Positions 1-64,000 of a stretch of DNA of 64,000 bases are shown piece by piece. The position numbers were made by a program, and so were the translations under genes. Numbering within the stretch: position 1 is the stretch's first letter; the number at the start of each line of letters is the position of its first letter. The stretch comes from Maylandia zebra (taxonomy: Eukaryota; Chordata; Actinopteri; Cichliformes; Cichlidae): assembly GCF_041146795.1 (NCBI RefSeq), contig NC_135179.1, positions 29,355,047-29,419,046 on the forward strand. Direction: 5' to 3'. The notes under the pieces are model-generated. The model ran no database searches, was not told where the DNA came from, and worked only from the letters and a program-made list of their open reading frames with translations.

Positions 1-3000
1 GTTTATTTCAATTCGCACAAGCGCCCACGCGACTACTCCGCCCGGAGAGAAAAAGAGGGCAGACTCCCTTGCAGAATGGACTTCTACACGACTCCGTTTT
101 ACAGAATGGCGAATAACTTCTCGACCCGACTTTCGTGTCAAAACTGAGCTTTAACATAAACATTTCAATTATTTGAGCAATTACAAGAAATAACTGGAGC
201 GCGAGCGTGCAGCACGCGGAGCAAAAGTAATGGCGTTTGATGTTTGTTATCCATTTAAGCCTCTCTGTGGAAGTTTTGCTATTTTGAAGCCAAATATAGC
301 CAGAAGGCAGAGTGCCTAGTTCATGCAGGTAGCCTGTTGGTTTGAATGATGTGATAAACCGCAACTACCATTCATTTTGCCTGTTGCTCGTAAGCTGGTA
401 ATTTTCCACCAGCCACGAGTGGGCGTGGTTACATGATCATGAACGCACGGGGTTAGAAAAACGACCTGGAGCAGAATTTGTTTCCCCGAATGGGTAACGC
501 TACCAAAGTGAACGGGGGACATTATGTGTATATATATATATATATAGTGTCAGCAGCAGCCGGACGGTAAATGCAGAAACGCTGTCTTGTATTTTCCTAT
601 TTGAGCGCCATATATTCAATGCACCGCTGTCAATGGAGGACGCAAACGTGACAGCGTTTTTTTTCCCTCCTCTGTGGTCACGTGGTCCAGCGCGCTACTT
701 GATGGAAAAATACTGGATTTGGTGTGTAGCGGAGACAGTACACAGCCCAGTAAAGTCATTCTGAGAGGATATTTCGAAGGGCGTTTTGAATGTTTACCCA
801 GCAACACTATCTACCGCTCATTCTTTATGTTTCTTAGAAACCTGTAAGACTCGCTTTTTATTATTATTATTATGATGATGATGTCAAAGTAGTCAGAGGT
901 GGGAAGTAATATCTATTTTTAAAGTCCAAGTCGGACTGAGATGCACGTCAGTCAGTGAAATTGCGCAAACTGCAAGAAAATCCATTACCAGTCGGGTTGT
1001 TTCAGAGTTGCACGCTGCTCATGAGAAGCGTACGTGTTATGTTATAGTGCATGTCATGATGATACACTACAAGGGGAACTGACTGCACACAACTTGCAGT
1101 GTAATGTCAAAGCTATTCGTATTAATGAAAAGTTTTTTTTCTTTTTGCATATTTTCCATGTCGAAAATAAGTTATGTTATTTCACCTGTTCTGCCAGTGT
1201 GCCAATGGCGTCCCAGTGTCCTTGGATCAGCCTCACACCTCAGACAGTTGGCCTATATCCGAGCCTTTGTTATTAACAAACAAGATTTCAAAGCCTATTA
1301 TCTATGTGTGGAGTCATGCACGCCATTTGCTTTGCCCTCCGTCCTGTCACAGAGTGCCTGACCCTCAGGAGGACAGGATGTGCACATTTCTAGATACAAA
1401 CAGGTCATCCTGCTTTTTGGGAATGTAATAGACTAGGCAAAGCTATCTGAAGTCCAATTTATATTATGTGCAAGGTAAGACATATTAACATTGGGATATG
1501 CTTTAACTGTGGTGGCTTATCATTTACATATAGTGCATGCACATAGTTGTCCACCCTTGTGAGTTTGACAGTTGTAATATATATATGCAAACAAATAAGT
1601 AAGTATGATAGACTGCTATTTTTAATGCCCAACAGGAAAGTGTAAGTGCAAATCAACAAACCTCCAAGTAGGTGTGTGACCTCTGCAGGAAAAAGTGTCA
1701 GGTACAATTTATAGCGAAGCCTCAGATATTGAAAAATGGATCTAAACCCATACCACAGCTGAAGGCTGATTTTTTTTTTTTTTTTTTTTTTTTTTTCCCA
1801 TAAAGCCAGAAAAGCTTTTTTTAAACATCAGCCGTGTCTTCACTGTAGGGTCCACCAGTGCCCTTATCATAGAAAGTAGGCCACACTGTTTAAAGTTTAT
1901 GTCACTCTGATATCATTAAAAATAGATGTAGTACTATGAAAATCCTCATCGTGTCATTCATTTTCCCACCCTACACGAGCCCAGCTGCCCGCAGGGCCTC
2001 ACTGTCCACACAAATGAGGTTCTCTGGTAGAGCGGTGCTGGAATTTATTTTCAAACATGTGTGAAGTTTGGAGGTAACCAAGCTCGATCAGGCACAGGCT
2101 GGTTAAAGCTTGTTCTCTCTGGCTGGAGCCTAGTAGGACATTTACATATATTATCGTTGCACCACACTAGTGGGCTGACCTCTATGTGGCAATCAACTTA
2201 AAAAAAAACATATTGAAAGTTGTTGTGCTGGCTCATACTCCTCTTGTCCCAGTGCCCGAATGGTCAGCTTTGGCATGCAGGTCTATGATAGGAAAAAGAG
2301 AAATGAAAAGTGGTGCATAATTTCAGGGTATTATTGCGCAATGATTCCAGTGTGACAGAAAAAGTCAACTTGTTGTCAACTCTGTGGGCTGTTTAAACAA
2401 TGCGTTTTACTTGCTTGTACCAGCTGCTGGTCGGTACAGGAAACTAATCTGTGCTACAGAGAATAAAAACACTCATTGTTTTTTGATTAGCCTCTGACTC
2501 TAGCCCATGTTAAAGTCAGGACCTTATAAACAATTAATAGCGCCATCTCCTGCTGTAGAAGTGTTTCACACTCCTGCGTCTAAGATGTGATTTTGGAGTG
2601 CCATCTGCTGGAGAAATGGCTTCTTTTTTTTGCTATCGCTGAGATCAAATCTCAAAGCAGTATTTCTATTTCCATTGTATTTGCAATATTGAGGTATTAT
2701 AATTTTCTGAGCTTTGTCCACAGTCTTACAAATTTGGATCTTGGGTGTCATTTTAATGAGCTGTAGAAAGTCTAATGGTCTCTTAAAGTGTGTGTTGGTT
2801 ATCTGGGTTACCAAAAAATTCTGGGTTCCAAACCAAAGTTAACTTATCAAATTGAAGCTTAAATCAGTGCTCATATGGAGACCTTTGCTGTAGGCAATAC
2901 ACATAGATATTTTGTTTCTAAATCTATGCTTAAGTTTTTAGTTTTAAATGCAAAAAACAAAGATTTAACATCTCTAAAGCACATAACAGAGGATGAAGAA

Positions 3001-3013
3001 CCCCTCATTTCTT
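1..3013. other. Gene-free left flank
   Basis: No coding exon with recognisable homology or a convincing splice frame is visible. The first 800 bases are richer in GC and CpG than the rest. They include a short (TA)n run near 526-546 and a GC-rich stretch around 600-800 that could be promoter-proximal DNA of a gene beyond the left edge, but nothing proves this. A 27-base T run lies at 1770-1796. The remainder is AT-rich unique-looking sequence. Confidence 0.5.
1770..1796. repeat. Poly-T tract (27 T)
   Basis: An uninterrupted run of 27 T. It could be the A-tail of a minus-strand retroposed sequence, but no SINE or LINE body was recognised beside it. Confidence 0.85.
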
Positions 3014-3015
3014 TA

Positions 3016-4553
3016 CAGGGAGTGCAGAATTATTAGGCAAGTTGTATTTTTGAGGAATATTATTGAACAACAACCATGTTCTCAATGAACCCAAAAACTC
3101 ATTAATATCAAAGCTGAATGTTTTTGGAAGTAGGTTTTAGTTTTAGCTTTTTTAGGGGGATATCTGTGTGTGCAGGTGACTATTACTGTGCATAATTATT
3201 AGGCAACTTAACAAAAAACAAATATATACCCATTTCAATTACTTATTTTTACCAGTGACACCAATATAACATCTCCACATTCACAAATATACATTTCTGA
3301 CATTCAAAAACAAAACAAAAACAAATCAGCGACCAATATAGCCACCTTTCTTTGCAAGGACACTCAAAAGCCTGCCATCCATGGATTCTGTCAGTGTTTT
3401 GATCTGTTCACCATCAACATTGCGTGCAGCAGCAACCACAGCCTCCCAGACACTGTTCAGAGAGGTGTACTGTTTTCCCTCCTTGTAAATCTCACATTTG
3501 ATGATGGACCACAGGTTCTCAATGGGGTTCAGATCAGGTGAACAAGGTGGCCATGTCATTAGTTTTTCTTCTTTTATACCCTTTCTTGCCAGCCACGCTG
3601 TGGAGTACTTGGACGCGTGTGATGGAGCATTGTCCTGCATGACAATCATGTTTTTCTTGAAGGATGCAGACTTCTTCCTGTACCACTGCTTGAAGAAGGT
3701 GTCTTCCAGGAACTGGCAGTAGGACTGGGAGTTGAGCTTGACTCCATCCTCAACCCGAAAAGGCCCCACAAGCTCATCTTTGATGATAGCAGCCCAAACC
3801 AGTACTCCACCTCCACCTTGCTGGTGTCTGAGTGGGACTGGAGCTCTCTGCCCTTTACCAATCCAGCCACGGGCCCATCCATCTGGCCCATCAAGACTCA
3901 CTCTCATTTCATCAGTCCATAAAACCTTAGAAAAACCAGTCTTGAGATATTTCTTGGCCCAGTCTTGACGTTTCAGCTTTTGTGTCTTGTTCAGTGGTGG
4001 TCGTCTTTCAGCCTTTCTTACCTTGGCCATGTCTCTGAGTATTGCACACCTTGTGCTTTTGGGCACTCCAGTGATGTTGCAGCTCTGAAATATGGCCAAA
4101 CTGGTGGCAAGTGGCATCTTGGCAGCTGCACGCTTGACTTTTCTCAGTTCATGGGCAGTTATTTTGCGCCTTGGTTTTTCCACACGCTTCTTGCGACCCT
4201 GTTGACTATTTTGAATGAAACGCTTGATTGTTCGATGATCAGAAGCTTTGCAATTTTGAGACTGCTGCATCCCTCTGCAAGATATCTCACTATTTTTGAC
4301 TTTTCTGAGCCCGTCAAGTCCTTCTTTTGACCCATTTTGCCAAAGGAAAGGAAGTTGCCTAATAATTATGCACACCTGATATAGGGTGTTGATGTCATTA
4401 GACCACACCCCTTCTCATTACAGAGATGCACATCACCTAATATGCTTAATTGGTAGTAGGCTTTCGAGCCTATACAGCTTGGAGTAAGACAACATGCATG
4501 AAGAGGATGATGTGGACAAAATACTCATTTGCCTAATAATTCTGCACTCCCTG
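3016..4553 (-). mobile_element. Tc1/mariner-superfamily transposon, copy A (nearly full length)
   Basis: Both ends carry the same terminal inverted repeat beginning CAGGGAGTGCAGAATTATTA. A TA lies directly before the left end (3014-3015); the base pair after the right end reads TG, so one half of the expected TA target duplication looks mutated. Internal repeats of the TIR core (GCCTAATAATTATGCA) occur near 3188-3207 and 4357-4373, giving an extended, repeated-end architecture. The transposase gene is on the minus strand. The element is nearly identical to the oppositely oriented copy at 5884-7446. The acidic triad spacing, counted by eye from the second D to the E, is 38 residues, so this looks like the DD38E branch of the Tc1 group (described as Intruder, from memory) and not classic DD34E. 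Confidence 0.93.
3326..4335 (-). pseudogene. Tc1-like DD38E transposase, copy A, frameshifted
   Basis: This encodes a DDE transposase that would cut and paste the element at TA sites. The family start codon is at 4335, giving the N-terminus MGQKKDLTG. Compared with copy B, seven bases (aagcgtg in copy B) are missing near 4238, inside the N-terminal paired-like helix-turn-helix. The start therefore lies out of frame with the rest; the length of 1010 nt, versus 1017 in copy B, agrees. The downstream frame is open through the catalytic core: first D in VLWTDEMRV, second D in MQDNAPSH, and E in LNPIENLW, ending in KKGGYIGR. The long open frame reaching 4408 arises because the upstream sequence happens to be open in the shifted frame; its N-terminus is not native. 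The copy is probably inactive by one recent deletion. Confidence 0.9.
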
Positions 4554-4557
4554 TGTA

Positions 4558-5881
4558 TTTTGTTGCCAAAATAGGTGCAGCTTTTTACTGAGACATGTCC
4601 AAACAAAACTGGAAACACAGTGTATAAGACTATTCTAATAAGCTTGAAAGTCTTGAAACTTGAACTCCATCAAGTTTAACAAGCTCTCAAACACCACTGG
4701 TTGACAGAGCCTGTACCGTGTTTTACAGATGGCAGTAGATACTCCCTGCTGTACCTCTAAGACCTATTTCCACTGATTTTCAGTCCAATTCTTGTGCAGT
4801 TTAGCATGCCTCAGCCTTTGACATGACTTTTGGAAAATGTCCATCTGATGTAGATAGGCCTGACATTTCTTTCTTTTTTTTGACCTCCACTTTCCTAAAA
4901 AACAATTTAAGCAAAAAATGCACATCGTGCCCAGATAGACCAGGTTTTTGACTAACAGCTCTTTGGGAAGCACCTTATCACTTGATCATTAACAGAAATA
5001 TCTAATCAGCCAATCACGGCAGCAACTCAAGGGGGGGTAAGTTTTCGGACATTGCTCACTTACTGGAATTTTTCCACACGACCACAGAGAATGGTAAGAA
5101 AAAGAGAAAATATCCAGTGAGCAGCAGTTGTTGTCGAAGGTCAGAGGAAAATGGCAACATTGCTTTGAGTTACTAGGATGGTAAAAGTAACTGAAATAAC
5201 TGCTTGTTACACCCAAGGTATGAAGACAGAATCTTGAACACAACATGCTGAACCTTGAAGCTGATGAGCACACTGGGTGCTATGCATGTCAGCTAAAATC
5301 AGAAAACTGAGGCTACACAGGCTCACCAGACCTGGACAACAGAAGATGGGAAAATCATCGCTTGTTCTGATGACTCTCGATTTCTGCTGCAACATTCAGA
5401 TATTAGAGTCAGAATTTGGCATAAAAAATGGAAACATGGATCCATCCTACCTTGTATCAAGAGTTCAGGCTGGTGGTGGTTGTGTAAAGTTGTTGGGGAA
5501 TTTTTTTAACACATTTTTGGTCTCTTAGTACCCACTGAACATAACTTGAATTCCAGAGCCTGTCTGATTGTTTTTGCTTACGATGTATGTTCTTTTATGT
5601 TCTCATCTTCTGACGGCTGCTTCCAACAGGATAACACACTCAAATAATCTCAAACAGCTCTCATACAGCAAGTGTCATTCAGGTCAGCGGGTGTGTTCAA
5701 GTTTTCATGAAATGCTTCAACTTTTCATTCACATCTGGAAAGCCAAATAAGATAAAGGTCAAGCTGTCTGGAATACCCTATTACCCGTCCTCAGACTGAG
5801 TTTAAACACGACTTATAAGTGGTGATGAAATATTGTCTTTTAACAGTGAAGTTTAAAACATATGAAACGTGCTCTAACATC
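4558..5881. other. 1.3-kb spacer between inverted Tc1-like copies
   Basis: AT-rich DNA with no recognised gene. It includes a G7 run at about 5031-5037. Its short open frames lack homology that I recognise. Confidence 0.5.
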
Positions 5882-5883
5882 TA

Positions 5884-7446
5884 CAGGGAGTGCAGAATTA
5901 TTAGGCAAATGAGTATTTTGTCCACATCATCCTCTTCATGCATGTTGTCTTACTCCAAGCTGTATAGGCTCGAAAGCCTACTACCAATTAAGCATATTAG
6001 GTGATGTGCATCTCTGTAATGAGAAGGGGTGTGGTCTAATGACATCAACACCCTATATCAGGTGTGCATAATTATTAGGCAACGTCCTTTCCTTTGGCAA
6101 AATGGGTCAAAAGAAGGACTTGACGGGCTCAGAAAAGTCAAAAATAGTGAGATATCTTGCAGAGGGATGCAGCAGTCTCAAAATTGCAAAGCTTCTGAAG
6201 CGTGATCATCGAACAATCAAGCGTTTCATTCAAAATAGTCAACAGGGTCGCAAGAAGCGTGTGGAAAAACCAAGGCGCAAAATAACTGCCCATGAACTGA
6301 GAAAAGTCAAGCGTGCAGCTGCCAAGATGCCACTTGCCACCAGTTTGGCCATATTTCAGAGCTGAAACATCACTGGAGTGCCCAAAAGCACAAGGTGTGC
6401 AATACTCAGAGACATGGCCAAGGTAAGAAAGGCTGAAAGACGACCACCACTGAACAAGACACACAAGCTGAAACGTCAAGACTGGGCCAAGAAATATCTC
6501 AAGACTGGTTTTTCTAAGGTTTTATGGACTGATGAAATGAGAGTGAGTCTTGATGGGCCAGATGGATGGGCCCGTGGCTGGATTGGTAAAGGGCAGAGAG
6601 CTCCAGTCCCACTCAGACGCCAGCAAGGTGGAGGTGGAGTACTGGTTTGGGCTGCTATCATCAAAGATGAGCTTGTGGGGCCTTTTCGGGTTGAGGATGG
6701 AGTCAAGCTCAACTCCCAGTCCTACTGCCAGTTCCTGGAAGACACCTTCTTCAAGCAGTGGTACAGGAAGAAGTCTGCATCCTTCAAGAAAAACATGATT
6801 TTCATGCAGGACAATGCTCCATCACACGCGTCCAAGTACTCCACAGCGTGGCTGGCAAGAAAGGGTATAAAAGAAGAAAAACTAATGACATGGCCTCCTT
6901 GTTCACCTGATCTGAACCCCATTGAGAACCTGTGGTCCATCATCAAATGTGAGATTTACAAGGAGGGAAAACAGTACACCTCTCTGAACAGTGTCTGGGA
7001 GGCTGTGGTTGCTGCTGCACGCAATGTTGATGGTGAACAGATCAAAACACTGACAGAATCCATGGATGGCAGGCTTTTGAGTGTCCTTGCAAAGAAAGGT
7101 GGCTATATTGGTCGCTGATTTGTTTTTGTTTTGTTTTTGAATGTCAGAAATGTATATTTGTGAATGTGGAGATGTTATATTGGTGTCACTGGTAAAAATA
7201 AATAATTGAAATGGGTATATATTTGTTTTTTGTTAAGTTGCCTAATAATTATGCACAGTAATAGTCACCTGCACACACAGATATCCCCCTAAAATAGCTA
7301 AAACTAAAAACAAACTAAAAACTACTTCCAAAAACATTCAGCTTTGATATTAATGAGTTTTTTGGGTTCATTGAGAACATGGTTGTTGTTCAATAATAAA
7401 ATTATTCCTCAAAAATACAACTTGCCTAATAATTCTGCACTCCCTG
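5884..7446 (+). mobile_element. Tc1/mariner-superfamily transposon, copy B (full length)
   Basis: A complete element with terminal inverted repeats starting CAGGGAGTGCAGAATTATTA, flanked on both sides by TA (5882-5883 and 7447-7448), the expected target duplication. The inner TIR-like GCCTAATAATTATGCA motif recurs near 6064-6082 and 7239-7257. It lies opposite to copy A, 1330 bases away, so the two form a large natural inverted repeat. High identity between the copies suggests recent activity in this lineage. Confidence 0.95.
6102..7118 (+). pseudogene. Tc1-like DD38E transposase, copy B, one nonsense codon
   Basis: The frame runs 338 codons plus stop from the ATG at 6102 to KKGGYIGR. Residues about 10-45 form a paired-like helix-turn-helix (EKSKIVRYLAEG, then KRDHRTIKRF), and a second basic region follows around 50-70. 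The catalytic core has WTDEM, MQDNAPSH and LNPIENLW, with 38 residues between the second D and the E. The only obvious defect is codon 88 (6363-6365), which is TGA here but TGC (Cys) in copy A. Copy A keeps that codon but has a 7-base deletion upstream that copy B lacks. The two lesions are therefore independent and an intact parent was probably present recently. Confidence 0.92.
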
Positions 7447-7599
7447 TATAGGCACATAACACATCAGTTACAGGCAAATGTTGTGCAAAAGCTCAGTGCT
7501 AAAATCCAAGTGTCACATAGTGTTACTAGCGACAGAGGTTACCTGTTGAAAGCTTACACTGAAGATTGTTTGTTTGGGTTTTTTAGCCCAAATTCAGTA

Positions 7600-8035
7600 C
7601 CCTGAGGAGCTGGAATTTATGAATGTTAGATGATCAGCAGCTCAGGCATGAAGTGTTAGGCCGCTTAAAATCACAGAGCGGGGTCAGTGGATGCCGAGGC
7701 ACGTGCTGCACCGAGGTCACCAACTTTCTGCAGATTCAATTACTACAGACCTCCAAACGTCATGTGACCTTCAGATTAGCTCAAGAACAGTGCACAGAGA
7801 GCTTCATGAAATGGGTTTTCATGGCATCTAAGCCTTACATCTCCAAGTGCAATGCTGGATGTAGTGGTGTAAAGCACACTGCCACTGGACTGTAGAGTGC
7901 AGACGTGTTCTCTGGAGTGACAAATCACGCTTCTCAGTCTGACAATCCAATGAACATCTGGGTTTGGCAGTTGCAAAGAGGATGAAAGCAATGGGCCTTA
8001 TAATGATCTGAGTCTGACTTATACCTGCCATAGAG
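7600..8035 (+). mobile_element. Degenerate Tc1-like transposon fragment
   Basis: Internal remnant of a second Tc1-like family, unlike the DD38E pair. The stretch from about 7660 to 7980 resembles the central transposase of fish Tc1 elements. Broken open frames still show pieces such as LQTSKRHVTFRLAQEQC and ISKCNAGCSGVKHTATGL, and the nucleotide run corresponding to GVLWSDKSRFSVW can be seen near 7910-7945. No terminal repeats are visible and several indels are present, so it is old. Confidence 0.65.
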
Positions 8036-8559
8036 GTATAAGATGTAACAAATCAGATTCTAGCCACAACTGTCTGTTTAGTCAAGTTTAGCCAGTCAAA
8101 AAGAAAAAAAAATTAACTGTCTGCCCAGGCAGCCAGCCTACGTCATACGGCACACACACTGAATATTCAACTCCATTTGGATGGTAGCTGATAGAAAGTG
8201 TAGTTCTTACACTTTGATCTGCGCACAGTAAATGCATTTGGATGTTGTACAGCAGGAGCAGAGCCAAAGTAGCCACTGTGATTTTCAAAGTAAAGCTGCC
8301 GAAACACAGCTGTGTGTTTAAGAATTGTTAAATAAGTTCAGTTTTTAGTATTTTCCTTTAAGTGCTGGTACGTTTTACTAGCACAATACTAAGATTACAT
8401 GTTTTTTTCTTAATGTCAGTCTCTTTACCTTCGAGTTCGGTTTGATTGGCACTTGTTTTCTGCCTCAGCTCTGTCACTGCTTCCTTGTGCAAACAGGGCC
8501 TGGAGGGATTTAAAAACATGGACACAGACAATTCAACTATTGAAGAGAGTATGTTGAGA

Positions 8560-8790
8560 TGATAGAAGAGGCACTTTGATGACCTGATGAATCCAGAGTT
8601 AGTGTTTTGGAGATAAAGGTAGAGAGGTAAGACTGAGATTTGGACATGTTGAGAAGATGGATAGTGGATATATTTGACAAAGGATATTGAAGATGGAGCT
8701 TCCAGGCAGGAGGAAAAGAAGATCACAGAGAAGATTTGTGGATGTAGGGGAGGATGATCTGACCCCTGACCCCTAGGGAAAAGTTAAACT
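8560..8790 (+). mobile_element. 3' relic of an RTE-like LINE
   Basis: The sequence around 8630-8785 resembles the 3' coding end of a LINE family common in fish. Its translation has the pattern of a histidine-containing loop followed by a basic stretch (MELPGRRKRRSQRRF-like). It is short, 5'-truncated and mutated. The assignment to the RTE group is from memory of the family and needs a repeat-library search. Confidence 0.5.
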
Positions 8791-8799
8791 TATCTGGTA

Positions 8800-9845
8800 G
8801 TTCATGAATTCAACAGCAGGTGGCACTGTTGAATAAAATAATGACTTGAGTTTCAAACCTTCAGCAGCTCATGTGCTCAAGAACAGCTTCTAAATGCAAA
8901 ACAACACATGAGACCATCTGTGGAAGTGATAAGAAGGTCACTATGCATCAACAATTTTACACAGGATCATATGTTAGTAGATTTTTTTTATTGTGAAATC
9001 TAATTAATGGGTGAAAAAGATCTAAGATCAGCGACAAAGGACAGCTGGACCAACTGAATATACATTGAAAAGAGGTGAGTAAAGGAAGTAAATGTAGTCG
9101 GGTGCAGTGGAACAGCAGAAGCAAAGAAGTGTTCCAAGACGAGGCTCATTAATCTCGTTTAAAAAATGGTATAAAGGCTGATCTTCTTATACACGAGTGT
9201 GACTCTCCTGAGTGTGTCTCTATCAGCCATTCACAGCAGCTCCAACATTGCTTGCAAAGCCAACAAATTTTTTCAGTTTCACAATTGCAGGATGTCGCAG
9301 ACGGCAGCCTTGATGCATAGCTGCAAATGAAAAAGTTTAAAAAAGAAGTAGAATTCACCTTTGTGAGGAGACACTCCCGGCAAATCACGCTGTTTTGATA
9401 GGTACAGTGGAACAAGAGGGTTTTAGGGGGGAGGAGAAACACATTATACTGTAAGTACTTTTAAAAAAACATTCCTACACTGTACAGCTGTAAGTTATTT
9501 TAAGTATTTAGTAATTTGGGGTGTTTAGAGAAAAGGGTTTATGTGACGTAAGCCAGCAAACTAAAGTGATGAAGGAGTTTTGAAGGAAGTTAGGCAGCTA
9601 CAATGAAGCCATTGTAATGCTCTCTAAGAAAGGGTTCAGATGGGATCCTGAAGGCAACAATGAATCAATGCTCAGTGTTTTCTTTTAATCTGTGAAAATA
9701 CAGAAATAATCACAATCTTTTAAAGAACTCCTGTTTCTACTGCAGAATGAATGTGGCACTAATCTGCTGATATTGACTTTGTCTGTCATCATTTCCCTCT
9801 GGTCATCACCACGAGGACATTTTAATTTGTGGAAACACAGTATTC
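8800..9845. other. Gene-free stretch
   Basis: Unique-looking AT-rich DNA up to the edge of the inverted-repeat arm. Short open frames here have no recognised domain. Confidence 0.4.
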
Positions 9846-10377
9846 AGCCACCTTTCTGCAAACAACAACAACAACAACAACAACAAACAAAAGGCATTCC
9901 CAGCTGTACTTTGTATGTCTACAGTCAAATATGTGAAAACCACTTTTCTTTTCATGTCATGACTTTAAGTAACAGTAAGGCATTTTTACATTCACGTGTC
10001 ACTTGAGTCCAGAATTGCTGTTAAATAGTTGAACAAAACTCATCACTCGCCCTGGACGTGTGAGTCCATGTTTTCTATTTCACAACATGAAATATTATTT
10101 AGAATATGAATGGGGTCTGAATGCCAAAATTAAGTTAGTTCTGCTGTAAGGTGCAGATTTGCATCATGTTGCTAGGAAACAAACTGGTTTGAATCAAATT
10201 TATTTTCAAAGCTGTAACGGTGTCTTACTTTTAGGATTTCTGTCACAGGCCTACACTTGGTTACAACTCTGCTTATTTTACAAATTTGTTTTTGTTTTTC
10301 TTCAGTTGACATGTGACCAAATCTGCACTCAAAAGCTGTATTCTGAAATTACAGTTAAGTTTTGATGCATAATTGCA

Positions 10378-11485
10378 ATGGACGCCATCAGATATGAAAA
10401 CTGCTATGCACCCAGTGAGGTTTCCAAACAGACGGTTCCTTCAGACTGGAGAAATGTTGAGTGGACCGACGTACGTTTCCCTTCTGCTTTCTGAGGATCA
10501 TAACAGGACGTCAGCTCTGTGCTTTGCTGTCTGACTCTGTGCTTTACTCTGACAGAAAATGAAAGTCTATCTGAATTCTGACCAAGCTGTTACTGCCAAG
10601 GATCTGCTCAGCATGTTCTCATCTTTTGGATGTGTCATCTCTGTTCAGGTAACTGTCTTACAAACGTGCTTTAGAAATGCAAAATTCACTTTCATTTGCT
10701 TCACGATTTTCCTCTCGTACTTCAGACGATTGTGAAAAACAATCACAGATACGGGATGATGCATTACCGCAGTGCCGATGAAGCTGCCGTGGCTTTGAGG
10801 GAAATGAAGAGCAGCACCAAAGTCTTCTTCGTAGCTCAAGTAGGCATCAGGGAGGTCAGAGAGGGCCCCAAGGATAAAAGATCCGAACGTCCCCATCGAG
10901 CACCACCAGGCAGCTGTAGTTACCGCCCACTGCACAGACGTCCCATTCTGTGGGAACCACTGTTTCCAGCTTACAGACAGGTAATGAAACATTTGGACTC
11001 CCACAAAAAAGAAAAAAAATCTAAAGGTTTGTTTTTTTTATGGCTGATGATGGATGTTTTGATAATTTTATGAAATCTTTTGTTTTTCTCTCGTCAGACT
11101 GTGTCTATTGAAATTGATAACCTCCCACGATCTTGGTATGAAAGAGACCTGCTGCTCAGCCTCCTCCCTCCGACCACCATTGATGTAAAGGTGCTTACTC
11201 TCCAGCATTTAAAAGCACTGATTCAGAGAAATACATATGTACACAGCACTGAAAGTTTTAAATACTGTTTCTATTGTTTTAACATGTATGCTCTGTATTA
11301 TGACCGTGCAGATATTTAAGAGAAAAGCCTGTGTGGTCTTGCCGGACTTCTCCAGTGCCTTGAGGCTCAGAGATTTGTTAAACAGTGCCCTTCACCACCT
11401 TCGCTTTATCTTTTCACCTCGTGGAAGACGGAGGTGCCCCACAGTGAAGATATCAGCAGCCGGCACCGTGCTCTGCTCTCGGTGA
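10378..11485 (+). CDS. RRM-like protein, copy 1 (five exons, 235 aa)
   Basis: I do not recognise the gene. Exons: 10378-10470, 10556-10648, 10726-10980, 11098-11190 and 11312-11485. All introns are short, GT-AG and phase 0, and three exons are exactly 93 nt. Residues 33-105 look like a degenerate RNA-recognition motif: strand 1 KVYLNS in the RNP2 position, helix AKDLLSMFSSFG, HRYGMMHY in the RNP1 position, and helix ADEAAVALREM. Residues 148-215 (VSIEIDNLP, ERDLLLSLL, KACVVLPDF, ALRLRDLLN) look like a second, weaker RRM-type fold. A basic linker (GPKDKRSERPHR) lies between, and the C-terminus is basic. No signal peptide or membrane segment is seen. AATAAA at 11557-11562 is a plausible poly(A) signal. 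RNA binding is inferred from the fold only. Clean splicing in every exon argues for a real, selected gene. Confidence 0.68.
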
Positions 11486-11556
11486 CCTGTGACCTCTGCA
11501 TGCTGTTACATATACAGATCAACACAAAAGCAACAATAACACAACTTCAGTATAAT

Positions 11557-11562
11557 AATAAA
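11557..11562 (+). terminator. Candidate poly(A) signal of RRM-like gene copy 1
   Basis: AATAAA, 72 bases after the stop codon and inside the duplicated arm. The mirror copy is at 31150-31155. Confidence 0.5.
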
Positions 11563-11654
11563 TGTAAATGCTGCTGTAGAGCTGGACCCATTATTTCTGC
11601 ATTACATGTGTTACATGATTAAAACCAGAGAAAACAGGAGCTTAAAAGATGGGA

Positions 11655-12357
11655 AACAATAACACAACCAACATGCACAGTGATCATGGAACCTGAGTGG
11701 GATATATTAGAGAGCAAGTGGCCATTTTTTCCTCAAAGTTGCTGTGCTAGAGTCAGTAAAAAGCACAAGGTCCAAAATGTGATGGCTGGATGGCTGGGTC
11801 AGCTTTGGGCATCTCCAGATCTCCAGTTCTTGTGGGGTGTTCCTGGTCTGCAGTGGTCAGTATCTATCAAAAGTGATCCAAGGAGGTAACAGTGGTGAAC
11901 CAATGATCATGGGCCAAGACACTGATACACATGGTGAGTGAAGGCTGGTGGTCCAATCCAGCAGACAAGCTACTGTGGCTCAAACTGCACAAAAAGTTAA
12001 TGCTGGTTCTGATAGGAAGATGTCACAATACACAGTGTATCGGTTTGCTGTGAATGGGGCTGCATAGCCACAGACAAGTAAGGCAAAACTGGTAGTAAGC
12101 AAAAATGCTTCAGGAACGGTTTGAGGAGCACAACAACGAGTTTGAGGTGTTGACTTGGCCTCCAAATCCTCCAGGTCTCAATCCAATCGAGCATCTGTGT
12201 ACCGGGCAAACAAGTCAGATGCATGGAGGCCCCGCCTCACAAGTTACAAGACTTAAAGAATCTGTTGCTAACATCTTGGTGCCAGCACAAGGTCTTTGTT
12301 AGCAACACAACACAGTTTTAGGCAGGTGATCATAATGTTATGACTGATCAATGTATA
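11655..12357 (+). mobile_element. Degenerate Tc1-like transposon spanning the inner edge of the left arm
   Basis: A relic of a common fish Tc1-like family. The 5' part (about 11655-12040) keeps GGGATATATTAG and the stretch encoding the N-terminal DNA-binding domain. The 3' part encodes LTWPPNPPGLNPIEHLC, the catalytic-E block, near 12150-12200, and ends with the family terminus (CATAATGTTATGACTGATCA). The middle, with the first two catalytic aspartates, is missing. The first ~110 bases lie inside the duplicated arm; the rest does not. Confidence 0.8.
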
Positions 12358-12596
12358 ATCAGGATGCATTGTGTAATACAGGAATTAGAAACACACCTTG
12401 CCACTGAACAGTTGACAGAATAATTATAATAATTTTGTTTTCTTTTGGCCCCTGTTACATTTTATTTAAAGCCAAGGGACAAGTTGCTGTTTTTAATCAA
12501 CTGAGCAGCTTTTTGGAATTAAACAACTGCTTTGATGTCTTACAATTAGCAGTTTAACCACGTTTAACCTAAACATAGTGAATGGCAGATTTTAGT

Positions 12597-12760
12597 ATCA
12601 CAGGATCTTAGTTCTGCAACTGAGACCATCGACCACAAAGCAATAACAGATCAGATGGCAAACTGTGTGGGACTTCCTGGGACAATGCTAAAGGAGTTTG
12701 AGTCCTACTTAAAGGACTGAGATGGCTTTGTGTCTGGATAATTATTAGAGTCTCGAGTTT
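12597..12760 (+). mobile_element. LINE reverse-transcriptase fragment
   Basis: Translation gives a fragment like TIDHKAITDQM ... CVGLPGTMLKEFESYLKD, which matches the (F)DTVDH...L..GL.G..L..F.SYLSDR region of non-LTR reverse transcriptases. It is very short and interrupted. The clade cannot be told. Confidence 0.55.
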
Positions 12761-13659
12761 AATGTGAATGGGTTTTCTGTGAACTCAATTCTACTTTCAG
12801 GAGCTGCACTGAGCCCGTGCTGCACTTCTGCACAACAACCACTAGATGGACCATTGGATTCTCCGAAGCAGCCGCACAGGCTGAACATGGAATACCGGTA
12901 CGTATACTTTACATTATTGTTTCTTTTAATGTTAACTGGATATTTTTCTCAGTTATAAATATTTCTGACATACAAAAACAAATAAATCACTTTTACCTCA
13001 TTCTATTTCCATTTTAATTTTATATTATAGCACTTATATCACACATCAACTGAGCAGGAAATTGATTTTGCTAGACTCACTCAGCTTATAAGGTACAATA
13101 AGTAATTTTTTCAGGTTATGTAAAGAAAAAAAGGAATGTTGTACTCATAAATATACACTGATTAGTGTTTAATTACATCATCCATCAAATTCATGCATTG
13201 TCATAAACTTAGAATGAAACCATTAAAAATACATGGGGGCAGGCACTGGTTTGCATGTTATGCTGACTTCATGTATACAGTGACTGAGGTGGATATTGCT
13301 GTTATGCCCAGTTGTGTTTTTTTGTCTGTGGCTTGAGACCAGTAACACATGTAGTATGTCTTAAAAGTTACTTTTAATTTAAAGACCACAAATACTTCTT
13401 TCAAACTATATGTGACCATTTAATATTTTTATGTGTATATTTTCATCGTCCTTCTCATTATTCCTCCTCAACTCAAGCGTCATCTCCTTAACTGAAGTTG
13501 AAATCGTGAATGAATATGTTTGGTTATTCTCAATACTGTCGCAATTACTTTGTCAGATGATAAACAGTTTGATTAAAGTATCAGATCGTGTAAGAGTTTA
13601 TTCACTAAGTGGCCGAGTCCATTGATGTTAGATCAACAAGACAGTTTCAAGTTTATTAC

Positions 13660-14306
13660 ATTGGCTAACAGCAGCTAACAGCAGCTAACAGCAGCGCTTA
13701 CTGACAGAATATTCTGGAATATTCTCCATAACTCACCTTGGTATCGCTGAAACGGACACGTGAGCTTCACTGATTCATTGATGTCACAACGAACGAGTGA
13801 ACTCAGGCGCAGGACTCTGTTGATGTTGAGAATAAACAGTTTATTTACACGATCACCGAGTGCTATATACAAAGTGCGTGGGGAATAGGGCTCCAGGGAA
13901 TCCAGGGAAGGAGGGGGAAAGCCACACACTTCTTTGGCCACACACACCACTCACCAAAACAATCAAGATTGCAACTCCAGGGGTGGAAACGGGGATGGGT
14001 CCAAGAAGATCTATGTACAGGGGAAGACAATTAGAAGCCAGGGAAACACGAGAAACGACGATACACAGGAAAGAGTCGGGGCTACATTGGTGAGTGTCGT
14101 ACAACGATCCAGTGATGAGAAACGCTGAGCTGTCGCCTAAATAGTGGCTGAAGTTCAGGACAATGAGCTGCAGGTGCGTGATTACTTGCAAGGGCATGGG
14201 CCAGAGGTGGGAACCCCAGCAGAGGCGAGCGAGAGAGAAAGGCCAGAGAGAGAAAGCAACAACAGCAACACCGAGATCGCTGGGGAGACACAGGGAACCA
14301 TGACAA
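13660..14306 (-). mobile_element. Possible solo LTR-like repeat
   Basis: On the minus strand the block begins TGTCATGGTTCCCTGTG, a sequence class often seen at the start of dispersed LTR-like repeats in fish, and contains an AATAAA with a following T-rich stretch near 13830-13845. No internal retroelement genes adjoin it. The boundaries are approximate and the family is unassigned. It is treated as a fossil. Confidence 0.3.
13664..13695 (+). repeat. 10-bp tandem repeat (GCTAACAGCA)x3
   Basis: Three direct copies of a 10-base unit followed by a partial unit. Confidence 0.85.
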
Positions 14307-16398
14307 TCGAGGCATATCGGAGTCTTTTCGGAAAGTTTTACAGCCTCCTTCGGAGAAATAGATGTGGCATAAACAGCTAACTGACAGCAAACACTCGCTA
14401 CAATTGTACTGTTGGCCGAGTTGTTTGTCCTACAGTGGCCACCATAGACAGGATTATGCACTTAAATTGGGAGGAGTAAGAAAAAAGCATTCAGTTAACC
14501 GTAATCTGCCATGTACTGACATCTAGTGGTTAGATTTTACACGTTGTACCGTTAAGAAATCACAGAAGTCCCATAACCAGTTTTTTTTATAGCTACTTAA
14601 ATAACTTTTTTCTTTTTAATGTGATTCTTCGTGAGATGAAACATTTATTATTCACTCCTGAACAAAAGTATTTACTGGCCAAAAGCTGAAGTCATAAGGC
14701 GGGTTGTAATTTTTCTTCTATAAAAGCAGGTCTGAGGGTAGAAACTCATTGAACCCGTTAATCCTCACTTAGCAGAGCTCTACATTTCTTCCTTTTTTTT
14801 CCTGGCCCATAACCTCAGGCTGCATTTACAGTGGTTTTTCTGGACTGTTTACCTTTGGCTAGGTTCATTTGTACAGGTGAAAGCACTGGAAAGGTGAAAG
14901 CAACAACCAGCAAACACAGTGACACACCCATCCATCTGTCTGTCAATAACAGCTGTACTGAACCTTCTGTCTTTCTGTGTCATATTCCTTCCATGTTTAC
15001 CTATCATGATTAGCTATCTGCTAACATCTCTCTTCCTGTCTTATCGCCTGCAATTGACACTTATCTTTACGATTATTGAGCTTATTGAAGCTATTTTTAT
15101 ACATGGGCAAGGGCCCAGAGGCAGTTACATTTTTAGTTCAGTTGGAAGTTGGCTTATGGAAGTTTTGAGGGATTCAAAATTCCCCTTTGGTTCGGGTTAC
15201 GAGTTTTGCATAAACAAAGCGAGTTGCTGTTTATCAGTGGAAAACACTGCATCTAATTAATCAAACTATCTTTCAACTGTCATATCGCTGACTTTCCCCT
15301 CATCTGCCTGTCTGCCATCTGCTCTGCAGCTACTTCAATAATAGCTTGCAGCTGCATAGGAAGGTGGGGATGGGGTGGGGGAGAGAGTGGGTGGAAGGAA
15401 AACCCAGAGGGGTAAAAGGAGGGCACGCAGGCGAGCTGGGAAGGAGGGAGGAAGGAGGGGGCGGTGAAAGCAGAGCTATGATGCAGACAGCAAATCACAT
15501 GAGCAGGGATCTGTTTACAAACTGAGACCTTTAGACAGAGAACGTGGGGAAGAGAGACGAGGAAGGAGAGTGAATGTGAGAAGAAAAGAGAAAAAAAAGA
15601 AACCACAGGCGGAGAGAGGAGACCCTAGGTTTGAGTTACCATTGGCTGCATTGTCTTCCTGCATTGACATACCTCCCCGTGTTCTGTGTTCACAGCAGGA
15701 AGCCGGGGGAAGAGATGAGTTGCTGCTTTCCACGGGAACACTGAGAGGCTGCCTGCCTGCTTGGCTGGCTGTGCTGCCGGGAGAACCCGTCCACGTCCCT
15801 CCCTTTGTCTCTCCATAATTGGCAACGGCAGGTTTTCACAGCCAGAGAGGACGAAAGCGGCGTGGAGATCTAAAAGGAGCGGACAGAGGAGTGAGAAGAA
15901 AGGGAAAAGAGAACAGAAGAAGAGGAAGGGAAGGACAGCCTTGTCACAGTGTTTTGAAGGGGGAAACAAAGCCAGAGGCTCATAACAAAAGTGCTGTATG
16001 GGATTTGGAATACATTTCCTTGTCTTGTCAGTGACATTGGTGTCTTCTCATCAGCACAACTCGGATTCTTTGTCATTTGTGGGGAATGCACAAAGGAGCA
16101 CTTTAGTTTCTACCTCTGATACATTCGCAGCCGTCTGGGAGTCAAAATCTCACATAAGTGGATGTTTTTTATGACATTCATGGGGTAAAATCATCCCAGC
16201 AGACTGAAACATTGTGTTCAAGGTCCTAGGTGTCTCTGATCAGGTGTACTGACTCTAGACCACAAGGATTTAACACAGGTATAAGAGGAACCTGGAGGCG
16301 GACATCATTTTCAGTGCTGGAAACAATCCCAGAAAAGTTGTGCAAATCATAGTTTGTGATACTGGAACGGCTTACTGGGTTTGCTATATGAACATTTG

Positions 16399-19300
16399 AT
16401 GCATCCTGTCCACTGGTGTAACGGTAAGTGACCTGGAGCCAGTTTGCCCTCCTAAAAGAGTTATATTAAGCTGTTCCACCACGATTTCCTTATACATAGT
16501 CAACTGATTTTGATTGGATAATGCTACTGGTGTTTTCTAGCAACTGATTTATACATTATTAAGCTGTTTGTAGGTAAGACATGTTTATATATAATTGTTA
16601 CTATGAGGTGAGGAAGGACTTTCCAGTCACTAGATTAGTGAAGAGCTGACCCAACCCTATCCTGATTTCATGAAGTTATGACAACAGTAACAACTAGGCC
16701 ACAACATGTTTTACTATTTTTATAATTTTAAAAAAAATGACTGCAAAAAAGTTTTTCCTACTTAATCATCTTAAAGATTTTTATGCTACACATTTCTACA
16801 AATTTTCCATCCAAAACACATCAAAATAAAACTAGTCATGTTTAACAATGATATAAGCCTATCCCCAACTAATGCATGTGCACAGTAGCCTAGCCTTTAG
16901 TGCTCCACTATCAATGATTTACTAGCATCGTGCTAAGATTACCTCCTTCGTCCAGACGTCCTCCTTAACCCTCCTCCTAAAACCCCCTGAGACTGTCACC
17001 TGCTGCAGTGACCCTTGTCCATTAGAGAGTGACTTCTGAACCAGACTTCCTCCACTGTAGCTTAACTTCTTGCACTTTAGTCTTGTGAAAACATTAATTA
17101 CTGTGGTTTAAACCTGACGTTTGTTGCATGGAATGAAAAGTGCCTTGCTCAAACCCCTCAGGCTAAGAACTTGTTTCTCCCCAAGCTAAACTAAGGGGTG
17201 TTGGGCCAAAAAGCAAGTAGAACACATTCCTTTGTGATGCAAGGAGAGATATAAAAGTTCATATTAAAGTCGGTCTATTTTAGGGTGTGGAAAGCTGCTT
17301 GTTTTCTCTGTCTTCATCATGAGGATAGCAAACATCACCAGAAACAAAAATCTGACCCCAAAATCCCACAATACTTTCCCACAACTTTCCCCTGAATTCA
17401 AACACTCTATCTAAGAATGCTAACAGGGTAAGCAGTTTGCAATTTGAGACAAGAGGCTACACAGATGTCGTGTGCAGCTCGTGTGCCAGGCTTTACAGAC
17501 TGCACAGACACAAGAGTGCACCCCCTAAAACCCAACCCTACATCCACTGTGGAGTAGTGATGGGTCGGTCGCGAACGAAATGGCTCTTAGAGCCGGGTGT
17601 TTGACATGAACGACGCGAGCCGGCTCCTTATCGCTAGCCGTGGGTTTTTTGTTGTTTTGTTTTTTCTCTCTCACCCTCTCTCGCACTTTTTTCCCGCTTC
17701 ACTCAACATGCGAGCCTTGTGCTTTATGCTGGGCAGAGGGGGGGAGGGGCGGTAGTTATGCTCAGTAGCACAGGAACAGAGCGGGAGGGAAAGACAGAAA
17801 GAGCCAGGGACAAAGGATTCAGAAAGTTTATTCATGCAGGTCCATATGACAGAGAATATACATGTTCTTTTTATTTTCATATTATAATTTATATTTAATT
17901 GTGTTGTGGTTTGCAGTGTTTTGTGGTATTTCACTTTAAATTTGTAAAAGGAAAAAGCTGAAAATTTAAATAGTTAAAAGTTGAAATGTGAATAGTTTAT
18001 TTTTGTATTATATGATTTATTTATTACATTTTATGTGGAGTGAATAAATAAACGTATATTTACAGTGGCCCCTAGAGACAAAGCGCATACAAACTTCAAA
18101 TCACATACGAACTCTGAAACACGTACAAACTCCAAAGCATGTAAAAACTCAGAAGCACATAAAAACTCAAAACACGTACAAAAGACAACAGAAGTGCTCC
18201 AGGATGTTAGGGGCAGTGTTGAGCTTTTGTTACCTAGTGGCTACACAAGCCAGCAAGTACCAACCACCGGATTTGGTGTGTGGTAATAACAGGTAAATTA
18301 ACATTTTTTTTTAAATTATTTGACTATATATGAATGCTTGTGTATAAATACATAAACAACACACATATGCTTTCATGCTTTCAATTGTGTAATTTAAGTG
18401 ATCTAGGTAGCTCTGTTTTGGAAGTTCAGTTCATGCTAGAAATGTGTTTTGGAGTTTGTACGTGTTTTGTCTCTAGGGGCCACCGCATATATTTATATAT
18501 AAACATATATAAATAAAACCACTTTTTTTGTACATTAGTAATTCCTTTTGTGCATAATTTTATATTATTGTTAATAATAAATTAATTAAAGCAACAAAAC
18601 AACCTGAAGAGCCGGTTCGGAGCTGAAAGAGCCGGCTCTTTTTAGTGAGCCCAACCGAAACCTCTGGTGGAGCTGGGTGGTCTAATACTCACATAAAAAT
18701 GTGTTTATACACACAGGTGTTAAACTTATGTTGTTGACCTTCATTCCCTTGATCTAAAATAGCAACGTGACACACATGGGAAGTCCAGACTAGTATATTT
18801 TTTGAAACAAGTTTAACAGCCTGGTTTTAAAGGCTAAAATGTTTGCTAATGCAGGCAACATTAACAACTGATAACAACTCTAGGCTACTTGTTGTCCAAC
18901 AACTGCCGAGAAAAGTTCTGGTTGTAGCTGCTAAATGTTACACGTTGATCAGTCCTTAGCTCTTAGCTACTACTCTGGTCAAGCTAATGGCTACATAGCC
19001 TTTAGCTAAGGCTACATAGCCTTTAGCTAAGTAGCTAATGGCAACGTTTTGATATGAAGATAATAGCTAGTGTTGTGTCTTCACTGCTTATGAAGAAATC
19101 GCCTCGGAGTCTTCATACTGATTCTTTTATTCCGTATATATAGAACAAGCATCCACGCAACTGTAAACTGCTAAGCTAGCACATGAACACACAGCCGGCG
19201 TACCTATCTACATCCGGTGATTTCAAAATAAAAGTTCGAACATTACAGCTAGGTAAATGGGCATTAGCTTCCTAGCAAAGGGATAAATTTATCTGCCACT

Positions 19301-22300
19301 TGATGCCGGGCAAGTAGGGTACATCTGGTTCATCAGAGTTTTCTAGTGACAAGTCTGAAGAGAACAAAAAGAACCTGTTAAACAGTATAGTTATGAAGCA
19401 TTGCAAAAAATTGTTTAAAAAAATTAAAAAACAATTGTGTATATTAGCTTTTCCTTTCCTTTTGTGCACATATATATATGTCTCTATAACATATTGGGCT
19501 ATTAGGGTCATTTCAGAACTACAGACAAAGGACATAAATTGTTCAGAATAAAATTAAATAGAAGCTTTCCCACATCTTTATGAATTTTGCAAACTATTTA
19601 GGTCATAAATATTCTGTGCAGAAAAAGCAAGCATGCTTTCTTTCTTTCCTAATGATTTCTGTTGGCATTTTAATTCCACAGCTGAATTAGCTGACTAATA
19701 GCTTTGTTTATTGTGTTGCCATACAATCAGGCATGAGAAACCATGAATCCGTATTTGCATTATCACCAACACTATATTCATGAGTGGCTTGTTCTTTGTG
19801 TCAAGATATATGAACAGTGAGCCTTACATACAGGCCACTACCAACGTATTATGGAAATATTATACACTGATATTATAAAATGATCCAGTTTAATAATTAA
19901 CTGTATTTTAATTTGAAACTATTCATAAATGATTGCTGCTATAGGTATTTATTATATAGCTCAAAATACCTTTTCATAAATCTGAACAACTAAAATGTTT
20001 ATTATGTCATTAAAGCAAATTTCCTTAGTATAAAAAATCAGCTGTGTTAAGCTATTGTGGTGGGACTGGTTTACACTAACGTGCAAGTAGTTATGGAAGT
20101 AGTTTTCTTGTGAGCCAAACTGTGTTGCTCTAGCTGTTTTAATACAGGTTGAGGTAGTTTATACACTGGGTGCAGTCTTTTTCCTCTGTGTGTATCCTAT
20201 TCTCTTAGGGTGTCTATGTAACCTCGGACTGCAGAACTCTGATCCTTACTGCAAGATGACATCAGAAACATTGCACGAACTGCCGCTCAACGTCTACATA
20301 ATCATCCTGGGCATTGGCCTCTTCATCCTCATGCTCAGCCTCATCTTCTGCTGCTACCTGTTCAGGTACAGGACAAAAGGCAGTGCAGCTTTAGAGCTCC
20401 TGCATCAGATAGCTCTACAAAACTCTTATATTTGTGTGTTTCTATGAACTAGTCACCATTTAGTCATGTGCATTAATTCATTCTAAGTCTGTCAGACTCT
20501 CAGCGGAATTGGTCTCTAATTCCAAATAGTAAATGGGTCTTTCTCTTTTAATAAACATCATAAAATCTGTTGTTAAGTAGACAGAATTGTACACCTAACT
20601 TACAAATACAAATAACAAAAGAATCAAAAATAGTTCCAAGACATATTTAATCCTCCATTCACTTATACAGGATTTTTTTTTTACCTATATTGGAGTGTGT
20701 TACAAAACAAAACATCTTATTTCTCAGTTTCTTGCAACTGTGTTTCATCCACAGCCAGACTCATTTCTTCGTATCATCTTTTATCATTTGGCATTCATAT
20801 GGGAGTTGAAATGAGTCACATGAAACTATCAGTCCAGCTGAAACAAGCTAAATTATATTATGGGGTGGGTTCACATGAGCAGATCTTAATGGCTGACTCT
20901 GAACATTAGGAGATAGTATTTTCCGCTGTCATTGCATTATGTGGAAATACATGGAACATTGTTGTTTGACAAAATGAAGTGCTGACAGAACAGGTTTAGG
21001 ACAGGGTGCTGCTTTCAAGCACTAGCATTCCTGGAAAAAGTCAGTGTAAATGGATTGATGAAGTCATGTTTCATCAGTCATATTGTGGTTTCACTAGCAA
21101 AGGTGTAGCGAAGATACCCTGGAGACAAAGGTGCTTTTACTTATCCTTCAAATTTAGTAAGGGATTGGTGAACTAGCTATTTGCTTGTTCCCCAAACCCA
21201 AAATAATGCTAATCTATTTATGCTTTACACAGCTTGTGATCAGTGCAGTAAAACTGAATTTCAGCCAGATTTTTTTCCTACAAGCGCACATTCCTGACAG
21301 AGTTACAGTTCTGCTCAGTACAAGAGTGGATGGACAGGCTGATACATGAATTTCACGTTGTGTGAATTCCAGGCCTGCTCAAAGTACTATCCCAGCTGAT
21401 TCCTACAGCATGACAAGACTTGTAATGGTGAAGACAGATGTGGAAGCATCAGACATAGTTTAGAGCTTTCATGTATCTAAATAATAATATGTTTCTTATT
21501 TGTGCTTCACAGACTGAGGCGACGAGGTGCTAGAGGGCAGTACGGCTACAACGAGGTAATATATTGATATTGTGACCAATATGACAAGTGCCAAATTGTA
21601 ATCCAGTTACACTTGCGCTTTTTCTAGAGAACTGCCATTTATATGTATATATTTTACACAAATCCCTTCTTCTCAACAGGTTGTTTTAAAAGGAGCGGAG
21701 AAGAAACTGAGCCTACTTGGTGTAAGTTAAAGGGGCAAACTGGGCTGAGATGAACAGGAACCAGAGCCAGTGTTAACTATTTAAAAGATATTTGTTATAC
21801 ATCCTTTTTGTTAAGTGATTTAAACTGTGAAAAGCAAAACCAAATAAAGGGATTAAATGGAAGCCTAATTTACTGCTGAGCTGTAGTAAATCTGTAATTC
21901 AACCAAAGAAATAGGGAACCATTGTTTGGTGTGACTGCAGCGTAAATATAGGATAGGATCAGATAAGTGTAAACTTCATCCTACTCCTTTGACTCTTATG
22001 ACAAAATGCCATCATATTTTTAAAGGTCAAATAAGAGGAGACCATGTAAAAGCATTATACATTATGTAAAACCTGCCAGTTACTTTTAGAACTACTTTTT
22101 TAACCATTAGCTGCTGGTTTTGAGGTTTAGCTAGCTACAGCAATTACAGTCATGTGAAAGTTTTCACTCAGAGTAATCTAGGCAGTCCTGTGAAAAACTA
22201 AGTACACCTGTACTGCTTCATTGAAATTATGACAGTAAATAACAGCCACATTTTAAATAGACTCTAAAGTCTAGCATTTACCCAGTATATATGAAGGGAA

Positions 22301-24669
22301 GGTTTTTTATGATAGTCAGATAGTCACCTGTCTGATGCCATACTCATCAGCGAATGTTACAAGTCATCAGATGTAACTAGCAGATTTTGTTGAATATGAT
22401 GCAAACTTCTACAACAAAAATGAAGTGGCAGTATGTTCTTAGAAAGAATTTTTGTCTTCTTTGCTAGAGTTATTTTTCGTTTTCCCACAGGAGGGAACTA
22501 TGGTGTGAACTAACACAATGATTTTTGGGGTCATAATTGGATAAAAATGGCAAAAATTGTCAGATATGGCTGAAAAAAGTATGCCAATCTATGGATTTGG
22601 CATCTAGATTTAGATTAATCAAAAGTGAAACATACAAACTGCTGAAATAGCAGTGAAATAAAACAGGTGCATAGTTGGCCCATACATAGTAATTTACAAT
22701 CTGGTAACATGCACAATTGATTGGAGTTTTATTTTCAAGTTCGATGTGACAAATTTCAGTCTACTTTTCAGCGTTGTCATCCCGCTTTCTCCTACACAAA
22801 AACAGTTTTTGCCTCACATTTGGCTTTTAGTGATCTGGTCAGTCTACAGGGCCTGGGCACCTTGCAGTCACTGAGTCAGCCATTAACTCCTTTGTATACC
22901 AAAGTATTCTGAGTCAAATATGCCATCTGTCTGACAGATAAAGCTTGACCCAAACTGGGTCATAAAACAGGTCAGTGATCCCAGGTACAGATGCAAATCT
23001 ACAACCCGCATGGGTAAAAAAAGAAAAGAATCAAAGTTACCCAGTCAAAGTCCAGACCTCAACCCAGCTGACACGCTGTGACAGGACCTTTGTGCATAAA
23101 CAAATGCCCACAAAACTCAGTGAACTGAAGCCACATTGTGTAGGAGCCACTGATAAAGTCCTGCAGACTTTACTTTAAGTTATGGCTGTTACAGGTGCTC
23201 CACGGGCATGGCTTCATGACTGTAGCTACCACTTTGTGCTAGATGTTATGTATTTATAATTCATTATTTTAGCAGTTTGATACATCATAATAAGCGTAAC
23301 TAGATTTTGGAAAAGTAAAGCAATCGAATAACTGATTAAATGCCAAAATTGGTATTGTGGTTATTCACCCAAGAGAAACAGGCGAGGTACTCACTGCTAG
23401 CAATAAATGTGTGCTTCAGGAGCTTCAGGAAGATCTCTGAAAAATTATAGTAACTGCTATATCTTAATGTAACTTTTAAGCTACCAATGAGCGAATGAAA
23501 AGATGGTCTCTATTGTGAAATCACACCCAGATGTTACACAATAAGTGTAAAAAAAAAAGGTAGTCGTTTTGAATTTTGAATTAAACCGTCATTTGGCCTT
23601 TTCAGCAAACATGTGCGGTGTGCTTGGAAGAGTTTCGCAGCAGGGACGAGCTTGGAGTGTGCCCGTGTTCCCATGCTTTTCACAAAAAGTAAGTTGTTTA
23701 GTACATCATTCCATGGTAATTATCAAACCTTCATGAGAGCAAACAACTGACTCCATGTTACGAAAACTCCAAACTCAAAACATGTTTCATTTGTTTTAGT
23801 GGTTTCACAAACTTGTAATCATGCACCTAAGCTGACTGCCTGACCGTGGCTCCATTCGTCTTTTTTAAAGCTTAAAAGTTTTAGTGAAATGTGCAAGGAT
23901 CTCGACCAGCTGGAGAAACGACATGTGCAAATTTCTTGCTGGTCTCTGCCTTCAATTAGCAGCTGACGCAGTCACCGAGGCCGTAGAATTTGGAAAAAGA
24001 TGCCCAGCAACGCTCGCAGGAAATGACTACCAGATTTCTAAGAACTCTTGACCGTGCATGTTTGAACAGGAGGACCTTTGTAACTGAGCCTTGAATTTAC
24101 CCTGCAGCTTAGGTGTGACAATAACAGCAGCAGTTTTAGACCAGCTTCTGGAATGTACATGCTGTTTACAAAGTGTGTGAGCTGTCACTGTTCCTGTATT
24201 TCTCTTTTGTTGTGTTTTTAACCACTAAACCATCACTGGGTCGCCAGGGATCTTTTTTGGGGCAGGGTAGGTTCAGTTCATATTGACCCTTTTATATAGA
24301 CTTTTCACCTACTTGGTGTATTCAGGTTTAAATCTTAAAATAGGAAAGCTGAAAGGCCAAAATCCATGTAAAGGAGCTGAGTTAAAAGGTAACATGATCT
24401 TGCTTCTGGGACTGTGCTTGTTTAACATGTTGCTAAAATGGAACCTTAAGTATTTCTCTGGTGATCTGATGGATGCTACGTGGTTAAAACTGAACCTTTT
24501 CACATAACTTTGCAACTTTGTGTCTTTGCCTCATGTCTATCCACATTTATGCAGGTGTCTGCTAAAATGGTTAGAGATTCGCAGCGTGTGCCCCATGTGC
24601 AACAAGCCCATTTGTCGCCTCCAGCCTGACCACCAGCAACCAGTGCCTCAGAGTCTCCTGGAGGTCTGA
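16399..24669 (+). CDS. rnf122: RING-H2 E3 ubiquitin ligase RNF122 (six coding exons, 154 aa)
   Basis: A membrane-anchored E3 ubiquitin-protein ligase. Coding exons: 16399-16423, 20209-20365, 21513-21555, 21680-21721, 23606-23688 and 24555-24669. All introns are GT-AG and the reading frame is continuous. The first exon is only 25 nt (MHPVHWCN plus one base) and was chosen because it restores the family N-terminus, MHPxxWCNGCxCxLGL. Residues 34-60 form one membrane span ([12 protein letters not shown] ... IFCCYLF). Residues 92-132 are a RING-H2 finger: C92, C95, C110, H112, H115, C118, C129 and C132. The length matches human RNF122 (155 aa as I recall). The paralogue RNF24 is the main alternative; the cysteine-rich N-terminus and VVLKG...QTCAVCLE favour RNF122. 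AATAAA at 24810 and 25572 are candidate 3' ends. The gene sits between the two inverted-repeat arms. Confidence 0.92.
17557..18665. mobile_element. Non-autonomous hAT-type element, decayed ends
   Basis: The left end, GTGATGGGTCGGTCGCGAAC, is followed by GAGCCGG repeats. The right end has GAGCCGGTTCGGAGC and GAGCCGGCTCTTTTTAGTGAG, an arrangement typical of a fish hAT family with repeated GAGCCG motifs in its subterminal DNA. No transposase is present. The right terminus is decayed, so the exact edge and the 8-bp target duplication could not be fixed. A second element is inserted inside it. Confidence 0.6.
18063..18485. mobile_element. 423-bp MITE with subterminal 18-bp repeats, nested in the hAT relic
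   Basis: Terminal inverted repeats: left CAGTGGCCCCTAGAGACAAA, and right, reversed, CGGTGGCCCCTAGAGACAAA (19 of 20). The flanks are CGTATATTTA and CATATATTTA, a 10-base duplication with one mismatch, 8 contiguous bases being exact. Just inside the left end are about six copies of an 18-base unit with consensus near AACACGTACAAACTCCAA. One exact inverted copy of the third unit sits just inside the right end. There is no coding capacity. Superfamily is uncertain (hAT or MULE-like from duplication length). Confidence 0.75.
22147..23235 (+). mobile_element. Degenerate Tc1-like transposon in rnf122 intron 4
   Basis: It starts near CAGTCATGTGAAAGTTTTCA, matching the terminal repeat of a common fish Tc1-like family, and ends near 23220 with remnants of the same end. 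From 22830 to 23180 the sequence keeps the 3' half of the transposase (nucleotides for QHDNDPKH-like and [10 protein letters not shown]-like blocks, around the second and third catalytic residues). The 5' half is largely eroded. It has many indels and is old. Confidence 0.7.
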
Positions 24670-24809
24670 GAGTGGAGCGTACGTCCAGCAGCACTCCACG
24701 GCTCTTCAGTCAATTGACCTGTCACTGTACAGAATCCTGTTCCACAATCTGACACACAGTACTTTTAGTAATGTGAGTATTTATGAGGCAGAGCTCTTCT
24801 GAAAGTGAA

Positions 24810-24815
24810 AATAAA
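24810..24815 (+). terminator. Candidate poly(A) signal of rnf122
   Basis: AATAAA 141 bases after the stop codon. A further AATAAA at 25572-25577 would give a longer 3' UTR. Which one is used cannot be told from sequence. Confidence 0.45.
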
Positions 24816-27599
24816 TATAGATATGAGAGTAAATAAGGAAAGCCAAAGAACATTCCCGGCAAACTGAATAAGGTGAGAGATTGGAATGGTAACCACATTT
24901 AATCTGTATGTACACGGCATTCATGATAGAGTTGCAGTAGGTTGAAATCAACCAAAGGCAGAAAAAAGGAGAAAGTTCAAAAATAACCAGCCATCTCATA
25001 TGGCTTTCCCATCATTGAATTCACAGAACTCAAACCTCTCTCTCCCACCTGAAGGTCCTGCATGTTCCTGCTTGGAATTCATTTCTTTAGATAAAAGGTG
25101 TACACTTGCAATTTAGAGTCTATTGATTTAGTTTGGTGTTATTCTCCCTTTGTGCAGCCATGCACAGCTCCAAGTGCTCTGGGTATGTTTGGATCACCCA
25201 CTCATGACTAGCTTTGCAGACACAAAACAGACTTTTTTTAAAGTCAAACTAACACAACCATGATAGCGATGATCATCACTATCGACCATAGCTGGGAATG
25301 GCCCAGAGACCAGAAAGCAGTTTCTAGTGGAGGACTTGTTTAAGGCCAAAAAGGCATATGAGGTCAAAAGGTAGCACTAAGTTTTTCAGTTTTGGCTCTC
25401 TTCAAGTTTGTCCTCTTTTCCCAGCTGGCATCAAGTGAGGTTTGACTGTTTTGAACAGAGGTGGAAGAGATTCAGTGAGCATGGGCACACCAAGAGTTAG
25501 CAATCCAAGTGGAGCAGACGTGGAGGGAGAGGTGCAGCACTTCACAGTGGGATAATCTGGAGTCAGATTTAAATAAAGCTACTTTTTAATGGTGTGGTCA
25601 CAGAATTATTATTTCACCTCTTGGCGATCAGCTATTCCAGTCTGTGCGGATTGCCTCGCCGATCATGAGCTAGCTTTTTAAAGCCTGAAAACAAAACCCA
25701 GAGAAAGTGCAGCAGTCCACTTTCCTCTGCAACTGCTGGATTACAGCGTGCTGGGAGGTTATCGATTTTCTTTTTTTTCATTGTTGCCAAAACGATTTTG
25801 TCCACTGTAGCTTTAACACAGTCAAGCCAGATGTGTAAACTAATGGACAAGTGCCTTCAAGATGCATACAATGCAAAGCCCACTAAAAACAGATGAAGTA
25901 TTTAAGAGACTTTGTAATATAAAAGAGAAAAAGAAACTGGATTTGAAGTGAAAAATGTAGCATCCATGTAGTTTTGTCAAAAAAACAAACAAACAACAAA
26001 AACAACAATAACTCAGACCACAAATCATGCTTCCTTTCATCAACCTGTGATGACAAAGTTGTTACGATTCGTGTTTGAAATTCAGTTTGCTGGTTATGGT
26101 GGAAGAGTCGGTGCTACATGTGAACAGTGAAAGTGAAACTTGTCAGACATAAGTCTAAACTTCAGACTTCAAAAGGCTCCAGTTTAATATAGACACAAGT
26201 TTTGCTTCAGGTTGTTGATCAAGTGGGGTCAGATAATATAGTTTTACTATAACTGAACTAATGAGATTATTTCTGCCTTCAGAGCAGCTCTGCCTCTGAG
26301 AAATGTTTGTATGACAAACTCCAGTCTGCTTGTTTTTTTTGTTCTTTTACTTTACCCAAAAATGACATGCAGCTCCTTGTGAACATGATTTGCTTTGATC
26401 GTTTGCTACATTTTCATAGAGCCTGAGAAAAAAAGTGCAGTCTCTTGACAATGTTATGAAGAGATCTGAACCTCCTTTGTCTCTGTGTGATGAGACGACA
26501 ACGATGATGATGATGATGATGAATGCAGAGACTGTAAAGAAAGTGCAAAATGACCCACGGGGCTGATTTAACTTAAGGAAATGGGATTATTTTGAACTAA
26601 CAAGAGGAAGAGGTGTATTTATTCAGGTGTATCTACTATTTCTCAGTCAGCTCTGTACTATACTGGGTTGCCAAGCTGAGTGAAGGTAGCCATGTCCCAA
26701 ATGTCTCGAGTGACTCACCCACTAAAATATACCTGATTTTGATATTTGTTTCTTCTTCTTCTTCTTTAAAAAAAAAATCATAACAAGGTTTCAGTAAAAT
26801 ATACTGTGAGTCTGTGATGACACAGCACTTTTGCAGGAGTGCTAACATGAACTAATTCATCTTTAAGGCAATCTTAGCTCCCCATGTGTGAAGAGCTACA
26901 CTTGCTAAAGTAAGAAGGGACTGCAGTGACATGAAAGAGCCTGTCCGAGAACAAGTGAGGTACATCATAATTATAATTCTCTGTGTTCACCATGTTATAC
27001 AGGTTAAGTACTGTGTAAACTGTAACTATAACAGTTTCTGACTTCTAAAATATATTCAGTACAATCAGCTTTTTGATAAGGTTGTCTGGACCCACGTCTT
27101 TTTTTTTTGTCTAGATTTGTTACATGTACACAATTAAAACTGTTTATTTCTATGTTGTCATTTTAATATATGAAAGAAAAGCCTGTTGGTACTCTCGCTA
27201 TATTTTAGCAACTCTGATCTTTTACAATGTGTCCTCATACAGAATAATCACAGTGTTATAACCAATGAGGTGCCACCTTATCAGTGCTATATAAATGTAC
27301 CCACCAATAATTCTGTGTAAGTTTAAATGCAGTTTGTTGTTATCTTTTTAGCAGTGTCTTTGGTGTTGACAACCTCAGCCTGTTGGTTCGTCTCTCCATC
27401 AAACACTTTGAGCTTTGAAGAAACCAGACAATTATTGTACCGCTATGGGATGCTGTAAAAACCATAACTGGTCCCCAGTGGGGATCCAGATTACTTTAAA
27501 ATTAAAGTATTCACATATCTGTTGACGTTTATCCAGCACCTTCATTCAGTCAAAAATTTAATCTGTGTTACATTTTATGGTTTGTGCCTAAATGTCTGT
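24816..27599. other. Gene-free stretch downstream of rnf122
   Basis: It may include a long rnf122 3' UTR. A short (GAT)n microsatellite lies at about 26500-26523. Nothing else is recognised. Confidence 0.45.
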
Positions 27600-28560
27600 G
27601 TAGGTTCTCAGTCATAAAGTTCATGGTAGACTTAAATGCTTGAAATGAAAGCAGCTGGACCTCTTTTTGGTTTCACCTTTCATCCAAGAGGCTTCTTTGG
27701 TTTAATCCAGCAAACTGAAGAAGCCTTAATGGTTTGCAGCCACATATCAAAAGAATTACAGGCTATTTTCATCAGCGTACCTGCTAATCCACTGACATGC
27801 TAAACTAAAATAGCAAACATTACTTTTGAAACATTAGTAATGTTAGCATTATTACTGTTAGTTTGCTAGCATACTGACCTCAGCATTCAGCTTCAAAGTT
27901 CTGGTGTGCCTGTAATAACAATCTGATTATTTCATATCACCATTTCTGCCTGTATTTATTACAGGAAGTCACGATATACTGAACTCTCAGACAGTCGATT
28001 CTGTTCATCTGTAATGTTTTCAGAGGGAGAAACATTTCCTCTCTCATCCAAGTGACTTCTTCTGACTGCAAGCTTCATCAACCTGTCTCAACCCCAACCT
28101 AACAGAAACTAGCACCACTGACTAGCATTGGGCCATGAGGTCAGTTTAATGATCAATAATATGAAAACTGTCACGACCATTGATCAAACGTCATGAGTGC
28201 CTTACAGAGAGAGTTGGAAAATGGCTGCATATGTACACTTGGGCGCCCTCCTCAGTTCAGAAGTGTGTGTTTCCTTTTTTCATGTAAATGGTCTCACTGA
28301 CGTCCCGCTCAAACCAGCGTTCCTCCCTGTCTAGGATGTGTACAAGTGAACAAGTGCCCACTGGCCTGTAGGTGTAACAGACTGTGGAGTCCTGACCCAA
28401 CGAGGTAGTTCTTCTGTGTTGTGCCATCCACTTAGCCGGAGGTTGTTTGGTTTCCAGGAGTTAGAAATCACAGGTCCTCCTGGCTCTTCACCGCATACAT
28501 TATAATCTGCTTGTGCCGGGGGATCGATCCTTGGGGTGGACCAGTTTATAATGTTTACAT
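27600..28560 (-). mobile_element. Penelope-like retroelement relic with GIY-YIG endonuclease remnant
   Basis: On the minus strand at about 28250-28500 the broken translation keeps ETKQPxxKxMAQHRR-type and ILDREERWFERDVSE-type blocks, characteristic of the C-terminal GIY-YIG endonuclease of Penelope-like elements. The blocks near 27640-27730 and 28020-28080 (AAGAGGCTTCTT and CATCCAAGTGACTTCTTC) resemble the untranslated tail usually found with this fish family. Only the 3' end survives and it is clearly old. Confidence 0.6.
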
Positions 28561-30600
28561 CTAAGTCTTCTTAACTCATAAACAGAATTTCTGGTCTACT
28601 ACAGGGTCTTTACAGGGACAAATAAGCGACCGTACAGGTACAAAGATGCACGTCTTACTGCATAAATATGCACAACACAAAAGCAGAGACAAAAGAAAGC
28701 TGTTGCACAGAGTCAGCAAATGTCTGGAAATTCCCTGCTCAGGTATGACATCAGGGTATTTGTGCAAGAACACATCAATTGTGTCACGAAAAGGTTTTCA
28801 AAGATGCTAACTATTGATTGTTGACACTGATTAACCGGATTACCTGCAGACACTTGAAAAGGCAGAAATTTCATTTGAGTCCCCAAAACACCACACTACA
28901 AATGTTCTAACATCTATATTCCCACATGCCCTGAAAGTAGTCCACAGTTCCTCATAAAGTAAATATTTAACTTCAAGAAGTCTCAGATATCAGCATGCAT
29001 TCAGTGTTCTGCAGACAAATTACCTCATTACAGCAAGTGGAGAGAATGATTAGAAGATAGAGAGGATAATCGCAAAGGGAGGGGATAAGCTGGTTCACAG
29101 GTTCTCTCAGTACATGACTTGTTGCCTTAATTATAAATAGATATCAAAGAGCATATGGTTCTATTTATGTTTTCGTCTTTGTCTGGAATGGTTGTTTTTG
29201 TTTCCTTGGCATCCATGCGTGTATAAGCAATCAAATCTCTGGGCTTAGTGACTCACCTAATGTCTCTTTCCTTTTTCTGGGTGCACAACTCTAAGTGGCT
29301 GTAGTCTCTCAGTCAGCAAATGGGCTGATTGTTATCCTCCTGCAAGATGATGCCACATCTGGCATAACCTGACTCGAAGAAAACAAAACAAATAAACCAG
29401 GAGGATGAAGAAAAACTTTATCGTATTTGAGAGTGTAATAAAGGATAATACATCCATCTACTCATGATACATATTGTACTTTATGGTTCACATAAAATGA
29501 ACATGTGTCACATGATCTCAGATATACAATACACAAGCTAGTCACTGTTATTCCTGCCTCTTCATTCCCAGGAACTGACTGTTGTATTCCATCATCAGCA
29601 CAGGGATGTACCAGAAGTCACTTCCCTAAACAAAAAAACACAGAGGCAACCCGATGTCACACAACTCAACAACAACTCACTGTTGTTGCTATTTTGACTT
29701 TGTGGATTATAAAGAAGATGTGATTGAAGTTCAGCTTTAGTTTAATGTTTTTAACAAAAATAAAATGGAAAAATTATTTTTTTACTCGGATGAAAATCCC
29801 TTGCAGCTGAAGACTGCAATACCTTAAGCTGCAGCTTGTTTGTGAGTCTTTTCGTTAACTGAAAAGTATACTAAAAAAAACAAGTTGGGTTTTTTCCATT
29901 TTTAATAAAACAAAGAGTGGAAATACCTCCAACACACAAACATTTGACAACCCAGCATGCAATTAATTTGCACAAATGTAATGTCTTTGATATGCTGCTC
30001 AGAGATGGTCGTGACTCTCAAATCGGAGCCAGTGATAACTCTTCCTCTATGCTGTTGCATGCTGGGGCGGCAGGTGGGGTGTTGCAGATGCCAACGGTCA
30101 CAGGAGCACGCTCAGTGAGAGACTGAGATTACACAAATGCACCACAGAACGACACAGGAAGTCATCCATGCCTGTACAACTCCTCCATCTAATGCACAGT
30201 ACACAGAGCAATAGTTACTTTTGCACATGCTCTTCAGTGAAATTAAGAAATAATAAAGTTTGACAGGTTAGAGTAAAATGTCAGTCATATGTATCTCATC
30301 TCTGTAATATTCTGGATATTTATAATTGAGCTATTTATATATATCACAGCTATTTCTTATATATTGTAAACTTTATAATATATTTTATTATTTAATTTAG
30401 TTCAGTCGGTTACTGTTCTAATTGTCTTGGATTAATAAAGATTCCGATTCTCTCCCCTGTGGAACAGAAACTAAATTAGAGTTCCTAGGCTCATTTAAAC
30501 TTAGGTGGCATTGTTGCAAGGTAGCCAGAATTCTGTCACTAGTGGGGCATTGTTTTGTAAGCTTTCTGTTTACTCAGATCAGTGACTGCCAACTTCCCCC
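28561..30600. other. Gene-free stretch with hAT-like repeat
   Basis: Mostly unique AT-rich DNA. The segment 29930-30050 (CAATTAATTTGCA ... GGAGCCAGTGATAAC) is similar to 33250-33345 (CAATTAATTTGCATGAATGC ... GGAGCCAATGAGAAC) in the same orientation, so both belong to one dispersed family, probably hAT-related. Confidence 0.45.
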
Positions 30601-31060
30601 TCATGCCACATCAATCATTAACCCCAGTTTTACAGCAGGACCCAAGTTTTCCCAGCACAGCACTGCCTCCGCTGGTTTGTGTTGTTCCCGCGGTGCATCC
30701 TGGTACCAGGCAGTCGCCACCTACACACAGGCTCATGCACCGAGGCATGTATGTGATGTAAAAGAGGACGTGATTCATCCGACCAGGACACCTTCTTCTA
30801 TTGCTCTGTGGTCCAGTTCTGATGGTCAAGTGCCCATTGTTGGTGCTCATAGTGGTGGATAGGGGTCAGCATGGGCAGCCTGACTGGTCTGCAGCTATGC
30901 AGCCCAGTACACAGCAAACTGTGACGTTCTGTGTATTCTGAAACCTTGCTTTTTACTGACTCTAGCACAGCAACTTTGAGGAAAAAATGGCCACTTGCTC
31001 TCTAATATATCCCACTCAGGTTCCATGATCACTGTGCATGTTGGTTGTGTTATTGTTTCC
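30600..31060 (-). mobile_element. Degenerate Tc1-like transposon spanning the inner edge of the right arm
   Basis: Same family as 11655-12357, reversed. Bases 30948-31060 belong to the duplicated arm. Below 30948 the relic jumps to a later part of the element, with nucleotides for VHHYEHQQWALDHQNWTTEQ-like and W..DESRPLLHH-like blocks from the transposase centre. The 5' coding third is missing, and the 3' half is lost beyond about 30600. Confidence 0.75.
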
Positions 31061-32853
31061 CATCTTTTAAGCTCCTGTTTTCTCTGGTTTTAATCATGTA
31101 ACACATGTAATGCAGAAATAATGGGTCCAGCTCTACAGCAGCATTTACATTTATTATTATACTGAAGTTGTGTTATTGTTGCTTTTGTGTTGATCTGTAT
31201 ATGTAACAGCATGCAGAGGTCACAGGTCACCGAGAGCAGAGCACGGTGCCGGCTGCTGATATCTTCACTGTGGGGCACCTCCGTCTTCCACGAGGTGAAA
31301 AGATAAAGCGGAGGTGGTGAAGGGCACTGTTTAACAAATCTCTGAGCCTCAAGGCACTGGAGAAGTCCGGCAAGACCACACAGGCTTTTCTCTTAAATAT
31401 CTGCACGGTCATAATACAGAGCATACATGTTAAAACAATAGAAACAGTATTTAAAACTTTCAGTGCTGTGTACATATGTATTTCTCTGAATCAGTGCTTT
31501 TAAATGCTGGAGAGTAAGCACCTTTACATCAATGGTGGTCGGAGGGAGGAGGCTGAGCAGCAGGTCTCTTTCATACCAAGATCGTGGGAGGTTATCAATT
31601 TCAATAGACACAGTCTGACGAGAGAAAAACAAAAGATTTCATAAAATTATCAAAACATCCATCATCAGCCATAAAAAACAAACCTTAAGATTTTTTTTCT
31701 TTTTTGTGGGAGTCCAAATGTTTCATTACCTGTCTGTAAGCTGGAAACAGTGGTTCCCACAGAATGGGACGTCTGTGCAGTGGGCGGTAACTACAGCTGC
31801 CTGGTGGTGCTCGATGGGGACGTTCGGATCTTTTATCCTTGGGGCCCTCTCTGACCTCCCTGATGCCTACTTGAGCTACGAAGAAGACTTTGGTGCTGCT
31901 CTTCATTTCCCTCAAAGCCACGGCAGCTTCATCGGCACTGCGGTAATGCACCATCCCGTATCTGTGATTGTTTTTCACAATCGTCTGAAGTACGAGAGGA
32001 AAATCGTGAAGCAAATGAAAGTGAATTTTGCATTTCTAAAGCACGTTTGTAAGACAGTTACCTGAACAGAGATGACACATCCAAAAGATGAGAACATGCT
32101 GAGCAGATCCTTGGCAGTAACAGCTTGGTCAGAATTCAGATAGACTTTCATTTTCTGTCAGAGTAAAGCACAGAGTCAGACAGCAAAGCACAGAGCTGAC
32201 GTCCTGTTATGATCCTCAGAAAGCAGAAGGGAAACGTACGTCGGTCCACTCAACATTTCTCCAGTCTGAAGGAACCGTCTGTTTGGAAACCTCACTGGGT
32301 GCATAGCAGTTTTCATATCTGATGGCGTCCATTGCAATTATGCATCAAAACTTAACTGTAATTTCAGAATACAGCTTTTGAGTGCAGATTTGGTCACATG
32401 TCAACTGAAGAAAAACAAAAACAAATTTGTAAAATAAGCAGAGTTGTAACCAAGTGTAGGCCTGTGACAGAAATCCTAAAAGTAAGACACCGTTACAGCT
32501 TTGAAAATAAATTTGATTCAAACCAGTTTGTTTCCTAGCAACATGATGCAAATCTGCACCTTACAGCAGAACTAACTTAATTTTGGCATTCAGACCCCAT
32601 TCATATTCTAAATAATATTTCATGTTGTGAAATAGAAAACATGGACTCACACGTCCAGGGCGAGTGATGAGTTTTGTTCAACTATTTAACAGCAATTCTG
32701 GACTCAAGTGACGCGTGAATGTAAAAATGCCTTACTGTTACTTAAAGTCATGACATGAAAAGAAAAGTGGTTTTCACATATTTGACTGTAGACATACAAA
32801 GTACAGCTGGGAATGCCTTTTGTTTGTTGTTGTTGTTTGCAGAAAGGTGGCTG
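30948..32853 (-). repeat. Right arm of the 1.9-kb inverted duplication
   Basis: Reverse complement of 9846-11765, with near-perfect identity. Known differences include one conservative amino-acid change in the gene (M to V in the RNP1-like motif), a synonymous change in the last exon, a shorter CAA microsatellite and small homopolymer changes. Exon lengths and all splice sites are preserved. Confidence 0.93.
31227..32332 (-). CDS. RRM-like protein, copy 2 (five exons, 235 aa)
   Basis: Mirror copy of the gene at 10378-11485. Exons in order of transcription: 32240-32332, 32062-32154, 31730-31984, 31522-31614 and 31227-31400. Lengths (93, 93, 255, 93, 174) equal those of copy 1. The frame is open and all GT-AG sites are intact. 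The one protein difference seen is HRYGMVHY in place of HRYGMMHY in the RNP1-like strand. The upstream DNA of copy 1 is duplicated for about 500 bases before the ATG, so both copies may share their proximal promoter. Candidate poly(A) signal at 31150-31155 (minus strand). Function is unknown; RNA binding is inferred from RRM-like folds. Confidence 0.68.
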
Positions 32854-33415
32854 TCAGAACAGTATGATTTGTGTCCTTGGAAAACTGAATTCTGCAACTT
32901 CTTTTTCCAACGTTTTAATTTGCAGCTACGCACCGAGGCTGCTGGCACTTTAAATTCTCTTTTTGCTGGTTTTTATTGTTGTTTTCATATCTAAATACCA
33001 GGAGAAAGATCGTATCTGTGTTCTCATTAGGATTGGGATTTTTGTAGGCTTAGCCTATGGCCTATAAGTTTACTTTGTTAAATGCTAGTTATGACACAGT
33101 GTGTTTCACTTCTCTTATGGAGAAGTGTGAAAGTAATGTCATGAGTACTGTAATGAATTACTTTCTCCTTGAGTTGGTACTTAACATACTGCGTTACTTT
33201 TTAGTAACAACAACAACACTGATAAGAGCAGAAACAGCTCCAATGTGCACAGACAACATCCACAGCAAGCAATTAATTTGCATGAATGCCTGATATACTG
33301 CTTAGTGACGACGGTGACTCTGAGAGTGGAGCCAATGAGAACCCGGGGAACTGATAAGGAATCAGGATGGTTGAATTCTTATCAGTTCCCATCTCTGCTG
33401 AAATACACTTCCTAC
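32854..33415. mobile_element. hAT-type element relic
   Basis: 33060-33220 has the TACTTTTTAGTAAC-type core, and 33345-33415 has GGGGAACTGATAAGGAATCA followed by its partial inverse TTGAATTCTTATCAGTTCCC. This palindromic GATAAG-rich end is typical of a hAT family in fish. No transposase is present. Edges are approximate. Confidence 0.45.
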
Positions 33416-33769
33416 AGGTAAACGACGACATAACTGAAAACAATTCCTGTTTTGAGAGATCATTGAGCTCAGCCGTTAAAAAATAGAAAAATATGTTTTT
33501 ACTGTTGGTATTTCACAAAATGACAGAAAAAACCTTTCTTGTGAATTAGCTGACGAGCTCTGTTTGTTGTTTTGTTTTTTAAAAAATTACAGGATAAAGT
33601 CCAAGTAAGCTGAGAGTACTTTCTGTAAGTCTACAGATTTATTTCTGATCGTGTGATGTTTACTTTCCTGTTCAGTGGTTCCTTCCGGTTCATGTTCCTC
33701 AGAGAGGTGCTACATTAACACAAGGCCCCCTAACACTGATGTAAGGTCTGTTCTAAATGCTGCTTTGGT
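33416..33769. other. Short gene-free stretch
   Basis: AT-rich DNA with no recognised element. Confidence 0.4.
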
Positions 33770-36275
33770 TTATCTATAACAGCATGTCTTAACTGTGATG
33801 GTCATATCAGTGCAACGTGTAACTCCATTAGGACTGCTTATCTCTATGTTACCATGGAAACAAAGGTGACTTAACGCAGGAGGCTGTGTGTAGCAGATGA
33901 GAGAGCGGAAAACTGTGGTGATATGAAGCAGATCACAGAGATGAGGGGCAAGGTTATGAATACACTTAAACGTGAGAACTAATATTTTAAAGTTTATCCT
34001 GGCTTCTATGGGCAACCAGTGAAGCTGTTGAAGAAGTGGGGTGATATAGTCTCTAAATCAGGGGTGTCCTGCAGGTTTTAGATCTCACCCTGGGTCAACA
34101 CACCTGAATCACATGATTAGTTCATTACCAGGCCTCTGGAGAACATCAAGACATGTTGAGGAGGTAATTTAGCCATTTAAATCAGCGGTGTTGGATCAAG
34201 GAAACATCTAAAACCTCCAGGACACCGGCCCTTGAGGCCTGGAGTTCGACACCTGTGCTCTAAAGGGAGTACGAGTTATGACCAGAGCTGCAGAATTCTG
34301 AAGAAGTTGAAGTTTATGGAGGGACTTCCTGGGGAGACCAAATAGGAGGGAGTTGCAATAATTGATTTGGGAAGTAATAAGACTATGGACAAGGATGGCA
34401 ACATCCCAGGGAGTAAGGAAGGGATGAAGTCGGTTAATGTTACGTAAGTGAAAGTATGCAGACTGGGTTATGTAATTAATGTGAGGCTGAAATGAGAGAG
34501 TACTGTCAAGTATGACACCCAAACTCTTTACCTGCGGGGATGGAAGGATGGGGAAATTTTCAATATTAATGGGGAAACTGTGAGATTTGGTTAAGGTAGA
34601 GGCTGTGCCAACGACACACGCCAACTGTTAAGTTTGAGAAAATTGGAGGAGAACCAAGATCTGATCTCCATAAGACACTTCAAGAGGGAGGTAGGTGGAA
34701 GGGATGAATTAAGTTTGGAGGAAATATAGAGCTGGGTGTCGTCAGCATAACAATGAAAATTTATATTATATTTTTGGAATATTTGGTCAAGAGGGAGCAT
34801 GTAGATAATGAATAAAAGAGGCCCTAATACTGAACCCTGGGGCACACCAGCAGAAACAGGATAGAGACTTGAAGAGTAGGAATTAAATTGGATAAACTGA
34901 GTGTGGTCTGAGAGATATGAGGTGAACCAGGCAAGGGAGGTGTGACTAATGCCAATGGATGCTAATCTGTTCAGGAGGATATTATTAGAAACTGTGTCAA
35001 ATGCCGCACTAAGATTAAGAAGGATGAGAATGGTTAAAAGACCAGAATCAGCTGCCATCAGAAGGTCATTCGTAATCTTTAACAAAGCAGTTTCTGTACT
35101 ATGAATGCGGCGGAAACCAGACTGAAATTGTTTGTAGAGATTATGGTCATTGAGGTATGAGTGAAGCTGGGAGGCAACAACTTTCTCAAGGATTTTCAAA
35201 ATAAAGGGGAGGTTTGATATAGGGTGAAGGTTATCAGAATTATTGGGATCTGCAGCAGGCTTTTTGAGAATTGGAGTGACAGGAGCAGTTTTCAGGGAGA
35301 GAGGAATAATTCCAGTGTTAAGGGAAGAGTGGATAATACTAGTTATGAGAGGAGCCAGTGAGGGAAGACAAGCTTTAACTAACACAGTGGGAAGAGGGTC
35401 AAGCTGACAAGTGGATGATTTAGATTTTTGAATAAGATTTGATACATCAGCTATGGAGGGAAGAGTAAAAATGAAAATGACTGGGAGGAAGACAGAAAGT
35501 CTACCTCACAGTTTATGAGTGAAAAACTATATAAGAGAGTTGCGAAAGTCAGCAGAGTCTATATGAGAGGGGAATCAGTCCGGAGGTTTTGTAATTTTAC
35601 TAAACAATGAAAAGGGAGACCTGGAGTTACCTTTACTAGAGCTGATTGAACCAGAATAGTATGCAGATTTGGCTGAAGCAATGCAGATATGATCATTATA
35701 CATTTCTTTGTGTATGGTAAGTCCAGTTTTCTTGAACAGATGTTCCATTTGGCGTCCTTTAGCTTTGCGATGGCGCAGGTTAAGAGTAAACCATGGTGCT
35801 GAACGGGAAAATGAGACAGTTTGGTGTTTAAGTGGAGCAAATATGTTAAGAAGGTTGTGGAGGTTGACATTATAGTGAGAAACAAGTTCATCTGGGGATG
35901 AGGTGCTGTGAACAAATGGAAAATCATAAATGGCAGATGAAAGATCAGCAGGGTTAATATTATTAATTTCCCTAAATGTGATGTCACGGGGAGTACAGGT
36001 TTTTGAGGCTGTTGTATTTACAGTAAAAGAAATAAACTTATGATCAGATCCTTATTTGGCTTAGGTGGCCGGTACACAGTACATATAATAGTGGGAGTAG
36101 ATCCAAGTAGCGACGTTATCAAATGAGTGGAAGGGTGACAGGGAGAACTTTCCAGTGCTTGTGGTGAATTATCGCGAGGCCGCCCGGAGTTGCGAGGTTG
36201 ACAGATGTAAACAAACTCAGATGGAGTAGAGCCATTAAGTGAAACAAAATCAATAGGCTGTTGCCACGTTTCAGT
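33770..36275 (-). mobile_element. L2-like (CR1/L2 clade) LINE, 5'-truncated and broken
   Basis: The minus strand carries, in order, an endonuclease remnant (about 36275-36020, starting LTETW-like MTETWQQP), a linker (35987-35559), a reverse transcriptase (35385-34591) and a C-terminal region (34624-33770). The RT has the block [13 protein letters not shown], the catalytic YADDTQLY, and [11 protein letters not shown] in the FDTVDH position. The C-terminal region keeps [11 protein letters not shown] and [12 protein letters not shown]. The parts lie in different frames with a shortened endonuclease, so it is dead. A hAT-type MITE is inserted at 34059-34257. L2 clade is assigned from motif style and not from a tree. 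Confidence 0.85.
34059..34257. mobile_element. 199-bp hAT-type MITE inserted in the LINE
   Basis: The ends are CAGGGGTGTCC and the inverse GACACCTGTG. The flanks CTCTAAAT (34051-34058) and CTCTAAAG (34258-34265) form an 8-base target duplication with one mismatch. The insert splits the C-terminal LINE region, so it is younger than the LINE insertion. Confidence 0.85.
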
Positions 36276-36825
36276 CAAGCAGCAGCCTATAGTTAACTTT
36301 CTATCTATGATCTCTGGTCACTACATTGCCTGGACTTTATTTCGTGTGGATGGAGCTCTGGTAATTAGTTTAGCCGTTCAGCTCCTTTACTAGCTATTCA
36401 TTGAAGACTGTCTCAGAAGCACCCTCTGCTGTTCGCCTATTGAATTACAGCCAATTTCTGTGCAGGAGGATTAACAGGAATTTCACTGATTCATTACAAA
36501 GTGTCCATTTCCATGAGCCATAAGTATCTCATACAGCGCAGTCAACCCTTCGGTACAACACTTTCAGAGTCATTCACGGGCACATGTCAACCTGCCTAAC
36601 GAGTCAGAGTCTGTGAAGGTTCAATTGCTTTCTAACAACAGCAGCTACTTAAACACATAAAGACAGGCATACAATTGTTTGTTGAAAGTTTCTTTAAAGA
36701 ACACTTGGGAGCCACTATATATTCAATACAGTATATTAATTATATATTAGTGATAAAGAAAATAGTAGGTTTTATGTATAATTTATGCTCAAGTCTAGGG
36801 TCAGATGACATTTATTTTGAAGTAC
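36276..36825. other. Gene-free stretch upstream of pcgf6
   Basis: No gene or clear repeat is recognised. It is AT-rich until the promoter region of pcgf6 begins. Confidence 0.4.
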
Positions 36826-37247
36826 CCAGACCGGAAGTTGTAATGTAGTCGCCATTCGCCGAACACGAGCGAGGGAAATTGAGTTGTTTATATGAGCATG
36901 AAGAAAGCAACAAAGTGCATTAAGTTAGGACGTGATATCGTTTTATGTTAAATGTAACTTTTAGGCATTAGTACGTCTGAAGGATGTTTTTTACTTAGTC
37001 ATTTTCAGTAACGTTAGCTGCTAGACGGTTGCCGCTTTCACGTGCGTTTTTTTTTTCTGGTGTTGCATGTAATAAGCCAGCTAACGTTAGCCGCCTAGCC
37101 GAGCGTGGCTAACTTAAAAACAAGTTTAGCCAGCCTTAAAGAAAACGTCGCTCGTTAGTGCAAAGTTGAAATTTAGCCAGAGGAAGCTGTTTAAGTTTCC
37201 ATTTTGGCCGTAACTAAAAGAGACGAGTGAAGGGTTTTGAAGCGGGA
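36826..37247 (+). promoter_or_regulatory. pcgf6 promoter and 5' UTR
   Basis: A TATA-less, comparatively GC/CpG-rich stretch. It has an ETS/GABP-type site CCGGAAGTTG at 36831-36840 and, 8 bases on, a YY1-like GTCGCCATT at about 36848-36856, a pair common in housekeeping promoters. The transcription start probably lies shortly after these sites, leaving a 5' UTR of roughly 350-400 bases before the ATG at 37248. Confidence 0.55.
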
Positions 37248-40200
37248 ATGTCATCGCCTCCGTTAGGTCGCACGAGTCATGAAGGGTCAGCGAACGCATC
37301 AGACAGCGACTCCGAGGACGAGGTGCGTTTACCTGTTTTTTTTTTCCTGCTGTTTATTCATAATGGAGGCGGCTTTTCATGCTGTTCTGACAGTTATATC
37401 TACTGTTCAAGAGCTGTCCTGCCCACTGAACTTAGCAGAACAATGCACTACACGGAATGTACACGTTAATATAAATAGTAGCTGACGCAAAGTAATTATA
37501 AGGTTATAGTGATTTTTTTTAAATCATGTAATCATTTACGTTGGTTTGTTTATATTTCCACAGCCCACGCTCCCCCTTAATCAGTTCTATCCATACATCC
37601 GCTGTGCCCTTTGCTGTGGGTTCCTCATAGATGCCACCACCATCACAGAGTGTCTGCACACATGTGAGTTACATCTTTATCTGCTGCGTTTAATGATTTA
37701 ATGTGGTGGGAATAATGGTGGTATCAGCATTTATGCAGTGCTGTGCAAAACTCTTGTAACTGCCACAAATACATGAAATATGTATATGAAGCAGTGTCTG
37801 TTTGCATAGTTTGCATTGTAAATGATTTATTTAAATGATACTTAAAAAATTTTGTGGGCATGTGAGAAATGGGTATTTGATGTCTGAAAAGTATTTTTTG
37901 TGCTTTTTCTTTCCTCCCCAAGTTTGCAAAAGCTGCATTGTGAAGCACTTCTTCTACAGCAACAAGTGTCCCACATGCAGCATTGTTGTCCATCAGACAC
38001 AACCTCTTTACAACATCAGGTGAGTCTGACTATTTTGGTCATATAGGAATCATCTAAGCAACTTTCAGGTGCTTTTTTCAAAAGGGGTCAGCACAGCGAG
38101 TAGAATAGAATTAGAATTAGAATAGAATTCAACTTTATTGTCATTGCACATGCACAGGTACAGGGCAACGAAATGCAGTTTGCATCCATCCAGAAGTGCT
38201 TTAGTGATATAGATATATTACAATATATATTAGCAATAGTATAGATATGTAAGTATACTACAGAAATGGGTCTATTATGGTATGTTATAATGTACACGGT
38301 ATGAAGTATGTTGTGAATATTCTATAACTAAGTATGTAAAGGCTGTAGTGAGTACAAGCTATGTACAGGCTATGAACAGGATATAAATATGAAAAACTAT
38401 ACAGAATATGAAATAAATAACTTTACAGAATCTGAGATATACAGCTATACAGAAATGGGAACTATGCAAGTTGTAAACAGTTGTAGGATTAAAGATTATT
38501 GAATGTACAGAATGATTATTTACACAGAGCTATACAGTAGTGCAGTTAAGATAAGTGAGGGTGTAGATAGTTTCTACAGAGGCTATATAAAGTGCTAGTG
38601 GTTGTGAGTGGTGGTTCAGTCCATGTTATTATTGTGTGTTTGAGGGTACAGTTGTCCATTGTGGGTGTGTGTATGTTCAGTCCATGAGTTTAACGTGGGT
38701 CAGATGTCAGTAGTAGAGTAGCTCTTCATGTTGTGATTTGGCAGATTTTTATGCCAGATCAGTACTATCAGTAGACAGTTTTGGTTCAGATGGTTGTACA
38801 GAGTACGGAGCAGGTGAGGAGAGAGGTACAGCAGTGAGTTCTTACAGCCTGTCATGGTTTGGTGCTGCGTTTCAGCCAATCATGTTGATTTGTCTTGTAT
38901 CGTATGAGGCTGATCTGCCATGCAGTTCCATCTGTAAAGTGCTTAATATGCTGAATAACCATTATGTGCACATTTTTTTTAAAAAAATGGAACGATTTCA
39001 TATTTTCATAGCAGAATATGATGAAATAAGGGTGGCTCAAGACTTTGGGACAGGACTGAAATCAGGGGAGTGGAGAAGAAATGAGTGCTTTAGTCTATCA
39101 CAGTGACCCCAGCAGCCTGAGCCTAGAGACGTGTAACTAATGTCTCTTTTCCATTAGTGTCAACTTGACTCAGTTTTGGTTGTTTTCCATTAAAATTGAG
39201 TACCTCCTAAATGTGCATGGGGTTGTTATAGCAACGCGGCTAAAAGTCTTATTACGTCATTTGTACATAACACAAACACAACACAACAATGGAGGACATC
39301 GAGGTGATGGAATACCTGCTGCTCTGTCTATGATTTTTATCAGACTCTGGGAGCACAGTGTTGGCTTTTGTGTAGCCGGGTTTCAAAAATGTCTCCAAAA
39401 ATGGAGTCGCTCTCATGACTTGAATGATGCCACTGGCTACCCAGTCAGTCTTTTGATGTCACATTTCAGAACATTCAAATCACGTGGAACCCTGGCTGAG
39501 TAGGCACTAAAAAGGTACCTGATACTAGGGCTGGGCCATATCATACCGTTGGCGGTAATACCTGTATAATGTTGGGCAACGAAAAAAAAAAAGAAATATC
39601 GCGATAGAAAATGGGTAAAACGCGCATGCGCAGTGCCTTTGTTTTCATACGCACATGGTGGAAAAAGCATGGCGGCGACAGAGAATGAGGGCGAAAGCGG
39701 ATCGTTGAGTGAAACGGATGAAGCAGAAGTGGTTTGTAAAAATGCTGCAACTTCAGTGTGGAACTGGTTTAGCTTTCGACCGTCAGATACACAACAAAGC
39801 ACTATTTTTGGTAGAGCACGCTAGCGGGCCGTCGTTATTACAGTGTTTTTCTTGCAAAATACGGCACACTTAAAATCAATCCTTTGATTTTTCTGAAAAT
39901 CGACAGCGCCCCTTATAATCCCGTGTGCCTTATGTATGAGTTCTGGTTGTGTTTACTGACCTCGAAACGATTTTATGTACACGGCGCTCGAAAATCTGTC
40001 AAATGTTTTAGTACGACTTTGCTGAGCTACGAAGCCGCAATGCTTGATGGATTGTCGGAGCATTACGGCTATCGTAGGCAGGAGCCTCGCGGAGTGATAC
40101 GTACTGTGCTTCAACATAATATTACCGTATTGTGTGTGTATAAGCTCTTTAAGTTTTGTGGATATTATACATGGTTATGCTGAGGATATGTCGGCCAGTT

Positions 40201-43200
40201 TCCACTGGAAATGCCTTTTGGTTAAACTGTCAGCAAGAAATTTGCACTGTTACATTTTTATATAACTTTAATGCACATAAAAAAACAGCTGTTTTTTTTT
40301 TGTTTTGTTTTGTTTTTTTGCACTAATAAAGTTGTGGAGTTGTAAAGTATTTTGTCTAGTGTCAATTATATCATCAGTTATATCGTTATCGCAAATTTTC
40401 AAATGTATATCGTGATAAATATTTTTGGTCATCTCGCCCTGCTCTACCTGATACCAGGTGCTACCACCTAATGAAAAACCCTAAAACCGATTCAAGCTGA
40501 GTAGGTACTAGTGAAAAAATGCTGTAAGGGATGCTCGCCTTTTTCCAGGGACTACTTGAACACGCATTGACCTCCCCAATGGAAACTTTAGCCATGTTTA
40601 ATACGAGTATGCATTGAGATATGAGATTCACAGGTTTGTCTCGTTTCCCTGCAGGCCTGACAGACAACTTCAGGATATAGTTTATAAAATGGTTCCCTTC
40701 TTGGAAGAGCGTGAGTATGCAGGCATATGAAGCATAACTGATGTGCTGCATTTTCCAGTCCACATTTTAATGTGATCTCTCTCTTTCTCCCCCCAAAAAT
40801 GCAGTTGAAAGAGAACAAATGTGCAGCTTTTACAAAGAGAGAGGACTGGATGTACCAAAACCAGGTAACATGTTTCAACTGTTGAAGTGTAGTAAGGCCA
40901 ATACATTGTAATATACAGTATGTAAGTACCAGCTAAAGTAATAACTGACCACATGACCTTTGACAGTTTAGTGTTTAACGAGGAGCTGCTGTGCTCTTCT
41001 TCTTTTCTCTCTTATAATTTGACAGCACTGGGTTGTCATGTTAAACACAGACACATTTCCAAGAGAAGCCCGAAGCCTCAGCGCTCCCCCCTCTCGCTCA
41101 TTTTCAAGCATTTTTCTCTTCTGCTGCTGATGCCTTATGATTGAAATGCAAAATCCAAATTTGATGTATCGCTGTAATTTCTGTTGCTGTGGATGTTTGC
41201 TCTGTCAGCTCTCATATCCTGATTTGAATTCGTTAAAGGGCTACTTTAAGATAGACGGAGTGCTAAGGGTTGACATTTTTAGAGCTGTGCTATAATTGTG
41301 CAGCCTGTGTTACTCCTTAAACGTAGTAATGTCAGACTAGAAACGAGTAAAAATGCTTTTTAGATTTACAGATCAAGAACTGTAAGTGTAAAGATGGAGC
41401 ACAGCAGTGCTGAGGGTTCTCCTTCCTCTCTTGCAGTGATCGTCTCCCCTCCATGTCCTGCTGTTACAAAGAGGCAGAAGAAGGACAACGTTCCTCAGTC
41501 TGTGTTTACCGTTCCTCCAGAGCTGGATGTGTCTCTGCTCCTGGAATTTGTTGGGTAAACATTTGTACTGTATGGTTGTTTGTTTTTATTTTATTATTTG
41601 TTAATCATTAGTGAGAATAACACTGTTCCCAATCAATTTACTTGTGGTCAGTCTTTCTAGCTCTTGTTTTGAGAGTTCAGTCACTGCTTTGTGGTTCCTG
41701 ATTAGAGCAGTTACTGCTGTCAGCAGGATGGTGGACGATCTTTTTATGCTTTTATGAGAGACTCGTAAAAGGATGGGTGCCTTTAGTTTTTGGCTCCACA
41801 TCTCAAGGCTTTCTTTAGACACTCTGTCCAAATCTTTTTTGGGGGGCAGATTTATAGATTGCTCCCTGATTGAATTGAAAAAGGCTGTACTGGTGGGAAA
41901 AAACAAAAAATAAATGAAATACTATTTTTAGAAAAATCCAAACCAATTGGAGGTGGTTTGAACTGTGCTTCAGTCATATTTGGACAGTGCTTCAGCCCTG
42001 CTGCTTAAATCTGGTAGCGGCGTCAGTTGCAGCCAGGTCAAGCAGAACGCGATTTTAATGTTTTTGTTTTATAGATAAGTTGACATCCAGATACTCAAAT
42101 CTGACCTACATTAAAGATCTGATTTGAAAAACGATTGAGATGAATGAAGTTAAACATGGGTTTTTCAGGTTTATTGTGCAGTTACATAGAAATACCAGCA
42201 GGTGGTTCCACTGTCTCAAACTGACAGCTTCTTTACAGCCAAAAACTTGGAACATCTCTTGAATCTCTTCTTTGTTTTCAGGGCTGAAGAGGGCATCTGC
42301 AACTACAAGGTAAAGTCTTTAATATGAAGGCTTTTAGATGATTATAACACTTATGTGCCGTTGATTTCAGGACCTGTTAAAGGCTAGTTGTGTCTCATGT
42401 TTTCCTTTGTGGTTCTCATATATCTATAGGCTGCAAAGTTTAAATGGTTCAATCTTTTCCCGTGTTTTAGGACTCAATGCTGGCAGCTGCAGCGCGTTCC
42501 TCACTAACTTCAAGCCTGCTTACTGTAACATTAGTTTGGGGTTTTATGTGGGTGGGAGGGGGCATTGACATGGCTAGGCTACAAGAAACAGTGAGCAAAA
42601 AGTACCTCACTTACAGTTTCAGTGTAACGTTTAACAACAAGAAATCGGTGTCAGAGTTTGAGAGGGTGAAAATGTTGTCTTGGTTTTATAAATGTGTCTT
42701 ATACAGTTTCTGTTTTTTCCGTTTAGCCGTTGGAGAGGCGGTACGTCCGTGTGTCAGGTGAGGCCACCGTTCGCCACGTGGAGCTCTTCATCAGGAGGAA
42801 GATGGAGCTGAGCCCATCTTGCCAGGTGAATCTGCCAGGCTTACAGCTCGGTGCAAGACTGCACACTTACAGACTTGGAAGCAGGACAGTAATAGAATTT
42901 AGCGCTACACTAAAGAGAACAACAAGTGTGTGGATATTATTCTAAAGTAGGAACAATCTATGAGCCCACAGGGCTGTCAAAGGGCGTGCAGACAGGAAAT
43001 GCATGATCCAATAAAGAAATGTATTCTCAATCATTTTGCACACTTCAGGGCAGCATACACCTGTGGAGGATGATGCACATTGAATCGGTTTGTTTTGCAT
43101 GGAAACCTGCACTCCAGGAATGTTACAGCATTAAGGCTTTTTAACGCTCTGATTTGTTCCTGCAGTTTATTTTAATGATATTTGGTTGACATAAACTCAC

Positions 43201-45039
43201 CGGACCCTTTATTAGCTGCAGTGGGGCAAGAGATGCATTTCTGCATATCTTGATAGTAAGTAGGGATGTCGAGGGTGACTCATTTGTTATACGTTTGTTT
43301 GTTATACATGAGTATAACATGTATAATGTTATACTCATACATTGTGGATTAAACAAGAGAGAAGACCAGTCGAGTAGTTTAAAATACAGAAACTCATTGG
43401 AGAACATTGAAAACTGAGCACAGGTAAACAATGCCCAAGCAAGAGAGAGGAGTGGTGTCTGGTGGCGCTGTAGGGTCCTTGTTGTAACCCGGTAACTACC
43501 ATCACACATTGTCTGTCTGAGTTCTGCTAAAAGCCGTATGATGAGAATTATTGAGTGTTTATCAGGATTGTCTGGAGGATGTTTCCCATTTCTTCTATGA
43601 GGCTTCTTCGGTTTCACTGGCTGATGAGAACTTCCCAACGGTTCATCTTGATGGGAGACAAGTGGAAAAGTTATCCAGACATCAAAATATAAGAGGAATG
43701 AGGAGTGCACGTGTACACGTCAGGGAATACAAGCTGAACATTGACGACTCAGCAGCTCAGGTCAAAACTCAGCAGGCTGCCGGCTTCTAAAGGACAACAG
43801 AGAGTCCTTAAATACAACTGTAATCTGATTAGAGTCTAGTTATTAGAACAGTGATACCATATTTCTGTCTCAGAGTAGTGAACCTGCAGTAGGAGATGAT
43901 TTGTGCTGCAAATATATAAACTTAATATCAGAATTGTCCTCATTTCCAGAAGAGAAACATTAAGTGTGATCAGAGTTTTAAGGTATTTGTGCGTTTTGTA
44001 TTTCGTAACACAGGGGAGAGGATTAGCAGCTTACACTGATTTCCTGGTCTCGGTGTGACACTAAGGTTTCCTGTCTGGACAAACCTGCAGGTCACTTTTT
44101 AATGAAGGAGATGTTCCAACAATCTGAGGTTCAACCTTAGCTTTTACATCTTGTTGCGCTTTAATTTATAACTGCCAGGTGTCTACGTCCTGCTTCCAAA
44201 GTTTACACACTGAGAAATGTCAAGGCGATGTCGCTATTAGAATCATTTCTTTGAAGTATGTTTATGTCTTTGAGGGGGGGAAAACTCATGAATTTGATGC
44301 AAAGTTTTCTTTATTTTGCGTTTACTGAGAAGTGTCCAAATTATACTTGTGGTAAGATAACTGGTAGGATGTTTGACCTGTCTTCTGCGCAGGATTTGTG
44401 GATTTGTATTAAAATGCTTGCTTTGCTAGCACAGCTGGGACTTATATACAGGCTTTGTATTGTGAGTAGGTTTGAGGTCCCAACTTCAGCCTTCTCAAGG
44501 CTTCCTGAACTTTTTTTAGATCTAAACCACTGAAGCTGTTTTCGCCATCGTGTTTAACAGTTGGTACAGATTTCTTGAAATTAAAGACTTTACCTTTCCT
44601 CCTGATAAATATGGCCACACTCCTCCTGAAGGTCTTTTTCTTTGTCAGGATCTGTTACAAACTGCGAATCCAGAATTTTGTACCTCAGCTTGGGGGTCTG
44701 GATTGAATGCCTTGATTTTTACCCAATGTTCTCGCTTGGAATCACTGTGATGGTCTGTAATGCTGTCTGTGTGTGTCCGGCAGGTAGATGTGGTTTGTGG
44801 AGATCACCTCCTAGATCACTACCAGTCACTCAAAGAAGTACAGAACTTTGTGGGCGAAGATGCACTACAGGTTAGAACCAGAAAAGCACGTAGTAGGACT
44901 AACCTGTAATAACATTGGAAGTTTTACAGAAGGCTGGGGGTTATCATCCTGTGAGTAATCACTTTGCTTTTGTTTGTCTTTCCTCCAGGACGGTTTGTTG
45001 GTGCTACACTTTGGCTTGGTGCTGCCCTCCCAGTCTTAA
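37248..45039 (+). CDS. pcgf6: Polycomb group RING finger protein 6 (ten coding exons, 256 aa)
   Basis: Subunit of the variant Polycomb repressive complex PRC1.6, which with RING1/RNF2 ubiquitinates histone H2A in the nucleus. Exons: 37248-37322, 37564-37663, 37923-38019, 40655-40710, 40805-40864, 41437-41554, 42282-42309, 42727-42825, 44784-44870 and 44989-45039. All are GT-AG and frame-consistent; exon 7 is a 28-nt microexon. The N-terminus is short and acidic (DSDSEDE). The RING finger has C39, C42, C55, H57, C60, C63, C74 and C77 in the PCGF signature [39 protein letters not shown] follows, then a RAWUL domain (about 155-250: [40 protein letters not shown]). These blocks fit PCGF6 better than PCGF1, 3 or 5. 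It lacks the long N-terminal extension of human PCGF6. ATG 37248 is used; the upstream in-frame GTG is not. Confidence 0.95.
38095..38730. repeat. Dispersed AT-rich repeat in pcgf6 intron 3
   Basis: It begins AGAATTAGAATAGAATTCAA, then CTTTATTGTCATTGCACATG, and continues with many TATACAGAAATG-like and GGCTATG-like short iterations. I recall this start from dispersed repeats in fish genomes, but the class is undecided. No coding capacity. Confidence 0.5.
39526..40446 (+). mobile_element. Non-autonomous hAT element (921 bp) nested in the MITE
   Basis: The ends are TAGGGCTGGGC and, reversed, TAGAGCAGGGC (9 of 11). They are flanked by an exact 8-base target duplication CCTGATAC (39518-39525 and 40447-40454). 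The subterminal DNA has the usual ATATCG/CGATA repeats. It retains the start of a hAT transposase (39669-39824) and an AATAAA near the end (about 40324), and lacks the catalytic part. Confidence 0.88.
39669..39824 (+). pseudogene. N-terminal remnant of hAT transposase
   Basis: An open frame of 51 codons from ATG 39669: acidic start ([20 protein letters not shown]), then [11 protein letters not shown], the stretch that precedes the BED zinc finger in this hAT family. The frame ends before the finger's cysteines and no RNase-H-like core follows, so this is a deletion derivative mobilised in trans, if at all. Confidence 0.6.
43308..43338. repeat. Perfect 11-bp inverted repeat (hairpin) in pcgf6 intron 8
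   Basis: The arms ATGAGTATAAC and GTTATACTCAT are separated by 9 bases. AT-rich, no known role. Confidence 0.7.
43540..43720. mobile_element. Fragment of the Penelope-like element tail
   Basis: The stretch with GATTGTCTGGAGGATGTTTC and CTATGAGGCTTCTTCGGTTT resembles the tail blocks seen at 27640-28080 and belongs to the same dispersed family. Short and decayed. Confidence 0.45.
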
Positions 45040-45844
45040 ATATGAGGCGTGGATTTAGCCATGATCTGAACTGCTGAACTGACATTTTGGTCTTTGTTTC
45101 TCTTTATAAGACTCGTGTCTTCATAAAGGTCTTGGATTTTAGACTCTAATGAATTGTTGCTAGCTGATTACAAAACATATAAAATTCAAACCTGAACATA
45201 GCCACATTTGGCACCTGGCAAACTTTAATGTATTACTTCTTCATTGAGCAGACTGGAAAATGAACTGTTTTGATTGAATTTTTAACAAACAAGATGATTA
45301 TCTTTAGTTCATAGTTACCACAAATCTGCTGGACACAGATGACATCCATCTGAACTACTTGGTACCCACGTGTATAACATGAATTTGACCTGATAAATGA
45401 AGATGACACATTTCTGTTCCTGCTAGGCTGTTGTTTGAAGATTTGTTTAAAACTGTTTGCTACTGTTTCTGTAGCGGAAACTGGACTGAACCACTGTGAC
45501 TGGATCTGAAACTCTTAAAGCTGCTATAGCAGTATAGGCAGCATCTGTCTAGTTTACCCAACTTTTTGCAACCCAGGGATTGTCTTTAATGATTTATGTT
45601 GACTACAAAGCTGTGATTTAAAGGGCTGCAAGAAAAGGACTGCCACTACCAAAGATTTATGTATGTTAACGCTTGCTTCTTAGAGCTTGATAGTTTTTTA
45701 AGAGCTGTTGACTTCCTTCTGCTGTTAATAGAAAAAACTGATCAGCTCAAAAATACTTTGAGTACAAAAACAGTTATTTAAAGGGAGTTTGTATAAAGTC
45801 TTTGGTAAAAAAAATGTTTGTACTTGCTTTTGTCAGGTTGAATT

Positions 45845-45850
45845 AATAAA
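45845..45850 (+). terminator. Poly(A) signal of pcgf6
   Basis: AATAAA 806 bases after the stop, followed by TGTCTGTTTTT-rich sequence. It is the first clear signal in the 3' UTR. Confidence 0.65.
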
Positions 45851-45869
45851 AGCACAACTGAGAAATATT

Positions 45870-47531
45870 TCCTGATTCATCCTTGGTCTCTGTTTTTAGA
45901 GATTTAGAAAGAAATGAATGGATGGACTAAAGCATTTTAAATTGTTCAGATTTTATAATTTATCGTATTAAGTAGTTTCCTATGAAAAATCCAAAAGCAT
46001 TTGTCTCCTTCTGGGCTCAAATCTGTGAAATTGCTTGTCGTTAGGCAAACGTGTAAAGCGTTACACTATGGATCCACTTGTCCATAAACAGTACACCTAA
46101 CCTACATGGTTCCTATGGGGGAAATGACACTAGTGTCAATGTTCCACCAGTGACGCACATGCTGCCACTACATACTGTGCAATAAAAGCCTGTAGATCAG
46201 GGACGTCAAACTCATTTTGCATTTAAAGTGGACCGTTCCAGTTCAAGTCAGTCATATATAAAGTGGCAAATCACAACTGTTGTCTCAAAGTCAAACTCTC
46301 CTCTTTGTCAGTGTAAAGAGGTTTAACTGCTCATTTAGTCTCTGAAATGTTTTAACCTCCTAAGACCCGAACTCTTCCACAGCATGCATTTTTAATTTCT
46401 ATTTGATATTTGGGCTGATTGGGTCCTGATGAATGTAAAAACAAAGAAGCAGATTTTTTTTTTTTGCCCAATTTTTGTTTCTAACAAAAATAAGAGCCAC
46501 ATATGAGGATATTCGTTTAAAATTTTGCTAGAACAGTAGCAGTATAATGTCCTCGTAAGTGGATATCAGGCCCTTGTACAGCAAAATTGAGTATTTTGGT
46601 CTAAATAACCCAAAGTGTGATGTCAACATTTGTGGACGCCAGGTCCTAGGAGGTTAATATAAGAAAAGGGACAATTTTAACCTTGCATCTGTGTTTCTAC
46701 ATGTTTAAAAAAACAAACAAAAACAAAGCAGCTATAGTAAATGAAAGAAATATGCCAGCACGACTTTTTGGGTTTTCATTGTAAGAAATAAATGTGTACA
46801 ATTGTAGAAAAGGTTCTGGTTGCCCAGATTACCTTGTAAAATCATTCACAAATATTTTTTCTATGGTAGGTAGTGAAAAAAACATGAACTTTCCATCATT
46901 TGATTTTCTATTAACTATTTTTCCAAAGCCATGCAGTGAGCCAGATTGGAGTCTTTTCCAAGCAAAGCCAAGCCTTATGATCACCACCCCTGCATTAGAT
47001 TATAGAAAGCATGTGGCGACAGTTATTTGCTTAACACATGATTAGGAGCTTGTTGATAATTGTTAGAAACTCACGAAAGAAGTTGGAGAAGCTAGATTTA
47101 TTGTTCCATTCATTAAAGTATAACATCTGTCTGCCACCTCGAGTCATCATAAGAAACCACAGTTCCAGTCATGTAATTTTATTTGCTTATCATTTTAGTG
47201 ATATCCAAGTGGAACTGACAACCTTAATTTGTGGGTAAATAAACTCCATGCCTTCAAGTCTAAGCAATGTCTGTTTCCTCATTTCATACAGGTTTGAGTG
47301 CATGAAACTGCAGCAGCAAAATGAAAGATTCCCCATTAACATTTAGTACTAAGGTTAATGTTTGGAGTGTCATGTTAGCTCTCTTCGGTTGTTAATGGAG
47401 ATATTTAAAACTACAACAAAAATGTCAAATACAGGATGCTGACTATGACTCAAAACACTGACTTTAGAGACTACTTCCAAAACGTCTGTTTCAGACTTAA
47501 CAACTATGATGTCAGATTTCCCCGTATATCT
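45870..47531. other. Intergenic stretch between the convergent 3' ends of pcgf6 and ina
   Basis: About 1.7 kb separates the two 3' ends. It contains a piggyBac-type MITE (46356-46653) and a short repeat fragment at about 46197-46250 (CGTCAAACTCATTTTGCATT, a common dispersed motif). TTTATT at 47179-47184 would be an AATAAA for ina on the minus strand. Confidence 0.5.
46356..46653. mobile_element. 298-bp piggyBac-type MITE
   Basis: Flanked by TTAA on both sides (46352-46355 and 46654-46657). The terminal inverted repeats CCTCCTAAGACCCG and, reversed, CCTCCTAGGACCTG match at 12 of 14 positions. TTAA duplication and CC-starting ends are the hallmark of the piggyBac superfamily. No coding capacity. 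Confidence 0.8.
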
Positions 47532-50500
47532 TCAGTTGTTGGAGTTGATGTCCGCCTCGTCTTTATCCTCGCTGACGTCTTTGAAGCTTTCCTTCGCGCC
47601 TCCTTCTTTCTCCCTCCTGGAGGAGCTGGTTGAGGCTCGAGGTTGGTAGGTGTAGTTGAAGGACATCCCTGAGTTAAAGTGGGTCTCCTCCCCTTCCAGC
47701 AGTTTCCTTATAGGATCATAGGAAACAAATGTCAAGCTGCACACAAATAGAGTACATCAAGAGATAGCCAGTTTGATTTTCAGAGGAACTTCAATAAAAG
47801 GTTAACACACTGACATTTACTTTTCTGCAACTGGTATGAGGGTAAATTAAAGCCTCCCTACTGTATGGACGTGCCAATTAATTGTTAGGAACGATATTTA
47901 TGTATTCGTAGTTATAGTTTCAATGAGACTGAGGGAGTACATGTAACTTGAAGAGGGTTTATTTGAACTTTATTTTGGGAAAACCTCATCAGACAGTGCT
48001 ATTCTGCGTGGTCTTTGAACTAAAGCAATACCTTTAATCAATACATATGTTATTTGCTCTTTAAGCTAAAAGATAGGGTTGCATTTTCTTGAATCCACTT
48101 AGCACCTATAAGCAGCGATCTCGATGTCCAGGGCCATCTTGACATTGAGCAGGTCTTGATACTCTCTCAGATGATGAGCCATCTCGCTCTTCAGGTTCCT
48201 CAACTCAGTATCCAATTGGCTAATAGTGTCCTGTTACAATGGAAATGAGACAATAGATGTAGAATATCAGCACTGTCAAATGAATGACACCAAAACAGAG
48301 TTGTTTTTTTTAAATCAGTAGCCGTACTTTTTCTGTTTTCTGAGTCATTTTCTGTGATATTTCTTTTTCCTGTAGTTTCCTGTAATAAAGACGCCTCTAA
48401 AGCTTATTAAGGGATTTCCTTTTTGTCTCAACAACCTTTGGACTAAGCTTTACTGCCCGTAAAAAGCCAGTGAAAGCCAGATGGCCTTCCGGTATCCGAC
48501 TGAGCAGGTCAGATGTTAAGCTAATAGACATTCAGACTTAATTCACTAGAACTGCTACAGCCACAGAGGCTGATTAGACTGCCGACCACACACCAAAGGT
48601 CAACTCTGTGCCACAGCTTACACATGTTTTAAATATTCATTTCCCCAAAAAACAGAGCCAGAACTTTTTACAGATAGTCAAGTGTCCCCCTATTTTAGCC
48701 TCAATACATAATTTTGTGAATTTGTTTTTAAATTTTTTGTTGTTAGAGGAAAAAATGTTGCTAATTCTGAAGCTAAAGCTAGCAAGTAGCTTGCATAGCC
48801 TAGCACATGAAAAAAAAAAACCCAACTAGCATGGACCTTTCCAAATGTAATAAATGCTTTTATTAGCATCTCTAAAGCTCACTGAATAATATGCCTTTTT
48901 TCTGATTCATAAGGAGGCTCTCAGAGTCCCCCTGTTTCTTTATGATCTAATTTATGCTAAACTAAGCTAACAATCTCACCACCATAGCATCGTTTTTAAT
49001 AGTACAAACATGAAAGTGGTAGTTTTCTTCTTCATTGAACTATATTGTAGTGAATATTGCATCTTCTCAAATAAAGATGAGTGGTCAATTTCCAGTGGTC
49101 AGTGGTGGGTTTGGTAGTGGCAGACACAAAAATAAAACCCAAGCCCCCAAATTTCAGTTAGAGAAAGAGATAATCAGATGTGCATGTCATGTTCAGGTAT
49201 GCCTGAAAAATATTTAATAAAGCGAACACCACTAAGATGCTGAGGGCTGTTAATTTGCAATAGTTACATGAAGTGTAAGGAAGTTATGGGTTTAAACAAC
49301 CAAGGCTAAGCCTATCTTTAGCTAAAACTTTGAGTGTGGCTGTAAATTTTTTCCATTATGTTTACAGTTGAGTTGTTCAGATTGGGTTTTAGTTGAGATA
49401 CATAAAAAATAAGAAATGGGTTCTAATTAACAGGCACACCATCAATCTGATCTAATTATTGAATGAATGTCACGGTAAACCCTGAGAGTATTTAAAAAAT
49501 AGCTTTCAGAGAGTCTTTGATCACAATTATTCTGTAGGATTATCTGTATGCTGGATTCCTTCTACTAAATCCTTGACACCATGGGGACACCGGGGTGTGT
49601 GATGTTAGCCAAAAGCTTTACTCAAGCTGTGACATAATTGATGATTAACTTGACCTTGATATCTGCAGACTTTCAATCCTATTATTCTACAGGTTTATAG
49701 ATAATTATGACCTCCTTCCAGGATTTCTCCCAAACGATTTTAAAAAAAAGTTGTCTCAACTTTGGCTTTTTACAGTTTCAGTTCTTACTCAGATTTGATC
49801 GAATAATCCTTCATCCAGCGAGCGTATATGAGTAGCACAGTATTTCTGCCTCTTATGGTTGCTGTTTATGTCTCACAAAAACTGCATGGAATTTGTGGTT
49901 CTAGTTCTGCTTTAACTGTAGGTTTATGCATGAATCATAACATAATGTACAAAAGACTGCTTTAAAGGTACTGTTTGCTTGCCTGCATTGCTGTGACTTC
50001 AGCATTGTGTGTATCCTCCATCTCTGAGATCTGCCTCTCCAGAGACTCGTTGGCACCCCTTAGGGTCTCTATCTCAATGGTCTTGGACTGGAGCTGCCTC
50101 CTGAACTCACTGATCTCCTCCCTGCTGGCCCTCATGGCCTCGTTGCTCCTCGTGGCCTGCTCGCTGAGGCTCGCAAACTTGCTCTTGTACCACTCCTCAG
50201 CCGACTGCAAGTTCTTGGAGGCAATGGACTCGTACTGGTTGCGGATCTCCTTCAGCGCTGAGGTGAGGTCTGGTTTGGCGAGCTCAACCTCCACAGAGAC
50301 CTGCTGCGCCTCCATCATGCTGCTCAGCTCCTCAATTTCTTCCTCGTGGACTTTCTTGAGGAAGGCGATTTCGTCCATCAGGGACTCCACCCTGCGCTCC
50401 AGGTCCAGGCGGACAGCGGCGGCATCGTCCACGTCTTTTCTGAAGGACCTCAGGGTCTGTTCAGCTTCTTCCCTCGCTCTCACCTCCTCATCATACTTTG

Positions 50501-52204
50501 CACTTAGCTTCTAAAATGAGACAAAACAGCAGGGTTAAGAAGTGAGAAAGTGCTAGAAGTTTGATTCTAATGTGGATTCTAGCTCTGAAATAAGCTGCCC
50601 CCTTCATGCCTGAAAGAATCAAGCTAAAAACTGCAGTTCCTCTTATTTCCCCCCTTTGTAACAACTGTGCTGGAGATGATCTCTTTAATACCATCCATTT
50701 AAATGTTTGTGTCCATTTTTAAGTACAGTCTATGTTTTTGTTTGTTTTAACTCAAATTCGAACAGAGGAGAAACTTCTTCCTTTTGCCTCTTCAAACCTG
50801 CCCTTTTCTCTCACCTGCAGCTCGTCCTCCATGTTGTTCCTCTCGATCAGCACTCGGTTCTTTTCCCTGTTCAGCTCCTCCAGCTGCGAGCGCAGGTCCC
50901 TCATCTCCTGCTGGTAGAGATGAGCGACGTGGGGCCGCTCGCTCTGCTTCTGCCGCAGGGTCACCAGCTCTGTCTCCAACACTTTATTCTGCTGCTCCAG
51001 GTGTCTGACTTTATCGATGAACATGGCAAAGCGGTCATTGAGACCCTGTGCAACAGAATAAACACTTTTTTACTACCAAAAAATATTTGGCATATTCAAT
51101 ACATGACAGGCAGCAAACCGGAAGCTGCCTGTGGCTGTAGCTTAAGAAGATCATCTGCTGATCGGTGGTTCGATTCCTGGCTCCCCCCGTCTGCATGCCC
51201 AATATCCTTGGGCAAGATACTAACCCAAGTTACTCTCCAATGCATAGATCGGAGTGTGAATGTTAGTTAGAAATCACTTAAAAGAATAGAAGAAAGTGCT
51301 TGTGTGAATGTGGCATGTTGTATAAAGCGCTTAGTGCTCTGGGAGAGTAGAAGCGCTATATAAGAATCAGTCCACTTTGTTACTTTGTTTCTGTCCTCTA
51401 ACTTCAGTATGTAGCCCACTCTATAATGTTAAATAATTTTTTTGATAATAAATGAATAATTATACCTTAAACATGCACTGTAAAAAATGTCAGAAGCTTT
51501 TTTGTTGACTGTCACATCTATTTTGTTAATAACACATTTAAACAACAGAAGCTGACCCAAAGTCCTTTAGAAACAGGCGCATTTATCTATTTATTTATTT
51601 ATTTATTTACTGGCCAACAAAGTTGGCTCTCGTGTTAGCAGTTGTTGTATCCATGTCCAGAATGTGTCTGCTGCCCTTCAGAATTAATCTGTCACTTTCC
51701 TTTGGGCTCTATTTTGGTCTTCATCTAACTCGGAGGGAAGTATCTGCTTCTTTGTCATTAAGTCTTGCAACCTTGTCTGAACTACGCAGGTAAGTAAACA
51801 GTAAGGTGTAACGGTCCACGGTGAGCTCGTCGTCAGGGGTGGCCCCTTTACACTGCTGCGCATTCTTTCCTGCAACTCCTCTTCGTTTCTCGGGCTGTGA
51901 TCACACCTACCTGCAGCTGCTCCTTCTCGTTGGTTCTGATCACTTTGAACTCATTGCTGACCACGGAGGTCTGGGACAAGTCTAGGGAGGCGGTAGGCAC
52001 CGTAGAGAAAGAGGTGGAGGTCCGTCCTCCCCGTCTGTACAGGGTCACAGAGGACGCGCTGTTGCGCGACGCTGCCATGGATCGAAGGCTCGGTGAGCCC
52101 CGCGGAGACCCACCGCTCATGCGAGAGGAAGAGACGGGGAATCTCGGAGAATCCCCGAAAATCTTCCGATAGGAGGACGACGTGTAGCGGTCTCCGTAGC
52201 TCAT
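47532..52204 (-). CDS. ina: Alpha-internexin / gefiltin, type IV intermediate filament (five coding exons, 450 aa)
   Basis: A neuronal intermediate-filament subunit that co-assembles with neurofilaments in axons. Exons in transcription order: 51911-52204, 50815-51045, 49983-50510, 48106-48230 and 47532-47706. Head 1-91 is Ser/Arg-rich ([10 protein letters not shown]). The rod runs from about 92 to 400, from [20 protein letters not shown] to [20 protein letters not shown] and [24 protein letters not shown] and [14 protein letters not shown] are close to INA. The tail is 50 residues, acidic and shorter than in human INA (499 aa in all, as I recall). The 125-nt exon 4 and its boundaries match the conserved type IV pattern. 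The introns after residues 98 and 175 are extra relative to the three-exon mammalian gene. Intron 3 starts with GC. The pcgf6 neighbour supports the orthology; vimentin-like or plasticin genes are less likely. Confidence 0.93.
48231..49982 (-). other. ina intron 3 (1.75 kb, GC-AG)
   Basis: The donor reads CAG|GCAAGC (minus strand, intron from 49982) and the acceptor TTGTAACAG|GAC (48231). The GC donor keeps the strong flanking consensus seen at functional GC-AG introns. The intron interior is AT-rich with no recognised element. Confidence 0.8.
51117..51385 (+). repeat. tRNA-headed SINE in ina intron 1
   Basis: The head TGTGGCTGTAGCTTAAGAAG has box A-like sequence and GGTGGTTCGATTC is box B. 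The body has CCTTGGGCAAGATACTAACC, and the tail is TATAAAGCGCTTAGTGCTCT ... AGCGCTATATAAGAATCAGT. It lies antisense to ina. Confidence 0.75.
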
Positions 52205-52257
52205 CTTTGCTGTGACTCAGAGATAACACCGTGACGCGTAAAGAGATTTTCAGGAGC

Positions 52258-52265
52258 TTATAAAA
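52258..52265 (-). promoter_or_regulatory. TATA-like box of ina
   Basis: TTTTATAA on the minus strand, about 55 bases before the ATG. This would place the transcription start near 52230 with a short leader of around 30 bases. CRE-like GTGACGCG lies between. Confidence 0.45.
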
Positions 52266-52486
52266 CTGCGGGTGGAGCGAACCATTTACGCACAGCGGGA
52301 ATGGTAATAATTGCCCAGCGGAACGAACACGCTGAACGAAGTTTAGCCATTCAAGAAAAGAAAAATCAAGCTGATAACTTTTTCCCATATTTCAACTTCG
52401 TCTGTGTTTTATTTTGTGTGCACTGAGAAAACAAAACATGAAGGAACAGATGGAATTAGCCACGAAGACTTCACCTCTCCTTATCT

Positions 52487-52529
52487 GTGCGTGTGTGTGT
52501 GCGCGCGCGCGCGTTTGTGCGTGTGTGTC
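52487..52529. repeat. Alternating GT/GC purine-pyrimidine tract
   Basis: GTGTGTGTGTGCGCGCGCGC followed by GTTTGTGCGTGTGTGT. Z-DNA-prone, about 280 bases upstream of the ina start codon. Confidence 0.8.
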
Positions 52530-53039
52530 TTGTTTGATGGATACTTGTTATTAGCGCAGATCAAGCTCTGTGGTTGAGGGGAGAAAGAAGAAAAGTTTGT
52601 AGTATGAGCCAAGCAAAAGTCGCTTAAATTCAGAGACGTGAAAAAAATTGTCTGACAGAAAGAGACGAACATGAGTCTTCCTGTCTTCCTCGGGCCCAAA
52701 TCAAATGATGGTGTTCTGCCAAAAACGGATTGCTTGTATTTAAACTGCTATAAATAACTTGTTGGTGTATAATATGTGAAACATATGTCAAATGTATCAT
52801 GAATGATATCACGTCATCTTGAGCAACAAACAACATTCCTGTAACAAGGTAGAAGCCGCAATCAGTTTTTGGCAGTGAGTTTTATGTATCCTTTATGTAT
52901 GCAGTTAAAAAAAAAATTGTTGACTTTAAAAATGTCTCTTTTAAGAGTAATCTGGCCAAGAGGACAGCTGAAATTGCAACAAATGCAAAAATAGTTCTGT
53001 AAATATATAAAGTGGACAAAAGGGAGCTGATTGATTATA

Positions 53040-53125
53040 ATTTATTTATTTATTAACCTTTATTTAACCAGGAAGATCCCATTGAGATTAAAAACCTCTT
53101 TTTCAAGGGAGACCTGGCCAAGATA
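53040..53125 (-). repeat. LINE 3' tail fragment
   Basis: On the minus strand: TCTCCCTTGAAAAAGAGGTT ... AATCTCAATGGGATC ... CCTGGTTAAATAAAGGTTAA, then AATA repeats. This is the familiar 3' end of a fish non-LTR family with a short tandem tail. Only the terminus is present. Confidence 0.6.
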
Positions 53126-55469
53126 GGCAGCAGCAGATGTCTCACAGTTACAGAAATTATAACGTAAGTACAATAACACAGTCACAAAGATACTTGAAAA
53201 ACAGGTAATTTTTTAATTTTATATATACCCCTTTGTAATACCTGTTCACCAAAGTCTGTTTAGCAACATACGTAACGATATTACACATAAAAAACACACG
53301 GAAACATTGGAAATCAGTTTTTGGCACAACAACGGCTCACGGTCAAAATCACTGGAGTTCTTCCAGACCCAAAAAGTGCTCCATGTTTCCTGGTTTCCAT
53401 TTTTGACTTGTATGTATGTTTTTAGATGTTTCTTTTCACTGTGCAGGGCTGTAACACCCACCTAATTGTGCATGTTGGACCCCAGCCAAACCTAAAACCA
53501 TGTTTAAACTTCCTCACTCTCGTTGTGACTCTCAGTCCCAAACTTTACAGATTTCAAGTCACAAATATTGTGCATGGTCGCATTTTTAAAGGCTCAACAA
53601 CAAAAAAGAAGAAGAATAAAAATATGCCAAACTGGCATCCTCACCCTAACAGCTCCTCCTCTCTGCCACTTTGAACACTGCTTCCGCGGTTCGTGTCTCC
53701 GTGTCCGTTGTTAAAGCTTTCCAAGAACCCGACAGAGCTGGTCAGATGTTAAAGCTATTAACAACTGAACTAAATGAAACATTAAATAATATGTTTAAAG
53801 TTATAACTTTCACATTTAATGAAAGTTTGATATTATATGGAAGAAGACGCCAGAAGTCCAAAGTAACGCGATATTTAAAATCCCCATGTATCAGTCCTAT
53901 ATTCACATATGTTGTTAATACAACAATGCCAGTACGAAAAATAGCTTTTAATAGCTCTGTATAACATTATAATCACTTTAGATCAATCTATTCACCTTGA
54001 AGGAGAGGTCAGAGGTCAAATGTAACTTTTTTTTTTTATTTATATCTTTGTACTTTCTATGCCATTCTAGGTTCAAACTTTTAGGGGGACTGCATGCAGT
54101 GCCTTGTAATTAATATTAATGGAATATGCTGTTTGCAAATGTAATCAACTATTTTCACATTTGTAAGCCTCAATTCAGTTGGATAAACATCACAATGTTA
54201 ATCTAATTAGTTGGATGACCAATTATAGTGTTTAAGAATAATCAGAGTGAATAATCAGAGATTTCAATCTAATCCACCTCTTGTAGGGTGGAGCTTTTCC
54301 TTATCAAACCAGAGGAAAGGCTCAGTCATTAAAGAAGTTAAAGAACTATTTGTGGCAAAGAAGACAAAATGAGAAACATTATTTCAGACTGCTAATCACA
54401 TAGAGGCAGTCCACCAAATCATCAAGCACTTAAAGTAGCATCATTCTGTACAGACAATGGAAAATCACCCTGCTGCTCACAGACCTGTAAGCCAAGCTAA
54501 CTGGTAATATTAAATATTAACTGGTAATATTATGTTTCATATTAAAGTTTTTGAATTCATACAAACCCTCCCTTTATTATGCAGACTCAGCATAAAGCAT
54601 CATGTACCCCAATTTCACGAGTGGAGAACAGATTTGTACTCCGTCACATGAACGTAGTGGCACCATCGTGTTCAGCCACGTTTAGAGTGACAGAGTACGA
54701 ATCCTGTAAAATGCCACCATTCAATATACTCTGTATAGAATTTGCACTGGCATTTTGTAAGTGTGCTTCTGAAGAAGATGCAAAGTATCCATGAAAATAG
54801 TAATAATGAGTATCTGTGAAAAGTAACTTTTGTTTTTCCAGCAAACTTCATTATCTGTTCTCTCCCCCCTCCCCTCCCCTCTCTCTCCTCATTACTCAAC
54901 TAGAAACTACAAAAAGACAAAAATATCATCTCATAAAAATTACTATAGTATCAAGTTGGGGGTCCATGACTGATTACAGTACAGCACACGGCTTAATTAT
55001 GTAAAATCATCATAAATGAATGTGAGAATTTTCATAATTTTTGGTGATTTTGACTAGATCTCCACTCTTTCATATCCCTCTGTCCTCCTCTCTCAGACTT
55101 TATGCCATCATCCAAAAGTTAAATAACAGTGAATAAAAGTCATAAACTGATCCTTATCAATCTATAACAACATTCAAACTGAATACAGTTTGAATATTTG
55201 GACATAGACAGGTCATTTTGACTTCCTGGATGTGGAACTGCTAAACAAACACTGACGCCCAATTCGACCAGAATAGGAACAAAAAATTTTAACAAACTAA
55301 AATAATAAAGTTCATCAGCTCCTTGGCTGGCAACTCAAGATATATCAGCAAACTAGTGGATCAGAAGGTCAACGCTAATAATCTCTAGTGATATAGGCAA
55401 CATTAGCAAATGATTTTCACGCGATTTAGAGAACAAATAAAAATAAGCAGACACTTTATTAGCCACAAA

Positions 55470-55735
55470 AACAGTTGCCTCAATGCGCTTTATGTTGTAA
55501 GGTAAAGATCCTACAGTAATACAGAGAACAACCCAACAATACGACCCCCCCTGTAAACAAGCGCTTGGGTGACAGTGGGAAGGAAAAACTCCCTTTTAGC
55601 AGAAAGAAACCGCCAGCAGGTTTGGCTGAGCCATCTGCCTTGGCCGGTTGGGATGAGGGGAGGAAGACAAGACAAAGACATGCTGTGGAAAAGAGCCATA
55701 AATTAAAAATAACCAATAAATGAATGGAGAGTGGT
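55470..55735 (+). repeat. Dispersed teleost repeat, class undecided
   Basis: The core GACAGTGGGAAGGAAAAACT, then TAGCAGAAAGAAACC and GACATGCTGTGGAAAAGAGC, is one I recall from many copies in fish genomes. No terminal repeats or genes are seen. Confidence 0.5.
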
Positions 55736-57496
55736 GTATAAACACAGTGAGTGTAAACGGTGATGATGATTTAATGACGCCTTTTCCTATCAAGTGAGGA
55801 AGAAAGTTTCCACACAGCTTCTGCCCTGACTCTGTTCTCAGTCTGTGGACAGTTAGTTAAGTGGATGGCTGTATCTGCGCGTGTCTTTGCAGCAGCGTTT
55901 CCTGGTCTTGTTTATTTTCAGCCAAATGAAAATCAAAGCATGACGTTTCCACATTCTCGGGGCGCATTTTACGCACGTGGCGCAGCAGCCGCAACTTCAT
56001 TCAGAAGGATATATTTAGATCTCCTAACACGAGATTAATCCCACAGTGTTCACGTGCAGTGATTTGTTACTCACGGACAGCTTTTACGCGCAGATCTGAA
56101 GTCTAAAACAACATCTGGAACACAGCCGCGTCTCCATGACGAGTCCAGCTCTGTCACCGCTGTGGGCACGTTTATTTTCAGCTGAATCCAAAGAGCATTT
56201 CCTTCGGACGATCAAACATCCTTCTGTTTGAGTTTAAAGGTCTGCCGCTTCAGATCAGAGCGTCTCAGAGGCAAAAAGGCGCACAATGAGGGCTTGATGT
56301 GATGAACGCCTGTTACATCATTAAGGATAACAACGCGATATGACAACAGCGATGAAAACAAATATTACTGGACCATAAATGGATCGATACACTAACTCTA
56401 GCCGTTGCTGCTCCATTGTGGTGGTTCAGCTCTTACATCTTTTCATTCGTCGCCTGTAGCTCACCGAACCGGCGTGTGTCTGCAAACACATGAACATCAG
56501 TGCCGTAAAAGAGACTTCCTCTAAATGAATTCACATGCAAACTGAAGCTATGTCACATTAATACAATCAGTGTGACTGAACGCCAACATTTCCCAGGAGT
56601 ATTTGCGGTTGTGCACGCCCCCACCGCCTGAGGGCGCAGCAGGACACGAATCAGAAAGCGGTAACCCAAAAAAGTCCAAACAAATATTTATCGTGGATCT
56701 CCACGTAAACGCCAAATTTTAATCGTCTGGATAAATCCTGCTACATATCAGCTTACCTAAACTAACTCTTTCATCCGTCTCACTTCCAGCACATCACATC
56801 AACACAGTTTCTTGTTGTGAGTTTCTCACAAGTTTTCTTATTTTCGTGCACGGAGACTGCAACCAGTGCGCAAATGCTCAGCTGATGTCCTTTAATGTGT
56901 CATAGCTTACTGACAACACAGGGAGGGCTGATGTGGTTAATGTCAGGGCCTTTTTTGAGTTATGTTGCTGCCAACAAAATCAAGGTGGGCTATTCCTCAT
57001 TAAATTGTAAAATGTCTCAGTTATTATGCATTTCATGGGGAACTTGGTGTCTGCTTGTAAATGTTTTTATTTTTGTAATCCTTACGAAGATCCTATCTCT
57101 AAGGATGTTTTTACTTTGTCCACTCAATGGAAATTCCAGCATAGGTGGATTTTTGTCAACCATAACGATTCTTATTAGTTTCAGAAGCTCTCCCTAAAGA
57201 GTTTGGGGCTTTTTCACGTGTTTGTCTCCTGGGTACTGCTGCATTAAACACTCCAAAGGCACATTTGAGGACTTTCAGAGGGCTTTTTTTAATGTCACAC
57301 ACATACACACACTGACAACGTGAAAACAATAACAGCTACACTGTTGTGGTTGATGATTACTTATACTGGTCTGGGGCAATAAAAACAAAAAGAAATTTAT
57401 AATGCAGTTCCTTCACATTTCCAGTAGATGTCACAGAAATCCAGAGTTATTTTCCACACATCTCACACTTTAGAAGTTCAACGCTAATACTGTCCA

Positions 57497-57498
<2 letters not shown>

Positions 57499-57571
<73 letters not shown>
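57499..57571. repeat. (GT)n microsatellite, about 36 units
   Basis: An uninterrupted TG/GT run of about 72 bases, likely polymorphic in length. Confidence 0.95.
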
Positions 57572-57576
<5 letters not shown>

Positions 57577-57829
57577 TTCAGACAAATCTAAAAATGAAGC
57601 GCTGACTTGAATTTGAGAGTTCAAAATGATCGTGTATTACTTGAACTGCATCCCACTGCTATTTCTGTTTCTTGTCAGTTTTATAGGAAGTGAAATAGGT
57701 GAAGTCAGAAACTCGTTGGAGCACCAGTTACTGAGTGGCAAAGCTTTTTTTTTTTTAACCATTTTTCAGCTCACTAACAGTCAGATAACTATGGTTGCTG
57801 GTCAGACCACAGTTTAGATCCGTCCATTT

Positions 57830-58085
57830 TCTTCCACTTATCCTTACTAGGGTCGTGGGGGTGCTGGAGCCTGTCCCAGCTACCATAGGACTAGGCAGGG
57901 TACACCCTGGTCAGGTCACCAGTCTATCGAAGGGCTAAAACCATTTGCACTCATGGGTAATTTAGAATCTCTAGTTAACCTAAGCAGCCTAACCTAACAC
58001 AAGGAACCAGCCAGATGGTGGAATCAAACTGAGGACCTTCTTGCTGTGAGGCAACAGTGCTAATCGCTGTGCCACTGTGTGGCCC
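57830..58085. repeat. Dispersed teleost repeat (TTCTTCCACTTATCC ... GTGTGGCCC)
   Basis: It contains GTCCATTTTCTTCCACTTAT, GGTCACCAGTCTATCGAAGG, GGGTAATTTAGAATC and GAGGCAACAGTGCTAATCGC in the usual order for this dispersed family. Class is uncertain (LINE- or SINE-derived). An internal part is missing. Confidence 0.6.
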
Positions 58086-58089
58086 AGTT

Positions 58090-59349
58090 AGCTTACAGTT
58101 CAGTTTTTATTCCACAGACATATTTGTAAAACTGCCTCCAGCTTCATTGCTGTCTACAAATCATCACTCTACAGTGGGAAAGTGAAACTAAACGCTGCTC
58201 CAGAAACTACCTGCTATGGTCGGCCACTCATACTTGTCCTCAGAGCCTTACTAAGCAGTGCTGAGAGCGCTAACACAGGGGCGTTAATGATGAAGAAGTC
58301 CTTGTAGAAAAATATATTAGTGTAGCTTCAGAAGATCCTTGACAGCTCCCAAACTGCTGCAGACCAGCAAAAACATTCGGCACACAACCAAAGTGCACCA
58401 TGCAGAACAACTCCCAGGACTAAATGCTTCTCCCTAAGACCTCTGCAGGGTTACGACAAAGACTGTCAGGTAAAAGTCCCCGATTGTTATGCGGAAGAAG
58501 CCCAGAAACAGGCAAGCATCAGAAGAACTGAGCCGCTACAAACTCTATGACATCAGACAGAAATATCAGGTACATACAAAAGAGATGGACATGGGAAGAA
58601 AAAGAGAATTACAACAATCTTATGGGGTAAAACTCCAGTTTTGGAAGATTAACCTCTCAGTGATGCTGCCAGCACACAGTAGGATATTATCTCCCAGCCA
58701 AAGCCAGCTGCATGAGGCCCCGTAAGGGATCCAGCAGGGTGGAGTGCAATCAGGCATGTCCACGGATATCTTTCAACACTCTAGGAGAAGCAGCTCAGTA
58801 ACGACAGCAAAAATGAAGTCCATTCTCCAAAGTAGCTCCTGCGTGAAAGAGCTATTTCATATAAGAAATAGAGGTGACAGTGGTTTTATACCTCGACCAT
58901 CAGATGGCCGTGATATGTCTTCCTACCTATGACACACAAAGTATCATCTCTAGTCTGCAGGACGCCTGCACCTTCCCCAGCCTGTAGCCAGGCAGAATGA
59001 AGACTGACCACGACCCGTCAACTGTGAAAGCCCCATTTAAATGCTCAAATCCAACTATATTCTGAGGGTTTGGTTCTTAGCTTACAGTCTTCTCTACACA
59101 CTGACACTTTTCTTTTAGAGGGTTTCCACCAAGAGCTGCATAAATGGACAGGAGCTACCTGCTCAGGTCAGAATTTAGGAATAAAAAATGAAAAAGGTGC
59201 TCCACAGGGCACGTTAAGCATTAAGCATTAAGTTTCATCTGGACCAACAAGATCTGTTTCCCCCCCCCAAACTGGGGGGATACATGTCATCCATAGATTT
59301 CACAGACTGTGGCCAATGCAAGTCAGTCTTTGGTCTGAATTCACTGACT
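58090..59349. other. Gene-free stretch
   Basis: No recognised gene or element; a short C8 run lies near 59260. Confidence 0.4.
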
Positions 59350-59700
59350 CAGAAATCATCCTTCATGTTTCTTTATATTTATGTGAATGTGTCCCCTGCG
59401 CTCCCACCCACCTGCCTTTAATGGTCAATGGGAACGATTTCCGTGGACGGAGCGGGAGCTTGGAGTGAGGGTGGGTGTGTGTACGGGGCTGGCGTCCCTT
59501 TAAACTGCACACTGAGTTACTGTTGAGGGCTGCGTGACTCCTCGCCGCCGTACCCGCTTCCGCACAGGCGCGATTGGCCGCCACCGCTGTGTGGGCGGGA
59601 CACGAAACAGTGACTCAGCTCTGAGTCACTGCACGACATGTCTGTCACAGAGCGAAGTGTGACGCATTCACGGACTTCAGGAACAAACGACTGATAAACA
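59350..59700. promoter_or_regulatory. GC/CpG-rich promoter-like patch
   Basis: The most GC-rich part of the right third, with a CCAAT-type GATTGGCCG (about 59572-59580), a GC box-like GTGGGCGGGAC (59591-59601) and a perfect AP-1/ARE palindrome just after it. A good donor-like CAGGGTGAGTG follows at about 60104-60114. No coding exon is proven; this could be a 5' exon of a gene to the right. Confidence 0.4.
59608..59631. promoter_or_regulatory. Perfect AP-1/ARE palindrome
   Basis: Two 11-base arms CAGTGACTCAG and CTGAGTCACTG are separated by CT. Each arm holds an AP-1 heptamer (TGACTCA/TGAGTCA). The left arm also fits the antioxidant-response core RTGACnnnGC (GTGACTCAGC). Confidence 0.6.
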
Positions 59701-60590
59701 GACTCAAAGTCAGACTGAAACATGGCGAATTTTACAAAACACATCTCCGTGTTATGAACCACATGTATAATATGTTTAATAGGCTTTCGTAGGCAACTGA
59801 ACCTCCACACTGAGTGATTTCTTTTCGTTCAGGAGCAGAATTCAAAGAATATTATTTGTCCCATGACACTTGAATGCAGCACGAGGCTGGCTGATATTAC
59901 AAGACTTCGCATTGGCGGCGGTCTGTGTGACATTGGAGACGTTGGACTGAGCCCGTACGTAGTCCACCAGATTTTAGGTAGAACAGAAATTAGACATCCC
60001 GGCATTGGCCGTGTGACCTTTCTCCCATCACAGAAGCTTCAGAGTCCATTTTTTCAAATCCATTTTTCTACTTCAGCACCGTGCTGGACGGATCTGCCAT
60101 ACAGGGTGAGTGTCTGAAACTGCATCATGAACTCTTGTACAGACACTCGCTGTCTGGGGCTCCTCTTGGTTGTGATCGTAAGTGATGTATTTTTGTGTTT
60201 ATGTTTCCATCTCTATGAGTCTTCTTATCGTTAACACCTTAAACATCTCCACAAGTAGCTTTCAGCATTGTAAGAAAAAAAACAATAACCCATCATAAAC
60301 TGGTTCAAAGAAGGAGCAAGTACGTTGCCTGTGTACATCAGCAGAGGCTGTCAGAAGTGGAAAAGCGCAGCGTGGAATTCCCGTTACGCACGATCATAAC
60401 GCGCGTAGACAGTTCAGCGCCAAACTTCACTGGAAAAATAGCGATTTATGGAGCGAACATGCTGCTGAACGATAATGCATAACAGGTCAAGCGCGCAGAT
60501 GTGTTTTACGTGTGAAATGACGATGCTCTTGAAATCGGCCTATGTTTGACAAATGAAACATCGCTCATTGTAATTTTTGCGTGTTTAAAA
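59701..60590. other. Stretch without a proven gene
   Basis: An 84-codon open frame (59863-60117) spans a donor-like site but has no homology I recognise. The rest is unremarkable. Confidence 0.35.
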
Positions 60591-60595
60591 AGTTT

Positions 60596-60930
60596 AACGG
60601 GCGATCGTGGCTTAAGAGTTGGGAGTTCACCTTGTAATCGGAAAGTTGCCGGTTCGAGCCCCGGCTTGGACAGTCTCAGTCGTTGTGTCCTTGGGCAAGA
60701 CACTTCACCCGTTGCCTACTGGTGGTGGTCAGAGGGCCCGGTGGCGCCAGTGTCCGGCAGCCTCGCCTCTGTCAGTGCGCCCCAGGGTGGCTGTGGCTAC
60801 AATGTAGCTTGCCATCACCAGTGTGTGAATGTGTGTGTGAATGGGTGGGTGACTGGATATGTAAAGCGCTTTGGGGTCCTTAGGGACTAGTAAAGCGCTA
60901 TATAAATACAGGCCATTTACCATTTACCAT
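60596..60930 (+). repeat. SINE-like element (head type A)
   Basis: The head GGGCGATCGTGGCTTAAGAG has a box B-like GCCGGTTCGAGCCCC. The body has CTTGGGCAAGACACTTCACC, GCCTACTGGTGGTGGTCAGA and CTGTGGCTACAATGTAGCTT. The tail is GTAAAGCGCTTTGGGGTCCT, then AAGCGCTATATAAATACAGG and a CATTTAC repeat. Confidence 0.75.
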
Positions 60931-60996
60931 AATTAAAAGGCGTCACTTCGTCACTTCAAGTTCTTAATCATGAAGGGAGCACAGGAACTTTTTTTT

Positions 60997-61014
60997 GGGG
61001 GGGGGGGGGGGGGG
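60997..61014 (+). repeat. G18 homopolymer
   Basis: Eighteen consecutive G after a T-run. It can form G-quadruplexes and is prone to sequencing and assembly error. Confidence 0.85.
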
Positions 61015-61744
61015 TATAGTTTTAAAGGGCTTTCAGGGAGATCTGATTCTTCTGGAGTTGGAGGAACTCACCGCGGTGTTCTCAGTTGATGCTCACACAG
61101 AATCAGCGCTCATTTGCTGTTCTGCTACTGCCTTCATTATATAACCGAGTTGTCTTTAAGCTCTCACACACCAGCACTGACTGACTGACAGGCAGATCGC
61201 GCTGCGCTGCTGCGCTGCTCCAGTGCGGCACAGTATTCCCTCGTGCCTGGACTTCATACACACATGTACTTATAATTTATGTGCCGTCGATGTCAAACCG
61301 AAGGAAGAAACGCGTGTTTAGGATCGTGTTTATTGGGTTTTTTAAATCATCATTGCTCACTAGGAGCATAGACCTTCATATCTGAGTGCAGCCCGGGCTG
61401 ACCGGCCTGAATGAACACTCCTGCCGTCAAATGGCCAATGCGGGGCTGGCTGGTGGAACTTTGGCAAAGGGATTACACAAGCATCCAGGCCTCTAACTCA
61501 GCAGCTAATCCAGATTAAGGTGCTGTGGTTCTTCAGTGTTCCCAGCCTGGGTCTCAGACACTGTGGCCCGTCTGGCAGGCAAAATCAGCAAACCGTCCAG
61601 CATGAGCTGTCGCTTTCCCTACTTTCAAGACTCTGCTGTACTTACAATCCTGCAGTACACTAAAAAGCAGAAATACCTGATCTAGTATAATCATGAACCT
61701 GACCGTCACAGTAAAGATAACACCATGTTGCTAAAAGCTACCTT

Positions 61745-62085
61745 GATGGTAAATGGCCTGCATTTGTATAGCGCTTTTCTAGTCCCTAAGGACCCCAAAG
61801 CGCTTCACACTACATTCAGTCATTCACCCATTCACACACCCATTCACACACTGGCGATGGCAAGCTACATTGTAGCCACAGCTGCCCTGGGGCGCACTGA
61901 CAGAGGCGAGGCTGCCGGACACTGGCGCCACCGGGCCCTCTGACCACCACCAGTAGGCAAACATGGGGTTAGTATCTTGCCCAAGGATATTTGGCATGCA
62001 GCCAGGAGGCAGCCTGGGATCGAACCACCGACTTTCTGATTAGTAGCTGACCTGCTCTGCCACCTGAGCTACAGCCACCCCCCTT
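61745..62085 (-). repeat. SINE-like element with type-B head and type-A body
   Basis: On the minus strand the head GTGGCTGTAGCTCAGGTGGC with box B GGTGGTTCGATCC is the type seen at 51117-51385. From GCCTACTGGTGGTGGTCAGA onward the body and tail match the element at 60596-60930. Confidence 0.75.
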
Positions 62086-63031
62086 GATGATCAAATCTGG
62101 AGTCGCTTTGGGCCAAAAACGTTTCAGTAGCCACACTGAACAGATGCAAAGCCCTTCCAGAAGCAAGTCTCACCACTGAGCGGCTACCTTGAAAGTCCTC
62201 TGGACACTTATCTGTTCAGGTGTTTTAAGTCATTATGGAAATGAACTTTGCCTCTTTATATCCAGCAAGCCACTCAGGGATGGGGTCAGGGTTCCCTTTA
62301 AGCCACATGCTACATAAAAAATGATATGCATTTCTACTGGGGTAAAGTTCCATTTAAAGAGGAAGGTGTGAACCTACCTCTAACCCTAAACAGGTCAGCG
62401 GTGACTCTGTGGATGTTAAGAAACTAAAAGATGTTCCTGCTGTCCAAGCAGGCAAACAATTCTTTCTTGGGGTTGTATGGTATCCAAACACAAATTCTAC
62501 CCCTTACTTGCAACACAACATGGGTAACTAATGACCTGGTGTATGTTAACAGGTTAGATCAGAAAAGGATATAATCACTAGTCAGATCTGGTCAACTGTA
62601 ATTCTTCCATACACTTCAAATTTAGGATTCTTTGACTGTCCTCATGTCAAGAGTAGAAGAGTAGACAGGAAGAGGCAGAGACCTGGGAAAACGAGCAGCA
62701 AAGGGCCACAGGTCGGAGTCAGACTCAGGCTGCTACGTTTAGCCTTGCAGCATCACCTGCTCACCCTGTGAGCTAAACTGGCTCCCAGCTGCAGAAATCT
62801 TGACCTACAAATGTGTCATAATCTCCAGTGGTGAAAGTTGCATTCTTGGCCTCATAGAAGTGAACATAAGAAGTCTGCAAACCTCAGGGTACAAATCTGT
62901 GTAAGACAGAGGACAGGTGTTGTACTTGTTTCTGAGGCTCAAACCGCTAAGTACTGGTTAGTGGTTCTGTTTTTCCTGACCTTCTGCTTTTAATGCATTT
63001 GGCATTCAGTATGGAGAATGTGACAGAGACT

Positions 63032-63056
<25 letters not shown>
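63032..63056 (+). repeat. (GA)n microsatellite
   Basis: About 12 GA units, followed by GGGAGGGAGAG. Confidence 0.9.
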
Positions 63057-63062
<6 letters not shown>

Positions 63063-63075
63063 AGAGCTCTGTGAA

Positions 63076-63085
63076 CTATAAATAG
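63076..63085 (+). promoter_or_regulatory. MEF2-type / TATA-like site
   Basis: CTATAAATAG matches the MEF2 consensus CTA(A/T)4TAG and can also serve as a TATA box. It follows a GA-rich tract by 20 bases, an arrangement seen at promoters. No downstream coding exon is proven. Confidence 0.35.
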
Positions 63086-64000
63086 ACAGTGGGAGAGTGG
63101 TTGTGATGATAGCATCACCACACAATAATCCCTCAGCAAGACTGGCGTTGCTCCACTGCACTGTGCTGGCTCTAACAGGGAGCAGGTATCCCCTCTACTT
63201 TCCCCCTATACAGTAAGCAGGGTTATCCTGTGAACCCTTGACCTTATGCCAAAAGTCTGTGTGCATAAATGCTGTATTAAGCTTGGTAATATGGAACGTG
63301 TTTCACTCAGCCTGAACAGGTTGGAGGGTGGATGGAGCTCACTGGTCAGTCAGACAACAGGCAGGGGGGCAGATCATGTTCCTGCAGTTGTGGGCATAAA
63401 CTGCCATTTGTTGAATGCCATCCTGGACTCCCGCTCATATCAGCTACGTCTCAGCAAGCAAATATTGGCTATGATCAGTTTCAGCACCCACAGATCATTT
63501 CCTTGTCTTGGAAAGCTAACTATAAGCTCTAACTGCAAAAATTACAAATGAAATGGATCAATGAAGGCACTCACAGAGTGCTTTTCATTGCAGTGTTACC
63601 ATAGAACTTAAAGTTTGCTTATCTTGATCTGCCTCACTGTTGCTATAGAGTTGCAAAGTGGTGGCTGCTATTTTGGGCAATCCTGATCCAGCAGTAAAGT
63701 CCCATTCATTTCTCCCACAGAAAATGTAAGGTGACTCATAGCTGGAGCGCCTCTACAGCTTGGATTACCATCAAAATCATCTGATTCAATCATCAAACCA
63801 TTAACAATGGTGTTACAAAGTATTTATAAATTTTTTTTAATTAAAAAAAGTCAACAGTGTAAGGTTGTGCAAATAAAACTTCCTGGTAAGAAAGTTAACT
63901 TAAATCCTTATTTGCATTTCCACAAGAACAACTGGGTTCTTCAGATTCTGTCAGGAAATTAAGTCTGTGTATCAAAATCAGTTTGAATTTTTTTTAATCT

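Follow-up and report, generated by a model that had tools for sequence, protein, structure and literature searches.

Template switching has been proposed as the source of a local inverted gene duplication in Drosophila subobscura, where two Attacin genes lie close together in opposite orientation (PMC7584159), and a survey of tandem gene pairs in vertebrates found convergent pairs to be a minority of 3–14% (PMC2547482). In work on recurrent human inversions, highly identical inverted repeats were delimited as those exceeding 1 kb in length at 97% identity, and the 22 candidates had cores of 5.1–226 kb (PMC3961182). These three reports describe the systems closest to the locus considered here.

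Here, we describe an inverted gene duplication in the cichlid Maylandia zebra, located in a window of 64,000 nucleotides (the whole stretch of DNA analyzed; contig NC_135179.1, positions 29,355,047 to 29,419,046 of the forward strand). Two copies of a gene encoding a divergent RNA recognition motif (RRM) reside on inverted arms around a core that carries another gene. The resemblance to the Attacin pair lies in the copying of intron-bearing DNA, the inverted orientation and the short distance between the copies; the Attacin genes, however, are arranged head-to-head, whereas the Maylandia zebra copies are convergent, enclose a 19-kb core with another gene and have a junction between two Tc1-like relics (PMC7584159). 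Like the tandem pairs surveyed in vertebrates, the RRM genes form a local duplicate pair of two members, in the convergent arrangement, but they are set apart by the spacer gene, rnf122, and by their near-complete identity (PMC2547482). The arms also resemble the repeats flanking human inversions, being inverted, longer than 1 kb and more than 97% identical, with a 19-kb core that falls within the range of 5.1–226 kb, the difference being that the present core is known in one orientation, from one assembly (PMC3961182).

Two near-identical inverted arms

Self-BLAST of the window matched positions 9873–11765 to 32837–30947 on the minus strand at 99.683% identity over 1893 bp, with four mismatches and one gap opening of two bases, and an ungapped repeat finder, independent of self-BLAST, recovered the same two arms. 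Local alignment lengthened the match to 9845–11771 versus 32853–30943 and placed all differences between the arms in four substitutions and three length differences, namely, 12 bp of a CAA run close to the outer end, a gap of two bases (TT), and a 2-bp difference (CA) at the inner junction. We refer to 9845–11771 (plus strand) as arm A and to 30947–32853 (minus strand) as arm B. A near-identical inverted duplication of a small gene had been proposed in a sequence-only reading of the window, and the proposal is borne out by these alignments, with coordinates that were almost exact. The orientation given there, head-to-head, is wrong: the genes are convergent, copy A on the plus strand and copy B on the minus strand, with the 5' ends directed outward and the 3' ends toward the core. 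The size and identity of the arms are sufficient, in principle, for recombination between them, as that reading had also held.

The divergence of the arms is 0.21% (95% interval 0.06–0.54%), which agrees with the recent origin claimed earlier insofar as the duplication is either recent or recently homogenized. Fish mutate at a rate of a few 1e-9 per site and generation, so that the duplication would be some hundreds of thousands of generations old, if conversion has not been resetting the divergence. High identity would also be expected if one real copy had been placed twice in the assembly or if a haplotype difference had been misassembled. Such an artefact is very improbable, given that the copies differ at four bases and in three length differences, that the flanks of arms A and B are unlike on both sides, that the orientation is inverted and that the junction at arm B joins two distinct Tc1-like relics.

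Segmental duplications are defined as segments of at least 1 kb with at least 90% identity that are not high-copy repeats. The present segment spans 1893 bp at 99.68% identity and was found in full at two places in the 962-Mb genome; among the best 40 of 384 candidates scored in the DNA search, there was no third copy of the arm, and the other matches to the arm query were confined to its Tc1-like inner end (window positions 11683–12000, from query position 1838 on). The arms could, alternatively, represent a mobile element carrying the gene, given their sharp edges and the transposon relics at the inner edges. However, only the two copies appeared among these best 40 of 384 candidates, neither terminal inverted repeats nor a shared target-site duplication could be discerned by eye at the edges, and the introns are retained, hence the arms are not retrocopies; we regard this alternative as scarcely credible. 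Retrocopying of the gene itself is likewise rejected because introns are kept in both copies. The duplication is a segmental duplication of a known kind that carries an unnamed, divergent RRM gene, and is an ordinary local event.

A divergent RRM gene on both arms

Copy A of the gene (10378–11485, plus strand) comprises exons 10378–10470, 10556–10648, 10726–10980, 11098–11190 and 11312–11485, and copy B (31227–32332, minus strand) comprises exons 32332–32240, 32154–32062, 31984–31730, 31614–31522 and 31400–31227. In both copies, the five coding exons are 93, 93, 255, 93 and 174 nt long, all multiples of three, with GT and AG present at the exon borders. The five exons, splice sites and open frames noted earlier in both arms therefore hold for the coding exons, with a 235-codon frame in each copy; none of 20,000 base shuffles of the copy A coding sequence stayed open. 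The coding sequences of the two copies differ at two bases, one of them silent and the other replacing methionine 74 of the 235-aa copy A protein with valine in copy B (M74V).

An AATAAA signal at 11557 falls within arm A, so that the 3' end of the gene is probably complete within the arm. At the other end, a sequence that by eye closely resembles a 3' splice site, TTTTTGTTTTTCTTCAG, ends near 10305, 72 bp 5' of the ATG; accordingly, the gene could have its promoter and a noncoding first exon beyond the arm, and copy B would then be devoid of both.

The Pfam profile RRM_1 (PF00076) matched aa 41–91 of the protein with a score of 26.7 bits (gathering cut-off 20.7, E 5.2e-6), and because this match runs from exon 2 into exon 3, it supports the spliced model. 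The best matches among solved structures are weak, to an RRM of SPEN/Msx2-interacting protein (E 0.0011) and to PABP1 (E 0.0022). The RNP1 and RNP2 motifs of RRMs have characteristic patterns of aromatic residues, which were used for comparison. The RNP1-like HRYGMMHY retains two of the three aromatics when set against KGYGFVHF of PABP1 in that weak structural match, whereas the RNP2-like VYLNSD was picked by eye and lies outside the PABP1 alignment. M74V falls within the RNP1-like strand, which reads GYGFVHF in PABP1, RYGMMHY in copy A and RYGMVHY in copy B. The earlier claim of two RRM-like folds was sustained for the first, by the RRM_1 match, but not for the second: the pattern of aa 148–235 appears RRM-like by eye, with no match to any Pfam family up to E 10 and no RRM among solved structures in the PDB, where the two matches obtained were at chance level.

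The protein thus shares with RRM_1 proteins such as SPEN/Msx2-interacting protein and PABP1 a score above the gathering threshold and the alignment of RYGMMHY with GYGFVHF, and differs from them in the weakness of the similarity, in that no paralogue was found in the genome and in having no second RRM by profile. When the 962-Mb genome was searched with the protein in six frames, 10 of the 11 matches were exons of the two copies, and the eleventh (E 9.6) was at chance level. In NCBIfam, the sole match, to PABP, was weak (22.9 bits versus a cut-off of 497.1), and of the stretches that fit the protein pattern in IMG/VR (5) and in GTDB genomes (76), none was confirmed as a relative. The gene had previously been left without a name, and it remains so after the profile search, which assigned RRM_1 but no name, and the genome search, which found no paralogue. 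As judged from its sequence, the product most likely binds RNA and contains one or more divergent RRMs. For now, the second copy would mainly add dosage, and this unnamed and recently doubled gene is a candidate for dosage effects.

The core between the arms

The core between the arms is about 19 kb long, and the gene copies lie about 20 kb apart. It contains a gene on the plus strand (20103–24700, outer limits approximate) with pieces of the RNF122/RNF24 type: the piece CAVCLEEF...HAFHKK is encoded at 23612 and other coding pieces are found at about 20280 and 24565. We take this RING-type gene to be rnf122. Its earlier placement in the core is supported by these coding pieces but not by Pfam, where no family reached the cut-off for the piece tested, 20103–20447. 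The papers listed with rnf122 in a literature search on the gene, duplication and teleosts mention it in their reference lists alone. Beyond rnf122, the segment 24800–30321 has no recent twin elsewhere in the genome among the best 40 of 3808 candidates scored; the longest matches in that set cover up to 566 query bases at 69–72%, and identity reaches its maximum of 85% in a match of 59 bp.

Inner junctions and the direction of copying

The inner end of arm A is crossed by a relic (11683–12370, plus strand) that we assign, as an assumption, to the Tc1/mariner-like family and that continues unbroken past the 3' end of the arm. It is 65% identical to the dispersed copy L004 over 761 alignment columns and is colinear with that copy on both sides of position 11765, with shorter matches to the dispersed copies L003 and L005–L008. 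At the inner end of arm B, the same relic as in arm A is cut, and next to it lies part of a different relic that belongs to this family and has the same orientation. This second relic enters about 250 bp further into the element, with positions 12014–12084 at A matching 30950–30878 at B at 76.7%. Because the Tc1-like relic is unbroken at A but cut at B, A represents the older state at the inner end, which identifies arm A, on the evidence of the junction sequences, as the source and arm B as the derived copy. By eye, the overlap is about 1 bp at the inner junction and CAG at the outer junction. A new element here is that the direction of the duplication, from A to B, can be read from the relics.

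A twin of the core-side flank on another chromosome

The core-side flank of arm B, including its piece of Tc1-like relic (30322–30950, minus strand), has a twin on another chromosome, C14 (24219002–24219630, L025), that extends over 629 bp at 99.2% identity without a gap. On C14, the Tc1-like relic runs on without a break at the position corresponding to the start of arm B in the window, so that the twin keeps the earlier proximal side of B, and the state of B before the arm is recorded there in part. The opposite end of the segment shows the reverse pattern: the dispersed repeat found at 30322 is cut in C14 but intact in the window, from which we infer that the piece reached C14 from B first and that the arm was added to B afterwards. 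The history of C14 is therefore uneven, and any reading in which arm B was copied from arm A must assume such a transfer from B to C14 before the arm. The divergence of the C14 pair, 0.79% (0.26–1.86%), compared with 0.21% for the arms, agrees with an order in which the transfer came first and the arm later, although the difference is weak (Fisher p 0.048).

Between 104 kb on the window side and 110 kb on the C14 side, one further match was found, 205 bp at 88%, among matches listed at no less than 88% and 80 bp or at more than 500 bp. As an observation in its own right, the 629-bp segment common to the two chromosomes cuts relics at opposite ends and is apparently a separate, small dispersed duplication.

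Outer flanks and the possibility of an older inverted pair

Some 440 bp beyond the outer end of arm A, a dispersed repeat has left a relic (9171–9402, plus strand), and a relic of the same repeat directly borders the outer end of arm B (32854–32944, minus strand), where it matches L022 and L024. The two relics are 82.0% identical over 89 aligned bases (78% over 73 bp by BLAST) and are in the same register. Counting the one at A, the repeat family has at least six genomic locations. The outer flank of A has, besides itself, six short and diverged matches (71–86%, at most 169 bp), and that of B becomes another dispersed repeat from 32931 outward, with up to 76–79% identity to other places. A 107-bp search with the outer flank of B returned only itself; this search is insensitive, as the known relative beside A was missed as well.

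The two flanks thus share the order repeat–gene–Tc1-like relic in inverted register, which, together with the closeness of A as seen from B, is the strongest point in favor of a history in which A and B are older inverted paralogues and a diverged repeat–gene–Tc1 copy at B was overwritten by recent conversion from A, with deletions at both edges. The similarity of the flanking relics, 82.0% for the outer pair and 80.3% for the Tc1-like pair, fits such a history, but its weight depends on the side from which it is assessed. Seen from A, no special kinship is evident: the Tc1-like relic of A is 80.3% identical to that of C14, within the 77.9–83.5% found between it and six other copies, and its outer repeat is 82.0% identical to that of B compared with 82.1% to L024 and 77.5% to L022. 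Seen from B, both relics are nearest to those of A, the next best trailing by 1 to 3 points, with C14 to A at 80.3% against 76.4–79.3% to the six others, and B to A at 82.0% against 79.4% to L024 and 69.0% to L022. The kinship of the flanking relics between A and B is ambiguous as judged from these comparisons, and we reject the view that the similar flanks prove the duplication to be old, there being no special kinship from A's side, even with A nearest from B's side.

Two further points count against the older pair. In the 8 kb around the C14 twin, no older gene copy was detected at E 1e-3, a threshold at which a strongly diverged copy could be missed, and conversion tracts alone do not delete both ends. 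We consider overwritten older paralogues with edge deletions a serious alternative, though less likely than a recent copy. An old inverted duplication in which the gene-bearing 1.9 kb alone was overwritten by recent A-to-B conversion, leaving flanking relics about 80% alike, strikes us as somewhat less plausible still. If an old pair was indeed overwritten, the locus would be an autosomal miniature of palindrome-style concerted evolution that keeps two convergent copies alike around rnf122.

A recent templated copy as the favored explanation

The explanation we favor, and consider probable, is that arm B arose recently by templated copying of arm A and was joined within Tc1-like relics. It is favored by the relic at the inner end of A, which is colinear with dispersed copies both before and after 11765, by the joining of two different Tc1-like relics at non-matching points in B, by the occurrence of the core-side sequence of B on C14 without the arm, by the failure to find a third gene copy (among the best 40 of 384 DNA candidates and all 8 of 8 protein candidates), and by an outer flank of A that has only short, diverged matches elsewhere. 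It is weakened by the presence of the same dispersed-repeat relics in matching orientation in both outer flanks, which an older duplication at B would explain as well, and by the small margin with which A is the nearest relative of B in both relics.

The direction of copying and the structure of the junctions are written in the sequence; the steps that would connect them are as follows. A break or a stalled fork may have occurred in the Tc1-like relic at B, and its repair may have used as template the inverted Tc1-like relic beside the gene, 19 kb away. Synthesis would then have proceeded away from the core for about 1.9 kb, taking in the entire gene, until the new strand was end-joined, through microhomology of a few bases, to the distal side of B, as in break-induced replication or template switching. 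The outcome would be a second complete coding copy, inverted and convergent. In this young duplication, a single genome reveals which copy is the source and which is derived, as well as some of the state that preceded the insertion, and for that reason the route of repair can be argued from the junctions.

Other elements in the window

Two full-length Tc1-like transposons (3014–4554 and 5883–7448) lie in inverted orientation and are 97.9% alike. Each has its own terminal repeats of 36–38 bp, is flanked by TA and contains a frame for a DDE_3 transposase, with stop-to-stop lengths of 362 and 250 codons, respectively, and they look like two separate insertions. Remains of a reverse transcriptase at 34591–35505 on the minus strand (RVT_1, E 2.1e-31), with related frames within 33770–36317, are probably derived from a non-LTR retrotransposon. 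An intermediate filament gene with Filament and Filament_head domains, presumably internexin-like, is located at 49962–52216 on the minus strand. Self-BLAST also revealed a short inverted pair, 60688–60923 and 61746–61987, with 91% identity over 242 bp.
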